DNA of 64,000 nt from Pseudofrankia saprophytica (lineage in GTDB: Bacteria > Actinomycetota > Actinomycetes > Frankiales > Frankiaceae): assembly GCF_000235425.2 (NCBI RefSeq), contig NZ_KI912266.1:1071886-1135885 (forward strand). Reading direction: 5' to 3'. Both the position numbers and the translations under genes were made by a program. How positions within the stretch are numbered: the stretch's first letter is position 1; every line of letters begins with the position of its first letter. Below the pieces are notes generated by a model that worked only from the letters and a program-made list of their open reading frames with translations, was not told where the DNA came from and made no database searches. Positions 1 to 64,000 of this stretch are shown one piece after another.

Positions 1-1206
1 GGCCGCGGGAGCCGCCAAGGCCGGGGCGCCCGCGGCGGCCGGGACACCCGCGGCCAAGCCGCGCTCCAGCCGTTCCAGGCGGACGAGCATGGCGGCCTGG
101 TCCGTCGCCGCGCCCGGCAGCAACGCCCTGGCCAGGACGAGCTCGAGGAGCAGCCGGGGACTCGCCGTCCCGCGCATCTCCGCCAGGCCGGCGTGCAGCA
201 CGTCGGCGGTCCGCGACAGCTCCGCCGGGCCGACCCTGCCAGCCTGGGCCTTCATCCGGTCGATCTGGTCGGACGAGAAGGCGTCGAGGAGGCCGCGCTC
301 GACCGCGTCGGGCACCGCATTGATCAGAATGAGGTCGCGCAGCCGCTCCAGCAGGTCCGCGGTGAAGCGGCGCGGGTCGTGCCCCGACCCCACGACCTTG
401 TCGACCACGGTGAACAGCGTCGCCCCGTCGCGGGCGGCGAGCGCGTCGACGGCCTCGTCGAGCAGCACCCCGTCGGTCATCCCGAGCAGCGCGACCGCCC
501 GCTCGTAGCGCAGTCCCTCGGGACCGGCGCCCGCCAGCAGCTGATCGAGCACCGACAGCGAGTCGCGCACCGAGCCGGCGCCAGCGCGGACCACCAGCGG
601 GAGCACCGACGGGTCGATCTCGGCGCCTTCCTGGGCGCATATCGAGGCCAGATGATCGCGCAGCACCCCAGGCGGCACCAGCCGGAAGGCGTAGTGATGC
701 GTCCTGGACCGGATGGTGGCGATCACCTTGTCCGGCTCGGTCGTCGCGAAGATGAACTTCAGGTAGGGTGGCGGCTCCTCGACGACCTTGAGCAGCGCGT
801 TGAACGCCGCGGCGGTCACCATGTGCGCCTCGTCCACCACGAAGACCTTGAACCGGGCCGAGGCCGGCGCGAAGAACGCGCGTTCCCGCAGGTCACGAGC
901 GTCGTCCACGAGGCCGTGCGAGGCGGCGTCGATCTCGGTGACGTCCATCGACGAGCCGGTCCGGATGGACACGCACTGGTCGCACACGCCACACGGTTCA
1001 GGCGTCGGCCCCTGCTCGCAGTTGAGCGAGGCGGCGAGGATCCGCGCCGACGAGGTCTTCCCGCAGCCGCGCGGGCCGCTGAACAGATAGGCATGGTGCA
1101 GCCGGCCGGTCCGCAGCGCCTGCATCAGCGCCGACGTCACATGCTCCTGCCCGACGACCTGGCTGAACATCGCGGGCCGGTACCGGTTGTACAGCGCTGT
1201 GCTCAC
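1..1206 (-). CDS. dnaX: DNA polymerase III subunit gamma/tau (3' end outside window)
   Basis: Clamp-loader ATPase subunit of the replicative polymerase. The reverse strand from GTG at 1206 reads VSTALYNRYRPAMFSQVVGQ, followed by the Walker A motif GPRGCGKTS, four zinc-binding cysteines (residues about 66-79, CEQGP...CGVCDQC), the Walker B VVDEAH and the sensor ATTEPDK. About 402 codons are visible; the tail becomes Ala/Pro-rich where the tau linker normally begins and the gene runs off base 1. The order dnaX - SRP RNA - tRNA-Ser - ybaB - recR is the usual actinobacterial arrangement. Confidence 0.96.
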   Translation of the reverse strand, partial: MSTALYNRYRPAMFSQVVGQEHVTSALMQALRTGRLHHAYLFSGPRGCGKTSSARILAASLNCEQGPTPEPCGVCDQCVSIRTGSSMDVTEIDAASHGLVDDARDLRERAFFAPASARFKVFVVDEAHMVTAAAFNALLKVVEEPPPYLKFIFATTEPDKVIATIRSRTHHYAFRLVPPGVLRDHLASICAQEGAEIDPSVLPLVVRAGAGSVRDSLSVLDQLLAGAGPEGLRYERAVALLGMTDGVLLDEAVDALAARDGATLFTVVDKVVGSGHDPRRFTADLLERLRDLILINAVPDAVERGLLDAFSSDQIDRMKAQAGRVGPAELSRTADVLHAGLAEMRGTASPRLLLELVLARALLPGAATDQAAMLVRLERLERGLAAGVPAAAGAPALAAPAA

Positions 1207-1841
1207 AGTGTCTCGAGCTCACTCCCGGGGTTCCTGCCGGATTGATGAAGCTTGCGTAGTCCGGGGTCCCTGCCGGATCGGCGAAGCCGATCCGGGAGGT
1301 CTGCTGGTAGGTCCGGCCGCACTCACTCCACCGCCTTCCTCGTCCCTCGGAAGGCGGCTCCGCGAGCTTGCTCCTGCGCTCGCCAACCCGCCCTCGCAGC
1401 CCGCGTCACTACCTGCCCCGATCCGGTGCCTGGACTGCCAGGGGAACGGGGCAGGCCCATTCTCCGCCTCCGCGCGCCCACCGATGCGGGGACCACTCCG
1501 CCCCCCAGGATCGCGCGAACCGCGACACCGGGAGTCCCCGGGTCACTCCAAAGCACAGCCCTCGCCAACCCGGGAAGCCATCCCAGGGACGGCGGCGGCG
1601 ACGAAGACCACCCCGCCCTCGCCGGTCTCCGCCCGCGGAGCGGCGGAGCCGCGCCGCGGAGCCACCGCGTCACGCCTCAGAGTCGCGCGAAGCACGACAC
1701 CGGGCGTCCGGGGGTCGCCCCCCAGGCAGACATCAGCAGAACCGCGCCTCAAAGTCGCGAAGCACGACATCGGGGGTCCGGGGGTCGCCCCCGGGGCAGA
1801 CATCACGAGCCCGGGGAAGCCGTCCAAAGGACGGCGAACAA
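1207..1841. repeat. Repeat-rich intergenic region between dnaX and the SRP RNA
   Basis: No credible gene. A hairpin at about 1260-1297 (core CCGGATCGGCGAAGCCGATCC) opens the region. Two copies of a 72-bp unit lie at about 1681-1752 and 1753-1817, sharing AGTCGCG, GAAGCACGACA and GGTCCGGGGGTCGCCCC; a more degenerate relative lies near 1508-1555. Similar GTCCGGGG(T)CRCCCCC hairpins occur near 2205-2225 and 14510-14530. These look like dispersed non-coding hairpin repeats. Confidence 0.6.
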
Positions 1842-1937
1842 GAGGACCCCTCGCGCACCCGCCAGAGCCCGCTTATCCTTGCTGCCTTCCGGCCCTGGGG
1901 AGGTTCACGAGGATGACGCCACACGAGGGGTCTGCTC
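1842..1937 (-). ncRNA. ffs: Signal recognition particle RNA, small bacterial (4.5S) type
   Basis: The reverse strand carries the near-invariant SRP RNA apical domain: GGGCCGGAAGGCAGCAAGG, with the GGAA tetraloop and the asymmetric AGCA side that binds the M domain of Ffh. The ends pair as a long stem (GACCCCTCG with CGAGGGGTC). Its place just upstream of dnaX on the same strand is typical of actinobacteria. Exact ends are approximate. Confidence 0.92.
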
Positions 1938-2062
1938 CGCAGTCTAGCCCCCTGGCGCCGATCTTGGCGCCTGGGGCACCCCGGGCTGAGACACCCCGGA
2001 GATCCTCGCTCGGGCCCCGCCCGCCGGCCCCGACACGCCCACGATCCGGTACTCTCGTCGAC

Positions 2063-2147
2063 GGAGGACTCGCCTAGTGGCCTAGGGCGCACGCTTGGAA
2101 AGCGTGTTGGGCTTACACCCTCGCGGGTTCGAATCCCGCGTCCTCCG
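2063..2147 (+). tRNA. tRNA-Ser (anticodon GGA)
   Basis: An 85-nt cloverleaf with a 7-bp acceptor stem (GGAGGAC/GTCCTCC), anticodon stem CACGC/GCGTG around loop TTGGAAA (anticodon GGA), a long class II variable arm, and the T arm GCGGGTTCGAATCCCGC. No CCA is encoded. A minus-strand integrase remnant ends about 150 bp downstream, which fits use of this tRNA as an attachment site in the past. Confidence 0.96.
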
Positions 2148-2294
2148 CTCGGCGGGCTGCTCGGTACGCAGCACCTTCGCTATCGCGGAGGACGCCATGC
2201 CTGCCGGGGGGCGACCCCCTGGAATCCTCGACGCCAGACTTCGCCCGCCTTCGCGGCTCTGTCGCAACTCTGCGCGAAACACCCCGCCCGCGGA

Positions 2295-2487
2295 TCATCT
2301 GGTCTCAGTCTTGGTCTCGCTCAGCGGATTCGCTGGACGTCGGGCCTCCCATAGAAGCTGGTCGAGCCGGCCCGCCGCGTCCTTCAACACGGGATCGGTG
2401 AGGTGCTGGTAGCGGCGGCGCATGCCCGTCGACCGTCCCATGATCCTCATGGCAGCCCGGTCGGGCACGTCGCCGGCACCATCGGAC
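2295..2487 (-). pseudogene. C-terminal remnant of a phage-type tyrosine integrase
   Basis: The last ~60 codons of a minus-strand frame read DRAAMRIMGRSTGMRRRYQH, then LTDPVLKDAAGRL and LLWEAR. This is the end of a tyrosine recombinase: the MGxS...RYxH block carries the region of the final catalytic His/Trp and Tyr, here shown as RRRYQHLTDP. No catalytic Arg/His box can be read upstream, where a large inverted repeat (2490-2543) interrupts the frame. Location next to tRNA-Ser(GGA) supports a decayed integrated element. Confidence 0.7.
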
Positions 2488-2489
2488 TC

Positions 2490-2543
2490 AAGATCAGTCA
2501 GACGTTGCGCGTCACCGGCGGCGCGTAGCGTCTGACTGATCTT
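2490..2543. repeat. 15-bp perfect inverted repeat with 24-nt loop
   Basis: Left arm AAGATCAGTCAGACG (2490-2504) and right arm CGTCTGACTGATCTT (2529-2543) are exact reverse complements, and pairing partly continues inside (TTGCGCG against CGCGTAG). The arms are less GC-rich than the surroundings. There is no T-run, so a simple terminator is unlikely. It sits at the broken upstream edge of the integrase remnant. Confidence 0.75.
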
Positions 2544-2769
2544 GAAAGGATCGTTCCGAAACGGGCGGACGTCCTCGGGAAGCCCCACGCGGTCGGAAGG
2601 TGGCGGCACGCCCTCACTGACCGTCGCCCATCGGATGGCCGACGCGCTGTCGTGACGGCCGGTGAGGTCGGCGAGCCCCACCGCCAGGGCTTCCCCGGCC
2701 TCCGCACCATCCGCATAGGCGGCGGCCCCTGGTGTGGGCACGGATACTCCTCGCGGCGGACGTAGGATC

Positions 2770-3189
2770 ATGGTCATGTCGAATCCTGGGGAGCCGTTCG
2801 GCGGGCTCGGCGGCGACGCGGCCGGTGGCTTCGGGGCGCTCTTCGAGCAGGCGCAGAAGATGCAGGCCGCGATGGTCACCGCGCAGCGGGAGCTGGCGGA
2901 GGCCCGTGTCGAGGGCAGCGCGAGTGGCGGGCTGGTCACCGCGACCGTGAACGGCGGCGGCGAGCTGGTCGACCTGAAGATCAGCCCGCAGGCCGTGGAC
3001 CCGGACGACACCGAGACCCTCGCCGACCTGGTGCTGGCCGCGGTGCGTGACGCCACGACGAACGCGCACAAGCTGGCCGAGCAGAAGATGGCGGCGGCCA
3101 CCGGCGGCCTGGGCGACGTGCTCGGAGGCCTAGGCGGCCCCGGTGGCGGGCTGCCAGGGATGCCGGGCGGCTTTCCGCAGCTCGGCTGA
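2770..3189 (+). CDS. YbaB/EbfC family nucleoid-associated protein
   Basis: Small DNA-binding protein of 139 residues. The core FEQAQKMQAAMVTAQREL is followed by a segment reading GLVTATVNGGGELVDLKISP, the family signature. A Gly-rich tail (GGLGGPGGGLPGMPGG) is common in actinobacterial members. Start ATG 2770 is chosen; an in-frame ATG at 2734 would add 12 unrelated residues. recR follows 81 bp downstream, the conserved ybaB-recR pairing. Involvement in chromosome organisation or recombination repair is family knowledge. Confidence 0.93.
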   Translation: MVMSNPGEPFGGLGGDAAGGFGALFEQAQKMQAAMVTAQRELAEARVEGSASGGLVTATVNGGGELVDLKISPQAVDPDDTETLADLVLAAVRDATTNAHKLAEQKMAAATGGLGDVLGGLGGPGGGLPGMPGGFPQLG

Positions 3190-3270
3190 CGGCACAGCTC
3201 GGCTCACGACATCGTGGCCTGATGGGTTTCTGGACTGACGGCGCTGACGGCGCGGGACGGTAAGGCAAAC

Positions 3271-3870
3271 GTGTATGAAGGCGTCGTCCAGGACCTGATC
3301 GACGAGCTCGGGATGCTTCCCGGGATCGGGCCGAAGAGCGCCCAGCGCATCGCGTTCCACGTTCTCGCCGCCGACCCGGCAGACGTCCGCCGGCTCGCCA
3401 AGGCGCTCCTCGAGGTCAAGGACAAGGTCCGGTTCTGCCGGATCTGCTTCAACGTGGCCCAGGCCGAGCTGTGCCGGATCTGCTCCGACCCGCGCCGCGA
3501 CACGACGGTGATCTGTGTCGTCGAGGAGTCGAAGGACGTCGTCGCGGTCGAGCGCACCCGTGAGTTCCGCGGCCGGTACCACGTGCTGGGCGGGGCGATC
3601 AACCCGATCGGCGGCGTTGGCCCCGACGACCTGCACATCCGCGAGCTGATCGCGCGGCTGGCCGACGGCTCGGTGACCGAGCTGATCCTGGCAACCGACC
3701 CGAACACCGAGGGTGAGGTCACCGCGAGCTACCTCGCCCGCCAGATCGCCCCGATGGGCCTGACCGTTTCCCGGCTGGCGAGCGGGCTGCCGATGGGCGG
3801 CGACCTGGAATGGGCGGACGAGGTAACCCTGGGCCGCGCCTTCGAGGGCCGCCGCACCGTCTCCCCCTGA
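3271..3870 (+). CDS. recR: Recombination mediator protein RecR
   Basis: Works with RecO (and RecF) to load RecA at gaps. The 199 residues show an N-terminal helix-hairpin-helix ([18 protein letters not shown]), a four-cysteine zinc finger ([16 protein letters not shown], about residues 57-72) and a Toprim domain ([14 protein letters not shown], then [11 protein letters not shown]) ending in [16 protein letters not shown]. Start is GTG 3271. The stop region contains a 19-bp tandem duplication (3861-3898). Confidence 0.97.
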
Positions 3871-3904
3871 CGGCCGCCGCTCCCCCTGACGGCCGCCAGC
3901 GAGG

Positions 3905-4717
3905 CTAGAAGCCGAGGACTGGCGCGTAGGTGGAGCTGGGAATCGCCGATAGCGTCAGCAGAACAACGCTGATGTCCAGCTCGTCCGCCTCCACGGAGAA
4001 GTGCCCGACCATGCCACGGGTCAGGTAGACCGGCTGGCCACCGCGGCTGACCCGCACCCCGAAGACACCCGCCGCTCGCAGCCACCAGACCCTGTCGGCC
4101 GCTCTGATGCGCACCTGCCGGTTGTCGCGGCGCAGGTCAGTCACGAGCCTGCGCAATGGCGGGTGGGCGGCCCGCGGTCGGCCAGGCTGATCGACCGTGC
4201 CGGCGATCTCCTGGCCGGAGGCGTGCACCACCAGGCGAGCCGACTCCGCTGTCAGCTCGATCAGCGAGCTTTCTCGGGAGATCTCCTGACCGGCGGGCCA
4301 CATCGTCGCCGGCCAGATTCCCTCCCCGGCGAGGACTCGCGCACCCAGCGGGCCGCCGGTCGGGTGCCCCGGCGGCAGCAACGCGCCGACCACCTGGCCG
4401 GCTCCATCGAGCCGCCAGGCGACCGACACGACAGCACCGGGGGCCAGGCCGGGCAACACCGGAGCGCGGGGAGCCGCTCCGGTGAGGCTCGCGCGCACGG
4501 GCAGCATGCGGAGCATCCGAGTGGGAGTGACATTGTGGATGAGGATCCACGACTGGGTCAGGCCGATCACGCCCAGCGCCTCCTCCAGCCATCCGCCACC
4601 GCGGCCCTGGAACGGGCGATCAGTCCAGCCAGGCGGCCCGGGATGCCCGTGTCCAGCGTGAACCACGCTCCGTTTCCACCGGTGGACAGTCTGCCATCCG
4701 CCCCTTACGCATCGCAA
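3905..4717 (-). CDS. Hypothetical protein
   Basis: A minus-strand frame of up to 270 codons, convergent with recR. I do not recognise a family. The core from about residue 45 (LEEALGVIGLTQSWILIHNV) to the end has ordinary beta-rich globular composition with no signal peptide or membrane segment; the first 40 residues are W/R/G-rich and probably upstream sequence, so the true start may lie near 4590 or at an internal ATG close to 4516. No partner genes; a transposon origin is not evident. Confidence 0.55.
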   Translation of the reverse strand: MRCVRGGWQTVHRWKRSVVHAGHGHPGPPGWTDRPFQGRGGGWLEEALGVIGLTQSWILIHNVTPTRMLRMLPVRASLTGAAPRAPVLPGLAPGAVVSVAWRLDGAGQVVGALLPPGHPTGGPLGARVLAGEGIWPATMWPAGQEISRESSLIELTAESARLVVHASGQEIAGTVDQPGRPRAAHPPLRRLVTDLRRDNRQVRIRAADRVWWLRAAGVFGVRVSRGGQPVYLTRGMVGHFSVEADELDISVVLLTLSAIPSSTYAPVLGF

Positions 4718-4893
4718 TACGAGTACATCTCGGGAGCTATCCCGACATTCGATAACCCGTCAGAGCCATGCCGAAACGTCGATCGGATGCCCACCCCCGG
4801 TCGTGGTGCGCCGGTGGCCGGATGGCAGCGTGGAACGTGGAACGTGGAACGCGAGCCGGACCCGACCGGTCCTGTCAGGAGCGGGTACACCAG

Positions 4894-5355
4894 ATGATCA
4901 TAAGTTCGCACGTCGGAGCGGGCGCTCTGGTCGGCATGGCCATCCGCCGGCCGGGGGCGGCGCTTGCCGCGGGCTTCGTGTCCCACCTCGTGATGGACGC
5001 GCTGCCGCATTGGGGCACGGGCCCGAACACCGAGTCGGAATGGCTGCCGATCGCGAAGAAGGACGGCGTCGCGGGGCTCGCCGCGATGGCGCTGTTGACC
5101 GCGTCGGCGCCGGCGGCCGTCCGGCTCGGCGTGCTTGCCGGGATGACGGGTGCCTGCCTGCCGGACACCGACAAGATCGGCCGCTTCTTCGTCGGCCGCA
5201 GCCCTTGGCCGGTTCGATTCGACCGTTTCCACGAGGCGATCCAGAACGAGGCCCGCCACCGCCTCCCCCGCGAGGTCGCCACCGCCGCCGCGCTCACGGC
5301 GATCGGCACGCTCACCCTGCGAACCTGGTCCACCCGCGCTCAACGGACCGACTGA
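4894..5355 (+). CDS. Putative membrane-associated metal-dependent hydrolase (YdjM/DUF457-like)
   Basis: 153 residues from ATG 4894, with AGGAG about 12 nt upstream. It opens with MIISSHVGAGALVGMAIRRP and continues with a hydrophobic stretch ending SHLVMDALPHWG, then LTDxDK-like LPDTDKIGRF. The spaced His/Asp pattern (H..., SH...D..PH, D.DK) matches small inner-membrane proteins annotated as YdjM/DUF457-type hydrolases. A longer frame starts at 4768, but those 42 residues look like upstream sequence. Substrate unknown. Confidence 0.6.
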   Translation: MIISSHVGAGALVGMAIRRPGAALAAGFVSHLVMDALPHWGTGPNTESEWLPIAKKDGVAGLAAMALLTASAPAAVRLGVLAGMTGACLPDTDKIGRFFVGRSPWPVRFDRFHEAIQNEARHRLPREVATAAALTAIGTLTLRTWSTRAQRTD

Positions 5356-5391
5356 TGACGGCGACGGGGGCGAGGATCACGTGGGCGAGGA

Positions 5392-6435
5392 TCAGAGGTC
5401 GGGGAAGAGGACCGCGGCGCCGGTGACGCGGTCGGCGGCGAGGTCCGCCAGGGCACGGTCGGCGACGGCGAGCGGGTAGGGCGTCACGGTCACCTCCAGC
5501 CGGTGACGGGCGGCGATCTCCAGGAACTCGGTGCCGTCGGCCCGGGTGTTCGCGGTGGTGCTGCGCATCGAGCGCTCTTGGAACAGGTGGCGCTGGTAGT
5601 TCAACGTCGGGACGTCCGAAAGGTGGATCCCGGCGGTCGACAGGGTGCCGCCGCGGTCGAGCGCCTCGAGCGCGACCGGCACCAGGTCGCCGACCGGCGC
5701 GAACAGCACCGCCGCGTCCAGCGGCTCGGGCGGGGCGTCGTAGGCGCCGGTGACGGAAGAGGCACCCAGCGCCACCGCCAGCCGTTGGGCGTCCGCCGAG
5801 CGCGTCATCACGTGCACAGTGGCGCCCTCGGCGAGCGCCACCTGGGCGGCAAGATGCGCGGAGGCGCCGAAGCCGTAGATGCCGAGCCGTCCGCCCGGCG
5901 GCAGCTCGGCGCGCCGCAACGCCCGGTAGCCGACGATCCCGGCGCACAGCAGGGGCGCGAGCTCACCGTCGTCATAGCCAGCCGGGAGCAGGTAGGCATA
6001 GTCAGCGTTCACGACGGCGTACTGCGCATAGCCGCCGTCGACGTCCCAGCCGGTGTAGGTGGACGCCGGGCAGAGGTTCTCCGCGCCACGGCGGCAGTAA
6101 CCGCAGGTGCCGTCCGTGCCGGCCAGCCAGGCGATGCCCAGCCGCCCGTCCGGCCCCAGCCCCGGCCAGTGGGCCTCGACGTCGACGCCGGGCCCAACCG
6201 CGTCCAGCCGGCCGACGACCTCGTGACCCGGGATGGTGAACGGACGGCGAGGTGTCAGGTCACCCTCGGCCAGATGCAGGTCCGTCCGGCACACCCCACA
6301 GGCGAGCACGCGCAGCCGGACCTGACCATGGCCAGGCTCGGGCACCGGCAGTTCGACCTGACGCAGCGGCCCCGTGGCCGCCGGCCCCGGCTTCGCCACC
6401 TGCCAGCCCACCATCATGTTCGCGCCCGCGGCCAT
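5392..6435 (-). CDS. Zinc-dependent alcohol dehydrogenase, AdhA type (MDR family)
   Basis: Cytosolic NAD(P)-dependent alcohol/aldehyde oxidoreductase of about 347 residues. Catalytic zinc ligands are in [13 protein letters not shown] and PGHEVVG; the structural zinc motif is [12 protein letters not shown]; the Rossmann fold shows [17 protein letters not shown]. Start ATG 6435 is favoured because GGGAG precedes it by 9 nt; ATG 6417/6414 are alternatives. It stands alone between convergent and divergent neighbours. Confidence 0.9.
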
Positions 6436-6788
6436 GCCCGAAGACTCCCACCGCCCCCGCTGCCTGTCCCGCCAAGCCTCGGTTCGCCGGTACAGCACCA
6501 CGACACACCCGGCCGCCACCCAGGCCGACCGCGCGCCGAAACGCCACCGGCCACCAGCGGCGTGATCGCCGTTTGTGCTCTTCGATGGTCGTCAGCCGGC
6601 CCCGCGAACGACCGCGGGAGGACGGAAACGACGATCAACGCCTAGCGGCGACGCGGCCCGGGTCGGCCCAATGCCTCTGGACCGACCCGGAACGAGCGCA
6701 AAGGACGCCTGGCGCCTGGCGCCCGACGTGCGGCGTTCAAGCGCCGGGCGGCCGGGCGAGGCGACCTCCGAGGGCTACCCCGAGGGGC

Positions 6789-7373
6789 TCAGACGTTGAC
6801 CCCGTAGTCGCGCGCGAGACCGGCGAGGTCGTTGTGGCCCTGGCCGACAGCGCGGAACTTCCAGTCGGCGCCGTTGCGGTACACCTCACCGAAGATGACG
6901 ACCGTCTCGGTCGAGTAGTCCTCGGACAGGTCGTAGCGGACGAGCTCGGTGCCGTTCTGGTCCACGACGCGGATGTAGGCGTTGCGGACCTGGCCGAAGT
7001 TCTGGGCCCGGTTGACGGCGTCGTAGATGGACACCGGGACGACGATCTTGGCAGCGTCGGCCGGGACGAGACCGAGGTTGATGACGACCGACTCGTCGTC
7101 GCCCTCGCCCTCGCCGGTCCGGTTGTCGCCGGACAGCTCGATCGCGCCATCGGGCGACTTCAGGTTGTTGAAGAAGACGAAATGCCCGTCCGAGACGACC
7201 TTGTTGCTCTCGCTGACGGCGATGGCCGACGCGTCGAGGTCGAACTCGGTTCCGGTGGTGGTGCGGGCATCCCAGCCGAGGCCGACGGTGAGCGTCGTGA
7301 GCTGCGGGTTGCCGGCGTCAGCCGCCGTCTTCGTCAGGCTGACGTTGCCGCCCTTGGCGAGGCTGATGGCCAT
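6789..7373 (-). CDS. TerD family protein (calcium-binding stress protein)
   Basis: 194 residues starting [15 protein letters not shown] at ATG 7373, preceded by a strong AGGAAGGA. The family features are present: [51 protein letters not shown] (the acidic Ca-binding loop), and [20 protein letters not shown]. TerD proteins are tied to tellurite and general stress responses. It is a single copy here, with no other ter genes beside it. Confidence 0.95.
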
Positions 7374-7755
7374 GTATGAGTCCTTCCTGGCCGATCTATT
7401 CCACAAGCATCGACGGCCATGACAGTGAGCAGCGCTGGTCGCGAACACCTTCGCACAATTCGTCCGACCGATCAGCCGGCCCGTCGCGCGCCGGACACCG
7501 CAACCGGCCGTCGGGGCCACCCCTGGGCGTGTTCGACGACGCAACAACACCGAAACAGCACGGACTCGGCAACGAACGCACCATCGCGGGACGAGCGGGG
7601 TGCCCGTCCCGCGAGGGCCCACCGAGCAGGCCCAGCGCACAGGCCCTAGCGCGCAGGCCCCAGCGCGCGGCCGATCAGCGAGATGACGGATGTCATGGCG
7701 GGGTCGTGACGGTCATGACTGACGCGAGGATCGCCCTGGGCAGCACCCTGCTGGC
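7374..7755. promoter_or_regulatory. Intergenic region with a repeated TGACGG...TCATG motif before the ABC operon
   Basis: No gene seen. Near the ABC operon start are TGACGGATGTCATGG (7683-7697) and TGACGGTCATGAC (7707-7719). Each has partial dyad symmetry and the two are 24 bp apart. Such paired motifs could bind the response regulator encoded at the end of the operon; this is inference only. Confidence 0.3.
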
Positions 7756-8907
7756 ATGCCCAGATTCAACGCGTCGCGGCCGCCGCGAGACGAGCGCGCC
7801 ACCCGCCGGGCCCGCGGCACCGGCCCCGCGGCGCCATCCCCCGCGACCACCACCAGGCCATCCGCGAGGTCATCCCCGACGCCGGCCGCGCCGGCCGCGC
7901 CCGCCGCGCCGAGGTCTCCCGGCGCAGCGCCGATCGTGCTCGACGGCGTCCACCGGGGCTATGGGGCGACGAAGGCGGTGGCCGGGGTGAGCCTGACCGT
8001 CCCCGCCGGCCAGGTCGTCGCGTTGCTCGGCCCGAACGGTGCCGGCAAGTCCACCGCCATCGACATCCTGCTGGGCCTGACCAGGCCCGACCGCGGCACG
8101 GTCAGCCTGTTCGGCCAGGAGCCGCGGCAGGCCTGCGCGAACGGGCTGGTCGGCGCGATGCTGCAGAACGGGGGCCTGCTCCCGTACGCGACGGTCGGCG
8201 CGGTGCTCGACGCGCTGCGCGGGCTCTACCCGCACCCGCTGCCCACCGCCGAGGTGCTGCGCCGCGCGGGCGCGGCCGACCTGGCCGGTACCCGCACCGA
8301 GCGGCTCTCCGGCGGCCAGCGTCAGCGGGTCCGCTTCGCGGCCGCGCTGCTGCCCGATCCCGCCCTGCTGGTGCTGGACGAGCCGACGGCGGCGATGGAC
8401 GTGGCCGCGCGGCTCGCGTTCTGGGCGGCGACGCGGGAATGGGCCGCCGAGGGGCGCACCGTGCTGTTCGCGACCCATTACCTGGCCGAGGCCGACGACT
8501 TCGCCGACCGGATCGTGCTGCTGCGCGCGGGCGAGGTCGTCGTGGACGGTCCCACGACCGAGGTGAAGGCGCAGGTCGGCGGCCGGACGATCCGCGCGAC
8601 GCTGCCCGGCGCCGAGACGGGCCGGCTCGCGACGTTCGGGCCGCTGCCCGGAGTCACCAGGGCCGAGGCTCGCGGCGAGACGATCGAGCTGGCGTGCGCC
8701 GACAGCGACCGGGCACTGCGGGCGCTGCTCGCCGCCGCCCCGGACGTCCGGGACATCGAGATCACCGGCGCCGGCCTGGAGGACGCCTTCGTCGCCCTCA
8801 CCAGCGCCCCCACGGACCACGCCGCGCCGCCCCAGGCCGCGCCGCCCCAGGCGTCGGCACGTCAGGAATGGGCATCTCAGGAATGGGCCAAGGAGACCTC
8901 GCGATGA
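7756..8907 (+). CDS. ABC transporter ATP-binding protein
   Basis: 383 residues. After a low-complexity Pro/Ala/Thr N-terminus (about 55 residues) comes the nucleotide-binding domain: Walker A GPNGAGKST, Q-loop AMLQNGG, signature LSGGQRQRV, Walker B LLVLDEPTAAMD and switch ATHYLAEAD. The order fits DrrA/NodI-type exporters. The tail carries short duplications (APPQ-APPQ, QEWAS-QEWAK). The gene overlaps the permease by 4 bp, and a DesK/LiaS-like two-component pair follows, so the four genes form one transcription unit for drug or lipid export and its sensing. Confidence 0.95.
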   Translation: MPRFNASRPPRDERATRRARGTGPAAPSPATTTRPSARSSPTPAAPAAPAAPRSPGAAPIVLDGVHRGYGATKAVAGVSLTVPAGQVVALLGPNGAGKSTAIDILLGLTRPDRGTVSLFGQEPRQACANGLVGAMLQNGGLLPYATVGAVLDALRGLYPHPLPTAEVLRRAGAADLAGTRTERLSGGQRQRVRFAAALLPDPALLVLDEPTAAMDVAARLAFWAATREWAAEGRTVLFATHYLAEADDFADRIVLLRAGEVVVDGPTTEVKAQVGGRTIRATLPGAETGRLATFGPLPGVTRAEARGETIELACADSDRALRALLAAAPDVRDIEITGAGLEDAFVALTSAPTDHAAPPQAAPPQASARQEWASQEWAKETSR

Positions 8908-9650
8908 ACCCGGCCCTGCTGACCGCCCGCTACACCCGGTTCGAGATAGGCCGGATCTGGCGCAACCCACGCTTCCTGATCTTCAGCGTGACGTTTCCCT
9001 TCATCATGTTCGCCGCCTTCACCTCGAGCGACGCCGGCGACCAGCTCGGCGACATCACCGTTGGCCCGTACGTCATGGTCAGCATGGCGACCTTCGGCGC
9101 GATGGTGTCCGTCGTCGGCACCGCCGGGCGGATCGCGCTGGAGCGCACGGGTGGCTGGAGCCGCCAGCTGCGGCTGACCGCGCTCACCGGTGGCCACTAT
9201 CTGCTCACCAAGGTGCTCACCTCGTTCACGCTGGCGCTGCCCGCGCTGGTCGTGGTGTTCGTCGAGGCGGGCGCGCTCGGCCGCGCCAAGCTGGCAGTGC
9301 ACACATACTTCGTCGTCGGCCTGTGGGTACTGATCGGCATGGTGCCGTTGGCCGCGTTCGGGATCTGGCTGGGCTACCTGCTGCGCGCCGACAACGCGGC
9401 GCAGCTGTCCGGCGCGGTCTCCTCGCTGCTCGCGCTTGCCGGCGGCGTGTGGGTACCGGTCGAGCAGTTCCCGGACTGGATGGCCGGGATCGCGAAGGCG
9501 CTGCCGGTGTACTGGACGGCCGACGCCGGCCGCGAGGTGATCGCCGGTAGTTGGCTCGGCTGGCGCGGTCTGGTCATCCTGGCGGTATGGACCGTTGTTT
9601 TCGGCCGGCTCGCGGCCCGGGCCTACTCCCGTGACCAGCTGCGAGCCTGA
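8904..9650 (+). CDS. ABC-2 type transporter permease
   Basis: 248 residues from ATG 8904 (ATGA overlap with the ATPase stop; AGGAG upstream). About six hydrophobic segments, e.g. FLIFSVTFPFIMFAAF, YVMVSMATFGAMVSVVGTAG, TYFVVGLWVLIGMVPLAAFG and a final segment before RAYSRDQLRA. The GVWVPVEQFPDWM loop is typical of DrrB/NodJ-like permeases. It partners with the preceding ATPase. Confidence 0.93.
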   Translation: MNPALLTARYTRFEIGRIWRNPRFLIFSVTFPFIMFAAFTSSDAGDQLGDITVGPYVMVSMATFGAMVSVVGTAGRIALERTGGWSRQLRLTALTGGHYLLTKVLTSFTLALPALVVVFVEAGALGRAKLAVHTYFVVGLWVLIGMVPLAAFGIWLGYLLRADNAAQLSGAVSSLLALAGGVWVPVEQFPDWMAGIAKALPVYWTADAGREVIAGSWLGWRGLVILAVWTVVFGRLAARAYSRDQLRA

Positions 9651-9680
9651 CAGCGCAGGACGACGATCGAGGCGACGAGC

Positions 9681-11075
9681 GTGGTGACGGGTACCAGCAT
9701 GGCGATGGGCCAGACGGCGGGTGAGCCGTCGCAGGACACGCTCGCGGTGGTCCGGCGGTTCTTCCTGGAGCCGATCCGGGGGGAGAACGCGCTCGGGCGT
9801 GAGGCCGGCGTCGGCCGGTGGCGGCGCACCGCGGCGATCTGGCTGGTCTACCTCGGATACTCGGTCGGCGACCTGTTCGCGAATGACCGGCCGCCGCGGA
9901 TAGCGCTCGGGCTGATCCTGCTGGCCGCGTTCGCCTACCTCTACGTCGGCCCGCTTCCCCGGGCGATGTTCGGCGGGCCGCGGCGCTATCAGGCGACGGT
10001 GCTGGTCGGGATGCCCGGTATCACCGTTGTCTACCTGGTCGTGCTGGGCCGCAGCGGGCTGGTGATGCCGGTCTTCGACTCCGTCGCCTTCGCCATGCTG
10101 CTGCTCCCGGTGATCGGACTGCCGATCATCCTGGCGATGGCGGCGGCGGTCACCTGGCTGCCGCAGTACGTCCCGAGCTGGGACGTGCACGGCGAGCAGT
10201 GGTCGCTCTCCGGGCCGATCATGCTCGTGGTCTTCGCTCTCTACGTGATGCGGACCGGGACGCGGCACCAGATCGAGCTGTTCCAGGCCCGGCGGGAGAT
10301 CGAGCGGCTGGCCAAGGAGCAGGAGCGGCTGCGGATCAGCCGGGACATGCACGATCTGCTGGGGCACGCGTTGACGACGATCACGGTCAAGGCCGAGCTC
10401 GCGTCCCGGATCGTCGGCCGCGACCCGGGCCGGGCGGCGGCCGAGATGGCGCAGGTGGCGGCGCTCGGCCGGGAGGGGCTCGCCGACGTGCGGGCGGCGC
10501 TGGCCGGCTACCGGCCGGTGAGCCTGGCCGGCGAGGTGGCCTCCGCGCGGGAGGTGCTGCGCGCCGCGGGCATCGACGCGGAGCTGCCTGCGGCCGTCGA
10601 GCAGGTTCCGGCCGAGCTGAGCGAGCTGTTCGGCTGGGTGTTGCGGGAGGGAGTGACCAACGTCGTGCGGCACAGCGGCGCGCGATCCGTCCAGGTGGCG
10701 CTGACGGACAGGTCCATCGAGGTCGTCGACGACGGTCGCGGCCCCCTGCCACGGGGCGCCACCGCCGGCCCGGCTGGCGTGGCCGACCCGGCCGGCCTGG
10801 CTGCTCCGGCGGCCCTCGTGCCGTCCGCTCGGACGGGGACGGGGACCCGCGCGGAGCGGGGCGCCCCCGGCCATGGGCTCGAGGGGCTCGCCGAGCGGGT
10901 CGCCGCGGCGGGCGGGCGGCTGGAGACCGGCCCCGCTCGGCCCACGTCGAACGACGCGGATGCAGACGCGGGCGCCGATGCCGACGTCGCGTCCGGCGCG
11001 CCGGCGGCGGGCGCGGCGGGTGACGCGACAGGGGAGGGCGGAGGCTTCCGGCTGCGCGCGGTGGTGCCGGCGTGA
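9681..11075 (+). CDS. Sensor histidine kinase (NarL-type partner, DesK/LiaS-like)
   Basis: 464 residues from GTG 9681. Five to six N-terminal transmembrane segments (residues about 50-200) are followed by a coiled coil (EIERLAKEQERL), the HisKA_3 phospho-acceptor RISRDMHDLLGHALT (His near 223), the N box EGVTNVVRHSG and G box DDGRGPL. The catalytic domain is split by a long Ala/Gly/Asp-rich insertion before GLEGLAERVAAAGG and the end. Its stop overlaps the response regulator start (GTGA). Probably senses the substrate or effect of the ABC exporter just upstream. Confidence 0.94.
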   Translation: MVTGTSMAMGQTAGEPSQDTLAVVRRFFLEPIRGENALGREAGVGRWRRTAAIWLVYLGYSVGDLFANDRPPRIALGLILLAAFAYLYVGPLPRAMFGGPRRYQATVLVGMPGITVVYLVVLGRSGLVMPVFDSVAFAMLLLPVIGLPIILAMAAAVTWLPQYVPSWDVHGEQWSLSGPIMLVVFALYVMRTGTRHQIELFQARREIERLAKEQERLRISRDMHDLLGHALTTITVKAELASRIVGRDPGRAAAEMAQVAALGREGLADVRAALAGYRPVSLAGEVASAREVLRAAGIDAELPAAVEQVPAELSELFGWVLREGVTNVVRHSGARSVQVALTDRSIEVVDDGRGPLPRGATAGPAGVADPAGLAAPAALVPSARTGTGTRAERGAPGHGLEGLAERVAAAGGRLETGPARPTSNDADADAGADADVASGAPAAGAAGDATGEGGGFRLRAVVPA

Positions 11076-11677
11076 TCCGCGTGCTGCTCGCCGACGACCA
11101 GCACCTGGTCCGCGGGGCGCTGGCCGCGTTGCTGTCGCTGGAGGACGACATCGAGATCGTCGGGCAGGTCGGCCGCGGCGACGAGGTCGTCGCGGCCGTC
11201 AGGGAGCTGCTGCCGGACGTCGTGCTGATGGACGTCGAGATGCCCGGAATCGACGGGCTGGCCGCCGCTGGCGCGGTGCGCGCCGCTCGGCCGGCCAGCC
11301 GGGTGCTCATCGTGACCACCTTCGGGAGGGCTGGCTACCTGCGCCGGGCGATGGAGGCCGGGGCGCTGGGCTTCGTCGTCAAGGACGCGCCGCCGGACGC
11401 GCTCGCGGAGGCGGTGCGCCGGGTCTCCCGGGGCGAGCGGGTCGTCGACCCGACGCTCGCCGCCGCGACGCTCGCCACCGGTCCTAGCCCGCTCACCGCC
11501 CGCGAGCGCGACGTCCTCGTCGCGGCGCGCGACGGGGCGACCGTGGCCGACATCGCCGGCCGGCTGTTCCTGTCCGAGGGCACCGTCCGCAACTACCTGT
11601 CCGCCGCGATCGCCAAGACCGGAGCCCGCAACCGCATGGAGGCACTCCGGGCCGCCGAGGAGTCCGGCTGGCTCTGA
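11072..11677 (+). CDS. LuxR/NarL-family response regulator
   Basis: 201 residues. Receiver: MIRVLLADDQHLVRGAL, phospho-acceptor Asp in VVLMDVEMPG (near 54), then VIVTTF-like VLIVTTFG and conserved Lys in VVKDAPP. Output: LuxR helix-turn-helix LTARERDVLVAARDG...LFLSEGTVRNYLSAAIAK. It overlaps the kinase gene by 4 bp and should control the ABC operon. Confidence 0.95.
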   Translation: MIRVLLADDQHLVRGALAALLSLEDDIEIVGQVGRGDEVVAAVRELLPDVVLMDVEMPGIDGLAAAGAVRAARPASRVLIVTTFGRAGYLRRAMEAGALGFVVKDAPPDALAEAVRRVSRGERVVDPTLAAATLATGPSPLTARERDVLVAARDGATVADIAGRLFLSEGTVRNYLSAAIAKTGARNRMEALRAAEESGWL

Positions 11678-11805
11678 CCAGCGCCGATGCGGCTGGCGGC
11701 CGTCGGCGCCGCGAGACCGGCGAGGCCACGCCGGGAGCCGGTGACGTGGCGACGGAGGGCGAAAAACGAGTCGGGAACGGTGGCCGCACTCTGTAGCCTG
11801 AGGGC

Positions 11806-13074
<1,269 letters not shown>

Positions 13075-13246
13075 CTTCCCACCGATCTGCCCATGCACGG
13101 GTGAACGCATACCGGACGCTCGGCGTTGATCACGGGTAGGCAGGCAGATCGCAGACCTCCCAGATCGCTTCGCGATCCGGCAGGGACCCCGGGGCCCCTC
13201 GCCTGACTTCAGCAAGAGCAAGCCCATATGGAGAGGAACTTCGGCC

Positions 13247-14320
13247 GTGGCCGACGAGATTGTGCGCCGTCCTACCCTTGCCATCGTTGGCGCGACCGGA
13301 GCCGTGGGCACCGTCATGCTGTCGCTGCTGGACGAGCGCCCGGACATCTGGGGTGAGATTCGCCTGATCGCCTCCGCCCGCTCGGCGGGGCGGACGCTGC
13401 GGGTACGCGGCGAGGACGTGGTCGTCCAGGCGCTCGCGCCCGAGGTCTTCGACGGTGTCGACATCGCGATGTTCGACGTGCCCGACGAGGTCTCCGCCCA
13501 GTGGGCACCGGTCGCCGCCGAGCGCGGAGCGATCGCCGTCGACAACTCCGGCGCGTTCCGGATGGACGCGGACGTGCCGCTGATCGTCCCGGAGGTCAAC
13601 GCCGACGCGCTCGCGGACACGCCACGCGGGATCATCGCCAACCCGAACTGCACGACGCTGTCGATGATCGTCGCCGTCGGCGCGCTGCACCGCGAGTTCG
13701 GCCTCGAGTCGCTGTTCGCCACGTCCTACCAGGCGGCCAGCGGCGCCGGGCAGGCCGGCATCGACGCGCTCTATGACCAGCTGGCCGTCGTCGGCGGCCG
13801 CCGCGACCTCGGCCAGGCCGCCGGCGACGTGCGCAAGGCCCTCGGTGAGGACGCCCTCGGGCCGTTCCCGGCTCCGCTCGCGCTCAACGTGGTCCCCTGG
13901 GCCGGCTCACTCAAGGACGGCGGCTGGTCGTCCGAGGAGATGAAGATCCGCAACGAGTCGCGCAAGATCCTCGGACTGCCGAGCCTGCGCGTCTCGACGA
14001 CCTGCGTGCGGGTTCCGGTCATCACCACCCACGCGGTGGCGGTGCACGCCCGGTTCACCCGCCCGGTCAGCGCCGCCGAGGCCCGCGCCGTGCTCACCAG
14101 CGCCCCCGGGGTGGCCGTCGTCGACGACCCAGCGAACGGCGAGTTCCCGACGCCGGCGGACGTCGTCGGCACCGACCCCACCTGGGTGGGCCGAATCCGC
14201 CAGTCGCCGGACGACCCGAACGAGGTAGCGCTTTTCGTGTGTGGCGACAACCTCCGCAAGGGCGCAGCCCTGAACACCTTGCAGATCGCCGAGACCCTCG
14301 TCGCCCGCGGCTTGAGCTAA
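13247..14320 (+). CDS. asd: Aspartate-semialdehyde dehydrogenase
   Basis: Reduces aspartyl phosphate to aspartate semialdehyde. 357 residues from GTG 13247 with GGAGAGGAAC about 8 nt upstream. NADP site: LAIVGATGAVGTVMLSLL; catalytic Cys135 in ANPNCTTLS; substrate loop SYQAASGAG; active-site His in ITTHAVAVHARF. Follows lysC and ends at a hairpin (14425-14462). Confidence 0.97.
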   Translation: MADEIVRRPTLAIVGATGAVGTVMLSLLDERPDIWGEIRLIASARSAGRTLRVRGEDVVVQALAPEVFDGVDIAMFDVPDEVSAQWAPVAAERGAIAVDNSGAFRMDADVPLIVPEVNADALADTPRGIIANPNCTTLSMIVAVGALHREFGLESLFATSYQAASGAGQAGIDALYDQLAVVGGRRDLGQAAGDVRKALGEDALGPFPAPLALNVVPWAGSLKDGGWSSEEMKIRNESRKILGLPSLRVSTTCVRVPVITTHAVAVHARFTRPVSAAEARAVLTSAPGVAVVDDPANGEFPTPADVVGTDPTWVGRIRQSPDDPNEVALFVCGDNLRKGAALNTLQIAETLVARGLS

Positions 14321-14424
14321 CTCCCGCCTGGCGCGGCGGCTTACCGGACAACGGTTGCGAATACAAATACCGGGGGCCCTTCTGCGCGCCCGGGCGGCGC
14401 AAGCGCCGAAGCCACCGCGAAATG

Positions 14425-14462
14425 CGATCAGCCCGCCTCCCCGGGGGAAGGCGGGCTGATCG
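14425..14462. terminator. Bidirectional-looking hairpin between asd and cspA
   Basis: Perfect 13-bp arms CGATCAGCCCGCC (14425-14437) and GGCGGGCTGATCG (14450-14462) separated by 12 nt. No T-run, as is common for high-GC actinobacterial terminators. It lies between convergent asd and cspA. Confidence 0.75.
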
Positions 14463-14600
14463 TGGTCAAAGACTGAGCCCTAGGTCGAGCAAAGCCCGAC
14501 GGTGGGGTCCGGGGTCACCCCCGAAGCGATATGCAGAGCGGGCCACCGGGAGGCTGCCGAAGGCGGCGACCGTGGTGGCCCGTGTCAAGGTCTGCGTGGC

Positions 14601-14804
14601 TCAGATGGCGTGGACAGCGTCGGCCTGCGGCCCCTTCTGACCCTGGGTCACCTGGAACTCGACCCGCTGGCCCTCCTCGAGGGACTTGTAGCCGTCCATG
14701 TCGATCGCGCTGTAGTGGACGAAGACGTCGGAGCCGCCGCCGTCCACAGAGATGAAGCCGAAGCCCTTTTCCGAGTTGAACCACTTGACCGTGCCCTGAG
14801 CCAC
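14601..14804 (-). CDS. Cold shock protein (CspA family)
   Basis: 67-residue OB-fold nucleic-acid chaperone: [20 protein letters not shown] contains RNP1 (KGFGFI), and DVFVHYSAI is RNP2. ATG 14804 is preceded by GGAGAA. An AT-rich promoter-like motif lies more than 300 nt upstream, giving the long leader typical of temperature-regulated csp genes. Confidence 0.97.
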
Positions 14805-15145
14805 GTGCCGTTCTCCCTGCTGGTGCAGTCAGGGCCCGCACCGCGCGGACCCCGGGCCAATTGCCGGCGACACATTCATCACCGGCTCAGTTCCGCGGCG
14901 TCTCGGTTGAGACACAACCGAACTGTAGCCAGCCTCGACGGTACACGTCGACGGGCGCGCGCGGGAGGCCTCCAGCCCAGGAAGTCCCACTTCATCCGTC
15001 GGTAACAAGCCGACGCCCACGCGCGCGCGGATGCCCATATCGCATCCGCCCCAATCGGTCGAGACCGCGCGCCGGCATGACGAAACGACACGCCGCGACA
15101 CAAACCAGCCACCGACCGAAAGGTGATATAGGTCACCCATTATAG
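14805..15145 (-). promoter_or_regulatory. Promoter and long 5' leader of the cold shock gene
   Basis: On the minus strand a consensus -10 TATAAT (15144-15139) sits in a local AT-rich patch; the -35 position holds only a weak match (TGGCGC, about 18 nt upstream). Transcription starting near 15132 would give a leader of about 330 nt before ATG 14804. No credible coding frame occupies it, although an antisense-poor frame of 130 codons crosses it. Long csp leaders act as thermosensors in other bacteria; that role here is inference. Confidence 0.5.
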
Positions 15146-15252
15146 TCCAGTGTGCGCGCATGGCGCCATTGGTCTCCACAGCCGTGTGGCACTTCGTTCC
15201 GCCGGCACTTCGTCGGGACACCGGGCGAGGGGCCGAAAGCCAGCCCTGGCAG

Positions 15253-16500
15253 CTACTGGCCGGGCAGCGCCCGCGCGAGATCGGCGATCAGATCGGCGGG
15301 TTCCTCCAGCCCGATGGACAGGCGCAGTAGGCCAAGATCGACGCCGGCCGCCGCGATCTCGTCAGGGGTCTGGTGGGAGAACACCAGGGTCGCCGGGTGC
15401 GTGATCAGGCTCTCGACGCCCCCGAGGCTGACCGCGTTGACGAACAGGTCGACCCCGCGCAGCACGCCCTGGGCCGCCTCGAACCCGCCCCGCACGACGA
15501 AGCTGAGCATGCCGCCGAACCCGGTCATCTGCCGGCGGGCGAGCTCGTGCTGCGGATGGTCGACCAGCCCCGGGTAGTGCACCGCCTCGACGGCGGGGTG
15601 GCCGGCGAGGAACTCGGCGACGACCTGCGCGGACGAGTTCTGCCGCGCCAGCCGCAGCGGGAAGGTACGCAGGCCGCGGGCCAGCAGCCAGGCTTCGAAG
15701 GGATGGCAGACCGGGCCGAAGACCCGGGCGGTCTGCCAGGCCGCCTCCATCAGGTCGGCGCGGCCCGTCACCACGCCCGCGGTGACGTCGCTGTGCCCCC
15801 CGAGGTACTTCGTCGCCGACTGGACGACGAGGTCGGCGCCGAGCTCGATCGGGCGGGTGTTGAAGGGCGACGCGAACGTGTTGTCCGTGATCATCAATGC
15901 GCCGTGGTCGTGGGCCGCGCGGGCCGCCGCGGCGAGATCGGTGAGGACCAGGCTCGGGTTGCTCGGCGTCTCGGTGTAGACGACCCTGGTCCGGTCGGTG
16001 ACCGCCGCCGCGAGCGCCGCCGGGTCCGACTGCTCGACCAGGCTCACCTCGACGCCGAAGCGCGGCAGCACGTCCGTCAGCAGGGTGAGCGACGCGGTGT
16101 AGTGCTGGGTCTGGGCCACGACGTGGTCGCCCTGGGAGACGTTCGACAGCAGTGCGGCGCTGACCGCCGCCATCCCGCTGCCGACGAGGAGCGCGGCCTC
16201 GGCGCCGTCGAGTTCGCGCAGCATCTCCTCGCAGGCCCGGGCGTTGGGCGAGCCGTAGCGGGTGTAGAACCGCGCCGGGCTGACGGCGCTCGCGACCTCG
16301 GCGGCCCGCTCGTCCGCTGGCAGCCGGTAGGTGCTGGTCTGGAAGATCGGCGGGTTGAGCGGCTCGCCGATCGGGTCGTCGTGCCAGTCCGGGTGGATCA
16401 GCCGGGTGATGTCCGCCCAGTTCCTGGCCGCGGCCGGTTCGGGGTTCCGCCGCCGGGGGTTGCGCTGTTCGGAATTCCGTTGTTCGCCGGTCATGGCCAC
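15253..16500 (-). CDS. PLP-dependent trans-sulfuration enzyme (cystathionine gamma-synthase/lyase or methionine gamma-lyase family)
   Basis: About 415 residues (GTG 16500 or ATG 16494). Family motifs: NPPIFQTSTYRL, FYTRYGSPNARACEEML, LLVGSGMAAVSAALL, VVYTETPSNPSL, Asp in ITDNTFASPF and the PLP lysine in SATKYLGGHSD. The C-terminus has SLGGVESLITHPA and RLSIGLEEPADLI. It handles sulfur amino acids; the exact reaction cannot be fixed from sequence alone. Stand-alone gene. Confidence 0.93.
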   Translation of the reverse strand: MAMTGEQRNSEQRNPRRRNPEPAAARNWADITRLIHPDWHDDPIGEPLNPPIFQTSTYRLPADERAAEVASAVSPARFYTRYGSPNARACEEMLRELDGAEAALLVGSGMAAVSAALLSNVSQGDHVVAQTQHYTASLTLLTDVLPRFGVEVSLVEQSDPAALAAAVTDRTRVVYTETPSNPSLVLTDLAAAARAAHDHGALMITDNTFASPFNTRPIELGADLVVQSATKYLGGHSDVTAGVVTGRADLMEAAWQTARVFGPVCHPFEAWLLARGLRTFPLRLARQNSSAQVVAEFLAGHPAVEAVHYPGLVDHPQHELARRQMTGFGGMLSFVVRGGFEAAQGVLRGVDLFVNAVSLGGVESLITHPATLVFSHQTPDEIAAAGVDLGLLRLSIGLEEPADLIADLARALPGQ

Positions 16501-16578
16501 AGCCTGCCCGGCCCGTCGGCCAGGCCGCGACCCGATTTCGGTGCCATCCTGCCCAGGGCGGCAGAACTCACCGGGAAG

Positions 16579-18246
16579 CTACCCCTTCAGCCAGCGGCGG
16601 TGGCGGCTGTCCGAGAGAGACGGCCAGGCGTCGAAGAAGTCCCGCTCGGCGAGGCGCGCCCGCAACTCCTCCAGGCCGAGCAGCAGGCCGTAGGTGAACG
16701 CCGTCGGCTCGCCGGCCTCCTGGGCCGAAATCCCCCAGGACCGCAGCAGCCCGGCGGCCACGGTGGCGTCCTGGTGGGTGCCGAGCAGCTCCTGCGCCTC
16801 CGAGGAGATCCGGGCGAGTGTCTTGGCGTCCGCGCCGAAGACCGGCGTGATCGCCTCACCGGCGTAACGCAGCCGCTTGGCCTGCTTGCGCGCGGAGTGG
16901 AGCAGCACATCGCGGTCATGGCCGGCCGGAGTGGCCGCCGCCTTCGCGATCTTGCGGACGAGCCTGTGGTCGGCTGCCCGGACCAGCTCGCGCAGCTCGG
17001 TCGCCGCCGGCCGCCGTGCTCGCCCCGCCAGCGGCGCGCGCACCAGGTCGGCGAGGTCGACCAGCAGCACGAGGTAACGCTCGCCGCGCAGCGCGGCGAG
17101 CGCCTCGTCCCTGCCCTGGGACATGCCGGCCTTGAGATGCCGGGCCAGGCTCTCCTCGACGGGGCCGCGGACGAGGTCGGGCGGCAGTGCCGCGAGCCGG
17201 CCGTCGAAGTACTCCAGCTGAACCTCGCTGTCGCGGGCGCCGGACAGGGCCGCCGCGAGGTCGCCGAGCTCGCGGTCGAGATGACCCACCAGGTCGGCCG
17301 GGAACAGCGGCGCGAACGTGCGCAGCGTGCTGCGCATCCGGCGGGTGGCCACTCGCATCTTGTGCACCGCGTCCGGCTCGTCCATCCGCACCCGCGGGTC
17401 GGCGGCGAGCAGCGCGTCCACCTGCTCGGACAGGTAGGCGCGCAGCACCTCGCCGGCGGCGAGGTGGGCTCGCCGCCGGCGGCGAGCCGGCAACGCCGTC
17501 GACGGGCTCGGGGCCGGCGCGGGCGGCGCGGTGTTGGCCAGGCTGAGCACATGGGCGAGCTTGGAGCCGTGCGGCGCGTCCGTCGCCCCGGCCGCGCGCA
17601 GGGCCGCCTCCACCTCGTCGAGCAGCCGCGCCCCGGCGGCGCCGCCGAGCGGCGCCTTCGCGCCGGCCGATTTGGCCCCCGAGGTGCCGGCAGTCGGGCC
17701 CGCCCCGTTGGGAATCTGGGCGAGCAGCTCGACCTCGATCTCGCGCCACTGGGTCAGGACGGCTCGCTCGCCCAGCGTCTGGGCATGGACGCGGTCGTCG
17801 ACGACCTCCGCCAACGGCTCGCCGGCCGCGTCCAGCAGCCGGGTGGCACCGCGGGTGGTGACCAGTCGGGCGACCGGGTTGACCCGCGCGCCGCGCAGCT
17901 GCAGGAACACGATGTCGAGCAGGTCGGCCGGTGGCACGCAGTGCGCCATGCCTCGCTCGTCCGGCTCGCTGGCCGACAGCGGACGGTGGATCTCCTCGCG
18001 CGCGCCAGCGCCGGCCGGCAGCTTCAGGTGCCAGCCGTCGTCGGTACCCCCGGTCCGGCGGCGCAACGTCACCTTGGCCTGGGCGAGCCGCAGGTCCTCG
18101 GAGTCGTAGTAGATGGCTTCCTGGGTGAACGTCTCCGGCTCCGTCACCGCCGCGACGCCGACATCGCGGGCCGCCTCTTCCAGGGAGGGCAGCACGAAGT
18201 CCGCCCCGACGGCGAACTTGCGCTCGATCTCCAGCTGACCGCCCAC
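16579..18246 (-). CDS. CYTH and CHAD domain-containing protein
   Basis: 555 residues. The CYTH domain (about 1-205) begins MGGQLEIERKFAV with the EIERK signature, then YYDSEDLRLAQAKVTLRRR and WHLKLP; these line a triphosphate-binding tunnel. After a low-complexity linker the CHAD domain (about 265-550) has repeated helices with conserved His/Arg/Lys: VHKMRVATRRMRSTLRTF, LGDLAAALSGARDSEV, HSARKQAKRLRYAGEAI. CHAD domains bind polyphosphate. Probably works on inorganic (tri/poly)phosphate. Confidence 0.94.
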   Translation of the reverse strand: MGGQLEIERKFAVGADFVLPSLEEAARDVGVAAVTEPETFTQEAIYYDSEDLRLAQAKVTLRRRTGGTDDGWHLKLPAGAGAREEIHRPLSASEPDERGMAHCVPPADLLDIVFLQLRGARVNPVARLVTTRGATRLLDAAGEPLAEVVDDRVHAQTLGERAVLTQWREIEVELLAQIPNGAGPTAGTSGAKSAGAKAPLGGAAGARLLDEVEAALRAAGATDAPHGSKLAHVLSLANTAPPAPAPSPSTALPARRRRRAHLAAGEVLRAYLSEQVDALLAADPRVRMDEPDAVHKMRVATRRMRSTLRTFAPLFPADLVGHLDRELGDLAAALSGARDSEVQLEYFDGRLAALPPDLVRGPVEESLARHLKAGMSQGRDEALAALRGERYLVLLVDLADLVRAPLAGRARRPAATELRELVRAADHRLVRKIAKAAATPAGHDRDVLLHSARKQAKRLRYAGEAITPVFGADAKTLARISSEAQELLGTHQDATVAAGLLRSWGISAQEAGEPTAFTYGLLLGLEELRARLAERDFFDAWPSLSDSRHRRWLKG

Positions 18247-18354
18247 GCCGTCCCCTTTCCGAGCGCCTGCCCACGGCCAACGACCGGCAGGACCGCCCAG
18301 TCGTCGAACCGCACGTAGGGCAACAACCTCAGTTTGCCGTTTGTTCCCCTATTG

Positions 18355-19296
18355 TTATCCAGGAGTTGGCAGCCAGGAGACGGATCCCGCCAACGCCACA
18401 TACCCGACGAACGCCACCGAATCGATCAGCGTGTGTGCCACGATCAGCGGCACTACTCGACCGCGTCGCTGGAAGATCCGGCCGAACAGCACGCCCATCG
18501 CGACGTTGCCGAAGAAGCCGCCGAGGCCCTGGTAGAGATGGTATGAGCCGCGCAGCAGGGCACTGGCGGCGAGCGAGCGCCGGTCGCCCCAGCCGAGCTC
18601 GCGCAGCCGGACCAGCAGGTATCCAGCGACGATGACCTCCTCGGTCACCGCGTTCTGCAGCGCGGAGGCCAGCAGCACCGGGATCCGCCACCACACGTCC
18701 GGCAGCCCCGAGGGCGCGACGGTCAGGTTCGCCCCGCTGTGCCAGGCCAGAAGGTAGAAGCCCAGGCCCGTACCGCCGACGGCGGCGGCGAGGGCTGCGC
18801 CGAACGCCAGGTCGCGGCCCGGGCGGCGGCGGTCCAGCCCGATCGCCCGGGCGCCGCCGCCATGGCGGACCAACAGGTGGATGGCCAGGAACGCCGGGAC
18901 GATGGCATTGAGCAGCCCGGCGAGCTGGAGCGCCAGGTCCAGCCACGGCCGGCCCGGCGCCGCGGACCCGTTGAGGAGCGCCACCTGGCCGCGGACCGGG
19001 CCGCTCGTCACCGACCCGATGTAGCGGATGAAGGCGAACAGCCCCGACATCCCGAGCGATACCCCGAGCAGCAGCCAGATCTCGACCACCAGCCCACGCC
19101 GACCGAGGGCCTCCTCACCGGCCGGGCCGGCCGGTGAGGCATCCGCGCGGTCGGTGCTGGTGTCGGCGTCGGTGCCGGTGACGATGGCCACGGCCCCGGG
19201 GGCATTCGTAACCGACGGAACCGACGGTGTGCCGGTAGCCACCGGTGCGCCCGCCCGAGGACGTATCCCTGGCCGCATTCCCGGACCGTAGCCCAC
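18355..19296 (-). CDS. CPBP family intramembrane glutamic endopeptidase
   Basis: 313 residues with about 8 hydrophobic segments. Conserved CPBP (Abi/CAAX protease) boxes appear near the C-terminus: EEVIVAGYLLVRLRELGWGD (the EE dyad), the His of GSYHLYQGLGGFFGN, and the final IVAHTLIDSVAF. The Ala/Gly/Thr-rich N-terminus (about 70 residues) is probably cytoplasmic. Family members process prenylated or other membrane peptides; substrate here unknown. Confidence 0.9.
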   Translation of the reverse strand: MGYGPGMRPGIRPRAGAPVATGTPSVPSVTNAPGAVAIVTGTDADTSTDRADASPAGPAGEEALGRRGLVVEIWLLLGVSLGMSGLFAFIRYIGSVTSGPVRGQVALLNGSAAPGRPWLDLALQLAGLLNAIVPAFLAIHLLVRHGGGARAIGLDRRRPGRDLAFGAALAAAVGGTGLGFYLLAWHSGANLTVAPSGLPDVWWRIPVLLASALQNAVTEEVIVAGYLLVRLRELGWGDRRSLAASALLRGSYHLYQGLGGFFGNVAMGVLFGRIFQRRGRVVPLIVAHTLIDSVAFVGYVALAGSVSWLPTPG

Positions 19297-19429
19297 CCGC
19301 CTGAGGCGGGGCTTAGCGCGCGGGCACGGGGCTCAGCTCACCCCACGCCCCGCCAACCGCCGGCGCCGGCGGCGCTGTCGGCCGGTTGCCACGAGATCCC
19401 GCCGGCCAGCCTCCCGGTTCGGCGGCACC

Positions 19430-19454
19430 CAATCTTCTACACGGCGTAAAATTG
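19430..19454. promoter_or_regulatory. Putative BlaI operator just before blaI
   Basis: An imperfect inverted repeat, CAATCTTCTAC then ACGGC then GTAAAATTG, ends 5 nt before the ATG of the BlaI-type gene, in an AT-richer patch. BlaI/MecI repressors usually bind dyads at their own promoters, so autoregulation is likely. Confidence 0.45.
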
Positions 19455-19459
19455 GGATC

Positions 19460-19975
19460 ATGGCGCGCCTGGGAGACCTAGAACGCTCGGTCATGGATGT
19501 GTTGTGGGACTCCGAGGGCTGGCTGACGGCGCGAGAGGTCGCGGCCCGGCTGCAGCACGAGCGAGACCTCGCGTACACGACCGTCCTCACGGTCCTCGAG
19601 CGGCTCGAGAAGAAGGGCTTCGTGCGCCGCCAGCGGGCCGCCCGCGCGCACCGCTACCGGGCGTCCGACGCCCGCGAGGCGGTCGTCGCCGAGGCGATGC
19701 TCGAGGCGCTGGGCACGGCCGACGACCGTGGCTCGGCGCTGGTCCGCTTCGTCGGGGCGGTCTCGGCCGAGGAGGCGGAGATCCTGCGCCGGGCGCTCGC
19801 GCTACCGGCCGACGCGGAGGTGCCCACGCTGGTCGATGCCGGTGACGGCGCGTACTCCGACAGAGCGACGTTCCGTGATGGAGCCTCCGGCGCGGTCACC
19901 GACACTCGGACAGGCGAACTCGATTCGTCATCGTCGCCCGATAAGGCAGGCGGCGGTAACGTTGCGTCGACATGA
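19460..19975 (+). CDS. BlaI/MecI/CopY family transcriptional regulator
   Basis: 171 residues from ATG 19460. Winged helix: LGDLERSVMDVLWDSEGWLT, then REVAARLQHERDLAYTTVLT (recognition helix) and VLERLEKKGFVRRQR. The C-terminal dimerisation part is followed by a polar tail. It overlaps the M56 peptidase gene by 4 bp, the standard BlaI/BlaR-like pair in actinobacteria. Confidence 0.95.
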   Translation: MARLGDLERSVMDVLWDSEGWLTAREVAARLQHERDLAYTTVLTVLERLEKKGFVRRQRAARAHRYRASDAREAVVAEAMLEALGTADDRGSALVRFVGAVSAEEAEILRRALALPADAEVPTLVDAGDGAYSDRATFRDGASGAVTDTRTGELDSSSSPDKAGGGNVAST

Positions 19976-21246
19976 CGACGGCGGCCGCTCTCGCGCTGTT
20001 CGCCGCGGTGCTGGCATGGCCGGTGCCGCGGCTGCTCGCGGGTGCCCGCTGGACGCACGGCTGCCCCAGGGCGGCGATCGTGCTGTGGCAGGCCGTCGGG
20101 CTTGCCGGCGGTGTGTCGGCGCTGCTGGCGGCCGTCGCGTTCACGGTCGCGCCGTTGTCCGGGTCGACGCCGCGGGCGATCGCCAACCACGCGCGTAACA
20201 TCGCGGCCGGTCGCCCGCTGTCCGGGCTCGACTGGCTGAGCATCGTCGGCCTGGTGACCGTCGCGGCGCTGGCCGGCCGGTTGTTCGGCGTGCTCGCCTC
20301 GTCCACCTACGCCACCCTGCGCCACCGGCACCGCCACCGGCACCTCGTCGATCTCACCGGCCGGGAGCATCCCCCGACGTCCTGCCGGGCGCGGTCGCAC
20401 GGCCACCTCGGCGCTCCGGCCCAGGCCCGCGCCGGCCGTTCCCGCCGGATCCACGACTGGACCCCGCTCGCCGTGGTCCGCCCGCAGCCATCCCGACCCG
20501 AGCCGGCCCGCGCGGGCGCCGACGAGCAGGCTCAGTGCGAGCTGTGCGGCCATGTGGGGCTGCGCATTCTCGATCACCCGGTGGCGGTCGCCTACTGCGT
20601 CCCCGGTGTCCGGCAGGCCCGGGTGGTGGTGTCCCGCGGGCTGCTCACCACGCTTGAGCCGCGTGAGCTGAAGGCCGTGCTCGCGCACGAGGACGCGCAT
20701 GTCACCGGCCGCCACGACCTGGTCATCCAGCCGTTCATCGCCTGGCAGCAGACCTTCCCGTTCCTTCGTCCGGCCTGGGAGGCGACGGCGGCGGTCTCGC
20801 TGCTCGTCGAGATGCTCGCCGACGACGCCGCCGCCCGCCGCACGAACGGGAAGGTGCTCGCCCGAGCGCTCGCCCAGCTGGGCGTGACCCGGGGCCTGGT
20901 TCCCGCCGGCACCCTCGGGATCCGCGGGGGGCACTCCGCCGACAGCGGCGCGGGGGTTCCCAGTCGTGGCGGCGCCGCGCGTCAGACGGCCGACGGCACC
21001 ACCGTGGCCGCATCTTCGGCGTCTGCGGCCTCCGCGGCGACCGCCGCGCCGCCGGACCGGCAGTCCCCCGACGCCACGACGCTCGCGGGCGCCGGGAGCG
21101 CGCATCCGCCGTCACGGTCGCCGGTGATCGCGCGCATCGTCCGGCAGCTGGAACCACCGGCCGTCCCCTGGTGGCAGCCGGCCGCCGCCTACGCCGCGGC
21201 GGTCACCATCCTCGCGACGCCGATCCTGCTGCTGCTCACACTCTGA
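19972..21246 (+). CDS. M56 family (BlaR1-like) membrane metallopeptidase
   Basis: 424 residues. Hydrophobic segments at about 1-25, 30-60 and 80-105, then a polar region and the zinc peptidase motif HEDAH in LAHEDAHVTGRHDLVIQPF, followed by more hydrophobic helices; the last residues form a terminal membrane helix (AAVTILATPILLLLTL). A low-complexity Ala/Ser/Thr stretch lies at about 320-380. No penicillin-binding sensor domain is present. It probably inactivates the co-transcribed BlaI repressor. Confidence 0.92.
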   Translation: MTTAAALALFAAVLAWPVPRLLAGARWTHGCPRAAIVLWQAVGLAGGVSALLAAVAFTVAPLSGSTPRAIANHARNIAAGRPLSGLDWLSIVGLVTVAALAGRLFGVLASSTYATLRHRHRHRHLVDLTGREHPPTSCRARSHGHLGAPAQARAGRSRRIHDWTPLAVVRPQPSRPEPARAGADEQAQCELCGHVGLRILDHPVAVAYCVPGVRQARVVVSRGLLTTLEPRELKAVLAHEDAHVTGRHDLVIQPFIAWQQTFPFLRPAWEATAAVSLLVEMLADDAAARRTNGKVLARALAQLGVTRGLVPAGTLGIRGGHSADSGAGVPSRGGAARQTADGTTVAASSASAASAATAAPPDRQSPDATTLAGAGSAHPPSRSPVIARIVRQLEPPAVPWWQPAAAYAAAVTILATPILLLLTL

Positions 21247-21570
21247 CGCTCCGCCCCGCCCGCCTCGCCCCAGCCCAGCGCTGGCGCACGGGCGCGGCAC
21301 GGCCAGTGGTTGTGGCCATTCCCCGCCCGCCCGACCCTGCCCGGTCTCGGCCGGCGATGACCGCTGCCCGCAGCGCGCGGCGGCAGCGCCCGACGGAGGA
21401 CGTCATCGGCTGGTACCGGGGTCTTAATGAGTCGGAGCTGTCACGTTTCCTAGCCGTGGAGGCCGGGCGGGGGGACGATCCCGACACGGTGACTGCTCGG
21501 TGGCGGCACCGCGAGCACCTCACCGCGAGCACGGCGAAGCCTCGCCCCGACGGGAGGTGGACGGAGGAGC
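21247..21570. other. Intergenic region before the glutamine amidotransferase gene
   Basis: A frame from ATG 21357 (MTAARSARRQRP...) contains a protein-like piece (WYRGLNESELSRFLAVEAG) but runs 113 nt into the next gene in another frame, so I do not call it. A GGAGGAG ribosome site at the right edge serves ATG 21571. Nothing else seen. Confidence 0.4.
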
Positions 21571-22362
21571 ATGACGACGATGGCGGTCGGCCCAGGCTCG
21601 GTCGGACACGGCGTCGGCGACCACGAGGAGGGCGGCCACGGAGACGGCGGCGGCCACCCCAGGGCGATCATCGTCGTTCATGACGTCAGCGGCGCCGCGG
21701 CCACGGGCGAGCTCGGCACGATCGCCGACAGGATGACGCAGCACGGCATCCGGTTCGATGTGATCACCGCCGGCGACCAGCCGTTTCCCGCCCCGGCGAC
21801 GCTCGACCTCATCGTCATCATGGGCTCCGACAAGTCGGCCTACGACGACACGATCCCATGGCTGGCCGCCGAGCTGACCTACCTGCGCGCGGCGGTTCAG
21901 GTCGGCACGCCCATCCTCGGCATCTGCTTCGGCGGGCAGCTCCTCGCCCGCGCGCTCGGCGGTACCGTACGCCGGGCCGAGCGGCACGAGCTGGGCTGGC
22001 TGGCGGTCACCACGGCCGACCAGAACGCGATCCCCACCGGCCCCTGGATGGAGTCGCACTGGGACACGTTCACCGTGCCGCCGGGCGCCCGACGGCTCGC
22101 CTGGACGCAGGACGCCGAGCAGGCGTTCCGGTTCGGCCAGCATCTCGGGGTGCAGTTCCACCCCGAGATCACCCCGACGGTGTTCGAGACCTGGGCCGCC
22201 ATCTGGCAGGCAAAGGGCCGTGATCGGGAGCTCGCCGCGATGGGCGTCGACATCGCCGGGCTACGCGCGGAGATCGCGCGCCGGTCCGACGCCTCGCGTA
22301 CCGCCTCCTACACCCTCTTCGACGACTTCTGGGCCCGCGCCCGAGCCTTCAGCCGCTCCTGA
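21571..22362 (+). CDS. Type 1 glutamine amidotransferase domain protein
   Basis: 263 residues starting MTTMAVGPGS at ATG 21571 with GGAGGAG upstream. Class I triad: nucleophile Cys in GTPILGICFGGQLLARALGG, His and Glu in GVQFHPEITP. The N-terminal His/Gly-rich stretch (HEEGGHGDGGGH) is unusual. No synthetase domain is fused and no obvious partner lies beside it, so it may be a free glutaminase-like or gamma-glutamyl hydrolase-like enzyme. Its 3' end overlaps the convergent MFS gene by 14 bp. Confidence 0.88.
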   Translation: MTTMAVGPGSVGHGVGDHEEGGHGDGGGHPRAIIVVHDVSGAAATGELGTIADRMTQHGIRFDVITAGDQPFPAPATLDLIVIMGSDKSAYDDTIPWLAAELTYLRAAVQVGTPILGICFGGQLLARALGGTVRRAERHELGWLAVTTADQNAIPTGPWMESHWDTFTVPPGARRLAWTQDAEQAFRFGQHLGVQFHPEITPTVFETWAAIWQAKGRDRELAAMGVDIAGLRAEIARRSDASRTASYTLFDDFWARARAFSRS

Positions 22363-23860
22363 CCAGCGGCGCCGTCGGTTCCTCGCGGCCCGGCTGGGTG
22401 GCGAACAACGCCGCCGTGCGGGCGGCGGTGCCGCGGGCCCGGCGACCGGTGGTCAGGACACCGAGCACCCCGATCGCGACCCCGCAGCCAACCATGATCC
22501 ACCAGGCCGTCGCACTGGTCGGGTCGATCGCGGCCCGACCGTCCTGACCGGCGACGTGGCTGGCCGCGACGGAACCGAAGATCGCGACACCCAGCGCCAT
22601 GCCGATCTGCCGGCTGGTCGAGGCGACCGCCGCGGCGACCCCCGCCTGGGCGACAGGCATCCCGGAGACGGCCGTGTTGGTGATCGGCGCGTTCACCATG
22701 CCGAAGCCCAGCCCGAACAGCACGTACGCGCAGACGAGCACCGTGAGGCTGGTGTGCGGGCCCATGAACGACAGCACGACGCCGCTGGCGGGCAGCGCCG
22801 TCCCGGCGATGATCAGCGGGGGTCGTGGGCCGAAGTTGCCGACGAGACGGCCCGAGATCGGCGCGCACACCGCGGTCACCCCCGCCATCGGCAGGGTCAG
22901 CAGGCCCGCGTGCAGCGCCGAGTAGCCGCGCACGTTCTGCAGGTAGAGCGTGTTGAGGAACAGGAAGCCACCCATCGCCGCGAACGCGCAGACGGCGATG
23001 GCGGTGGCGCCGGAGAACGGCGCGCTGCGGAAGAACCGCATGTCGAGCAGCGCCTCGTCGCGGTGCGTCTCGCAGACGATCAGCCCGACGAGCGCGCCGG
23101 CGGCGATAACGAACAGGGCGATCGTCTGCGCCGACGTCCAGCCAGCGGACGGCGCCTCGATGATCGCGTAAGTGAGCGTGCCGAGGGTCACGGCGACGAG
23201 CAGCTGGCCCAGCGGGTCGAACCGGCGGGCCCTGGGGGCCTTCGACTCGGGCACGTACCGCCCGGTGAGCACCATCGCGACCAGGCCGATCGGCACATTG
23301 ATCCAGAAGATCGCCCGCCAGCCGACCCCATCGACCAGCAGCCCGCCGAGCACCGGGCCCAACGCCATGGACAGGCCGATCACGCCGCCCCAGACGCCGA
23401 TGGCACGAGCACGCTCCCGGCGGTCGGTGAAGGTGTTCGTGATGATCGCCATCGCCACCGGGTTGAGCATGGAGCCGCCGACGGCCTGGACCATCCGGAA
23501 CACGATCAGCCAGCCGAGGCCCGGCGCGAGGCTGCACAGCAGCGACCCCGCGGAGAACAGCGCGAGCCCCGTCCGAAAGATCCGCCTGCGGCCGAGCCGG
23601 TCGCCCATCGAGCCGGAGAACAACAGCAGGCTCGCGATCACGAGCCCGTAGGCGTCGATCGTCCACTGCAGGCCGGAGTCAGGGGCATGCAGATCCTGCT
23701 TCAGCGACGGCAGACCGACGTTGAGGATCGTGGTGTCCATCCCGACGATGAACAGGCTGGAACAGCAGATCGCCAGCACCAGATAGCGCCTGTTCCGGCT
23801 CAGCGGCTCACCCGCCGCCACTCCACCAGCCCCCGCCGCCGGCGTCGGTGCCGTCGTCAT
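22349..23860 (-). CDS. MFS transporter, DHA2 (EmrB/QacA) drug exporter family
   Basis: About 503 residues with 14 predicted membrane helices. Family motifs: VGMDTTILNVGLPSLKQDL (motif D1 region), GDRLGRRRIFRTGL (motif A) and GPVLGGLLVDGVGWRAIFWI (motif C, antiporter signature). Start ATG 23860 is favoured by GGAGAA 5-8 nt upstream; ATG 23890 is possible. The upstream gap carries an AT-rich dyad that may be an operator. Confidence 0.94.
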   Translation of the reverse strand: MTTAPTPAAGAGGVAAGEPLSRNRRYLVLAICCSSLFIVGMDTTILNVGLPSLKQDLHAPDSGLQWTIDAYGLVIASLLLFSGSMGDRLGRRRIFRTGLALFSAGSLLCSLAPGLGWLIVFRMVQAVGGSMLNPVAMAIITNTFTDRRERARAIGVWGGVIGLSMALGPVLGGLLVDGVGWRAIFWINVPIGLVAMVLTGRYVPESKAPRARRFDPLGQLLVAVTLGTLTYAIIEAPSAGWTSAQTIALFVIAAGALVGLIVCETHRDEALLDMRFFRSAPFSGATAIAVCAFAAMGGFLFLNTLYLQNVRGYSALHAGLLTLPMAGVTAVCAPISGRLVGNFGPRPPLIIAGTALPASGVVLSFMGPHTSLTVLVCAYVLFGLGFGMVNAPITNTAVSGMPVAQAGVAAAVASTSRQIGMALGVAIFGSVAASHVAGQDGRAAIDPTSATAWWIMVGCGVAIGVLGVLTTGRRARGTAARTAALFATQPGREEPTAPLVRSG

Positions 23861-24096
23861 CGGTTCTCCGATCTTTGAGCTGGTCACCACAGATCATCGA
23901 AATCGTTGCGAAAGTCTAATATTTAGCAGACTACAACTAACTCTCCGGCGAGCCGCCTCGCTCGCCTGTGACGTATCCGCCGCCGCGGCGCGGCCGGCAC
24001 CGAACAGCGGTCTAACGACCGACAGGAACGGACAAACGGGGCACCGTCGGTGCTTACCTGGGGGTAGCTACCGAGGGAGAAGGGGTCACGGGACTG
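23861..24096. promoter_or_regulatory. Divergent promoter region with AT-rich dyad
   Basis: The stretch near 23911-23935 (AGTCTAATATTTAGCAGACT) is strikingly AT-rich for this genome and has dyad character: CTAA/TTAG around a 3-nt centre, and outer AGTCT/AGACT. It lies about 55 bp upstream of the chosen MFS start and could bind a TetR/MarR-type repressor, although none is encoded alongside. Confidence 0.4.
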
Positions 24097-25173
24097 ATGA
24101 CCGGGCCAGAGCTCGCAAACCCGCCCCTGCCACGTGAGCTCCCACCAGACGAGCCGACGCCAGCGCCGCCGGCGGCGACAGCGGCGACAGCGGCGACAGC
24201 GGCAGCCACGCTGGCGCCAGCACCGGTGGCCTGGCCGGTTCAGGTGCTCGTCGTCTGGCCGGCGCGCGTGGTCGCCTTCGCGGTCTTCCTCCCGCTGCGG
24301 ATGCTCTACGAGCTGGTCGCGTTGGTACTGCGCTGGGTGGTGCGGGCCACCTGGGAATGGCTGCTGTACCCGGCGCTGCGTCTCCTGTTCGGGACATTGC
24401 GGATCTTCTTCAAGGCGCTGTGGGTCGTGCTGTCCGCGCTGTGGGACTGGGTGCTGCGCCCTGCCGGACGAGCGCTGGCCTGGCTCTGGACGCGGGTCGG
24501 CCGGCCGCTGCTCCGGCTGGTCTGGCTGGGGCTGAGCTGGCTGACCGCAAAGGTCGCAAGCGCGTTGCGGGTGTTCTTCCGGGTGCTGCTCGAGGTGTCG
24601 TTGTGGGCGATCGAGGCGGTCGTGCGCCGCCTGATCCGTCCTGTGCGCTGGCTCGTCCGGGTGGTGCTCGCCCCGGCGGCGCGCGCGGCGGCGTGGGTGC
24701 TGATCCACGCCGGGCGCGCGATCCGGGTGGGCCTGTACGCGCTCGGCCGGCTACTGGCGTGGTCGGCCCGGCACCTCGTCGCGCGGCCCGGCCGCTGGTT
24801 TGGCCGAGCGGTGCTGGCGCCGGGCTGGCGGGTGACGGTGGCGGCACTGGCCTGGGCCGCGCGCGCGACCACAGTCGTCCTGCGTCTGCTCGTGGCCGTG
24901 CCGCTGATCTGGTGCTGGCGGACAGTGGTGGTCCCGGTCGGCCGGGCGAGCGGAAAGGCGCTGCGCATCCTGATCGCCGTCCCCGTCGCCTGGGGCTGGC
25001 GGACACTCGTCGTGCCCACCGCCCGGGCGGTTCGCGTCGCGTCACGGGTGCTGGTCGTCCGGCCGTCGCGCTGGGTCCGCCACGCCGTCTGGCAGCCGAT
25101 CCGCGAGACCACCTCCAGCGTCGCCCGGGCGCTCACCGGCCGGCCCGCCCGACCCCGGCGGGCCAAGCCCTGA
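24097..25173 (+). CDS. Trp/Arg-rich repetitive membrane protein of unknown function
   Basis: 358 residues from ATG 24097. After a Pro/Ala/Thr N-terminus with a short ATAATAA repeat, the whole chain alternates hydrophobic helices with single Arg and Trp residues, e.g. LRWVVRATWEWLLYPALRLL and ALWDWVLRPAGRALAWLW. A degenerate unit of about 28-32 residues recurs; the clearest copies are VAVPLIWCWRTVVVPVGRA and IAVPVAWGWRTLVVPTARA. It has no acidic catalytic motif. Probably membrane-embedded or a tethered amphipathic array; no function proposed. Confidence 0.7.
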   Translation: MTGPELANPPLPRELPPDEPTPAPPAATAATAATAAATLAPAPVAWPVQVLVVWPARVVAFAVFLPLRMLYELVALVLRWVVRATWEWLLYPALRLLFGTLRIFFKALWVVLSALWDWVLRPAGRALAWLWTRVGRPLLRLVWLGLSWLTAKVASALRVFFRVLLEVSLWAIEAVVRRLIRPVRWLVRVVLAPAARAAAWVLIHAGRAIRVGLYALGRLLAWSARHLVARPGRWFGRAVLAPGWRVTVAALAWAARATTVVLRLLVAVPLIWCWRTVVVPVGRASGKALRILIAVPVAWGWRTLVVPTARAVRVASRVLVVRPSRWVRHAVWQPIRETTSSVARALTGRPARPRRAKP

Positions 25174-25262
25174 ACGCGGCCCGAGCCAGGAGACGAGCCG
25201 CGGCGACGCAGGGGCGCTGACCCAGGTCCGGGAACGGGAACGGAAACGTCGCGGGAACAGGC

Positions 25263-25814
25263 CTAATCGAACAGCGTCGGTGGTGGGGCGGGCAGGGCGC
25301 CTTCGATCTGGAGCATGCGGCGCTTGGTCACCGCCCCACCAGGAGCCGAGAAACCGCCGAGTGCGCCGCCGGCGGCCACGACCCGGTGACAGGGCACCAC
25401 GACCGGGACCGGGTTGCGACCCAGCGCCTGACCGACCGCCCGGACGGCGCCCGGCATCCCCAGCCGCGCGGCGACCTCGCCGTAAGTAAGCGTCGAGCCA
25501 GGCGGGATCGCGCGGGTCACCTCATAGACGCGGCGGTAGAAGTCCGGCACCCCGTTCAGGTCCACCCGGACCTCGCCGAGATCCACCGGCTCGCCCGCGA
25601 GCAACGCGACCATCCCGTCGATCGCCACCCGCACCGCCTCGGGCGCCGGGCCTTCCACCGCCTCCGGATAGGCCGCCACCAGGTCCGCGCGGGTGGCGGA
25701 CGGTTCGCCCTGGTCGGACGGCAACGCGATGCCGACGATCCCGTCGTCACCCCAGACGACGCCGCAGGAACCCACCGCGGTGTCGAAGAGCGTCATCCCA
25801 TGGCTGGCGGACAT
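25263..25814 (-). CDS. ogt: Methylated-DNA--[protein]-cysteine S-methyltransferase
   Basis: Suicide repair of O6-alkylguanine. About 183 residues; the acceptor cysteine is in NPVPVVVPCHRVVAAGG, with the helix-turn-helix region IPPGSTLTYGEVAARLGMPG and the Asn hinge GRNPVP. Starts at ATG 25814 (AGGA 8 nt upstream) or 25823. Stand-alone gene. Confidence 0.95.
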   Translation of the reverse strand: MSASHGMTLFDTAVGSCGVVWGDDGIVGIALPSDQGEPSATRADLVAAYPEAVEGPAPEAVRVAIDGMVALLAGEPVDLGEVRVDLNGVPDFYRRVYEVTRAIPPGSTLTYGEVAARLGMPGAVRAVGQALGRNPVPVVVPCHRVVAAGGALGGFSAPGGAVTKRRMLQIEGALPAPPPTLFD

Positions 25815-25904
25815 GTCTTCCATCCTGCTCCCGGCCACCGACACTCCATCCCCACCCACATCCCCATCCGCCGGGTGGACAGGAGCGGGAGCCGAGTCTC
25901 GGCG

Positions 25905-26576
25905 CTACTCGTGCTCGCCGGTCACGGTCTGCTGGGGCTGGACGCCGTCGGGCCGGAAGGTCCGAGAGGCGCCGGACGGGTCGGTCCCGAGGCTGTTGCC
26001 ACACTTGGTGGAGAACCAGCGCGACTGGCCCGCCTTCGGCCGCCAGCTCTCGACGTCGAACGTCTCGCCGGTCGCATACCCCTGACCGCCCGACGCGGGG
26101 ACCAAGGCCAGGTACTCGTGGCAGCGCAGCTGGTCCTGGAGGCTGTCGCCGACCGGGCCGTCGAGACCGGTGAACCCGGCGGACGGCGTCAGGCAGCGGC
26201 GGATCGCCTGCCACATCACCGCTGTCGCCTCGTTGCGGTCGCTCGCGTGCCGCGCGTCGCTGGTCGGGCGCAGCGAGACCCGGAAGTCCCCGTTCGACCA
26301 CCGCTGCACGGTGATCTCCTCGACGTACTGACTGGCACCGCAGAACGGCGGCCCGGCGGCGGCGACACCAGCGGGGCTGGCCGTCGCGCTCGGGACGGCG
26401 GCGGCGCCGGCGGCGCTCGGAGAGGAGGGGGCGCCTGACCCGTCGGCGGAACGCACGGCCGCGTCGGAACGGGCGGTGCTCTCAGCCTGGCAGGCCACCG
26501 TCACCGCACTCATAAGCACCACACCAGCCGCCACCACACCAGCCGCCACAGCTCTACCCACCGCCCGCCTCATCAC
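25905..26576 (-). CDS. Putative lipoprotein with DUF2599-like domain
   Basis: 223 residues. The N-terminus MMRRAVGRAVAAG is followed by a hydrophobic stretch and the lipobox-like SAVTVAC (Cys about residue 29). A Ser/Ala-rich linker leads to a C-terminal domain with DSLQDQLRCHEYLALVP, FDVESWRP and STKCGNSLG; the DQ..CH...WRP...C pattern resembles DUF2599 proteins of mycobacteria and other bacteria. Four cysteines suggest disulfides outside the membrane. Function unknown. Confidence 0.7.
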   Translation of the reverse strand: MMRRAVGRAVAAGVVAAGVVLMSAVTVACQAESTARSDAAVRSADGSGAPSSPSAAGAAAVPSATASPAGVAAAGPPFCGASQYVEEITVQRWSNGDFRVSLRPTSDARHASDRNEATAVMWQAIRRCLTPSAGFTGLDGPVGDSLQDQLRCHEYLALVPASGGQGYATGETFDVESWRPKAGQSRWFSTKCGNSLGTDPSGASRTFRPDGVQPQQTVTGEHE

Positions 26577-26920
26577 CGTTCGAGCCTAGGCCGAGCGTGC
26601 CTGTCCGGCCTGGCAGCGTCGCCCGCCGGACCCACGCGCCCCAGCCGATGCCTGCAACCACGCCGACCGCAAGCGGCAGCCGCGGATCACCACCGGCCCT
26701 TGGCCACTCGGCCACCGGGCTACTCGACGGGTCCGACCGTCCAGCGGGCCCGACCACCGCGCAACCGGGACCACCGTGCCACCACGCCACCGGGCGACCG
26801 GGCGACCGGGCCGCCGCCGGGCCGAGCTCCGTACCTCGCGGTCGTTATGACTCGTCGACCTAAACGCGATTTGTCGACCTTGAAGGGATTCAGCAGGCGA
26901 TCGACGGGTAGCAACGGATC
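26577..26920. other. Intergenic region, nothing convincing
   Basis: Pro/Arg-type low-complexity frames on both strands; a short tandem ACCGGGCG near 26790-26812. No gene called. Confidence 0.5.
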
Positions 26921-27073
26921 ATGCTTGCTCTCGTTGCCGCCCTCTGTTTCCTGCTTGCCGCCTTCGGAGTCGACTCGGACGACATCAACCTCGTCTGGCT
27001 CGGCCTGGCCTTCCTCGCCGGTCATTTCGCCTTCCCCATCAGCTCCCCGCGGTTCAACCGCACCCGACGGTAG
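26921..27073 (+). CDS. Small membrane protein (50 aa)
   Basis: ATG 26921 to TAG 27071-27073. It opens MLALVAALCFLLAAFGVD, has a polar turn SDDINLVW, a second hydrophobic helix LGLAFLAGHFAF and a basic tail FNRTRR: a two-helix hairpin. This layout is common among short actinobacterial membrane proteins of unknown role. The ribosome site is weak. A 160-codon antisense frame covers it but has unconvincing composition. Confidence 0.55.
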   Translation: MLALVAALCFLLAAFGVDSDDINLVWLGLAFLAGHFAFPISSPRFNRTRR

Positions 27074-27271
27074 GAACAGGAAGAGCCGCCCGGCACCGAC
27101 AGGCTCCTGTGGATCTTCGCGGTCGGGCGCGAAGTCCAGTTTCCATACCCGGGCCGATGGTCCTCGCTGGGTCGGATAGCCAAAAGCGGCGATGATCGCC
27201 AACAGCCGTTCCGCGCCGTGTTGTGGCGCGGCGTGGTGCCAAAGAGGCGCGGTACCAGGGATCAGCTCAAC

Positions 27272-27847
27272 TCAGCCCGCGGTGGCCTTGGCGGCAGCCT
27301 TCACGGCTTTTTTGAAATCGCGCACCTGGATACGGGTTTCAGCGTTGGTGATGTCAGCGACGGAGCGCAGACTGCCCTCCTCTCCGAAGGGCGCGCATGC
27401 CGCGCGCCATCCAGGCGGAGTAACGCCAAGCTGCTTACCGAGCAACGCGACGAAGATCTTCGTCTTCTGCTCACCGAAGCCAGGAAGCGCGCCGATCTGT
27501 CGAAGCAGATGTTTGCCGTCGGCCGCCGACGTCCAGACCGCCGCCGCGTTACCGTCGTACCTCTCGACGATCAGCTGACACAGCGCCTGTACCCGCTTGG
27601 CCATCGAGCCGGGAAACCGGTGTAGGGCGGGCTGCTGGGAGAAGACCGCCACCAGCTCGTCCGGGTCGAGGCCCGCGAGCTCGGCGACGTCGAGCGAACG
27701 CCCGAGCCGCTTCGTCAGCTCGTACGGCGCCGCGAACGCCCGCTCCAGCGGGATCTGCTGGTCGAGAACCATTCCGATCAGTAGCGCCAACGGGTCGTTC
27801 GTCAGCAGCTCGTCGGCCTCGTCGATCTGGCTCAGGTGCAGTCCCAC
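27272..27847 (-). CDS. HhH-GPD family base-excision DNA glycosylase
   Basis: 191 residues from GTG 27847. N-terminus VGLHLSQIDEADELLTNDP leads to ALLIGMVLDQQIPLERAF (the conserved LDQQ helix), then PYELTKRLG, and the helix-hairpin-helix LRQIGALPGFGEQKTKIFVA. The Lys-rich tail is ordinary. The family cuts damaged bases from DNA. The start is set by homology between this gene and five partial copies of its 5' end in this window (28418, 32414, 34838, 36529, 39941), all on the same strand. An upstream ATG at 27907 is in frame. Confidence 0.88.
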   Translation of the reverse strand: MGLHLSQIDEADELLTNDPLALLIGMVLDQQIPLERAFAAPYELTKRLGRSLDVAELAGLDPDELVAVFSQQPALHRFPGSMAKRVQALCQLIVERYDGNAAAVWTSAADGKHLLRQIGALPGFGEQKTKIFVALLGKQLGVTPPGWRAACAPFGEEGSLRSVADITNAETRIQVRDFKKAVKAAAKATAG

Positions 27848-27860
27848 GACGTCACCGTAG
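27755..27860 (-). repeat. Glycosylase 5'-end repeat, copy A (inside the intact gene)
   Basis: The segment of the intact HhH-GPD gene that recurs elsewhere: about 12 bp before GTG (CTACGGTGACGTC) and the first ~31 codons up to LDQQ. It is the only copy that continues into the rest of the gene. Confidence 0.85.
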
Positions 27861-27955
27861 CGGATGCACCGACGGGCAGCGTCACATCGCTGGCAGCCGT
27901 CTTCCATAGTTGGACGGGTGGCGGGCCCGGCCCCCGCCGCCGAGCTGGCACCGCG

Positions 27956-28138
27956 TCACCCCGGATCCCGGAGCTGGTCTTGCACGCAACTCCTGCACCG
28001 GCATTCTCCCCACTCGGCATCCTCCATGTCGTGAGGAGGGTAAGTTCCCTCGTCCAACACCTTGACCATGATCGCGTCTGCCCGCAGGTTGAGTTCGATC
28101 ATTGCATGCTCTTCGGGGGTGTGCTTGTACGGCTCCAT
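27956..28138 (-). CDS. Small cysteine-containing hypothetical protein (60 aa)
   Basis: ATG 28138 to TGA 27956. Reads MEPYKHTPEEHAMIELNLRA, then ADAIMVKVLDEGTYPP, ending with ECRCRSCVQDQLRDPG. The C.C..C cluster may bind metal. Composition is less GC-rich than neighbours and protein-like. It sits between glycosylase repeat copies A and B on the same strand. No family recognised. Confidence 0.5.
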   Translation of the reverse strand: MEPYKHTPEEHAMIELNLRADAIMVKVLDEGTYPPHDMEDAEWGECRCRSCVQDQLRDPG

Positions 28139-28417
28139 ACATTCATAGTGACTTCGGGGTCGCCGAAAAAGTCCAAAATCTGGAAAGATCCAGGTCGTCG
28201 CGGGTCCTGCCGGCACCGCGGGTGCCGCCGCTTAATGGCAGGCGACGAAAGCGCGGTCACAGTCACAACGGACAGCACAGGGCGTCGAGGAGAACTCCCC
28301 TGCATGGAATCCCATCGGTGCTGGGGGCCGTACACCGCCCGAGACCGAGGCGGACTCCACCCGCCCGTGAGGAAGCGTCCCGGCGGGGCGGACCATCCCA
28401 CTCCATCCTTCCGAAAC

Positions 28418-28522
28418 CTGCTGGTCCAGCACCATCCCGATCAAGAGCGCCAACGGGTCGTTGGTCAGCAGGTCGTCAGCCTCGTCGATCTGGCTCAGGT
28501 GAAGTCCCACGACCTCACCGTA
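28418..28522 (-). repeat. Glycosylase 5'-end repeat, copy B (truncated)
   Basis: GTG at 28510 opens a frame matching the glycosylase N-terminus (one E-to-D change, giving EADDLLTNDP) through LDQQ, after which homology stops and the frame reads unrelated sequence (VSEGWSGM). The upstream CGGTGAGGTC is also shared. Third-position differences from copy A are frequent. Confidence 0.85.
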
Positions 28523-28625
28523 TTCGACCGCGTCGCCGGGCCGTAGCCGCGGCACTCCAAGGCATTCGTGTAGCGGCGGGTGGAGCGGTAGGTCACCGCT
28601 GTAGGACCACTCGTCCCGGGCCCCG

Positions 28626-29276
28626 TCAGCCGCGTAGGTAGCTCAGGACGGCGAGCACCCGGCGGTGGCCGTCCTCGCTGGGCAGGTCGAGCTTGGTGAA
28701 GATGTTGCCGATGTGCTTGGCGACCGCGGCCTCGCTGACCAGGAGGATGCGGGCGATCGACGGGTTGGAGTGGCCTTCGGCCATCCGGGCGAGGACCTCG
28801 CGCTCTCGCGGCGTCAGCCGGTCGAGCGGGTTGGTGGCGCGCTGCCGGTTCAGGAGATGGCGGACCACCTCGGGGTCGATGACGGTCTCGCCGGCGGCGA
28901 CCCGTGCGACCGCGTCGGCGAAGTCGGCGACGGCGCCGACCCGGTCCTTGAGGAGGTAGCCGACGCCGGCCCGGCCGGTCGGTCCGAGCAGCTCCGCGGC
29001 GTAGGCGGTGGCGGCGTACTGGGAGAGCACCAGCACGGCCGCGCCGGGGTCGCGGGCGCGCAGGGCCACCGCGGCGCGCAGCCCCTCGTCGGTGAGCGTG
29101 GGAGGCATGCGCACGTCGGTGATGACCAGGTCGGGCCGGTGCTCACCAGCGACTCGCAGCAGCGCCTCGCCGTCGCCGACGGCATCCACCACCGTGTGGC
29201 CGAGGCCGTCCAGCAGGCTGACGAGGCCGGCGCGCATGAGTGTCGCGTCCTCGGCGAGCACTATCCGAAGTGACAT
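28626..29276 (-). CDS. LuxR/NarL-family response regulator
   Basis: 216 residues. Receiver: MSLRIVLAEDATLMRAGLVS, Asp in DLVITDVRMPP, Lys in YLLKDRVG. Output helix-turn-helix: LTPREREVLARMAEGHSNPS and VSEAAVAKHIGNIFTKLDL. Overlaps the kinase gene by 16 bp; last gene of a hydrolase-kinase-regulator operon. Confidence 0.95.
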   Translation of the reverse strand: MSLRIVLAEDATLMRAGLVSLLDGLGHTVVDAVGDGEALLRVAGEHRPDLVITDVRMPPTLTDEGLRAAVALRARDPGAAVLVLSQYAATAYAAELLGPTGRAGVGYLLKDRVGAVADFADAVARVAAGETVIDPEVVRHLLNRQRATNPLDRLTPREREVLARMAEGHSNPSIARILLVSEAAVAKHIGNIFTKLDLPSEDGHRRVLAVLSYLRG

Positions 29277-30511
29277 GGCAGCTCGATCCGCACCGTGGTG
29301 GGTCCTCCGCCCGGGCTGGTGATCTCCAGCGTGCCATCCATGACGGCGACCCGGTCGGCCAGGCCGCGCAGGCCACTGCCCCGCGCCGGGTCGGCTCCGC
29401 CCCGCCCGTCGTCGGTGACCGCCAGCAGCAGGCGCTCACCGCCGGCGGCCGCGCCGACCTGGATGCGCGTCGCCTCGGCGTGCCGGACCACGTTCGTCAG
29501 CGCCTCCGAGATGACGAAGTAGGCCGTCGACTCGACCGGCGCCGGCGGGCGCCCCGGCAGCGCGACGTCGACCTCGACCGGGATCGGGCAGCGCTCCGCG
29601 AGCTCCCGCACCGCCTCGGCCAGCCCGAAGTCGGTGAGCACCCGCGGGTGGATGCCGCGGATCTGTTCGCGGATCGCGGCGAGCGCCTGCCGGGCCTGGT
29701 CCTGAGCCTCGCTGACCAGGTCTCCGGCCCGCCCGGCGGTGCCGGCGAGCTCCACCTCGGCCAGGCCCAGGTTCATGGTCAGCAGCGTCAGATGCTGCTG
29801 CGCACCGTCGTGCAGGTCACGCTCGATGCGGCGCCGTTCGGCCTCGAAGGCGTTCACCAGCCGGCTGCGCGACTCAACGAGGTCGTCCACCTGCCGGCTG
29901 CGTTCCCTGCCGGAGGGCGCCAGCAGCAGCTGCGCGAGTTCCTGCTGCGCGCCGGCGAGGACGCCGAGGCCGTAGAGCGCAAGCACCGTCAACGGCAGGC
30001 CGCCCACCACGGCGACCAGCAATGACTGCCCGACGGTCTCGACCGACCACGCCCCGACCTGGACCATGACCACGTCCGCGCCGGCCGTCGCGACGACCAT
30101 CGGCAGGGCCAGCAGCAGGGCGCAGCCGAACAGCGCGAGCATCTCCCCCGCACCGGCGACGAGAAGCACGGACAGCAGGCAGGCGGCGTAGCCGAGCTCC
30201 CGCCACGTCGCGGCCTCGCCGAGCCGGCGCCGCACCCAGGCGAGTGTGCCCCCGGTGACGGGTGCGTGCGGGCTGCCGGGCGGCACCACGCCCATGAGGC
30301 GCAGCCGCTGGCGTTCGAGCGACCCGATCGGCAGCCCGGCCAGCGGGATCAGCGGGAAGACCAGCAACGACGGGAGCACCGCCGCCCAGGCCGCCAGGCT
30401 GACCGCCACGGTGCTGCCGACGTAGGCCAGGCTCCGCCACGGCCACCGGGACAGCAGGAAACGGTGCGGGCTGCCCGCCATCGCCCGCCACACGGAGGCG
30501 GCCACGTTCAT
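29261..30511 (-). CDS. Sensor histidine kinase (HisKA_3 type)
   Basis: 416 residues. Four or so N-terminal membrane helices in two pairs (residues about 25-60 and 105-190) form a small sensor region, then the phospho-acceptor helix ERRRIERDLHDGAQQHLTLL, the N box SEALTNVVRHAEA and G boxes DDGRGGADPARGSGLRGL. ATGA overlap with the upstream hydrolase stop and a 16-bp overlap with the regulator show strict coupling. Confidence 0.94.
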   Translation of the reverse strand: MNVAASVWRAMAGSPHRFLLSRWPWRSLAYVGSTVAVSLAAWAAVLPSLLVFPLIPLAGLPIGSLERQRLRLMGVVPPGSPHAPVTGGTLAWVRRRLGEAATWRELGYAACLLSVLLVAGAGEMLALFGCALLLALPMVVATAGADVVMVQVGAWSVETVGQSLLVAVVGGLPLTVLALYGLGVLAGAQQELAQLLLAPSGRERSRQVDDLVESRSRLVNAFEAERRRIERDLHDGAQQHLTLLTMNLGLAEVELAGTAGRAGDLVSEAQDQARQALAAIREQIRGIHPRVLTDFGLAEAVRELAERCPIPVEVDVALPGRPPAPVESTAYFVISEALTNVVRHAEATRIQVGAAAGGERLLLAVTDDGRGGADPARGSGLRGLADRVAVMDGTLEITSPGGGPTTVRIELPCHFG

Positions 30512-32019
30512 GAACCTATACCGCAGTTCACGTCGCGGTTCGGCAAAGCGCCGTCCACCAGATACCGGTTCACCGTGGTGTCGACGCAGGAATTGCCGGC
30601 GGCGATGTATTCGGTATGCGCGAAGCCGCCGCGCAACGTCAGCAGGCGCGAGCCCTTCAGCGCCCTGTGCATCGCGAGCTGTCCGGGATACGGCGCGACC
30701 GGGTCGCCGTCCGCGCCGACCATCAGCGCCGGCACGTCGTTGTCGATGGTCGTCGGCTTTTCCGCCGGCGCCACCGGCCAGAAGGCGCAGGGCGTGATGT
30801 TGTGGGTCAGCGGCCCGAACAGCGGCTCGTCGCCGCGGTGCGCTTCGATGGCGCGCAGATACGTACCGGGGTCACGGTCCACGGCCCGGTCGGCGCACAG
30901 CACGGCGGTCCCGGCCCGGTCGGCGGCGTATCCGGCGCCGGTGAGCAGCCCGGCAAGGAACGTGTCCAGCGCGGGGGTAGGCGTCGCCGGCTCGTCGCGG
31001 GCGGCGGCGGCGAGGATCTTCACCTGCCCGGCGAGCTCTCCGTAGCTGTCGTCGCTGTCATCGTAAAGATGGACGAACAGGAAGTACGGCACGACATGCT
31101 CGTCCAGCGCGTAGCTGCCGACTCGCAGGGGATGGCGCTGGCTCGCCTGGTTGACGCGGTCGACGGTGGCCAACACCGCGCCGGTGGTGCTGCCAAGGCC
31201 GTACTCGCCGTCGTGGCCGGCCGCCCAGGCCGCCCAGTGCGCGAGCGCGGCCTGCGCCGCCGGCGCGTCACGGGAGATGAGGTCGGGGCCATAGACGTCG
31301 GGATCGGGAGCGCTGTCGAGCACCACCCGGTCGGCGTGCGCGCCGAACATCTGCAGGTAGACGGCGCCGAGATAGGAGCCATAGGAGTAGCCGAGATAGG
31401 AGATCTTCTGCTCACCCAGGTCGCGCCGGATCAGGTCCATGTCGCGGGCGGTGTTCCTGGTCGAAGCGTGCGGAAGCAGGTCGAGGTTTCCCTGCGTGCA
31501 GCCGGCGGCAAGGTCCTTCGCCAGGGCCACGCTTTCGCCGTAGGAGCCGCGGTCCGGGCCGGCGGACCGCAGGAACGTGTCGGTCTTCCACCGGCACGCG
31601 ATCGGGCTGCTGCGACCTACGAACCGCGGGTCCATCCCGACGAGGTCGTAGCGCGCGGCGACATCCGGCATCTGCGCGCCGACGAGCGTCAGCTCCATGG
31701 CGCTGCCGCCCGGCCCGCCCGGGTCGAGCATCAGGACGCCGCGCCGGTGGGCCGGGTCGGTCGCCCTGACCCGGGCGAGCGCGACGCTGATCGTCCGGCC
31801 GTGCGGGCGGGCGTAGTCGACGGGGACGGTCACCTCGCCGCACCGGGCGCCCGCGGCGTCCAAGGCCTTGCCCAGGTCGTCGTCCGGTCCCGTGTGGCAG
31901 CCATGCCAATGGATGGCCTGAGGTCGGACGCTTTCCGGCGGCGAGCCGGTCGTCGCCGACACCGCCACAGCCGTCAGCACACCCGCCAGCGCGGTCGCGC
32001 CGATTCCATGAATTCCCAT
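30508..32019 (-). CDS. Secreted alpha/beta hydrolase, tripeptidyl-aminopeptidase-like
   Basis: 503 residues from ATG 32019. Short N-terminal export signal (MGIHGIGATALAGVLTAVAV, cleavage near SATTG). Oxyanion region LDPGGPGGSAME, nucleophile elbow ISYLGYSYGSYLGAVYL (Ser), acid in ADGDPVAPYPG, and His in GGFAHTEYIA; C-terminal TAP-type domain with paired cysteines (CVDTTVNRYLVDG...CG). Exoenzyme releasing peptides from protein N-termini is the family role. It is first in an operon with a two-component system, suggesting its product or cell-wall target is monitored. Confidence 0.9.
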   Translation of the reverse strand: MGIHGIGATALAGVLTAVAVSATTGSPPESVRPQAIHWHGCHTGPDDDLGKALDAAGARCGEVTVPVDYARPHGRTISVALARVRATDPAHRRGVLMLDPGGPGGSAMELTLVGAQMPDVAARYDLVGMDPRFVGRSSPIACRWKTDTFLRSAGPDRGSYGESVALAKDLAAGCTQGNLDLLPHASTRNTARDMDLIRRDLGEQKISYLGYSYGSYLGAVYLQMFGAHADRVVLDSAPDPDVYGPDLISRDAPAAQAALAHWAAWAAGHDGEYGLGSTTGAVLATVDRVNQASQRHPLRVGSYALDEHVVPYFLFVHLYDDSDDSYGELAGQVKILAAAARDEPATPTPALDTFLAGLLTGAGYAADRAGTAVLCADRAVDRDPGTYLRAIEAHRGDEPLFGPLTHNITPCAFWPVAPAEKPTTIDNDVPALMVGADGDPVAPYPGQLAMHRALKGSRLLTLRGGFAHTEYIAAGNSCVDTTVNRYLVDGALPNRDVNCGIGS

Positions 32020-32149
32020 GTGTCGACCGTAGAAATCACCGGCTCGGCGCGCGATGGCGCAAGCGTGAGTTCCGTCGGTAGGGCGCACCGGACCGGCGGG
32101 GTATGCCTGGCTATACCGTCCAAGGGTACCTGTTCAGTCCAGCGGCCAG

Positions 32150-32229
32150 CCGAGCTACGAGGAGCTCGCGCGTCTGGTCGCGGACCAGGCCGCCGCGATC
32201 GCGGAGCGGGACGCGGTGATCGCGGCGCC
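32150..32229 (+). pseudogene. N-terminal fragment of an IS66-like transposase
   Basis: In plus frame the sequence reads SYEELARLVADQAAAIAERD followed by AVIAA, the heptad-like coiled coil that starts IS66 transposases (normally SYEELA.LVAEQA..IAELEAE). It ends after about 27 codons; no catalytic part or inverted repeats are visible. Confidence 0.55.
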
Positions 32230-32284
32230 GAGACGATTGACGGCGGCGGGCTCTGGCCCGGGTTCACCGGCGCCACTTCGGCAC

Positions 32285-32371
32285 GCTTGCCCGCGGCGAC
32301 ACCGCCACCATTCCGACGACACCGCAAACCATAAGCCGAGCAATCGATGTGGTGATCGCCGGGCTGAGCGC
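32285..32371 (+). pseudogene. Fragment duplicating the C-terminus of a TetR regulator
   Basis: Plus frame reads TPQTISRAIDVVIAGLSA, almost the same as the last residues of the TetR gene ending at 39569 (APQTVSRAIEVVIAGLSA). Nucleotide match is strong over about 60 bp. The stop codon is lost (continues into CACAATATTG). It lies about 45 bp from repeat copy C, while the intact TetR gene precedes copy F. Confidence 0.75.
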
Positions 32372-32413
32372 ACAATATTGTGAAGCGCGGTTACAGCGAC
32401 ACGGTCACGATTT

Positions 32414-32541
32414 CGTTCCTTGTTTGTCCGATTTGCTGGTCCAGCACCATCCCGATCAACAGCGCCAACGGGTCGTTCGTCAGCAGCTCGTCGGCCTCGT
32501 CGATCTGGCTCAGGTGAAGTCCCACGCCAGTCACGGTAGCC
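32414..32541 (-). repeat. Glycosylase 5'-end repeat, copy C (truncated)
   Basis: GTG at 32525 opens a frame identical to the intact glycosylase over VGLHLSQIDEADELLTNDP and on to LDQQ, then diverges to IGQTRNEIV and stops. The 3' flank GGACAAACAAGGAACG is shared with copy E and nearly with F; the 5' flank GGCTACCGTGAC is shared with D, E and, less well, A. Confidence 0.88.
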
Positions 32542-32572
32542 GACCGCCTCACAACCGCCGCACGACTGTCGA

Positions 32573-33167
32573 TCAGGCCGCCGTGTAGTCGGTGTGATCC
32601 CGACAGCCTGCGTAGTCGTCGGCGTCCAGGTAGTGGCACCAGGGAAGCTGCGAGTCCGGGAAGCGGAGGCGACTGGTGCCCTTCCAGCTCGCGCCCTCCA
32701 CGTGACGACCAAGATCCTTAACGGTCTCCAACGCCGGTACGAGGTCTGTGTCGCGGCTGAACAGGACGCCGACGTCGTAGGCGCCCTCGCAAGCCAGACG
32801 CACGAGGTCCACGGCGAGGGCGACGTCGATGCCCTTCTCCTGCGCGGGCTCGGCAGGCCATGCCTTCGGGTAGCGGAGCTGTCGGCGGACGACCGCGACG
32901 CGCGACGCGCGGATCGCGGGACCAGCGGTCAGCCTGCCGGTCGCTGGCCCCCGCGGCCGCCGGCTGATGATCAGGGCTCGGGCGCCCGCGGTAGACGCGG
33001 ACGGCCGCAAGCTCACCCTCGAGTCGTCGCTCCCGGACGATCCGCTGCGCCACCCGCATGGGATCGACATGTCCATGTCGGCCAGGAGTGCCCGATGGCA
33101 AGAACGTGCTGCGAGCCGAGAGATGGACGTTTTGGTAGTCGATGAAGACGGTGACTCGTGGGGTCAT
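32573..33167 (-). pseudogene. NYN-domain nuclease gene broken by a 7-bp tandem duplication
   Basis: Frame 1 from ATG 33167 reads MTPRVTVFIDYQNVHLSARS (NYN/LabA-like Asp motif) to RDPRV; a second frame carries on VAVVRRQLRYPKAW, then ALAVDLVRLA, VLFSRDTDLVPALE (the acidic SRDSDL-type motif) and ends at 32573. The shift falls in CGCGACG-CGCGACG (32894-32907): removing one 7-mer restores an uninterrupted protein colinear with the intact paralogue at 47267-47863. It lies directly behind the terminator of the DksA-type gene. Confidence 0.88.
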
Positions 33168-33183
33168 GACGTAGCCGATCTAG

Positions 33184-33221
33184 AAAAAAAGCCCCGCCAG
33201 TGCCGGGCGATGGGGCGGGCG
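33184..33221 (-). terminator. Rho-independent terminator of the DksA-type gene
   Basis: Minus strand: CCCGCC...GGCGGGGC stem followed by seven T (33190-33184), starting right after the stop at 33222. A very similar terminator (48001-48035) precedes the NYN paralogue. Confidence 0.88.
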
Positions 33222-33593
33222 CTATGCGCACCGGACGCAGGTCCGCGCCGCCGGCCGGGCCTCCAGGCGGCCCGCCCCGACCGGCTGACCGCATACGGTG
33301 CACGTCCCGTAGGTACCGGCGGCCAAGCGAGCGAACGCCACGTCGATCTCCTCCGCCTCGCCCGCCGCCTGGCGCAGTGTCGCCCTCAGCTGCTCACGCT
33401 CGAACGGCATCGACGCCCCCTCGATGTCGTGCTCGTCGTCCGCGCCAACGTCGGCGGAGTCCTCGAGGAACCGGGCGAACTCGAGCCGGAGCGCCTTCAG
33501 CCGTTCCGCCACGCGAGCCCGCTCAACCACGAGCCGCTCGAACGCGGCAGATCCGGAGGTGGACGGCCCAGGCGTGGAGAGCCCGGACGACAT
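33222..33593 (-). CDS. TraR/DksA family C4 zinc-finger protein
   Basis: 123 residues from ATG 33593. A coiled-coil region (VVERARVAERLKALRLEFAR) with acidic tip EDSADVGADDEHDIEG, then the zinc finger CTVCGQPVGAGRLEARPAARTCVRC, one residue group from the C-terminus. Family members act at the RNA polymerase secondary channel; actinobacterial ones are often small stand-alone proteins. Followed by a strong terminator. Confidence 0.9.
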   Translation of the reverse strand: MSSGLSTPGPSTSGSAAFERLVVERARVAERLKALRLEFARFLEDSADVGADDEHDIEGASMPFEREQLRATLRQAAGEAEEIDVAFARLAAGTYGTCTVCGQPVGAGRLEARPAARTCVRCA

Positions 33594-34035
33594 GGCCCTA
33601 TCGAACCACGTGTGCGCGAGCCGCGGGAGCGCCCGACGACCGCCGAGGGTCGGGCCAACCTGACGCTGTACCGCAAGTGGAGGCGACATCGCCGAGCATC
33701 GACAGCTCACCGCCGAGTCCGCGCCGCTCGACGGTCCTCCGCGCCACGCGCGCAGCGTCGCCGCCCTGGACCGGCGACGGGTCCAGCCGGGCGATGCCCA
33801 CCTGCCGCTCGTAAGGGAAGTGTGGATAAGGAGCGGTGCGGCCGCTGGCCGCGTCCAGCCGTGCCCGCTGGGCCACGGTCAGGCCCGCCCGCCGCGCTCT
33901 CGCTCGCGGCGGCCGGCTGTGGGCCGCGGCGTCCAGGGACAGCCGCGGAACACGGCGTCGCATTTCTGCCAGCACTCGTTGGAATGACTGCTTTATGTTT
34001 GGAGAAAGACCTCGGACACGACAACGGAGACAAGG
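33594..34035. other. Intergenic region, no gene seen
   Basis: Arg/Ala-rich frames on both strands without recognisable motifs. A ribosome site (GGAGACAAGG) at the right end serves the SDR gene. Confidence 0.5.
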
Positions 34036-34773
34036 TTGCCAAGCATTGCGCTCATCACCGGAGGAAACCGCGGCCTGGGATTTTCGGCGGCCAAGGCCCT
34101 GGCTCGGTCCGGTGCCGTCGTCATTATCGGCGCACGCGGCGAAGCCGCCGCACGCAAAGCCATTGAGATACTGGAAGATGAGGGGCTCACCGCGGACTGG
34201 GTTGAGCTCGATGTTACCAGCCCAGAGAGTGTGCGAGCCGCCGCGAAGATCATCCGGGAACGTTACCGCCGACTCGACGTGCTGGTAAACAACGCGGGCA
34301 TCCTACCCGAGGCGACGGATATCGTGGAGCACGAGTTCGCCGACACGAACATCTTCCGCCAAACGTTCGAGACCAATACGTTTGGGCCGGTCACCGTGAC
34401 GGAGGTTTTTCTGCCGCTGCTACGCGAGAGCGTCGCTGGTCGGATCGTCAACGTCTCGTCGACCATGGGCTCGCTCACCGACCAGAACAACCCTCTTTCG
34501 CCGTACTACTCGATGCTCCTGCCGGCGTACCGAAGCTCGAAGGCCGCCCTGAACAGCATCGCCGTCGAGCTGGCGAAAAGCCTGAAGGGCACCCCGATCA
34601 AGGTCACGTCAGTGTGTCCCGGCTTCGTTCAGACGGATTTGACACCGATCAACAGACAGCAGGCGCCATTGACCGCCGACGAAGCGGCGCAGATCGTGGT
34701 CACGGCCGCGATGCTGCCCGCCGACGCGGAATCAGGAACCTTCATCGACGCCAACGGCCCGGTGACCTGGTAA
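34036..34773 (+). CDS. Short-chain dehydrogenase/reductase
   Basis: 245 residues from TTG 34036, with GGAGACAAGG close upstream. Cofactor motif ALITGGNRGLGFSAAKALA, NNAG in LVNNAGIL, catalytic Ser in NVSSTMGSL and YxxxK as YRSSK (Tyr/Lys). C-terminal VCPGFVQTDLTP is typical. GC content and codon use are visibly lower than the core genes, suggesting recent acquisition. Substrate unknown. Confidence 0.92.
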   Translation: MPSIALITGGNRGLGFSAAKALARSGAVVIIGARGEAAARKAIEILEDEGLTADWVELDVTSPESVRAAAKIIRERYRRLDVLVNNAGILPEATDIVEHEFADTNIFRQTFETNTFGPVTVTEVFLPLLRESVAGRIVNVSSTMGSLTDQNNPLSPYYSMLLPAYRSSKAALNSIAVELAKSLKGTPIKVTSVCPGFVQTDLTPINRQQAPLTADEAAQIVVTAAMLPADAESGTFIDANGPVTW

Positions 34774-34837
34774 CCACGCCGGAGACCATGCCAGTCGCGG
34801 AGAGGCAGCGCCACCGCTCTGCCTTTCCGCGATGCGC

Positions 34838-34898
34838 CGCTTCAGCACCATCCCGATCAACAACGCCGTCACAGCGGCGCTCGCCATCACCGTAGCCG
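34838..34898 (-). repeat. Glycosylase 5'-end repeat, copy D (internally deleted)
   Basis: Keeps the 5' flank GGCTACGGTGATGG and the piece encoding ALLIGMVL, but codons for about the first 18 residues are missing and LDQQ has become LKRR. Same orientation as all other copies. Most decayed copy in the window. Confidence 0.65.
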
Positions 34899-35324
34899 GA
34901 CACGCCACGACCATCCCTACACCGGTCAGGTTCCGATGTGACAGGTGGCCGGACCCGCACGGCGTACCTAGCCTCGACCTTGCCGCCGGCGAGCCTGGCG
35001 ACGGCGACGCCGATGGCCGTGCTCCGCGAGAGAGTCTGGGTCCGGGTGCCGGTTAGGGCGCCCCCTGGCCGTCGACCTGTGCCGAGGCTCGGTGCGCCGC
35101 GACCCAGGTCCTAGAGCAGCCGCAGCGCGCGACTGTGAAGTCGCCGAGGCCGTTCCTGGGCTAAGCTGGGGGCAGGGCGTGATCCACGCCTGACCTCGGA
35201 GGGTCGTCCCAGCGCGACCACGGTGAGAGGCAAAGGGGCTCAGGCCTCGGATCGTCGTCATAGGTCCGCTCGTCTCGAACGTCGACGGCCGCTGGGTGCT
35301 CGACGTCGGGACGCGGGAGAGCCG
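34899..35324. other. Intergenic region upstream of the nitrilase-fold gene
   Basis: One in-frame piece (PRIVVIGPLVSNVDGRWVLD, about 35235-35300) looks protein-like, but has no start of its own and is in a different frame from the next gene. Possibly the remnant of another gene. Otherwise nothing seen. Confidence 0.35.
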
Positions 35325-36305
35325 ATGACGGCGAACAAGGCGTTCAAGCAGCGCGTGCGCGAACGAGCGCGCAGGACGGGCGAGTCCTACACGGCCGCGC
35401 TTCGGCACTTCCGCCAGCCCTCCGAGGGAACCACCATGCCGAACACCAATCCCTTCCGAATCTCGGTCGCCCAGCTCGACGCGCCGACGGATCCGCGTGA
35501 TGCCGAAGCGTTTCAACGGGTGGGCCACGACGTACGTCGTCTGATGACCGAGGCCCGCGATCAAGGCGCTCGCCTCATTCATTTCTGCGAGGGAGCACTC
35601 TGCTCGCCAAATAAGCGGATCCTGTCCAGCGATCCGACCACCATGGCCGACGCCGACTGGAGCCGCTTCGACTGGGCGGCCCAGCGCGGCCAGCTTGAGG
35701 CGATCAGGAAACACGCCGCGGCATTGCGGCTGTGGACAGTCGTCGGAGCCGTGCACCGACTCACCGAGCCACATCGTCCACACAACAGCCTTTACGTGAT
35801 CGACGACCACGGCCATATCATCACCCGCTACGACGAACGGATGCTGTCCAACACCAAGGTCAGCTATTTGTACACACCCGGCATCAGTCCGATCACCTTC
35901 GACGTCGACGAGGTGCGGTTCGGGTGCGCGCTCGGCATGGAAAGCGTGTATCCGGAGCTGTTCGCCGAGTACGAGCGAGCCGACGTTCACTGCGTGTTGC
36001 TTTCCACCATGGACAATGGCACCACCTTCGGCCTGCAGACACAGGCGCATGCCAGCACCAACAGCTACTGGATCAGCTATGCCACGGTCGCCGTCGACGC
36101 GGCCGCCGCGCCGTCCGGAATCGCTGGGCCTGACGGTCACTGGGCGACCCGATGCGGACCGCACGCCACCTCGGCCATCGCCACCGTCGATATCGACCGC
36201 GAACATGAAAGCCTCGCGCGCCCCTGGCGCCGAACGGCCCGCGCCGGCAGGTACGCAACCGCGGTCGTCGACGACGATCCTCGAGCACAACGAAGCTCGC
36301 TCTAA
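35325..36305 (+). CDS. Nitrilase-superfamily protein with substituted catalytic residues
   Basis: 326 residues from ATG 35325. N-terminal extension (residues 1-40, KAFKQRVRERARRTGESYTA) is a short motif found on various actinobacterial proteins. The nitrilase fold starts FRISVAQLDAPTDP. Glu89 (LIHFCEGALCS) matches the general base, but the usual Lys position (normally Y-[RD]-K) is RYDERML with Glu171, and the nucleophile position in RFGCALGMESVYPE is Gly204 (GGC; TGC expected). Alignment is by eye. If right, it is a non-catalytic member. It sits between repeat copies D and E. Confidence 0.8.
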   Translation: MTANKAFKQRVRERARRTGESYTAALRHFRQPSEGTTMPNTNPFRISVAQLDAPTDPRDAEAFQRVGHDVRRLMTEARDQGARLIHFCEGALCSPNKRILSSDPTTMADADWSRFDWAAQRGQLEAIRKHAAALRLWTVVGAVHRLTEPHRPHNSLYVIDDHGHIITRYDERMLSNTKVSYLYTPGISPITFDVDEVRFGCALGMESVYPELFAEYERADVHCVLLSTMDNGTTFGLQTQAHASTNSYWISYATVAVDAAAAPSGIAGPDGHWATRCGPHATSAIATVDIDREHESLARPWRRTARAGRYATAVVDDDPRAQRSSL

Positions 36306-36327
36306 CACGAAGGTCTCGACGGGCGTG

Positions 36328-36364
36328 CCCGAAGCGTTTCGCCCATCCCGGGTAGACGCTTCGG
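36328..36364 (+). terminator. Hairpin after the nitrilase-fold gene
   Basis: Arms CCCGAAGCGT (36328-36337) and ACGCTTCGGG (36355-36364), 17-nt loop, 23 bp after the stop. No T-run. Confidence 0.55.
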
Positions 36365-36528
36365 GCGGGCGGCGCCGCCGCGGTGCGTGCCCTGACGCAC
36401 CGGCGGCATCCTCCGCGCAGCCAGACGAAAGGCGAGGTCGCAGAAGCCCGTCGGCGAGTCCGGCCGTACTCCGGGCGCCGCCACGTTTCATTGTCGCCGA
36501 TGCACGGATCGGGAGACGAGGCCCCAGC

Positions 36529-36655
36529 CGTTCCTTGTTTGTCCGACTTGCCGGTCGAGAACCATGCCGATCAGCAGCGCGAGCGGGTCATTGGTCAGCA
36601 GTTCGTCCGCCGCGTCGTTCTGGCTCAGGTGAAGTCCCACGTGAGTACGGTAGCC
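36529..36655 (-). repeat. Glycosylase 5'-end repeat, copy E (truncated)
   Basis: GTG at 36640 opens VGLHLSQNDAADELLTNDP and continues to LDRQ, then VGQTRNGWG. Flanks GGCTACCGTACTCAC (5') and GGACAAACAAGGAACGG (3') match copy C. Compared with C, most changes in the coding part fall at third codon positions. Confidence 0.87.
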
Positions 36656-36924
36656 GGCCCTTGCGCGGCGGTCGCCTCGCCGCTGGCCAGATCACGGTGT
36701 TGTCGGTCAGCCACGTCCGTGAAAGGGCCACAGCAGGCCGCGACGGTGTCCGTCATCCGCCTTTCCCGCCGAGGACGGCCGCGGGCTGACGTGTGGCTGC
36801 TACATTTGCGCATGGCCGCTACTGGCGCGGGTGGATGACCACCGGGGAACGGCCGGAAGACCGTCGACGCCGACCGCCTGGGCCCGCGACGCGCAGATGA
36901 CTCCGCGCGACGTGAGGACGGCCG
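36656..36924. other. Upstream region of the AICAR formyltransferase gene
   Basis: No gene seen on either strand. No clear promoter motif is recognisable. Confidence 0.4.
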
Positions 36925-38070
36925 ATGGACCTGCGGTATGGCATGAACCCCCACCAGCAGCCGGCGACGGCCAACCCGGTCGACGACGCCAGCCCGCCGG
37001 TGCGGGTCCTGCACGGCCAGCCTTCCTACATCAACATGCTGGACGCGTTGGAGGCCTGGCAACTCGTCAGGGAGGCGGCCGATGCCCTGGGCCGGCCCGC
37101 GGCCGCCTCCTTCAAACATCTCTCACCCGCCGGTGCCGCACTCGCCGGGCCGCTCGACGAGACGATGACCGAGACCTACGGGCTCGGCGCGTCGCCGGTG
37201 GGGATGTTGACGAGCGCCTACGTGCGGGCCCGCGACACTGACCCGAAAAGCTCCTACGGCGACTTCGCCGCGGTTTCCGCCCCGGTCGACGCGGAGCTGG
37301 CCGTACTGCTGCGCCGACTGGTCTGCGACGGAATCGTCGCGCCCGGTTATGAGCCCGGGACCGTGGCGACCCTGTCCGCGAAGAAGAACGGCACGTTCCT
37401 GGTCCTGGAAGCCGACCCTGCCCACCGGCCGCCCGCCCGAGAGATCCGTGAGGTGCACGGGATGCGCTTCACCCAGACCTGGGACGACGCCGTGCCCAAC
37501 CGGCAGACGCTGGCTGATGTCCGCGTCGGCACGGTGCCCGACCACGCCCTCGACGACCTGCTCCTTGGCCTGATCGTGGCCCGTCACACGCAGTCGAACT
37601 CGGTCGCCTACGTCCGAGGCGGGATGACGCTTGGCGTCGGCGCGGGCCAACAATCCCGGGTGGACTGCGTCCGCCTCGCCGGAGCGAAATCCGACACCTG
37701 GTGGCTACGCCGCCACCCCCGCGTCCGAGCGCTGCACATCGGCCAGAACCCGAAGATCCAAGATAGCATCAACGACGAGATTCAGTACCTCGACACTGGC
37801 GCCGCCGGTTCCGGCCTCCCACCCAGGCCTGGAGGGGCCCCGCCGTTGACCGCCCTGGAGCGCGCCCAGTGGCTGAGCCGGCTCGACGAGGTCAGCCTAG
37901 CTTCCGATGGCGCTCTGCCCTTCCCGGAAAACATCGTTCACGCCCGCCGTCACGGGGTGCGCTACGTGGCCGAACCCGGCGGATCAATCCGCTCCGCGGA
38001 GGTCATCGCCGCCTGTCACGATCAGGAGGTCGCCCTCGTCCACACCGGACTGCGCCTGTTCCGACACTGA
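36925..38070 (+). CDS. Stand-alone AICAR formyltransferase (PurH C-terminal domain homologue)
   Basis: 381 residues from ATG 36925. Opens MDLRYGMNPHQQPATANP (PurH-type RYGxNPHQ), catalytic Lys-His in AASFKHLSPAGAA, then CDGIVAPGYEPG, ARHTQSNSVAYVRGGMTLGV, AGAKSDTWWLRRHP and a C-terminal PFPENIVHARRHGVRYVAEPGGSIR. The N-terminal IMP cyclohydrolase (MGS-like) domain of bifunctional PurH is absent. It should make FAICAR from AICAR and 10-formyl-THF. A free-standing version in an accessory region may serve a pathway other than de novo purine synthesis. Confidence 0.9.
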   Translation: MDLRYGMNPHQQPATANPVDDASPPVRVLHGQPSYINMLDALEAWQLVREAADALGRPAAASFKHLSPAGAALAGPLDETMTETYGLGASPVGMLTSAYVRARDTDPKSSYGDFAAVSAPVDAELAVLLRRLVCDGIVAPGYEPGTVATLSAKKNGTFLVLEADPAHRPPAREIREVHGMRFTQTWDDAVPNRQTLADVRVGTVPDHALDDLLLGLIVARHTQSNSVAYVRGGMTLGVGAGQQSRVDCVRLAGAKSDTWWLRRHPRVRALHIGQNPKIQDSINDEIQYLDTGAAGSGLPPRPGGAPPLTALERAQWLSRLDEVSLASDGALPFPENIVHARRHGVRYVAEPGGSIRSAEVIAACHDQEVALVHTGLRLFRH

Positions 38071-38099
38071 CGTTCTTTCGGTTTCCTCCAGCACCGAGT

Positions 38100-38933
38100 T
38101 CATGTCCCGACGGGACCGGTGCGAGCGCCCCACAGTTCCGCGATCCGTCCGTCGGCGACACGGATGACTTCGATGAGTTCTCCAGTGTTGTCGGTCAGCC
38201 GGGAGCGGATCATGGCGCGGTCGTCCTCGGCGACCAGGTCAACGACCTCCGTGCGCAGATCCGGTGCGGCTGTGCGCATGGCGAGCCACCGTTCCTTGAC
38301 CATGCCGGGTCCACGGGACTGGAGCGGGTGACTGTAGAAGTCAGCGGTGAAGATCTCGTCGACCGCCGGTAGGTCGAGCGCGTTGAACGCCGCGTGCATG
38401 CGATGCGCCAGGCCCCGACTTGTCTGGGCCTTCGTCGGCCCGGCGGGTGCGCGGCCGGTGTCGTCCACGAGCGCCCGCGCCAGCGGCTCCAGCCGGCCGA
38501 AGGCTCGGGCCAGGCCGATGTGGTCGGCATAGTCGCGGGATTCGACGATCTGCCCGTCACGGACACGGACCACGAACACGCACGGCAGGGCGAACTCGCC
38601 GCGGTCGGCCATCCCGGTGTAGGTGAACTCCACGACGACCACCTCCGGATCCGCCGTCCGATGCACGGCCATCTCCGTCGGTGCGAACGACCGAACACCG
38701 GCTACTCGCCCGGCTGACCCGGCGAAGTGCTGGCGCAGCTCGGCACGAGTACGCAGCGGTTGATCACCCAACGGCGCAAACGGGTGCCGGACGTCGGTCC
38801 GCTCCCCGTACAGGCCGGCGAGCGCGTCGAGCTGACGCTCCCGCTCGTCCGGTGCGAGATCACCAGAAACCAGCCGGCTCACGCCGGCGGTGACCATGCG
38901 AACGATGTCGGCCGGGGCAGGTGTCGGTACCAT
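38100..38933 (-). CDS. SnoaL-like/nuclear transport factor 2-like protein (two tandem domains)
   Basis: 277 residues from ATG 38933. Two NTF2-like halves: the first (about 1-140) with RTDVRHPFAPLGDQPLRTRAEL and VVVVEFTYTGMADRGEFALP; the second (about 165-277) with RMHAAFNALDLPAVDEIFTA and YSHPLQSRGPGMVKERWLAM. Such domains act as small hydrolases or isomerases or bind ligands. Divergent from a TetR gene with a large dyad between them, so it is the probable regulated gene. Confidence 0.8.
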   Translation of the reverse strand: MVPTPAPADIVRMVTAGVSRLVSGDLAPDERERQLDALAGLYGERTDVRHPFAPLGDQPLRTRAELRQHFAGSAGRVAGVRSFAPTEMAVHRTADPEVVVVEFTYTGMADRGEFALPCVFVVRVRDGQIVESRDYADHIGLARAFGRLEPLARALVDDTGRAPAGPTKAQTSRGLAHRMHAAFNALDLPAVDEIFTADFYSHPLQSRGPGMVKERWLAMRTAAPDLRTEVVDLVAEDDRAMIRSRLTDNTGELIEVIRVADGRIAELWGARTGPVGT

Positions 38934-38942
38934 CGAGCCTCC

Positions 38943-38990
38943 AAACGAAGTCGCGACTCCGCCAACAGTAGCGGAGTCTGGACTTCGTTT
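38943..38990. promoter_or_regulatory. Operator: 20-bp inverted repeat between SnoaL-like and TetR genes
   Basis: Arms AAACGAAGTCGCGACTCCGC (38943-38962) and GCGGAGTCTGGACTTCGTTT (38971-38990) match at 18 of 20 positions around CAACAGTA. It sits 9 bp before the SnoaL-like ATG and 30 bp before the TetR start, ideal for repression of both. Confidence 0.85.
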
Positions 38991-39020
38991 ACAAGGGCGG
39001 CAGGGCCGGACCGGAGGTAG

Positions 39021-39569
39021 GTGAGAGCCGTGCGGAAGAACGCCGTCGCCAACCGCGAGCGCATCCTGGCCGCCGCCGAAGCGGTGTTCGGCGAGCACGG
39101 CGCGGCCGGCTCCACCGAGGACGTCGCACGCCGCGCCGAGGTCGGCATCGCGACCGTGTTCCGCCATTTCCCCACGAAGGCCGCGCTGGTGGAGGCGGCC
39201 CTGGTCCGCCACTTCGATCTGCTCAACGAGCGGGCATCCACCCTGGCTGCCCAATCCGACCCCGGACAGGCCTTCCGAGACCTGCTGCGAACCATGGTCG
39301 AGGGCGGGTCGACGAAGTTGACGCTCGCGTCCCAGATGCCGGATGGACAGTTCCCACCGAGCGTCCGCCAAGGGGCGGACAAGCTGCGCGCGACCGTCGA
39401 GGACCTCTTGGACCGCGCGGCGCGGTCAGGGGCGATCCGCCGGGACGTCGGGGCCGACGAGGTCTATCTCCTGGTCCGTGGACTCGCCCAGGCATCCGCC
39501 ACCACGCCGACCGCACCGCAAACCGTAAGCCGAGCCATCGAGGTGGTGATTGCTGGATTGAGCGCGTGA
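39021..39569 (+). CDS. TetR/AcrR family transcriptional regulator
   Basis: 182 residues from GTG 39021. Helix-turn-helix: NRERILAAAEAVFGEHGAAG, then DVARRAEVGIATVFRHFPTK. The ligand domain is short, ending SRAIEVVIAGLSA. Its last ~28 codons are duplicated as a fragment at 32285-32371. Divergent to the SnoaL-like gene with a strong dyad between. Confidence 0.94.
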   Translation: MRAVRKNAVANRERILAAAEAVFGEHGAAGSTEDVARRAEVGIATVFRHFPTKAALVEAALVRHFDLLNERASTLAAQSDPGQAFRDLLRTMVEGGSTKLTLASQMPDGQFPPSVRQGADKLRATVEDLLDRAARSGAIRRDVGADEVYLLVRGLAQASATTPTAPQTVSRAIEVVIAGLSA

Positions 39570-39728
39570 GGGGCCGTCCATCGTCAACGCCGCGCCGGCA
39601 ACAGGCGCGGGAACTGGCTGCACCGCACCGTGGACTGGCCGGCCAACCACGCGACACCTCACGCCGTCGACCGGTCAGCTCGGTGATTGGTCGGTCAGAA
39701 GCCGGCACATGACCACGCCAGTGCGCAG

Positions 39729-39903
39729 CTACGACTTGACCGTCAGGTTTTTCCGCCCGACTCTGCACACCGGAGGCGGTGTCCATGCCCCGCGCAGAAC
39801 GGTTGCGTCGGGTCCGTAGAGCCGCATCGTGACGCCCAGCGGGCCAGGTTGAGCCGGCAACCAGTTCGATTCCCGGTCGGATCCCGGACTGACATGCTGA
39901 AGT
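39729..39903 (-). pseudogene. C-terminal fragment of a DUF1214 (DUF1254-type) protein
   Basis: Minus frame from 39903 to TAG 39731-39729 reads ESNWLPAQPGPLGVTMRLYG then PDATVLRGAWTPPPV. The pattern NWLPAP.G.....RLYGP...VL.G.W.PP.V is the end of DUF1214 domains. The upstream part is missing; repeat copy F begins about 40 bp away. Confidence 0.7.
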
Positions 39904-39940
39904 CCGCCTCTGTCATGGCGTTCACCGATTACCCACCCGC

Positions 39941-40065
39941 CGATCCTTGTTTACCGAATCCACTGGTCCAGCACCATCCCGACCAGGAGCGCCAGCGGGT
40001 CGTTCGTCAGCAGCTCATCCGCCGCGTCGATCCGGCTCAGATGCGGTCCCACGTCGCCACGCTAG
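39941..40065 (-). repeat. Glycosylase 5'-end repeat, copy F (truncated)
   Basis: GTG at 40052 opens VGPHLSRIDAADELLTNDP and continues LVGMVLDQW, then stops (TAA) within the flank TAAACAAGGATCG, which aligns with the C/E flank GACAAACAAGGAACG. 5' flank CTAGCGTGGCGAC is a weaker match. Adjacent to the DUF1214 fragment. Confidence 0.83.
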
Positions 40066-40152
40066 CGCCACGTCGCATGCCCCGAAGATCAGATCTCACC
40101 GGAGGGCGGCGTCGAGGGCACGCCGGTGACCGGGATCCGGCTCGGGTGTCCT

Positions 40153-41226
40153 TCATGACGGCTGGCCACAGGCGCCGTGCTCGAGCGGGAGGAAGCCGTA
40201 GTCGGCGATCGCGTGTCGAGCCGCCGGGCTCGTGCACAGCCAGCTGTCCGGGTCCGCGAACAATCTGCCAAGCGCGGGTGGAAGAACGCCGGCCTGGTCG
40301 CGCAGCGCGACCACGTATTCGATGATCCGGAACGATTCGGGTATGCCCGGGACGCCGCGAACCTGGCCGAGGTTGATTTCGACCCGTCCGGCCGTCGGAT
40401 TGAACAGCGTCGCCGGGATGCCGTTGATGGCGCCGAGGACCAGGTTGCCGTGCTCGTCACTGTGGCCGTACTCGGCCTGGCCGATGTATTTACCGACGGA
40501 GTACAGGACCAGTGCGTTGCGGTTGCCGACCAACACCGGGTCCGTGCCCTGGTCCTGCTGCACCGTTCGCACGCACGAGCCAATGGCGCTCGCCCCGCTC
40601 AACTGCCGCAGCAGGGCCGCCAGAGCCGGTCCGATCGCCGGCAGGAAGACCTGAATCGATTCGCTGCTGGCACCGCCGACCTGATCCCACCGGGTGGCGC
40701 GACATTCGATGATCGCATTCAGCTGGGCGACGGTGAGTCGAGCCGGAACGTTCGACGTCCTGTTGTGTGCGTAGGTGAGCGCGTCGCGGGCGATGGGCAG
40801 GAACACCGAGTTCTCCGGCGCGCCGGCGGTTCGGGGTGCCAACGAGCGCGCGAAGTCGATGCACGGCCGGCCGTCCGGAAGGACCTGGCGGGTCGCGAGC
40901 GCCGTAATTCCAGGCAACGAACCGTTGGGCCTTGCGATCGGTTCGCAGCCGGCTTTGGGGACGATCGTTGACGATCCTGTCGCCCGCCAGCTTCCCAGCG
41001 GCGCGGCTCGACCGTGGGCGAGGTTGTACGCGGCGGCGAGACGTTCGAACAGCGTCTCCGTGGTGTCGCTGCCGACACCGATGATCGCCTGACTGTCGGC
41101 GACGACCCGGGCCGACGGGTCCGGCGGAGGGTCGGACGCGGACGCGGCGCTGCTGGGCCGCACGGTCGCTACCAGGGTGACGAGGATCGTGGCGAGGACT
41201 GCGGCGGACGGGAGTAGACGTCGCAT
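40153..41226 (-). CDS. Secreted PstS-like substrate-binding protein
   Basis: 357 residues with a signal peptide (MRRLLPSAAVLATILVTLVA, cleavage near SSAAS). The domain has IIGVGSDTTETLFERLAAAY, the pattern GVGSD.T near the N-terminus being typical of phosphate-binding-protein-like domains, then SWRATGSSTIVPK, and FARSLAPR. Four or more cysteines suggest extracellular disulfides. No ABC transporter genes accompany it. Confidence 0.78.
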   Translation of the reverse strand: MRRLLPSAAVLATILVTLVATVRPSSAASASDPPPDPSARVVADSQAIIGVGSDTTETLFERLAAAYNLAHGRAAPLGSWRATGSSTIVPKAGCEPIARPNGSLPGITALATRQVLPDGRPCIDFARSLAPRTAGAPENSVFLPIARDALTYAHNRTSNVPARLTVAQLNAIIECRATRWDQVGGASSESIQVFLPAIGPALAALLRQLSGASAIGSCVRTVQQDQGTDPVLVGNRNALVLYSVGKYIGQAEYGHSDEHGNLVLGAINGIPATLFNPTAGRVEINLGQVRGVPGIPESFRIIEYVVALRDQAGVLPPALGRLFADPDSWLCTSPAARHAIADYGFLPLEHGACGQPS

Positions 41227-41286
41227 GCGCCTAGGTTTCCAAAGTAAATGTACGCTGTCAACATATGTGGTCGGTACGATCCGCCA

Positions 41287-41904
41287 GTGAGCGCCAAGGG
41301 CCAGTCACGCAACCCTCGCGGCGAGGGAGAGCGACTGCGTGAGGCGCTCCTCGCCGCCGCCGCCGGGTTGCTGACGGAGGACCCGGATCTTCAGCACCTG
41401 TCGGTACGCGCGGTCACCTCCCGCGCCGGGGTCACGCACACGGCGATGTACCTGCACTTCGCGGACAAGCAGGCGCTGATCGAGGCAGTGAAGGTGCGGT
41501 GCTTCGACGATCTGGCCGAGGTGCTGGCCGACGCGGTCCGGGAGGCTCCGGACGACCCCGCCGCCAGGCTGCGGAAGGTGGGCGAGGCTTACCTGCGCTT
41601 TGCCACGGCTCGGCCTGGTCACTACGCGGTGATGTTCCACGCCGGCCATCCGGCCCAGGTCACCCCTGCGCCCGAGCACGTTCGCGCCGCCGGGCTGCGG
41701 GCGTTCGACTCACTCGTCGCCCTGACCGCGGACGTGACCGGCGGGCGGGACGCTCGCGACGCCGCGGCCGCTCTCTGGCTCTCTCTGCACGGCTGGGCGA
41801 GCATCCGGCAAAGCATGCCCTGGTTCCCGCTGCCCGACGAGCTCAGCTATGTCGCAAGCCAGGTCCACGCGCTCGCGCGAGGCACGCAGGTCCCCGGAGC
41901 GTAG
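41287..41904 (+). CDS. TetR/AcrR family transcriptional regulator
   Basis: About 205 residues from GTG 41287 (an in-frame ATG at 41248 would add 13 residues). Helix-turn-helix: LREALLAAAAGLLTEDPDLQ and VRAVTSRAGVTHTAMYLHFA; C-terminal TetR_C (WHG-type) region LWLSLHGWASIRQSMPWFPL. Divergent from the PstS-like gene with about 60 bp between. The gap holds an AT-rich stretch (GTCAACATATGTGG). Confidence 0.92.
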   Translation: MSAKGQSRNPRGEGERLREALLAAAAGLLTEDPDLQHLSVRAVTSRAGVTHTAMYLHFADKQALIEAVKVRCFDDLAEVLADAVREAPDDPAARLRKVGEAYLRFATARPGHYAVMFHAGHPAQVTPAPEHVRAAGLRAFDSLVALTADVTGGRDARDAAAALWLSLHGWASIRQSMPWFPLPDELSYVASQVHALARGTQVPGA

Positions 41905-41966
41905 CCGGGACCCAGCGGCGACCACCCGTGTTACCTCGAAGCGGATTGCCAGAACCCGGAGAACGG

Positions 41967-42006
41967 CCGGGGTTCGCGCGCCGCGGCAACGGCGCGCGAA
42001 CCCCGG
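41967..42006. terminator. 17-bp perfect inverted repeat terminator
   Basis: Arms CCGGGGTTCGCGCGCCG (41967-41983) and CGGCGCGCGAACCCCGG (41990-42006) with a 6-nt loop, lying between the convergent TetR gene and the surface-protein gene. Probably bidirectional. Confidence 0.85.
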
Positions 42007-42013
42007 CGCTGGG

Positions 42014-43543
42014 TCAGCTCCCGCTGTTGGTGGTTGTGAAGCTAATGCTCGACTGCACGCCCTCCTGGACGTAGTTGCCCCCGTCGCCGGCGGGAAAGAA
42101 CGTGGCGGTCAGGAAGTACTGGTCGATGACAAGGCCGTTGGTGACGAACGTCAGTACCGGCAGGTTCGCGCTCGGGTTGAGGGCCGCGGCCGATGGGCAC
42201 GGACTACCGCCCTGCGTATCGCAGGTCCAGACGACGGTTCCGGTCGGCGCGGGGGCGGCCGGGTTGGCGGCGTTGGCGAAGGACGCCGTAAAGGTCATGG
42301 TGCCGGGTGCGGAGATGTCGACGTTGTTGGGCGGGGGGTTGTTCGGGTCAGGGGTGATGACGATGGCGACCGGTGCCGGCTGGGACGTCGCGGTGGCCGA
42401 GGCGGTGTTGTTGGCCGACGCCGGGTCAGCCGTGGCCGAGGAGACCGTGGCGGTCACGGTCTGGGCGCCCAACGCGATATCCCCGGCGAGGGCGGAGACG
42501 GTGAGGGTGGCGTGGGCGCCCGGCGCCAGATCACCGATCGTCCAGACACCGGTCGACAAGGAGAACGTCCCCACCGACGGGCTCGCCGTCGGCGACACGA
42601 GCCCGGCCGGTATCGCGACCGTCGCGGTCACGCCCTGCGCCGTCGTCGAGGCACTCGTGTTCGTCACCGTCGTCGTGAAGCTCACGGTGCCGTAGTAGAA
42701 CGGCGCATTGCCGCTCACCGCCTGCGCGACCGCGAGGTCGGCCCCAGCCGGAGCCACGCTCACGGTCAGTGTCGCCGTCGTGGCGATGCCCTTGTTTTTC
42801 ACGGTGACGGTGTGCGCGCCCGGGGTGGTCGCCGTGCACGTCGCGCCGGTGCAGCTTCCGTTGGGGCTGATGCTGTACCTGGTGCCGGCCGGGTCGAGGG
42901 CGACCGGGTTTCCGAAGGCGTCGGATCCCTGCGCGGTGTATGCCTGGGTCGCGCCGGGAGCGATCGTCGAGTTGGCCGGGCTGATCGTCAGGCTGGCCAG
43001 CGGTGCGGCGTCGACGGTGAAGGTGTTCGCGTCCGCGAACGGAATCGCCGCCGCGCCGGCCGGGGTGAAGGTGGCCGGGAAGGCGAAGGTGCCCGGCGTG
43101 GTCGGCACGGTGACATTGCCGTAGGACAAGGTGGCGACCTGCCCGTCCGCGCAGTCCGTCGCGACGGTGATCACGTTCGATCCGTCGGGCTGGGCGGCGG
43201 TCCCGGCCACCTGGAACTGGGCGCACGGCGAGGTGGCGCTGAGATAGCCCGGCGCCGACGGCGTGCCGGTCTGCGGCGCGGAGAAGCCGGCCGGCACGGT
43301 GATGGTGATCGTGGCGGGAGCCGTGGGCTTCTGGGCCCGGTAGGTCCAGCCGAGACCGACGCCCTGAGTTCCGGCGTCGGCCTTCTTGGTGAGGAGTTTC
43401 AGGCTCCCGGGATTGACCGTCGCGGCCTGGGCGGCGTCCGCCGCGACAAATGACGTCGCCAGCGTGATGGCGGCCACAGCGGCCCCCAGTCCCGCCCGGC
43501 CGGGTCTCCCCGGCCAGGGAAACGCAGTACGTACACCCATCAT
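42014..43543 (-). CDS. Secreted Thr/Ala-rich surface protein with Ig/DUF11-like domains
   Basis: 509 residues. Signal peptide at about 10-40 (LGAAVAAITLATSFVAADAA, cleavage AQAA|TVN). Then beta-rich domains: one with paired cysteines (SPCAQFQVAG...TDCADGQVATLSYG), an Ig-like piece (LASLTISPANSTIAPGATQA), a CARDB/DUF11-type domain (DLAVAQAVSGNAPFYYGTVS) and a final domain with WTCDTQGGSPC. No LPXTG or membrane anchor at the C-terminus, so released or wall-associated. Confidence 0.82.
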   Translation of the reverse strand: MMGVRTAFPWPGRPGRAGLGAAVAAITLATSFVAADAAQAATVNPGSLKLLTKKADAGTQGVGLGWTYRAQKPTAPATITITVPAGFSAPQTGTPSAPGYLSATSPCAQFQVAGTAAQPDGSNVITVATDCADGQVATLSYGNVTVPTTPGTFAFPATFTPAGAAAIPFADANTFTVDAAPLASLTISPANSTIAPGATQAYTAQGSDAFGNPVALDPAGTRYSISPNGSCTGATCTATTPGAHTVTVKNKGIATTATLTVSVAPAGADLAVAQAVSGNAPFYYGTVSFTTTVTNTSASTTAQGVTATVAIPAGLVSPTASPSVGTFSLSTGVWTIGDLAPGAHATLTVSALAGDIALGAQTVTATVSSATADPASANNTASATATSQPAPVAIVITPDPNNPPPNNVDISAPGTMTFTASFANAANPAAPAPTGTVVWTCDTQGGSPCPSAAALNPSANLPVLTFVTNGLVIDQYFLTATFFPAGDGGNYVQEGVQSSISFTTTNSGS

Positions 43544-44099
43544 CTACCCCCCGTGTTGGTCCGAAATAAAATCTGGATTTGAGACCGTACCCGAAATTCA
43601 GCGGATCCGGGCGCCTGCGGCACGAATTCAGTGTGCGAAACCCGTTAGCACACCAACGCTAGGCGCGGAATGTTCGGCGGTAGACGTTCAGCGAGACCGC
43701 TATCGCGTCACGCAGGTGTTGGCGTAGTTAGGCGGCCGTTCCCAGCCCCGAACGCTCGGCGAGGCGGCCGATCGGTGGCTCGGTGGCTCGGTGGCTCGGT
43801 GGCTCGGTGGCTCGGTGGCTCGGTGGGTCGGTGGGTCGGTGGGTTCCAGCCTCGGATTCCTCGGGAGCTCCCGCTGGTCCCTCGGCTGGGACGTGTCCGG
43901 CGCGGTCGCTCCGGACGCTCCGCCCTGGCGGCATCCCCGTGTCACTTATGCTCCCGAACAGGCGGCCATGCCAGAGGACGCCGCGAAACTCGGCGTCCAG
44001 CACCGACTGATGTTGGTCCAGGCCGACCAAGACGGGATGCTCGCGGTAGCCGACCTGGCAGGGACCAGTCAGCGGCGACCCGACGGAGAGGAACTAGGT
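43544..44099. other. Non-coding region with a tandem repeat
   Basis: Upstream of the flavin/F420-type gene. The only strong structure is the 8-bp tandem array at 43774-43845. Frames crossing the array encode periodic ARWLGGSV-type sequence in all three frames because 8 is not a multiple of 3. A GGAGAGGAAC ribosome site at the right end serves GTG 44100. Confidence 0.55.
43774..43845. repeat. Nine-unit 8-bp tandem repeat (GGTGGCTC)
   Basis: Six exact units of GGTGGCTC, then two GGTGGGTC and one GGTGGGTT, with no spacer. Such arrays change length by slippage. Confidence 0.95.
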
Positions 44100-44525
44100 G
44101 TGGTCAGCCTGCCACCCGCATTGAGGGACCTGATCGAGTCCGGCCCCATGGCTCACCTGAGCACGATCAACCCCGACGGAAGCCCGCAGGTGACAGTCAT
44201 CTGGATCGGCCTGGACGGCGACGATCTGCTCAGCGGCCACATGTCGTGGCACACGAAGCTACGCAACATCGAGCAGGATCCGCGGGTCGTGTTGTCCTTC
44301 GACGCGCCACGGACCCCCGGCGTCCTCATGAACCAGTACGCCGTGTTGCATGCGCGGGCCACCATTCAGCCGAGCGACGACGCCTGGAACTTGCTCAACC
44401 GCCTGACGAAGGTCTACCTCGCCCCCGACGCCGAGTTCCCGGCGCCAAAGGGACCCGGTTTCATCGTGCGCTACTCCGTCCAGCGCATCGGCGGCGTCGG
44501 CCCCTGGGCATCGGCCTCGCGGTAG
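44100..44525 (+). CDS. PPOX-class (pyridoxamine oxidase-like) F420/FMN-dependent protein
   Basis: 141 residues from GTG 44100 with GGAGAGGAAC about 7 nt upstream. VVSLPPALRDLIESGPMAHL, then STINPDGSPQVTVIWIGLDG, SWHTKLRNIEQDPRVVLSFD: a split-barrel flavin fold of the actinobacterial F420-linked PPOX group. C-terminal GFIVRYSVQRIGGVGPW is family-typical. Frames extending into the upstream tandem array should not be taken as part of the protein. Confidence 0.9.
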   Translation: MVSLPPALRDLIESGPMAHLSTINPDGSPQVTVIWIGLDGDDLLSGHMSWHTKLRNIEQDPRVVLSFDAPRTPGVLMNQYAVLHARATIQPSDDAWNLLNRLTKVYLAPDAEFPAPKGPGFIVRYSVQRIGGVGPWASASR

Positions 44526-44716
44526 GCCAGCGGGCGATCACCTCGGTGGTGGCGGCGGGCCGTCCGGGCACGGATGGCGGGGTTCACCAACGCCACCGCA
44601 GACGCGGAGCCACGGCGGCTGATCCGTCAGGTGGGCCTACGGTCCGCCACTTGCGCAGAAACCCGTTGAGCCGGCGGTGACGAACCAACCAGGATGGGCC
44701 CGCGAGGTGATGCAGG

Positions 44717-45511
44717 GTGCCAGTGCTGACCCACGACCAGGTCCAGCGGTTCATAGCCGACGGCTTCGTCCACCTGCCTGGGGCGTTCCCGCGGCCGGTG
44801 GCGGACGAGGGCCGTGAAACCCTCTGGCGGATGACCGGTCTCGATCGCACCGACCCGGCGACCTGGACCCGACCTGTCGTGCGTATCCAGGGTTCCGCGG
44901 CGGAACCGTTCCGGCAGGCCGTCAGCACCGCCCGGCTGCGCGGCGCGTGGGACCAGCTTGTCGGTCCCGGACGGTGGCTGCCCCGCGACGGACTGGGCAC
45001 CTTCCCGATCCGATTCCCCCACTCAGACGACCCCGGCGACGCGGGGTGGCACATGGATGGCAGCTACCTGCCCGACGGCGAGTCCTCGTTCTGGCTGAAC
45101 CTGCGGTCACGCGATCGGGCGTTGCTGATGCTGTTCCTGTTTTCCGATGTCGGTCCTGACGACGCGCCCACCCGGATCAAGGTTGGTTCGCACCTCGACG
45201 TGCCGCCGTTCCTGGAGCCGGCCGGGGACGCCGGCCGCAACGTCTTTGAGCTGTGTGAAGAGCTGGGCGCCGCCGGGAAGCTCGACCCATCGGACCGGCC
45301 GCTGGCCCTGGCCACCGGCGAGGCCGGCGACGTCTACCTGTGCCACCCGTTCCTCATCCACGCGGCCCAGCCCCACCGCGGCACGGTTCCACGTTTCCTC
45401 GCCCAACCGCCGCTGCCCCCGGCCGGGCTCCTCGAGCTTGACCGCCCCGACGGGGCCCACTCCGCGGTCGAGATCGCGGTCCGCCGAGCGCTGGGGCGAT
45501 CCGACCCGTGA
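44717..45511 (+). CDS. Phytanoyl-CoA dioxygenase (PhyH) family protein
   Basis: 264 residues from GTG 44717. Fe(II)/2-oxoglutarate oxygenase fold: FIADGFVHLPGAFPRPVADE, iron ligands in WHMDGSYLP (HxD) and in the distal LCHPFLIHAAQPHRG (His), and Arg in RGTVPRF for 2-oxoglutarate. Substrate unknown. The stop overlaps the GNAT start (GTGA), so the two are co-translated. Confidence 0.87.
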   Translation: MPVLTHDQVQRFIADGFVHLPGAFPRPVADEGRETLWRMTGLDRTDPATWTRPVVRIQGSAAEPFRQAVSTARLRGAWDQLVGPGRWLPRDGLGTFPIRFPHSDDPGDAGWHMDGSYLPDGESSFWLNLRSRDRALLMLFLFSDVGPDDAPTRIKVGSHLDVPPFLEPAGDAGRNVFELCEELGAAGKLDPSDRPLALATGEAGDVYLCHPFLIHAAQPHRGTVPRFLAQPPLPPAGLLELDRPDGAHSAVEIAVRRALGRSDP

Positions 45512-46044
45512 CGACGACCACGGACCTCATGACCGAACGCCTGGTACTGCGTCTCTGGAGCGCCGAGGAGAGGACGGCCGTGCTCGCGGTCGCCGCCGCT
45601 GACGACGACGATGACCATGACGATGACGACGGTGTCCCCGCGGGCCGGCCAGCGCACTGGGCCGACGACTTCCCGGATGAGGGCGACCGGATCATTGCCG
45701 ACGGGCTCGGGCGGTACCCCGACTGGATGGGCCCCTTCGGTCACCGTCAGGTCATCGAACAGGACAGCGGCCTGGTCATCGGCGGAATCGGGCTCTTCTG
45801 GCCGCCGACCGACGGCCGGGTCGAGATCGGCTACGGCATCGTGCCGTCCCGCCAAGGCCGTGGTTACGCCACCGAGGCGGTCATCGCGCTGACGGAATTC
45901 GCCTTCACACTTCCCAGCGTGCGGACCGTGTTCGCCAACGTAGAACGGCCAAACCCCGCCTCGATCCGCGTCCTGGTCAAGTCCGGCTTCCGTCACCACC
46001 ACACCGAGGGCGACACGGTCCGCTTCCACCGCGGCCGCCCGTAA
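45508..46044 (+). CDS. GNAT family N-acetyltransferase
   Basis: 178 residues from GTG 45508. RimJ/RimL-like: MTERLVLRLWSAEERTAVLA, acetyl-CoA loop VPSRQGRGYATEAVIALTEF, and VERPNPASIRVLVKSGFRHH. An acidic run ADDDDDHDDDDG (about residues 31-42) is encoded by GAC/GAT triplets and looks like a microsatellite insertion. Coupled to the PhyH gene. Confidence 0.9.
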   Translation: MTTTTDLMTERLVLRLWSAEERTAVLAVAAADDDDDHDDDDGVPAGRPAHWADDFPDEGDRIIADGLGRYPDWMGPFGHRQVIEQDSGLVIGGIGLFWPPTDGRVEIGYGIVPSRQGRGYATEAVIALTEFAFTLPSVRTVFANVERPNPASIRVLVKSGFRHHHTEGDTVRFHRGRP

Positions 46045-46119
46045 AGCCGCCGGGCTCGACACGCCCGTCAGTCGGCCGTCCTCGCCGAACCGGCCGACAG
46101 ACGGATGGGAGAGCGCCGC

Positions 46120-46629
46120 TCAGTCCGAGAGCAGTTCCCGGCGGGCGGCGAGCTCGTCGAACAGTGCGGCGTCCTTGTCCGGCAGTGCGGCGTCCGCGTC
46201 CGGCGCGGCGGAGCCGAGCCCAAGGCACATGTTGGCTTCTTCGGTGATGACGAGGTACTCACGGACAGCCCAGACGCGGCCGGCGTCGTGCCGAGCACAG
46301 TCGATCCGGGCACCTGAACGGCGGGCGACCGCGGTCTCCTCGATCCGGAAGTCCACGAAGCCGGCGCCGGTCAACGACTCCCGGATCGACTCCGCGGGCT
46401 CCAGCGCGGAGCGCCGCCGGAAGACTGGGTTGCGGAAGACAATCACGGTATGCCGGCGGTCGCCCGGCTCCGCGAAGCGCGCCGGCTCCCATGGGCTGTT
46501 CTTCAGGTTCGGCGGCCGTTCCTCCCAGCTTTCGGGAATCGACAGGAAATAGCCGAACTCGGGCTTGACGACCTGACGCCACCCGATCTCGGGGCTCGCT
46601 GGTCCCTCGGGAATGACTGACTCGGACAT
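46120..46629 (-). CDS. Hypothetical protein
   Basis: 169 residues from ATG 46629. Contains KPEFGYFLSIPESWEERPPN and HTVIVFRNPVFRRRSALEPA, then a C-terminal acidic tail. The IPESWEE opening resembles small lipoprotein/PsbP-like stress domains but no signal peptide is present. Unknown role; convergent with the GNAT gene. Confidence 0.65.
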   Translation of the reverse strand: MSESVIPEGPASPEIGWRQVVKPEFGYFLSIPESWEERPPNLKNSPWEPARFAEPGDRRHTVIVFRNPVFRRRSALEPAESIRESLTGAGFVDFRIEETAVARRSGARIDCARHDAGRVWAVREYLVITEEANMCLGLGSAAPDADAALPDKDAALFDELAARRELLSD

Positions 46630-47266
46630 CACCGCCGTCGACAGCCCGAGACCCACACCCGTGGACTCGTCCGTGTCACCCGCCTAGGCGCTGACCACGA
46701 ATGGCCGTCCCGCGTGGTCTGGACCGTGGCATGCGGGCGTGCCCATGGGCACTCCCATCCGACACGCTTCCGTTGTCCTCTGGGGATCTGTGTCATTTGG
46801 GCGTGCCTATGGAGGGGTTCATCTGCCACGATTCGCAGTTGCCGGAGCTGTCCGGCGGGAGGGCACCGCTGTGCGGGCCGCGTCGGGGGTAGCCCGGGAC
46901 ACCGGCGGCCGGATGCAGCGCCGCCAGGGCCGACTCAGCCGCACACGCCCGACTACTGTCGGCTACCACGCTCGGTGCGGCGCTCGCGTGGTGCCTGGGG
47001 ATCGCGGTGCTGGTGTGGATGTCTGCCGAAGCCTGGCACCAGGTGGGCAGGCTCGGCGTTGCTGCTTCCGGGTGCCGCTGCGGCGTCGTTCGCTCAGGTG
47101 ACCGCCGAGCACGTGTCGCCGTCGTCGCAGATTCGGCCCTATCACGGCATCGGCGACACGTTGGCGACGATCAAGGCTGGTCCACGGCCGGGGCGAACGA
47201 CTGCGGACACGGCACGAGCCGCCCCGCGAAGACTTGCGGGCCTTCGTGCGGACCAGCCGGCAAAGG
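46630..47266. other. Region without a convincing gene
   Basis: Several plus-strand frames are open, one with a hydrophobic piece (LGAALAWCLGIAVLVWMSAE, about 46972-47031) but without a start or continuation. Possibly a decayed membrane-protein gene. Nothing else recognised. Confidence 0.4.
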
Positions 47267-47863
47267 TCATGGGGCCGTGTAGTCGGTGTCGTCGCGACAG
47301 GCCTCGTAGTCCTCGGCGCTAAGATAGTGACACCAGGGCAGCTGCGAGTCCGGAAAGCGCAGTCGGCTGGAGCCCTTCCAGGTTGCCACTTCAACATGCG
47401 TCTTGCCGGCCTCAAGGTCGCGAACGGCCTCCAACGCGGGAATCAAGTCGCTGTCTCGGCTGAAGAGGATCCCTACGTCGTAGTCGTCGGTGCATGCCAA
47501 CCGCACGAAATCCACGGCCAGCGCGACGTCGATTCCTTTCTCCTGCGCAGGGTCTACCGGCCATCCCTTCGGGTACCGAAGCTGTCGGCGAATGACGGTC
47601 ACCCGCGGATCACGACCCCAGTGACTCGCCTGACGGTCACCGGCTCGTGCTGCGCCGGGCTGGTGATCGGGGCTTGGACGGCCTCGGTACACCCGGATGG
47701 CCGTAAGATCGCCCTTGAACTTCCGTCTGGCGGCTATTCGCTCAGCGAGCCGTACCGGATCGACATGACCGTGCCAAGGCACTACGTCCGCAGCCAGGAA
47801 GACTTTTCGCGCGGAAGAATGCACGTTCTGGTAGTCGATGAAGATCGCAATACGTGGGGTCAT
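47267..47863 (-). CDS. NYN domain (PIN-like/LabA-type) nuclease, intact paralogue
   Basis: 198 residues from ATG 47863. Metal-binding acidic sites: IAIFIDYQNVHSSARKVFLA (Asp10), KGIDVALAVDFVRLACTDDY, and VGILFSRDSDLIPALEAV. C-terminal STRLRFPDSQLPWCHYL-type end (SRLRFPDSQLPWCHYLSAED). Likely acts on RNA. The broken gene at 32573-33167 is a close paralogue; both follow near-identical terminators. Confidence 0.9.
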   Translation of the reverse strand: MTPRIAIFIDYQNVHSSARKVFLAADVVPWHGHVDPVRLAERIAARRKFKGDLTAIRVYRGRPSPDHQPGAARAGDRQASHWGRDPRVTVIRRQLRYPKGWPVDPAQEKGIDVALAVDFVRLACTDDYDVGILFSRDSDLIPALEAVRDLEAGKTHVEVATWKGSSRLRFPDSQLPWCHYLSAEDYEACRDDTDYTAP

Positions 47864-48000
47864 GACGCCTCGATAGAGAACGGCGTCGGAACGGAGCCAG
47901 CCCGGAACCTGCCGGTTCGAGTTGATCAGATTGGGTTCTTAGAACCGTAGCCGATGGGAAACAATGCGTCAAACCCGAATATACGGAAGTCTCTCCAAAG

Positions 48001-48035
48001 AAAAAAGCCCCGCCAGTCCCGTAGGACGGCGGGGA
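48001..48035 (-). terminator. Rho-independent terminator of the membrane-protein gene
   Basis: Minus strand CCCCGCC...GGCGGGG stem followed by six T. Near the loop it shares AGCCCCGCCAGT (plus sense) with the terminator at 33184-33221, which precedes the other NYN gene. Confidence 0.85.
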
Positions 48036-48073
48036 GGAAGTGATTTTCACGATAGGCCCCCTCGGGGTACCTG

Positions 48074-48814
48074 TCAAACAGGGGTGCCACGTGCTTGGTC
48101 TCGAGAGGTGGGCTCCCGGGGCGGGGCAGCCGGTGACCGCGTGCGGCCGCCATCAAGATATGGCGAGGATGCCGGGCCAGGGCCAGGGACGAGGACGCGT
48201 GCGGTGAGGTAGGCGGAGGCGGCCGCGATGAGGGCGGCGTCCAGGTAGTGGCAGGCCATGGCACCGAGGTAACTGGGGCCACCCCAGGCGTTGGCGGTGA
48301 AGTTCGGGTCGAGACCCCCGAGGACCTGGATGCCGGCGCGGAACAGGCTGTAGGCCAGCGGAATCGCCACGACCCCAGCCGTGACCAGCCGGGCGAGGCC
48401 ACCCGGCGAGCGCCGTGCGCCCCGCAGCGTCCGCCGGATCCGCCGGCCGGCCGGCTTGCCGAGCGGAGCCAGCAGGAGTAGCTCGACGGGCTGGTCCCGA
48501 ACATCCGACGGCGCCCCGCCGGCCACACGGACCCGGTGCCGGTATCGACGGTGCTGACGACGTCGTAGCCGGATCCGCGCCATCGCCAGCAGTGCGATGG
48601 CCACGAGGAACAGCGCGAGATGCGGCCACCACGCGGCGGTGCCGGGCTGCTGGACATCCCGGACCGGCGATCGCCGCAGGTAGATCATGCCACCCGCGGC
48701 GACCCCGGCCGCGAACAGAAGCGCGAACACCAAGGTCAGCGGTGGCGAAAGCTCGGCGGCGACCCTGCTCAGGCGGCGAACAGGCTGGGGAAAGACGATC
48801 TTACGTCGAGGCAT
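48074..48814 (-). CDS. Membrane protein of unknown function
   Basis: 246 residues from ATG 48814 (MPRRKIVFPQPVRRLSRVAA). Four hydrophobic segments, e.g. LTLVFALLFAAGVAAGGMIY, LALFLVAIALLAMARI and VTAGVVAIPLAYSLFRAGIQ, separated by basic loops; acidic residues are few. The final residues are Pro/Gly-rich. No family recognised; an overlapping frame at 47926-48657 is shadow. Confidence 0.62.
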   Translation of the reverse strand: MPRRKIVFPQPVRRLSRVAAELSPPLTLVFALLFAAGVAAGGMIYLRRSPVRDVQQPGTAAWWPHLALFLVAIALLAMARIRLRRRQHRRYRHRVRVAGGAPSDVRDQPVELLLLAPLGKPAGRRIRRTLRGARRSPGGLARLVTAGVVAIPLAYSLFRAGIQVLGGLDPNFTANAWGGPSYLGAMACHYLDAALIAAASAYLTARVLVPGPGPASSPYLDGGRTRSPAAPPREPTSRDQARGTPV

Positions 48815-48978
48815 GTGACCAACCTCGTCCGACGGTCACCGGATGTCGTCAGACCTGCGGCCCCGACTTCGGTGGCACCGTGGCGGGACCCGCCGCCGGG
48901 GCTCCCCCTCGGGTAGGAGCGCGGCCATCCTCCCAAGGATGGACGGCAGGGCCCGGTCGGACGACCACACTTGAGGAC

Positions 48979-50490
48979 ATGCCGACGTCAGCGGCCAGCG
49001 CGCAACCACCAGCCCTCGCGACGCCACCATCGCTACAGGCGCTACAGGCGCTACAGGCGCCGACGAGGACGACGCCGCCGTGGTTCGACCGCGTCTGGCT
49101 CGGGCTCGGGCGTCGTTGGCCGTCCGCGGGCACCCGGCCAAGATGGGCCCTCGTCGCCGACCTCGCCGTCGCCGCCGGTTCGTTCGCTGCGTTCACCCTG
49201 CCGGAACTGGTGACCGCCTGGGTATCGGCCGATGGCCGCGGCGCCGGATACGGATCGCCGGCGGCGGTTGCCCTATGCGGAGCACTGGCCGTCGTACCGC
49301 TCATGGCACGACGGCGCTGGCCGATCGCGGCCTTGGCGGGCGTCGCCGCGGTGCTGTGCGCCACGTCGCTCGTCGGGGTCCGTTTCACGCCGTTCGTCAG
49401 CAATGCCGGGCCCGCGCTCGCCATCGCCGTCGTGGCCGTCGCGAGCCGTCGTTCCCGCCGGACGTCCCTGGCCGGTTGCGCCGCGGCCGCCGTCGCGACC
49501 AGCGTCGCCGGGCTTGTGGGACTGTGGCTGCATCCGGAGCAGGACCAGGACGCGGTGCAGCTCGCGCTCGTCGCGGTTGGCTGGCTGGTCGGTGACGCGC
49601 TGCGTACCCGCCGCGAGTACCGCCAGGGGCTCGACCTCGCGCTCCTGCGGCAGCGGGCGGAGCAGGAGCAGCGGGTGCGGGCGGAGGAGCGGCTCCGCCT
49701 GTCCCGCGACGTGCACGACATCGTCTCGCACACCCTTAGCATGATCACGATTCGAGCCGGCGTGGCGCGGCTCCTACTGCCCGAAGGGCCGGACCAGACC
49801 GCGCGGGCGACCGAGGCACGGGAGGCGCTCGCGGTGATCGAGACGGCCAGTCGGTCGGCGCTCGACGAACTGCGGCGAATCCTGCGACAGACCCGGACCG
49901 CCAGGTCGGACGAGACGGTGGCCGCGCCGACGCTGGCGGACCTGGGGACGCTCGTCGAGACGGCCCGTGGCCAGGGCCTGCACGTGACCTTCCATGTCCT
50001 CGATCCGGAGCGTACGGCGGGCACGGCGGACGCGAAAGGCGCGGAAGGCGCCGGCGCGAAAGGCGCGGGCGTGAAAGGCGCGGGCGTGAAAGGCGCGGGC
50101 GTGAAAGGCGCGGGCGTGAAAGGCGCGGGCGTGAAAGGCGCGGGCGTGAAAGGCGCGGGCGCGGAGACCGGCGAGGAGCCGGGACGGGCGAGATACCCGC
50201 TGGTCCTCGAGACCTCCGCCTACCGCATCGTCCAGGAGGCGCTGACGAACGTGGCGCGGCACGCGGCGGCGGAACACGCCCAGGTCGAGATAGATCATCG
50301 CCGCGGCGAACTGGTCGTCAGCGTCGTCGACGATGGCCGTGGGTACCACCCCGGCGCCGCACCCGGCATCGGCCTCGCCGGAATGCGCGAACGGGCCGAG
50401 CTCTTTGGCGGCACACTCGACGCCGGCCCGCGCCCTGGCGGTGGATTCGCCGTCGTCGTTCGCTTTCCGGTGGCCTCTCGTGAGCAGTGA
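48979..50490 (+). CDS. Sensor histidine kinase (HisKA_3) with internal KGAGV repeat
   Basis: 503 residues from ATG 48979 (TTGAGGACATG). Four or five membrane segments at about 55-210, phospho-acceptor RLSRDVHDIVSHTLSMITIR, N box VQEALTNVARHAA and G boxes VVDDGRGYHPG and GIGLAGMRERAELFGG. Between the dimerisation and ATPase domains is a 15-bp tandem array encoding KGAGV (50059-50163). It overlaps the response regulator by 11 bp. A repeated LQALQALQA also lies near the N-terminus (9-bp repeats at about 49036-49060). Confidence 0.93.
   Translation: MPTSAASAQPPALATPPSLQALQALQAPTRTTPPWFDRVWLGLGRRWPSAGTRPRWALVADLAVAAGSFAAFTLPELVTAWVSADGRGAGYGSPAAVALCGALAVVPLMARRRWPIAALAGVAAVLCATSLVGVRFTPFVSNAGPALAIAVVAVASRRSRRTSLAGCAAAAVATSVAGLVGLWLHPEQDQDAVQLALVAVGWLVGDALRTRREYRQGLDLALLRQRAEQEQRVRAEERLRLSRDVHDIVSHTLSMITIRAGVARLLLPEGPDQTARATEAREALAVIETASRSALDELRRILRQTRTARSDETVAAPTLADLGTLVETARGQGLHVTFHVLDPERTAGTADAKGAEGAGAKGAGVKGAGVKGAGVKGAGVKGAGVKGAGVKGAGAETGEEPGRARYPLVLETSAYRIVQEALTNVARHAAAEHAQVEIDHRRGELVVSVVDDGRGYHPGAAPGIGLAGMRERAELFGGTLDAGPRPGGGFAVVVRFPVASREQ
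50059..50163. repeat. Seven-unit 15-bp in-frame tandem repeat
   Basis: Seven perfect or near-perfect units of AAAGGCGCGGGCGTG (the last ends GCG), encoding KGAGV x6 then KGAGA, inside the kinase gene. Length can change by slippage without shifting the frame. Confidence 0.97.
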
Positions 50491-51268
50491 CCGCGTACCG
50501 GCCGGCCGGCCCATCCGGGTGCTGATCGCGGATGACGAGGCGCTGGTCCGGGCCGGGTTCCGCCTGCTCGTCGACGCGACGCCTGACCTGACCGTCGTCG
50601 CGGAGGCGGGCGACGGCGTCGCGGCGGTTCGCGCGTGTCGCCGGCTGCGGCCGGACGTGGTGCTGATGGACATCCGGATGCCGGTCATGGATGGCCTGGA
50701 GGCAACCCGGGTGATCGCCGCCGACACGGCAACCGCCGCGGCTCCCTCGCGCAGCGTCGCGGTTCCGGCCGGGACCACGACGCAGGACACGGGAGCCGTC
50801 GAGCAGGTAGACAGGCCTCGGATCCTCATCGTGACGACGTTCGATGACGACGAGTATGTCTTCGGCGCGCTAAGAGCAGGCGCCGCCGGATTCATCTTGA
50901 AGGACACCCAACCCGAGAATCTGGTGGCCGCGATCAGGACGGTCGCGGCCGGGGACTCGCTCCTCGCGCCCGGCATCACTCGGCGGCTGATCGCCGAGTT
51001 CGTCCGCCGACCCGGACCGACGGCGGGGCGTGACCCCGACCCCGCCGGGCTGCTGCCGACGCTGACCGAACGGGAGCGTGCGGTGCTCTTCCACGTCGCG
51101 AGCGGATACTCCAACGCGGAGATCGCCCAGGCGCTCTACGTCGGCACGTCCACGGTGAAGACCCACATCGGCCACCTGCTGACGAAGCTCGCCGTCCGCG
51201 ACCGGGTCCAGCTTGTCATCGCCGCCTATGAGTCCGGCCTCATCACGCCGGGCAAGCCGATCGGGTGA
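50480..51268 (+). CDS. LuxR/NarL-family response regulator
   Basis: 262 residues from GTG 50480, overlapping the kinase gene by 11 bp. Receiver: RVLIADDEALVRAGFRLLVD, phospho-acceptor in DVVLMDIRMPVMDG, an unusual ~25-residue Thr/Ala-rich loop before RILIVTTFDDDEY, Lys in FILKDTQP. Output: LTERERAVLFHVASGYSNAE and STVKTHIGHLLTKLAV. The long loop is family-atypical. Confidence 0.93.
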   Translation: MSSDRVPAGRPIRVLIADDEALVRAGFRLLVDATPDLTVVAEAGDGVAAVRACRRLRPDVVLMDIRMPVMDGLEATRVIAADTATAAAPSRSVAVPAGTTTQDTGAVEQVDRPRILIVTTFDDDEYVFGALRAGAAGFILKDTQPENLVAAIRTVAAGDSLLAPGITRRLIAEFVRRPGPTAGRDPDPAGLLPTLTERERAVLFHVASGYSNAEIAQALYVGTSTVKTHIGHLLTKLAVRDRVQLVIAAYESGLITPGKPIG

Positions 51269-51305
51269 ACGCCGACCACCGGGTGACGGCCGCCCATCGT
51301 GCCGG

Positions 51306-51581
51306 TCAGGACGCCCAGGCGTGGGTGCGCAGCGGGACGACCCGAGGGTGACGCTCCTCGATGCAGTAGCCGTACTCGACCCGGCGGCGCCAGACCGTGA
51401 GCCGGCAGCTGCCGCCCTCGACCGTCCAGGTACGCCGGCCGGCGCGGTCCTCGATCTGCACCGGCTGCGGAGTCAGTGGCTCGGTCGAGCGTCGGTGAGC
51501 CCAGACGTGCGCGGCCTCCCAGTCCGGGAAACTGCCGACCAGTTCGCCGTCTCCGTCGAACACCAGGTAAGGGCGGGTCAT
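51306..51581 (-). CDS. Small hypothetical protein (91 aa)
   Basis: ATG 51581. Begins MTRPYLVFDGDGELVGSFPD, then WEAAHVWAHRR, and ends GYCIEERHPRVVPLRTHAWAS. No signal or membrane segment. It resembles the small protein at 51806-52111 in having an aliphatic strand followed by an Ala/His-rich helix (AAHVWAHRR versus AAAYAAEHQ). Function unknown. Confidence 0.6.
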   Translation of the reverse strand: MTRPYLVFDGDGELVGSFPDWEAAHVWAHRRSTEPLTPQPVQIEDRAGRRTWTVEGGSCRLTVWRRRVEYGYCIEERHPRVVPLRTHAWAS

Positions 51582-51805
51582 CGTCGTCACGCCTTTCGGG
51601 ATGGCGGTGCTGGCCTGAGGTGTCACCCGGGCGCGGCCACCGTCGCTGGAGCCCGCGAACCCCGACGAGCAGGGGGAACCCGAGAACTCCAGGTACGGAC
51701 AGCCGTCGACCGCCACGTTGCGGTCAGCGCCCGGACGCAAGGACCAGCACCGGAAATGGACACGGCCGGCGGCGCCCGCCGGCCGTACGTCAGAGCCAGG
51801 TGATG

Positions 51806-52111
51806 TCAGGTCAGTGGTACGCCGGTCGGGGTGAGAAATGACAGCGGCGCGACCAGGTAGTCCGGCAGTTGGTGCTCGGCCGCATACGCCGCCGCCTGCA
51901 GCGGAGTGTCGAACGCGAGGACCACCCGACGCGCCTGCCACGGCCCGCCCTCGAAGACGATCACTCCGAATCGGTCGGACGAGTCCTGGCCCGTCACCGC
52001 CTCCATCGGGAGCTGCTGGTCGCTGGGCGCGGTGGCGGACCGCCCGATGGGCCTGGGGCGGATCCGACGGGTGAAGGTGCCACAGGTCCTGGCACGAAGC
52101 CGCGAGGTCAT
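51806..52111 (-). CDS. Small hypothetical protein (101 aa)
   Basis: ATG 52111. Core FGVIVFEGGPWQARRVVLAF, then TPLQAAAYAAEHQLPDYLV. Possible later start because the first 35 residues are Arg/Thr-rich. Same strand as the 91-residue gene at 51306, with which it may share a fold. Unknown role. Confidence 0.55.
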   Translation of the reverse strand: MTSRLRARTCGTFTRRIRPRPIGRSATAPSDQQLPMEAVTGQDSSDRFGVIVFEGGPWQARRVVLAFDTPLQAAAYAAEHQLPDYLVAPLSFLTPTGVPLT

Positions 52112-52956
52112 CGGTACTCCAGGAGACGTAGGACGCCGCCGCGTTGGCGGCTACGCGCCGCGCACGCCGGCGCGGGCCTCGGTGGCGCGCAGCGCCTTCT
52201 CGGCGGACGGGCTGGCGGCGTTCCTCGGCGTGGTACGCGACGCCGCCGACCTGGCCGGCTAGCCGCCTCGCGGTTGCGTTCACCGCCACGCTCCCCCCAC
52301 GCATCCATCCGCCGCCAACTTCTCACGCTGAGGCGCTTTCTTGCCACTCAAAGTGAGGACAGACCGGAAGCATGGCGCCCGCCAGACGCATATGCAAGAG
52401 CTTCTGTAAGGGTTTTGCTACGGGATGCTCAGAAGCGCTCGAGGACGGTGGCGGAGCGGTGGCCAGACGCAGCGATGAGTCAGGACTGATCGACCCAGTA
52501 CAGACGAACCCGGGACCTGCGCCGGGACAGCAGCCGACGACGGCGGGCCCCGGCCGGGCGAGGCCGTCGCCCCGGCCGACGACACCCGGACCGCCCGGCG
52601 GCCCGGCCGCCACCGGAGAGCCAGAGACCACGAGTGGACCTGGCCCGACCGGCGAGCCGGCGGCAACAGAATGGGTACAGGCAGCCACGATGCCGCCAAA
52701 GCCGAATCGACCGGCGAAACTGGGCCGGTCAAGCGCGACCGGCGCGTCGTCCGTCGCCTCGAAGACGACGACGCCGCCACGGGCCACGGCGCCAGGAACT
52801 GGGGCGCCGGCTACACCGGGACCGGCCGCGCCGGGACCGGCCGCGCCCACGAGGGCGGCCACCGGGTCAGCCACGCCGCCGGTGGTTCCAGGCTCCGCCG
52901 CGACCGAGCCCGACGAGGGCGCGCACGGGACGGTACCGACCGGAGGGAAGAGCACG
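52112..52956. other. Region upstream of the XRE regulator
   Basis: An open frame in phase with the XRE gene runs from 52372 but is Pro/Thr/Ala/Gly low-complexity and preceded by no ribosome site, while GGAGGGAAG sits just before ATG 52957. I treat it as non-coding. The AT-richer part 52325-52440 probably contains the promoter. Nothing else seen. Confidence 0.5.
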
Positions 52957-53817
52957 ATGGCGACAAGCGGCGGTCCGACGGTACGGCGCAGGCGTCTGGG
53001 CGCCGAGCTGCGGCGGCTGCGCGAGGCGGCCGGCGTCTCCGTCGAGGAGGTCTGCGACCTGCTGCGATGCTCGGTCTCGAAGGTCAGCCGGCTGGAGAAC
53101 GGGCGGGTTCCCGTCCGAACCCGCGACGTGCAGGACCTGCTGACCCTGTATGGGATACACGACGACAAGCACCGCGAAGCCCTGCTGGCACTGGCCAGGG
53201 AGTCCCGGCGACACGGCTGGTGGCACGACTACCACGACGTGGTGCCAGCCTGGTTCGAGATCTACATCGGCCTGGAGGGCGACGCCGCCTCGATCAGTGT
53301 CTACGAGTCGCAACTGGTGCACGGGCTCCTGCAGACGGCGGACTACGCCAGGCACGTCATCCGCGCGGAGGCGCCGGAAAGCCCGGACGGCGAGGTCGAC
53401 CGCATGGTCTCGCTGCGCCTGGACCGGCAGCGCCGGCTGACCGGCGACAACCCGCCACGACTGTGGGTCATCCTCGACGAGGCCGTGCTGCGCCGCACGA
53501 TCGGCGGCCCGGCAGTCATGCGCGGCCAGCTGCAATGGCTGCGCAAACAGTCCGAACTTCCCAATGTCACGGTCCAGGCGCTTCCGTTCTCAGTCGGCGC
53601 ACATGCCGGACTAGGTAGCACATTCTCTATCTTGGGGTTTCCGAACTCTAGCGACCACGATGTGGTCTATATAGAAGAGGCGGCCGGAAGCCTCTACCTC
53701 GAACGTCCTTCGGAAATTCGGCGCTATAGAGTGAAGCTCGACTACCTGATGGCCTCTGCACTGAGTCCGGAGGAGTCGATGCAGATGATTTCATCCATAG
53801 CGGAGGATATGAAGTGA
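52957..53817 (+). CDS. XRE-family helix-turn-helix regulator with DUF5753
   Basis: 286 residues from ATG 52957 (GGAGGGAAG upstream). Helix-turn-helix: GAELRRLREAAGVSVEEVCD, then LLRCSVSKVSRLENGR. The large C-terminal DUF5753 part has YESQLVHGLLQTADYARHVI, RQRRLTGDNPPRLWVILDEA and FSILGFPNSSDHDVVYIEEA. A DUF397 gene overlaps by 4 bp, the common actinobacterial regulator/antagonist pair. Confidence 0.95.
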   Translation: MATSGGPTVRRRRLGAELRRLREAAGVSVEEVCDLLRCSVSKVSRLENGRVPVRTRDVQDLLTLYGIHDDKHREALLALARESRRHGWWHDYHDVVPAWFEIYIGLEGDAASISVYESQLVHGLLQTADYARHVIRAEAPESPDGEVDRMVSLRLDRQRRLTGDNPPRLWVILDEAVLRRTIGGPAVMRGQLQWLRKQSELPNVTVQALPFSVGAHAGLGSTFSILGFPNSSDHDVVYIEEAAGSLYLERPSEIRRYRVKLDYLMASALSPEESMQMISSIAEDMK

Positions 53818-54059
53818 CCAAATACGCGAAGCCGTCGCTCACCGACGTCGACGTGGCCGAACTCAGCTGGCGCACCAGCAGCTACAGCAACGGCGCCGGC
53901 GGGATGTGCGTCGAGGTGGCCCCGCTCGCGGGCGGCATGGTGGTGCGGGACTCGAAGAACCCGGCCGGCCCGGTGCTGGCGTTCTCCGCCGCCGAGTGGG
54001 ACGCATTCCTCGCGGGCGCGCGCGACGGCGAGTTCAACCTGCGCCTGTCAGCCCGCTGA
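53814..54059 (+). CDS. DUF397 domain protein
   Basis: 81 residues from GTG 53814 (GTGA overlap). Family core: LSWRTSSYSNGAGGMCVEVA, VVRDSKNPAGPVLAFSAAEW and DAFLAGARDGEF. DUF397 proteins pair with the adjacent XRE/DUF5753 regulator and probably modulate it. Confidence 0.95.
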   Translation: MTKYAKPSLTDVDVAELSWRTSSYSNGAGGMCVEVAPLAGGMVVRDSKNPAGPVLAFSAAEWDAFLAGARDGEFNLRLSAR

Positions 54060-54707
54060 GGCGACGCTGCCCGACCTCGGCCGAGAGGCGAGGAAGGGCA
54101 GGCAGGGGAGGGACATCGCCGTGCCCGTCATGGCCAACGGATGTACACACGCCCCAGCAACCGACCGATGCGGCTGGGTGGGTCCGACTGCCGGGCCCGC
54201 CCAGCCGCACGGTCGTCGAGCGAACCTGGCGTGAGCACGCCGGGCTGCCGCACCGCCGGCCAACGGGATGCATTCGCCGGATGCACCGTCAGATGCCAGG
54301 CCGGATGCACACCTCGAACCAGGGTGCGAGACTCTTAGCTGGCTCCGTTGCCTGAACCGCGGACGCCGGCCCGCAAGCGCCGCTCGCGAGGCCGCGCGGC
54401 GGCGGCCGGCCGGGCAGGGAAGACCCGTTGTCGGAACGGCGTGGTAGGGCCGGGAACGAAGTCGCGGCGCCGAACGTCCCAACACGGCCGTTTTGGCTCT
54501 TGCATGCATGCCAACCGTCGCGCACTCTTGTAGAGGTTCGGTCGGGCTGCGTTGATATGGCGTTCGCCTGAGTTGTGTCGAACCGTGTGATAACACGGCG
54601 GCGACACGGCCCGCGCCGCCGTCTGACATCTCGTCCGGGCGGCCCGCTCGACCAGACCCAGGTGAGCGGGCATACCGCCGGTAGGCAGGACAGACAGGAG
54701 CGCAGCC
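54060..54707. promoter_or_regulatory. Intergenic region with a dyad (CCGTGTGATAACACGG)
   Basis: No gene recognised. Positions 54583-54598 form a perfect 6-bp dyad with a GATA loop (CCGTGT/ACACGG) in a local AT-richer patch, a plausible operator. Short GGATGCA repeats lie near 54268-54308. Confidence 0.35.
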
Positions 54708-54932
54708 GTGATCGCGAAGAGCTGGACCCGCGCGACGAACGCGCCGCGGACAGCTCTGGCATGCGGTCACGGCCTCCTCACGTCGCTGGCCACCTTGGCC
54801 AACTCGGCCAACCGGGCTCTGGCCGCGCCGACCAACCGGCAGGCGCCCACCCGCGCCCGCGTATCCGCGGCGTTGGGCCAGGCACGGTGTGCCGCACCGA
54901 TCATCGGTCCGCTGGCCGCGCCCCCCTCATAA
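54708..54932 (+). CDS. Possible small hypothetical protein (74 aa)
   Basis: GTG 54708 preceded by AGGAGCGCAGCC. Reads MIAKSWTRATNAPRTALACG and ends in TAA; Ala/Thr/Arg-rich, no known motif. Start signal is the main support. Confidence 0.3.
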   Translation: MIAKSWTRATNAPRTALACGHGLLTSLATLANSANRALAAPTNRQAPTRARVSAALGQARCAAPIIGPLAAPPS

Positions 54933-55090
54933 CGGCGCCCACGGACCAGGACAAGGCACAGCACACCCCCTCAGCGGCGACATCGCCACCCCGTCCCCCG
55001 CAGCGTCGCGGCGGCACCTTCACCGCATCTCAGCTCCTCCGTTGCTCCCTCGCTCCTTCATCTGTTCCCCGGTACCGGGAGGTGATCGCC

Positions 55091-55252
55091 GTGGCCATCG
55101 CCACGACAAACCTGCTCAACACCCCGCTCGAGGATCCACGGGCCGAGCGTGTCCGGCGGGCCGCGCTGGCGGCCTACGTCGACGGGAAGATCACCTTCGC
55201 GCAGGCCAACTCTCGCGTCCGCAAGGCCATCGAGCGCTTCCACGTGGGCTGA
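55091..55252 (+). CDS. Small conserved-looking hypothetical protein (53 aa)
   Basis: GTG 55091 with GGGAGG 8 nt upstream. MAIATTNLLNTPLEDPRAER, then VRRAALAAYVDGKITFAQ, and SRVRKAIERFHVG: a single compact helical protein. A strong terminator follows 65 bp later, supporting a real transcript. Unknown role. Confidence 0.6.
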   Translation: MAIATTNLLNTPLEDPRAERVRRAALAAYVDGKITFAQANSRVRKAIERFHVG

Positions 55253-55316
55253 CCGGACCGACGGCCCACGTCGTCGGCGGCCATCGCGGCTCTCGACGTC
55301 GACACTTCCACCCAGC

Positions 55317-55351
55317 GAGAGCAGGCCCGGATCACATCCGGGCCTGCTCTC
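55317..55351 (+). terminator. 16-bp perfect hairpin terminator
   Basis: Arms GAGAGCAGGCCCGGAT (55317-55332) and ATCCGGGCCTGCTCTC (55336-55351) with a 3-nt loop, 64 bp after the small gene at 55091. No long T-run. Confidence 0.85.
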
Positions 55352-55636
55352 CCCATCTGCCTCAGCTCTCCACCTCAGCGGGACTGGCGCGCCCACGCGC
55401 CGGTCCCGCTTTCGTGGTGTCTTAGCCGTATCGCGGGCCGAGTCCCGCCTCGCGGGGCCAAGTCCGCCCGGCCGCGGGGCCGAGTTCCGCCCCGGCCGGC
55501 TCCCAGAGTCGCACTGGAGCCCGCGGATCGGCGGGAAATCGGACGTGAGAGATGTGGACGGCCGGGCGCCCGGGCGATCGGGGGGTGAACCCGGGCGGCC
55601 GGCCTGTCCTACTAATAACAGCCAGCGCACGAGCGG
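55352..55636. other. Short intergenic region
   Basis: GC-rich, with repeated GGGGCCGAGT-type motifs (near 55433-55490). No gene seen. Confidence 0.4.
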
Positions 55637-56626
55637 TCACGCTTCGCCCGCCGGCTTGCCACCTGCGCAACCGGCATCCCCCTGGCACGGCAAACGTGCG
55701 GGAATGTCCGCGCGGCCGGATTCGCTCGCCTCCACGGCGGCGGCGCGGTCGCGCGCGAGGCCCGCGATACCGGCGGCGATGAGCAGCAGCGCGAGAACGA
55801 ACGCGACGAAGTGCGCATCCGCGGGCGCCGGCTCGTCGAACATCGTCAGACCGAGCACCACCGGCAGGAAGGCGGAGACCCCGCTGGTCACGGGGAAGGC
55901 GACCACGGCCGCCTGGCCCTGCAGGCCGCGTTGCTCGAGGCTCACCGCGAGCACCGAGAAGACGATCAACAGATAGGGCGCCGGCGTCCGCAGCAGCTCG
56001 AACAGGTAGGCACCGAGAAAGCCGCCGGCACGGCGCTCGTCGAGCGCGAGCCCGAACTGTCGGGTCGCGAGCGTGGCGATCGCGTAGGCCGTCCCGGCGG
56101 CGGCGCCGAACCCGAGGGCGGCGGGGGCGACCCGCCGCCTGGCCGCCGCCCGGTTCGCTCCGAGGGCGGCGAGCAACGAGAACACCAGTCCGAAGGACAG
56201 GAACAGCAGCAGCACCCGGTCGCTGGCCAGCGAGCCGACCTCGCCGTGTTGCTCGAACGCGTAGGCGAGCAAGCCGACGCCGGCGACCATCATGCAGATC
56301 GCCCCCACGCCGAGGCGGCTGAGGTGCTCGCGCAGCGCCCTCCCGGCGAGCAGCGTGAAAACGATCATGTCAAGCGCCATCACCGGGCCGATCATGGCGA
56401 CCGGGGCGACGGACAGCGCGTACACCTCGAGCAGGAAGGCGACCGTCTCGACGGCGAGACCGAGCAGCCACAGCGGCCGGCGCACGAGCCGAGCGAGCAG
56501 CCCCAGCCCAAGCCCACTGCCCGCCTGCTCACGGCGCGCCGCGACCGCCTGCAGGAGCGGTGCCACCCCATACAGCGCCGCCGAGCCGACCGCCGCCGGC
56601 AGCCCGTAGGCGAGGGCCGTGCTCAC
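55637..56626 (-). CDS. DMT-family (EamA-like) membrane transporter
   Basis: 329 residues with about 9-10 membrane helices. Opens MSTALAYGLPAAVGSAALYG, then PLWLLGLAVETVAFLLEVYA, IGPVMALDMIVFTLLAGRAL, and a second repeat half with SLEQRGLQGQAAVVAFPVTS. Its Cys/Gly-rich tail is cytosolic. ATGA overlap with the glycosyltransferase gene makes it the last gene of the glycoconjugate operon; it may flip or export a lipid-linked product. Confidence 0.82.
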   Translation of the reverse strand: MSTALAYGLPAAVGSAALYGVAPLLQAVAARREQAGSGLGLGLLARLVRRPLWLLGLAVETVAFLLEVYALSVAPVAMIGPVMALDMIVFTLLAGRALREHLSRLGVGAICMMVAGVGLLAYAFEQHGEVGSLASDRVLLLFLSFGLVFSLLAALGANRAAARRRVAPAALGFGAAAGTAYAIATLATRQFGLALDERRAGGFLGAYLFELLRTPAPYLLIVFSVLAVSLEQRGLQGQAAVVAFPVTSGVSAFLPVVLGLTMFDEPAPADAHFVAFVLALLLIAAGIAGLARDRAAAVEASESGRADIPARLPCQGDAGCAGGKPAGEA

Positions 56627-57912
56627 CGGCCAGGAGCGAGGCCGACCTGGGCCAGGGCGACGCCGAAGGAACGTTCCCAGTCCTCCGGGCCACGCGCGAT
56701 CCGTCGCGTCGGCGGCTTGACGCGGTCGAGGGCAGCCAGCGCCGAGCGGGCAAGCGAGCGCGGGTCGCGCCCGGCGATCTCGGCGCCGCCCTTCTCCAGC
56801 TCGCCCTGCAGGTTGTCACGGCCATGGCCAGGCACGACGTCGAGCAGCAACAGGTCCCGGCCGATCACGCGGGCCTCGCTGCAGGTGTCGCCCGACGAGG
56901 TCACCACCAGGTCGGCGGCGGCCATGAGGGCCGGGATCCGGTCGGTGAAGCCGAACGGGATGACCCGGTGCTCGCGTTCCGCCAGCGCCGCGAGCTTGCG
57001 CGCCAGCTTCGCGTTGTGGCCGGCGACCGCGAACACCCAGACGCCGGCGGTCGCCAGCGCCTCCGCGGCCTCGACCAGCGGGCCGAGTCCCCACGATCCG
57101 GACATCAACAGCACGCATCGGCTTTCCAGCGGGATACCGAAGGCCAGCCGGGCGTCCCGCTGGGTCGGGGCCTCGTAGAAGGGCGCGCGGACCGGAGCGG
57201 GCACGACGGCGACCTCGGCGGACGGGTGGAACCGGCGCACGTAGCGCACCGCCGTCTCCGAGGTGACCAGGTAGAGGTCGGTGTTCCGGTGCACCCACAG
57301 CCGGTGCGGGCAGACGTCGGTGCAGAACACGACCGTGACGAGGCCGGGGAAGTCGGGCTTGATCCGACTCGTCGCCGCGGCGCCAGTGGCGAAGATGGAG
57401 ATGACGAGGCTTACCGGCTCGGTGGTCAGCTCGTCGCGCATTCGCGGCACGAGGAAACGGCTGGACACGGCGTCGATGGCACCGGCCACCCGCCCGCCGG
57501 TGCGCAGCTGGTTGAAGTGGAACGCGTCGTACAGGCCGGGAACACCGACCATCCCACGGAACACTGCCTCGCCGATCCGGCCGCCCGGGCCGCCGAGCAT
57601 CCGCAGGCTGTCCAGCGTGCGTACCCGCATCTGGCGGGCTTCCAGCGAGGCGGCGCACGCCTGTGCCATGACGTGGTGGCCCATCCCGAGTGAGCCGGTG
57701 AGCAGCAGCGCTCCGCCGCTCGGCCGGGGCCGGGCCGTCGGGACCGGAAGGCCGCCTGCTCCGGTCCGGGGTCCGGTACCACGCGCGGCCCGGACCTCGC
57801 GGTCGGGCGCCGTGGGCACGTCCTGAGGACGAAACGGCACGGTCGGGATCTGGGCCGGGTCGCCGGGACCGCGAGCGAGGCCCGCCCGTCGCCCGGGTTC
57901 GGTGGTCATCAC
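56623..57912 (-). CDS. Glycosyltransferase, MGDG synthase/MurG-like (GT28 fold)
   Basis: 429 residues. After a Pro/Arg-rich N-terminus (about 65) comes LLLTGSLGMGHHVMAQACAA (the GxGH motif of diacylglycerol glucosyltransferase/MGDG synthase), VVFCTDVCPHRLWVHRNTDL, and the donor site MAAADLVVTSSGDTCSEARV with LLLDVVPGHGRDNL. Probably transfers a sugar to a lipid at the membrane face. Overlaps both operon neighbours by 4 bp. Confidence 0.88.
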   Translation of the reverse strand: MMTTEPGRRAGLARGPGDPAQIPTVPFRPQDVPTAPDREVRAARGTGPRTGAGGLPVPTARPRPSGGALLLTGSLGMGHHVMAQACAASLEARQMRVRTLDSLRMLGGPGGRIGEAVFRGMVGVPGLYDAFHFNQLRTGGRVAGAIDAVSSRFLVPRMRDELTTEPVSLVISIFATGAAATSRIKPDFPGLVTVVFCTDVCPHRLWVHRNTDLYLVTSETAVRYVRRFHPSAEVAVVPAPVRAPFYEAPTQRDARLAFGIPLESRCVLLMSGSWGLGPLVEAAEALATAGVWVFAVAGHNAKLARKLAALAEREHRVIPFGFTDRIPALMAAADLVVTSSGDTCSEARVIGRDLLLLDVVPGHGRDNLQGELEKGGAEIAGRDPRSLARSALAALDRVKPPTRRIARGPEDWERSFGVALAQVGLAPGR

Positions 57913-59084
57913 CGCTCTCCCGAGGTCGCGGGAACGTTGGTCGTCCGCGCGGGTGGCGCAGCCTCCCCACCGCCCTGCCTGGCCGCGGGCTTGCCGCTCG
58001 CCGCGGCGGGGACGACCGCCGGAGTCCGCGGGCGACTGGCCGAGAGCTGGTTCACGGAAGCCGATTGGCCGCCATCCTCACGGTTGGCCAGGTACCACTC
58101 GATGTACTGGCGAACGCCGTCCCGGAACGTGGTGGTCGGCCGCCAGTCGAGCAGTCGCGCGGCCAGCTCGGCCGACACCTCCCTGCCTCGGTAGTCGCCG
58201 GGTCTCGCGGGAACATGCTCGATCTCGATGCCGGGGAAGTGCGCGCGGACGGCTTCGGCCATGTCGAGCACGCTGACCCGCTCGGCGCCCTCAAGCGCGA
58301 TCGTCGCGTTCTCGGCCGCTGGGGTCGTCAACGCCCGGACATGCGCGTCGGCGAGGTCGCGGACGTAGACATACCGGCGGAACTGCCGGCCGTCACCCGC
58401 GACCGTCAGCGGTTCTCCGGCCAGCGCGCGGGCGACGAATCGAGCAAGAACCAGCTCGTCACGCATCCCGGGTCCGTAAGGGATGCCATAACGCAGGATC
58501 GTGAACGGTAGGCCGTATGTCTCCCGATAGCTGTGTAGGAGCAGCTCCGCCGCGAGCTTGGTGGACGTGTAGACGTGCCCGGCCCGGTCCAGCTCGATGA
58601 GCGCGTCCTCTGTCAGCCCATCGCCGTGTCGTCCCCGGCCGCGGCTGTCACCGTCGCCGACGTCGGCGCTGGCGCTGGCGCTGGCGCTGGCGTGGCTGTC
58701 CGGCCGGGCACCGGGCGTCTCGGTCTCGGGAACAGCGCCGTAGACCCAGACCGTGCTGGCGAACAGCACCCGGCGCAGGCCGCGGCGGCGGGCCGCCTCG
58801 CAGACGTTGCCGGTGCCTTCGACGTTGAGCCGCACGGTGCCCACCGGGTCGGCGAAGGCGATGTCGACGTTCGACATGCCGGCGATGTGGAAAACCGCCT
58901 CGCAGCCGTCGAGGGCGGCGGTCACCGCATCGAGGTCGAGGACGTCGACCGCCTGACCATCGGCGCGCGGGTCGGCGTTGCTCACGTCGAGGTCGAGCGC
59001 ACGGACTTCGTGGCCCGCGTCGAGCAGTCGGTCGACGACGTGTGCGCCGATGAATCCGGAACCGCCAGTAACCGCAACTCGCAT
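57909..59084 (-). CDS. NAD-dependent epimerase/dehydratase (extended SDR)
   Basis: 391 residues. MRVAVTGGSGFIGAHVVDRL (GxxGxxG), FHIAGMSNVDIAF, Ser/Tyr/Lys catalytic set ending YTSTKLAAELLLHSY, and ILRYGIPYGPGM. A Ser/Ala/Gly/Asp-rich insert at about 128-158 contains SASASASA encoded by a GCTGGC microsatellite (58667-58691). Likely epimerises or dehydrates a nucleotide sugar. The C-terminal 45 residues are low complexity. Confidence 0.9.
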   Translation of the reverse strand: MRVAVTGGSGFIGAHVVDRLLDAGHEVRALDLDVSNADPRADGQAVDVLDLDAVTAALDGCEAVFHIAGMSNVDIAFADPVGTVRLNVEGTGNVCEAARRRGLRRVLFASTVWVYGAVPETETPGARPDSHASASASASADVGDGDSRGRGRHGDGLTEDALIELDRAGHVYTSTKLAAELLLHSYRETYGLPFTILRYGIPYGPGMRDELVLARFVARALAGEPLTVAGDGRQFRRYVYVRDLADAHVRALTTPAAENATIALEGAERVSVLDMAEAVRAHFPGIEIEHVPARPGDYRGREVSAELAARLLDWRPTTTFRDGVRQYIEWYLANREDGGQSASVNQLSASRPRTPAVVPAAASGKPAARQGGGEAAPPARTTNVPATSGER

Positions 59085-59170
59085 GTCTGTGCTCCAAAGA
59101 GGAGGGCTGCCGCCGCGCCGAGGAGAACGGCCGGGCCCACGCCGCCCGCGGGCCAGCGAGCAGCGGCTCG

Positions 59171-60349
59171 TCAGCCTGCCAGGGTCAGGGTCCGCAGGGC
59201 CGCGGACAGAGCTGTCAGAACGTGGTCCGCCTCCTGGTCGGTCATGTCCGAATGAACAGGCAGGCAGATGTGCCGCGCACAGAGGTCCTCGGCGACGGGC
59301 AGCGTCCCGCCGGCGTGCTCCTCGAAGACCGGCTGCTGGTGCAGCGGCGCCTCGTAGACCTCACCGGCCAGTCCGACGCCGTGCCTTTCCTTGAGCTCCT
59401 TACGGAGAGAGGAACGGTCGACACCGGGGCCGGGAAGCACGATGTACTTGTAGTAGTTGGTGATGTCTCCCGGCGGCACCTGAACCCGCCGCACACCGGG
59501 GAGATCGTCGATCGCCGCGTCATACCGGGCGGCGATCCGTGCACGGTTCGCCAGGAATTCCGGCAACCGGCGAAGATGCACGAGACCGGTGACGGCGTGC
59601 AGCTCGCTCATCCGCCACGCGTACCCCTCCCGGATGTGCACGTTGCCGAGAAAACCGGCTTTCCCCTGATCTCGGTAGAGGAGCGCCTCGTCCCGTACCC
59701 GTTCGTCGGCGGTGAGGATCATTCCACCCTCACCGCTGGTGATGACCTTCGTCGGGTAGAACGAGAACGCCGCGGCGGCGCCGAACGACCCGGCGTGCCG
59801 GCCGGCCCGGGTCGACCCGTGAGCGTGGGCGGCGTCCTCGACGAGGACCAGGCCGCGCTTGGCGCACAGCGCCTCGACCTCGCCGATGTCCGCCGGGATG
59901 AGGCCCCCGATGTGCACGATCACGACGACCCTGGTGTCCTTCGTCAGCGCCGCCTCGACGGTGGCCGCCGAAAGCGCGAGCGTGTGCGGGTTGACGTCCG
60001 CGAACACCGGGCGCCCGCCGGCGCGCAGCACGGCAAAGGCGGTGGCCGCGAAGGTGTTGGTCGGCAGCACGACGTCGGCGCCGGCGACGCCGACGGCCCG
60101 GAGAATGATTTCCAACGCGGCCGTCCCGCTGTTGACCGCGACGGCGAAGGGCGCGCCGTGCGCGCGCGCGAAGGCTTCCTCGAACTCCCGGGTGTATGCC
60201 CCGAGCGTGAGCTGCCCACTGGTGAGGATCTCCGTCGTCGCCGCCGTGATCTGCGCCCGGTCGGCCTCGGAGAAGACGATTCTCGCCGCTGGAACCCGCA
60301 CCCGTTCCCCCGTCCTCCCGATGGCGTCACCCGAAGCTCGGATGCTCAT
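59171..60349 (-). CDS. DegT/DnrJ/EryC1/StrS family sugar aminotransferase
   Basis: 392 residues from ATG 60349. PLP fold: AVAVNSGTAALEIILRAVGV, VLVEDAAHAHGS (Asp), PLP lysine in FSFYPTKVITSGEGGMI, and YEAPLHQQPVF. Transaminates keto-sugars. First gene of the minus-strand operon; 86 bp before the epimerase. With the epimerase, glycosyltransferase and transporter it suggests an amino-sugar containing glycolipid or surface glycan. Confidence 0.92.
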   Translation of the reverse strand: MSIRASGDAIGRTGERVRVPAARIVFSEADRAQITAATTEILTSGQLTLGAYTREFEEAFARAHGAPFAVAVNSGTAALEIILRAVGVAGADVVLPTNTFAATAFAVLRAGGRPVFADVNPHTLALSAATVEAALTKDTRVVVIVHIGGLIPADIGEVEALCAKRGLVLVEDAAHAHGSTRAGRHAGSFGAAAAFSFYPTKVITSGEGGMILTADERVRDEALLYRDQGKAGFLGNVHIREGYAWRMSELHAVTGLVHLRRLPEFLANRARIAARYDAAIDDLPGVRRVQVPPGDITNYYKYIVLPGPGVDRSSLRKELKERHGVGLAGEVYEAPLHQQPVFEEHAGGTLPVAEDLCARHICLPVHSDMTDQEADHVLTALSAALRTLTLAG

Positions 60350-61451
60350 GGTCTTCCAGGTCTTTCCCGGCAGGCACCCAAGGCGACCGGGCACGCCGCT
60401 CCCGCGGCACGGTGCCATCGGCCCGCGAGACGTGACAAAGGCCCACGGCCGAAAGGGCTACCGGTCGAGGCCGGGCGGCGGGGCGCCGTCGGCCGAAACC
60501 GCTCGGCGGCCATGCCCGCGAACACCGGACCGGAAGCACCCGAACAGTCGGGTCAGTGACCGCCGTCGTCCGCCCCCTGATGTCGTCGGCACCACCACCG
60601 TCAGCAGACGTTAACCGCTCTCGGCCAATCCGGCCCGCCGTATCCGGAGAACGAGATCCGAATACCTCCCGCACCGCCACCCATCACCACCGGCTGTTCC
60701 GCCTTCTCCCCATACGGCCGCCGCCATCCCCACCCAGCTCGTCCCACCACGGGCGAGCACTACCCGATTCCGCCCACCCCGGTTGCGGCCCCAGAAGTCC
60801 GGTGAACCGCGTCTCCAGCGAGTTTGGTCTCGATAGTCAGTATTAGGGGCGCAGAACGAGGCGAAGGCCGCTGAGGGACGCGAGCCCGGCCGGGTGCCGT
60901 CCGGCGGGACGTACGGAACGTTGCCCGCCGCAAAGGGGCGTCCGAGAGGCCTCGCCTCTACAGGTGACGCATCCAGCGGATTAGCCGGCCCGGGCCGTGC
61001 GCGGGCACCATCGATGCCAGAAAGATCTCTGAACGGCGCGGACGGCACGGAAGCGGACGGCTCGGAGGAGGAAATCCTGACGCGGCGCGAAGCCCGCCCC
61101 GAAGGGGCGACGAAGAGCACGACCTGGGCGGGTGTCCAGGGGAAAAGTAGACACCCCGACGATCACTACTCCTGACGTACGGGGGGAACGCAGGAGGTGT
61201 GACCCGCCGGGGTGTGACATCAGCCTACGTCCCCCGCTTGTTCGCGGGCGAGGGACCAAAGTCCCAGCTTTGGCCTCTAGCCGCCGCACGCCGTCTACGC
61301 TCTGAACATTTAATGTGACTCTCAGGCGTCGCTCATTCCAAAACCCCAGCTCACCGTCTAGTACTGGCCACCGGAACCGCACGAGCCCCGACAAGACTGG
61401 GTCTGCTTGTGTCGGATCTGTTGCACGGTGGAAACGACTGGATGCTTCACT
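60350..61451. other. Divergent intergenic region, no gene called
   Basis: About 1.1 kb between the glycan operon and the amidohydrolase. Frames are Pro/Arg/Ser-rich on both strands. An AT-rich 11-bp palindrome ACATTTAATGT (61306-61316) may be an operator for the plus-strand cluster. GTCCCCCGC...GCGGGCGAGGGAC near 61230-61258 forms a hairpin. AT-rich GTCAGTATTAGGGG near 60836 may mark the minus promoter. Confidence 0.4.
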
Positions 61452-62297
61452 GTGGCCGTGCCGCTGCGAGACGTACACGACGCGCACCGCCATCTCGGCG
61501 TCCTACCCGCCTTTGGCTTCTATGGGGGACCGCCGGTAACGCCTGACCTCGGCGCCCGGGCGACCATCGCCGAGCTCAGGGCGGACCTGGACCGGGAGGG
61601 TACCGCCAGAACCCTCGTGATCCCGAACTACGGCGTTCCCGACGTCGCCGTCACGTTCGGCTTCAACGAGCTGTGTATCGAGGCCGCGCAGGCCGACGAC
61701 CGGATCCGGGCGGGCCTGTGGGTCTCACCGCGGCCGGCCGACGCGGCCATGACCGAGAAGGCGCTGTCGCTCGCCGGAGAGCCGGGCGTCGTCGCCCTGA
61801 AGCTGAGCTTTCTCCTCGGCGGACGGGCGGACGCCGAGGAGTGCCGGCCCCATCTCGACGCCATCTTCGCGACGGCCGCCGCCCACGACCTGGTGGTGCA
61901 CGTCCACACGTCGCCGGGTGCGGCGTCCGACATCGACCTGGTCGGACTCCTGGTCGACCGGTACGCCGACGACGTCCGCATTCACCTCGTCCACCTCGGT
62001 GGTGGAGTGAGCGGGCACATCAAGCTGATCGGCGGCCGGTTCTTCGACTGGATCTCGGCCGGCAAGCGGGTCTACACCGACACCAGCTGGGCGGTGGGTT
62101 TCGCGCCCCGCTGGCTTGCCGCCGAGATCGAGCGCCGAGGCATCGGCCATGACCGGCTCCTGTTCGCCAGTGACGAGCCGTGGGGTGACCACCCCGGTGA
62201 GCTCGCGCGACTCGCGGCGACGGTCGGCGACGGCGAGCTGGCCCGCCACGTCTTCGTGGAGAACTTCGCATCCCTGTACGGATCGGGCGCGTCCTGA
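61452..62297 (+). CDS. Amidohydrolase family protein (TIM-barrel metal-dependent hydrolase)
   Basis: About 281 residues; GTG 61452 or 61458 chosen, because the longer frame from TTG 61407 begins with Cys-rich unlikely sequence. Metal ligands: DAHRHLG near the N-terminus, HVHTSPGAAS, HLVHLGGGVSG and the final Asp in LFASDEPWGDHPGE. Lies 318 bp before the MSMEG_0572-like gene, so it may belong to that cluster. Confidence 0.82.
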   Translation: MAVPLRDVHDAHRHLGVLPAFGFYGGPPVTPDLGARATIAELRADLDREGTARTLVIPNYGVPDVAVTFGFNELCIEAAQADDRIRAGLWVSPRPADAAMTEKALSLAGEPGVVALKLSFLLGGRADAEECRPHLDAIFATAAAHDLVVHVHTSPGAASDIDLVGLLVDRYADDVRIHLVHLGGGVSGHIKLIGGRFFDWISAGKRVYTDTSWAVGFAPRWLAAEIERRGIGHDRLLFASDEPWGDHPGELARLAATVGDGELARHVFVENFASLYGSGAS

Positions 62298-62615
62298 CCG
62301 GCGACTCACCGCCACCGCGCGGGCCTGGCCCGGTCGTGCCCGATGGAGCCCTGACCGGCCAGCCCGCCAGTGCCGCAGCGGAAATCTCCCAACGATCCGA
62401 ACGGCGGGCCTACAGCAGGACCACAGACCAACAGTCTCCACCGGCCCACAGTGGAACCGTGCCAGCCGGACCAGACCGGCCCAGACCACCGAGAAACCCA
62501 CCACGCCGCAACCACTCGTCCGGGGATCCCGCCGGATCGGCGAAGCCGTGACCTGCACCAGAAGTACCCCGAAGCCAGGCAACGCGCGGATGCGCAGAGA
62601 GGAATCGCCGCCCAG
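62298..62615. other. Intergenic region before the MSMEG_0572-like gene
   Basis: No gene. A dispersed hairpin core (GCCGGATCGGCGAAGCCG, 62530-62547) recurs at about 1272-1290. GAGAGGAATCG at the right edge is the ribosome site for ATG 62616. Confidence 0.5.
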
Positions 62616-63125
62616 ATGGAGCTGACCGAGCAGGAGCAGCACAGCCTGAACGAGGTCCCCCACCCATCGCTGCCGCCCGGCAGCAACCTCTACGGCTCGA
62701 CGAAGATCTTCCCGGACTATCAGGCCGAGAACGGCGAGAGCTACCTGACCCTGATCCACGGCATCGCGCACGAGTCGTCGGTCAGCTTCGTGGCGATCCT
62801 GCAAGCCACCCGCGCACTGCGGAAGGGCTTCGAGTCGGTCATCTACTTCTACGGCCCCGGCGCGATGAACGCGATGGCCACCCGCGGCTTCCCGCACACC
62901 GGCGACTCGGCCTTCGCCGGCGAGCACAACATCAACAACCAGCTGGAGACCTTCATCAAGGAGGGCGGGAAGGTCTACGTCTGCCGGTTCGGCCTCTCGC
63001 TGCACGGTCTGCGCGAGGAGGACCTGATCGAGGGCGCGATCCCGGCGCACCCGCTGGACATCCAGGACTGCGTGATCCACTACGCGCGCAAGGGCGCGAT
63101 CATCAACTCGACCTACATGTTCTGA
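62616..63125 (+). CDS. MSMEG_0572/Sll0783 family nitrogen starvation response protein
   Basis: 169 residues from ATG 62616. LTEQEQHSLNEVPHPSLPPG, LIHGIAHESSVSFVAILQAT, SVIYFYGPGAMNAMATRGFP and DIQDCVIHYARKGAIINSTY match the family by recall, first member of the conserved Nit1-type gene cluster of cyanobacteria and actinobacteria. It overlaps the radical SAM gene by one base (TGATG), so they are co-translated. Biochemical role unknown. Confidence 0.88.
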   Translation: MELTEQEQHSLNEVPHPSLPPGSNLYGSTKIFPDYQAENGESYLTLIHGIAHESSVSFVAILQATRALRKGFESVIYFYGPGAMNAMATRGFPHTGDSAFAGEHNINNQLETFIKEGGKVYVCRFGLSLHGLREEDLIEGAIPAHPLDIQDCVIHYARKGAIINSTYMF

Positions 63126-64000
63126 TGGCGCCCCCGCCCGCCCCCGCTCCGGCCGAGGGCCCGCGCCTCGACCTGAGCCAGCAGGCCGCGAGGCCCGGCG
63201 CCAGCCTGGAGACGAGGATCGGCCTGGCCGTGCACGGCGTCCGGCTCACCGCGCCGGTGCGCCGCACCGCCGGCGCCGGGCCGAGCGACGACGGCCACGT
63301 GGTGCTGGCAGGCCGGGGCGCGGCGCTGCCGATCGTCGCGACCAGCCGGTACGAGGTGAACGCCGGCCGCTTGCTCTACGACGGCACGGACCTCGGCGTG
63401 CCCGTCGAACCGGTGCGCCGCCCGCGGTTCTACGACCTGGTCACCGCGGACGGTGTCCCGTACGAGCAGATCGCCCGGCTGCACGGCGCCGACGTGCTCG
63501 CCACCACCGTGCTGCAGACCTGCGTGCGTTACCAGGAGCCGGACCGGTGCCGGTTCTGCGCCATCGAGGAGTCCCTGCGGGCCGGGGCGACGACCCGGCG
63601 CAAGACCCCGGCGCAGCTGGCCGAGGTCGCCGAGGCCGCGGTCCGGCTCGACGGGGTGCGCCAACTGGTGATGACGACGGGCAGCACCGCCGCGCCCGAC
63701 CGCGGCGCCCGGCTGCTCGCCGAGGCGACCAGGGCCGTGCTGGCGGCGGTACCCGGCCTGCCCATCCAGGTCCAGTGCGAGCCGCCGGGCGATCTCGCCG
63801 TGATCACCGAGCTGCGTTCCGCCGGAGCGAGCGCGATCGGGATCCACATCGAGTCGCTCGACGACGACGTCCGGGCCCGGTGGACGCCGGGCAAGGCGAC
63901 CGTCCCGCTGGCCGCCTACGAGGCGGCCTGGGCCGAGGCCGTCCGCGTCTTCGGGCGCAACCGGGTGTCGACGTACCTGCTCATCGGCCTCGGCGAGGAC
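63125..64000 (+). CDS. MSMEG_0568-like radical SAM protein (3' end outside window)
   Basis: 292 codons visible. After an N-terminal domain the cluster-binding cysteines lie in TCVRYQEPDRCRFCAIEESL (spacing C-x8-C-x2-C, about residues 133-144, wider than the standard Cx3Cx2C and characteristic of this group). Then LVMTTGSTAAPDRGARLLAE and IGIHIESLDDDVRARW. Member of the Nit1-type cluster; the nitrilase itself would be expected downstream. Confidence 0.88.
   Translation, partial: MAPPPAPAPAEGPRLDLSQQAARPGASLETRIGLAVHGVRLTAPVRRTAGAGPSDDGHVVLAGRGAALPIVATSRYEVNAGRLLYDGTDLGVPVEPVRRPRFYDLVTADGVPYEQIARLHGADVLATTVLQTCVRYQEPDRCRFCAIEESLRAGATTRRKTPAQLAEVAEAAVRLDGVRQLVMTTGSTAAPDRGARLLAEATRAVLAAVPGLPIQVQCEPPGDLAVITELRSAGASAIGIHIESLDDDVRARWTPGKATVPLAAYEAAWAEAVRVFGRNRVSTYLLIGLGED

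Follow-up and report, generated by a model that had tools for sequence, protein, structure and literature searches.

Staphylococcal cassette chromosomes (SCC) employ serine recombinases to stack cassettes, with direct repeats between them, at a single gene that stays usable. Their target is the 3' end of rlmH, and some of the cassettes have no recombinase of their own. Chromosomal islands are known at the 5' end of mutL, a repair gene. Phage Peaches is related to mycobacteriophage Bxz2. An enterococcal counterpart, the Enterococcus Cassette Chromosome, has been described (PMC6222049), as have integrases inserting at the 5' end of dusA (PMC4482086). The attB used by the serine integrase of Bxz2 lies in Msmeg_5156, a putative DNA glycosylase gene, and attP and attB have only a 4-bp core in common (PMC9262239, PMC2884959). 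In the locus described here, repeated starts of a glycosylase gene look like landing-site scars of small mobile cassettes that inserted successively at one exact point of the gene.

The 64,000-nucleotide stretch of the Pseudofrankia saprophytica genome that we analyzed (the window) contains one glycosylase gene and, in the same orientation, five further copies of the gene start, of which one is decayed. Profile search bears out the six minus-strand gene starts reported in the initial annotation. The intact HhH-GPD glycosylase gene, or docking gene (27272..27847, minus strand, GTG start at 27847), matches PF00730 with 31.7 bits (cut-off 26.2) and has orthologues in 79 of 118 genomes of the class. 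A promoter-like hexamer, TACGGT (27854..27859, minus strand), lies 6 nt ahead of the GTG; it is retained in many displaced copies and may act as a promoter. Copies B (28391..28522, core G at 28426), C (32406..32534, core G at 32441), E (36521..36652, core G at 36556) and F (39936..40064, core G at 39968), all on the minus strand, scored 124-134 bits with a profile to which the gene itself and these four copies contributed. Copy D (34815..34867, minus strand) reached 19.9 bits (E 2e-4). It was counted as a decayed copy because the 823-bp stretch around it recurs at 92.6% in a relative (G006), where it holds a better preserved copy (18303-18415, 90.4 bits). A search of the 9.98-Mb genome with copy C gave six matches at E <= 1.7e-4, all at this locus, and the next-best match had E = 1.1e-3 over 34 nt. 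Copy C had no DNA match in the phage or plasmid collections searched.

The gene-like sequence of the copies stops at the GA dinucleotide of codon 29 (27763-27762), which specifies the Asp of the LDQQ motif. Homology is lost within LDQQ and not, as first noted, just after it; at the other end, weak similarity in several copies extends further upstream than the ~12 bp initially included. This GA is the crossover dinucleotide of an attB-like target (27742..27785, minus strand), and in the consensus gene a CGGGAT-type motif flanks it on both sides. Beyond GA, where ~5 nt are similar between gene and arms, displaced copies mostly continue into an arm, for which two classes, X and Y, recur. Arm X is found in C and E and an X-like arm in F, corresponding to the 3' flank already noticed as common to these three copies (approximately in the case of F), and B carries arm Y. 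Eleven of 77 displaced copies across the arrays have no recognizable arm, which argues against integration at GA.

Remnants of the 3' part of the gene found elsewhere begin at this GA too and are usually preceded by the arms seen in the copies, in reverse complement. Eighteen remnants were picked by hand, omitting the short arm-plus-gene pieces G028:20927, G019:3047 and G028 contig 758:9267. In 14 of these 18, a reverse-complemented consensus arm stands directly before GA, with agreement at 18-24 of 28 positions (best of 20,000 random 28-mers: 19); three have no recognizable arm, again counting against integration. Complete arm-GA-arm sites occur three times (G029, G019 and G015) and form a long imperfect inverted repeat around the central dinucleotide, as is typical of serine-recombinase sites. 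Intact gene, gene-arm and arm-gene junctions all occur with the same GA core, in the manner of an attB that differs from attP outside the core and of the hybrid attL and attR sites that integration yields. Judged by sequence, arm-GA-arm is a serine-integrase-type attP, and the displaced copies, including B, C, E, F and the decayed D, are hybrid, attL-like sites. The arrangement is polar: of 81 sites, 75 are upstream of the intact gene, and remnants starting at the core lie downstream of it in 14 of 14 cases and upstream in none. The six downstream sites weigh against the integration model.

Chimeric genes with joints at GA were found when related arrays were compared. A 2.28-kb cassette, 98.8% identical in two Frankia species (G028 and G030), is flanked by gene halves that differ between the two species on the 5' side as well as on the 3' side, with both joints at GA. 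Three more site pairs agree as far as GA and then diverge, and the 5' part of copy C, together with about 0.25 kb upstream, is common to the intact gene of G029. Among 30 intact genes, third-position divergence was 0.244 before GA versus 0.40-0.44 in every window after it. Two observations speak against integration at GA: the bodies flanking a cassette common to G014 and G030 differ from about 100 bp before GA, and a test of 5'/3' distance correlation gave a weak result.

Matches to the site, the gene included, number 2-12 in 28 of the 35 Frankiaceae genomes searched (that of P. saprophytica among them). Among 23 non-Frankiaceae genomes, six match at the gene only, one by a 23-nt stretch and 16 not at all. 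In 365 of 369 matches between shared cargo, with reciprocal hits included, the orientation relative to the site was preserved. Of the 738 match ends, 129 fell within 130 bp of a core, a zone that makes up 2.7% of the sequence. Fixed orientation could partly reflect vertical inheritance.

In the window, interval 1, between gene and copy B (27860..28390, 0.5 kb), has a small frame without a Pfam match. Interval 2 (28523..32405) encodes a response regulator, a histidine kinase and a TAP-like hydrolase, and interval 3 (32535..34814) an NYN-domain protein, a DksA/TraR-type protein and a short-chain dehydrogenase, whose stretch recurs in G006 (92.6%) and G005 (88.8%). Interval 4 (34868..36520), with a carbon-nitrogen hydrolase, also occurs in G001 (92.7%), where it immediately precedes the 5' end of the gene, and in G005 (92.9%), where it is downstream of the gene. 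Interval 5 (36653..39935) holds a ZTP riboswitch, an AICARFT-domain gene, a SnoaL-like protein and a TetR regulator; the only Rfam matches were this riboswitch, SRP RNA and a tRNA. Across the arrays, 248 frames formed 157 clusters, 148 of which were represented by one protein each; the survey covered frames outside the window of up to 700 residues and without low third-position G+C. These 148 proteins were a broad mix with 154 Pfam families, TetR_N being the commonest (10) among the families listed, and 13 PADLOC models matched. On this basis, a reading as defence islands was dropped.

Serine recombinase genes (PF00239, PF07508) stand directly before the glycosylase 5' end in G016 (three genes) and G015 (one, internally deleted). 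These were the only two of the fetched arrays in which such genes adjoin sites; G002 and G032 have small fragments. No serine recombinase was found in our window, and at E <= 1e-30 the genome has none resembling the G016 enzyme, whose PF00239 match spans only profile positions 49-143. These points, and the small number of arrays with such genes, count against the integration model. The G016 enzyme matches 205 phage records, all below 60% identity, and no glycosylase 5' end follows its relatives at the fetched loci outside arrays. A search for tyrosine recombinases (PF00589) in ten genomes placed one at an array (G020), a further point against the model, and none in this window among the matches listed.

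We consider it probable, at roughly three chances in four, that the arrays arose by repeated site-specific integration at GA of codon 29, each cassette supplying a promoter and the first 28 codons. The target would be the GA dinucleotide in the HhH-GPD gene, and the incoming cassette would end with its own promoter and these codons, so that the 3' part of the resident gene would continue in frame behind the new 5' end. The old 5' end would be displaced upstream and joined to the arm of the element, creating the attL-like gene-arm site. Successive insertions would then pile old gene starts and cargo upstream of a single intact gene, and some elements with a palindromic attP would also have left the reciprocal product, left arm joined to gene 3' part, downstream of it. 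As for the enzyme, the most likely candidate is a large serine recombinase that some elements encode and that may act in trans on cassettes without their own, presumably via a circular intermediate. An attL-like site recombining with attB is not the textbook serine-integrase reaction. A hybrid site on the cassette circles would also be unusual, which weighs against direct integration. Scars of cassette insertion next to a fixed site had been among the initial proposals and are supported; the fixed site lies inside the gene, with each insertion displacing the old 5' end and bringing a new one. The repeat, first suspected to be a mobile or recombination-prone unit, would not itself be mobile and would instead be the attachment site between mobile cassettes.

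The same scars could arise with a different way of restoring the gene. A serine integrase would insert palindromic-attP elements carrying a full glycosylase gene or an N-terminal minigene, and homologous recombination between the duplicated 3' parts would delete the rest, leaving a seamless gene with new 5' and old 3' parts. This two-step route, to which we give somewhat less than even odds, uses the textbook reaction. Nested insertion into an element-borne gene predicts arm-gene remnants downstream, where all 14 lie; G034 has two of them behind the intact gene, and G015 has a 49-codon gene start running into a complete attP. However, most arrays combine many upstream sites with few or no downstream remnants, and the one clean gene-gene pair changes exactly at GA and shows no 3' stretch derived from an element. 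Homologous recombination alone, with circles or transferred fragments entering through the 110-bp gene-start repeat and no site-specific enzyme, seems improbable. The length of the repeat would permit weak homologous exchange and the G014/G030 pair would fit, but crossovers should then fall all over the repeat, whereas the other clean pairs change at GA from both sides; the arms and their inverted repeat at the 3' remnants are left unexplained.

That the glycosylase gene was duplicated locally in tandem and the copies then decayed is scarcely credible. This genome does hold the local set only, but relatives carry arrays of truncated sites and no full gene at each site, the closest relative of a site body lies in another genome only in 93 of 107 cases versus its own genome only in 9, and recurrent arms and shared cargo appear in different contexts. 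Arms, GA joints, polarity and the relatives' arrays thus sustain the early judgement that this is not simple gene decay. The many synonymous differences noted at the outset are real: 316 of 584 non-consensus codons (54%) are synonymous in 69 displaced copies (8 of 77 were dropped as indel-bearing or too divergent), compared with 26% expected for random single changes. We attribute this bias to the copies having been functional gene starts. Retention of the copies for a short peptide or for driving cargo genes would likewise account for the bias and for the hexamer and start codon kept in many of them. Yet intact genes are more constrained (146 of 210, 70%, in 30 genes), eight of 77 copies are interrupted by a stop in the 30 codons preceding the core and others by frameshifts, and cargo frames, as picked by a G+C rule, point both ways (129 with the site, 146 against). 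Such selection is very unlikely, and the idea of truncated paralogues expressing a ~35-residue peptide is not upheld.

Compared with the described systems, integration at GA resembles SCC in that cassettes bounded by direct repeats are stacked at one restored target gene; serine recombinases and cassettes without one of their own would be further common features. It differs in its target, codon 29 of an HhH-GPD gene and not the 3' end of rlmH, in the exchange of the glycosylase 5' end along with the promoter, in cassettes often of 0.3-5 kb and in the host family. With Bxz2 it would share a serine integrase whose attB lies in the coding sequence of an actinobacterial DNA glycosylase, although gene and codon may differ; Bxz2 is a phage at one site, and the descriptions cited above mention no array of displaced gene starts. 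The Peaches attP region showed no recognizable match to this system, and similarity to the Peaches recombinase was weak (E 2e-5). The dusA and mutL cases are likewise insertions close to the 5' end of a protein-coding gene, in mutL again a repair gene; neither is known to us to form arrays in which displaced gene starts are stacked and which several genera have in common. Like integrons, the locus is an array of small cassettes between recombination sites of the same orientation, with cargo lacking a recombinase. In contrast to integrons, the arrays have no tyrosine integrase linked to them among the matches listed for PF00589, a profile that is not IntI-specific, apart from the one near the G020 array. 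An attC-like folding of copies C and E was rejected, as neither strand showed extra structure (z -0.11 to 0.91 versus shuffles); for the gene, z was -1.04 and -1.56.

More tentatively, and as a proposal that may well fail, the system could be an integron-like one that is based on serine recombinases and maintained throughout the Frankiaceae. Small, mostly metabolic and regulatory cassettes without a recombinase would move between species through one docking gene, each with the promoter and the first 28 codons as part of its attachment site, the front end of the docking gene being replaced and the docking site renewed at each capture. The locus would offer a test of whether serine recombinases can sustain integron-like cassette traffic and, for the Frankiaceae, which are hard to manipulate, a defined target with arms of two classes. 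If integration at GA holds true, the front of a repair gene is rewritten time and again by mobile DNA while the gene stays intact, past captures can be read from the stacked sites, and one locus would explain part of the metabolic gene exchange among Frankiaceae.

The intact HhH-GPD glycosylase gene of the window (27272-27847, minus strand; PF00730) has upstream of it five displaced minus-strand copies of its 5' end: B (28391-28522), C (32406-32534), the decayed copy D (34815-34867), E (36521-36652) and F (39936-40064). Searching the entire genome (9.98 Mb) with copy C returned only the gene and these five copies. The copies extend from a promoter-like hexamer, TACGGT, which in the gene lies 6 nt 5' of the GTG start, to a GA dinucleotide in codon 29, where they switch to one of two recurrent sequences, termed arms: arm Y (TCGGAAAGATGGAG-like) in copy B, and arm X (GGACAAACAAGGAACG) in copies C and E and, approximately, in F.

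The cargo of the window comprises a response regulator and kinase, a TAP-like hydrolase, NYN and DksA/TraR-type proteins, a dehydrogenase, a C-N hydrolase, a ZTP riboswitch with an AICARFT-domain gene, SnoaL and TetR. The riboswitch (42.2 bits, cut-off 39) directly precedes the AICARFT/IMPCHase-domain gene (36808-38070, plus strand), and because both lie inside one cassette interval, they may move together. A 70-nt repeat (32302-32371 and 39496-39565, 84% identical) corresponds to the end of the TetR gene, which reappears shortly before copy C with the rest missing, suggestive of truncation of a TetR cassette at that point. Note that 32582-33206 and 47276-47867 both match one NYN-gene region of another genome, G002 (75% and 73%), pointing to an NYN paralogue outside the described array of sites.

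To determine the distribution of the repeat, we searched 58 genomes including the window's own, 35 of the same family (Frankiaceae) and 23 others. Counting the gene as one match, and with a few sites split into two pieces, at least two matches were found in 28 of the 35 family genomes, one in 5 (in one case a 28-nt stretch) and none in 2. Outside the family, matches were confined to the gene in 6 genomes and to a 23-nt stretch in 1, and the remaining 16 had none. In a class-wide search (246 genomes, E <= 1e-20) the repeat was present in 20, every one of the same family, and 19 named loci around the orthologous gene outside Frankiaceae had one profile match each, at the gene. Stretches from 31 of the 34 family relatives were compared (all except G010, G013 and G033). 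One of these, G012, has a hybrid site, i.e. a gene 5' half joined to an arm (L175, C1:5045805-5045931), 4.4 Mb away from its gene (L146, 618096) and near the coordinate of the gene in G029; the array may have been split by chromosomal rearrangement. G025 has a second, partial glycosylase copy with a 5' end downstream of the intact gene (L144, 67319-67646).

Sites of at least 75 bits with a placeable core numbered 107, of which 30 lie in intact genes. The other 77 carry arm Y (46), arm X (19), both motifs (1) or neither (11); 2 of these 11 continue into gene sequence. Conversely, this GA is also where 3' parts of the gene that lack a start begin. Of 18 such remnants listed, 14 have the reverse complement of a consensus arm before GA, matching at 18-24 of 28 positions, and the others match at 16 (one remnant) or 7-9 (three); among 20,000 random 28-mers, 3 reached 17-19. 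Complete arm-GA-arm sites were found in three genomes (G029, G019 and G015). The attP-like sites L145 (G029:5017415-5017474) and L164 (G019 C213:48017-48070) represent both classes in the chromosome. This layout is that expected for a serine-integrase attP, attB and two hybrids. On contigs with an intact gene, 75 sites of at least 28 bits lie upstream of it (one on the opposite strand) and 6 downstream, while 3' remnants starting at the core lie downstream in 14 cases and upstream in none. The copies decay once displaced: 54% of their changed codons are synonymous, compared with 70% for genes and a random expectation of 26%.

If joining is site-specific, genomes with a common cassette should match up to GA and differ past it. 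A 2.28-kb cassette is common to G028 (Frankia sp. AgKG'84/4) and G030 (F. tisae) at 98.8% identity. To its left, the site bodies, the gene-like parts before GA, are at the background of unrelated sites (0.78/0.85 versus 0.80/0.87); on its right, similarity per 25-nt window drops from 0.84-1.00 to 0.56-0.92 on entering the gene 3' halves. GA is the point of change on both sides, resulting in two intact glycosylase genes with nearly the same first and different second parts. The cassette (L166:2550-4359; L142, G028:21842-23462) contains two frames that match no Pfam family at 0.001, the longer having what we take, by eye, to be a Fic-like motif. Three further pairs match up to GA and then part: G028:23761/G020:48265, G031:102814/G019:50832 and G032:28997/G023:34806. 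In addition, copy C of the window shares with G029 (QA3) the 5' part of that genome's intact gene and ~0.25 kb upstream, including one weakly matching stretch (0.60). As an exception, G014:320142 and G030:7025 diverge from ~100 bp before GA despite a 93.7%-identical cassette. Third positions of the 30 intact genes diverge by 0.244 ahead of GA, against 0.40-0.44 in every 81-nt window beyond it; divergence is smaller before than after GA in 395 of 435 gene pairs. Distances in the 5' and 3' parts correlate poorly (0.07-0.21), but this is a weak test since some correlations within the 3' part are also low (0.10-0.56). For 93 of 107 sites the closest relative of the body lies exclusively in another genome, and for 9 exclusively in the same genome.

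We next considered the 68 intervals between consecutive well-placed sites. At least 400 bp at 75% identity or more are in common with another genome in 52, and in 26 of these a match ends within 130 bp of a core in both genomes. Two cassettes are shared in their entirety. Orientation to the site is the same in 365 of 369 cargo matches (reciprocal matches counted), and 129 of 738 match ends fall within 130 bp of a core, versus 2.7% of the sequence. With weak sites also used, 90 intervals of 0.3-24 kb are obtained. Cargo frames, picked by a G+C rule, run both with the site (129) and against it (146). The sampled cargo mixes regulators, hydrolases, dehydrogenases and others, with few defence models.

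The array of G016, presumably CcI3, contains three serine recombinase genes, each with a hairpin-like stretch within ~45-70 bp behind it and, after that, a divergent glycosylase 5' end joined to arm X. One encodes 506 residues, with PF00239 and PF07508 over cut-off and the zinc ribbon below; the other two are partial. An internally deleted relative in G015 precedes the same arrangement, with a 49-codon gene start running into a complete attP, and small serine recombinase fragments occur in G002 and G032. A ribbon-helix-helix gene directly precedes a left arm in 7 of the 12 places found. Across ten genomes, the serine resolvase-domain matches at arrays were those of G016 only, and one of the tyrosine recombinase matches listed lay at an array (G020). 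Of the four serine recombinase matches in the window's genome, none lies inside the window, and that genome has no G016-like one at E <= 1e-30.

The serine integrase of phage Bxz2 is reported to have its attB in an M. smegmatis gene for a putative DNA glycosylase (PMC9262239, PMC2884959). The word glycosylase is absent from the main text of a survey of conjugative elements in actinobacteria, Frankia among them (PMC3218068). Our literature search, covering top-ranked results with subscription journals mostly outside its scope, found no publication on such an array.

In conclusion, site-specific integration at GA of cassettes bearing a promoter and the first 28 codons is the best reading. It could proceed by either of two routes: a cassette circle that already bears a hybrid site integrates directly, or complete elements with a gene copy insert and homologous deletion follows. 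Under site-specific integration at GA, the incoming cassette would supply the promoter and first 28 codons of the glycosylase, and the resident 3' part would complete the gene.
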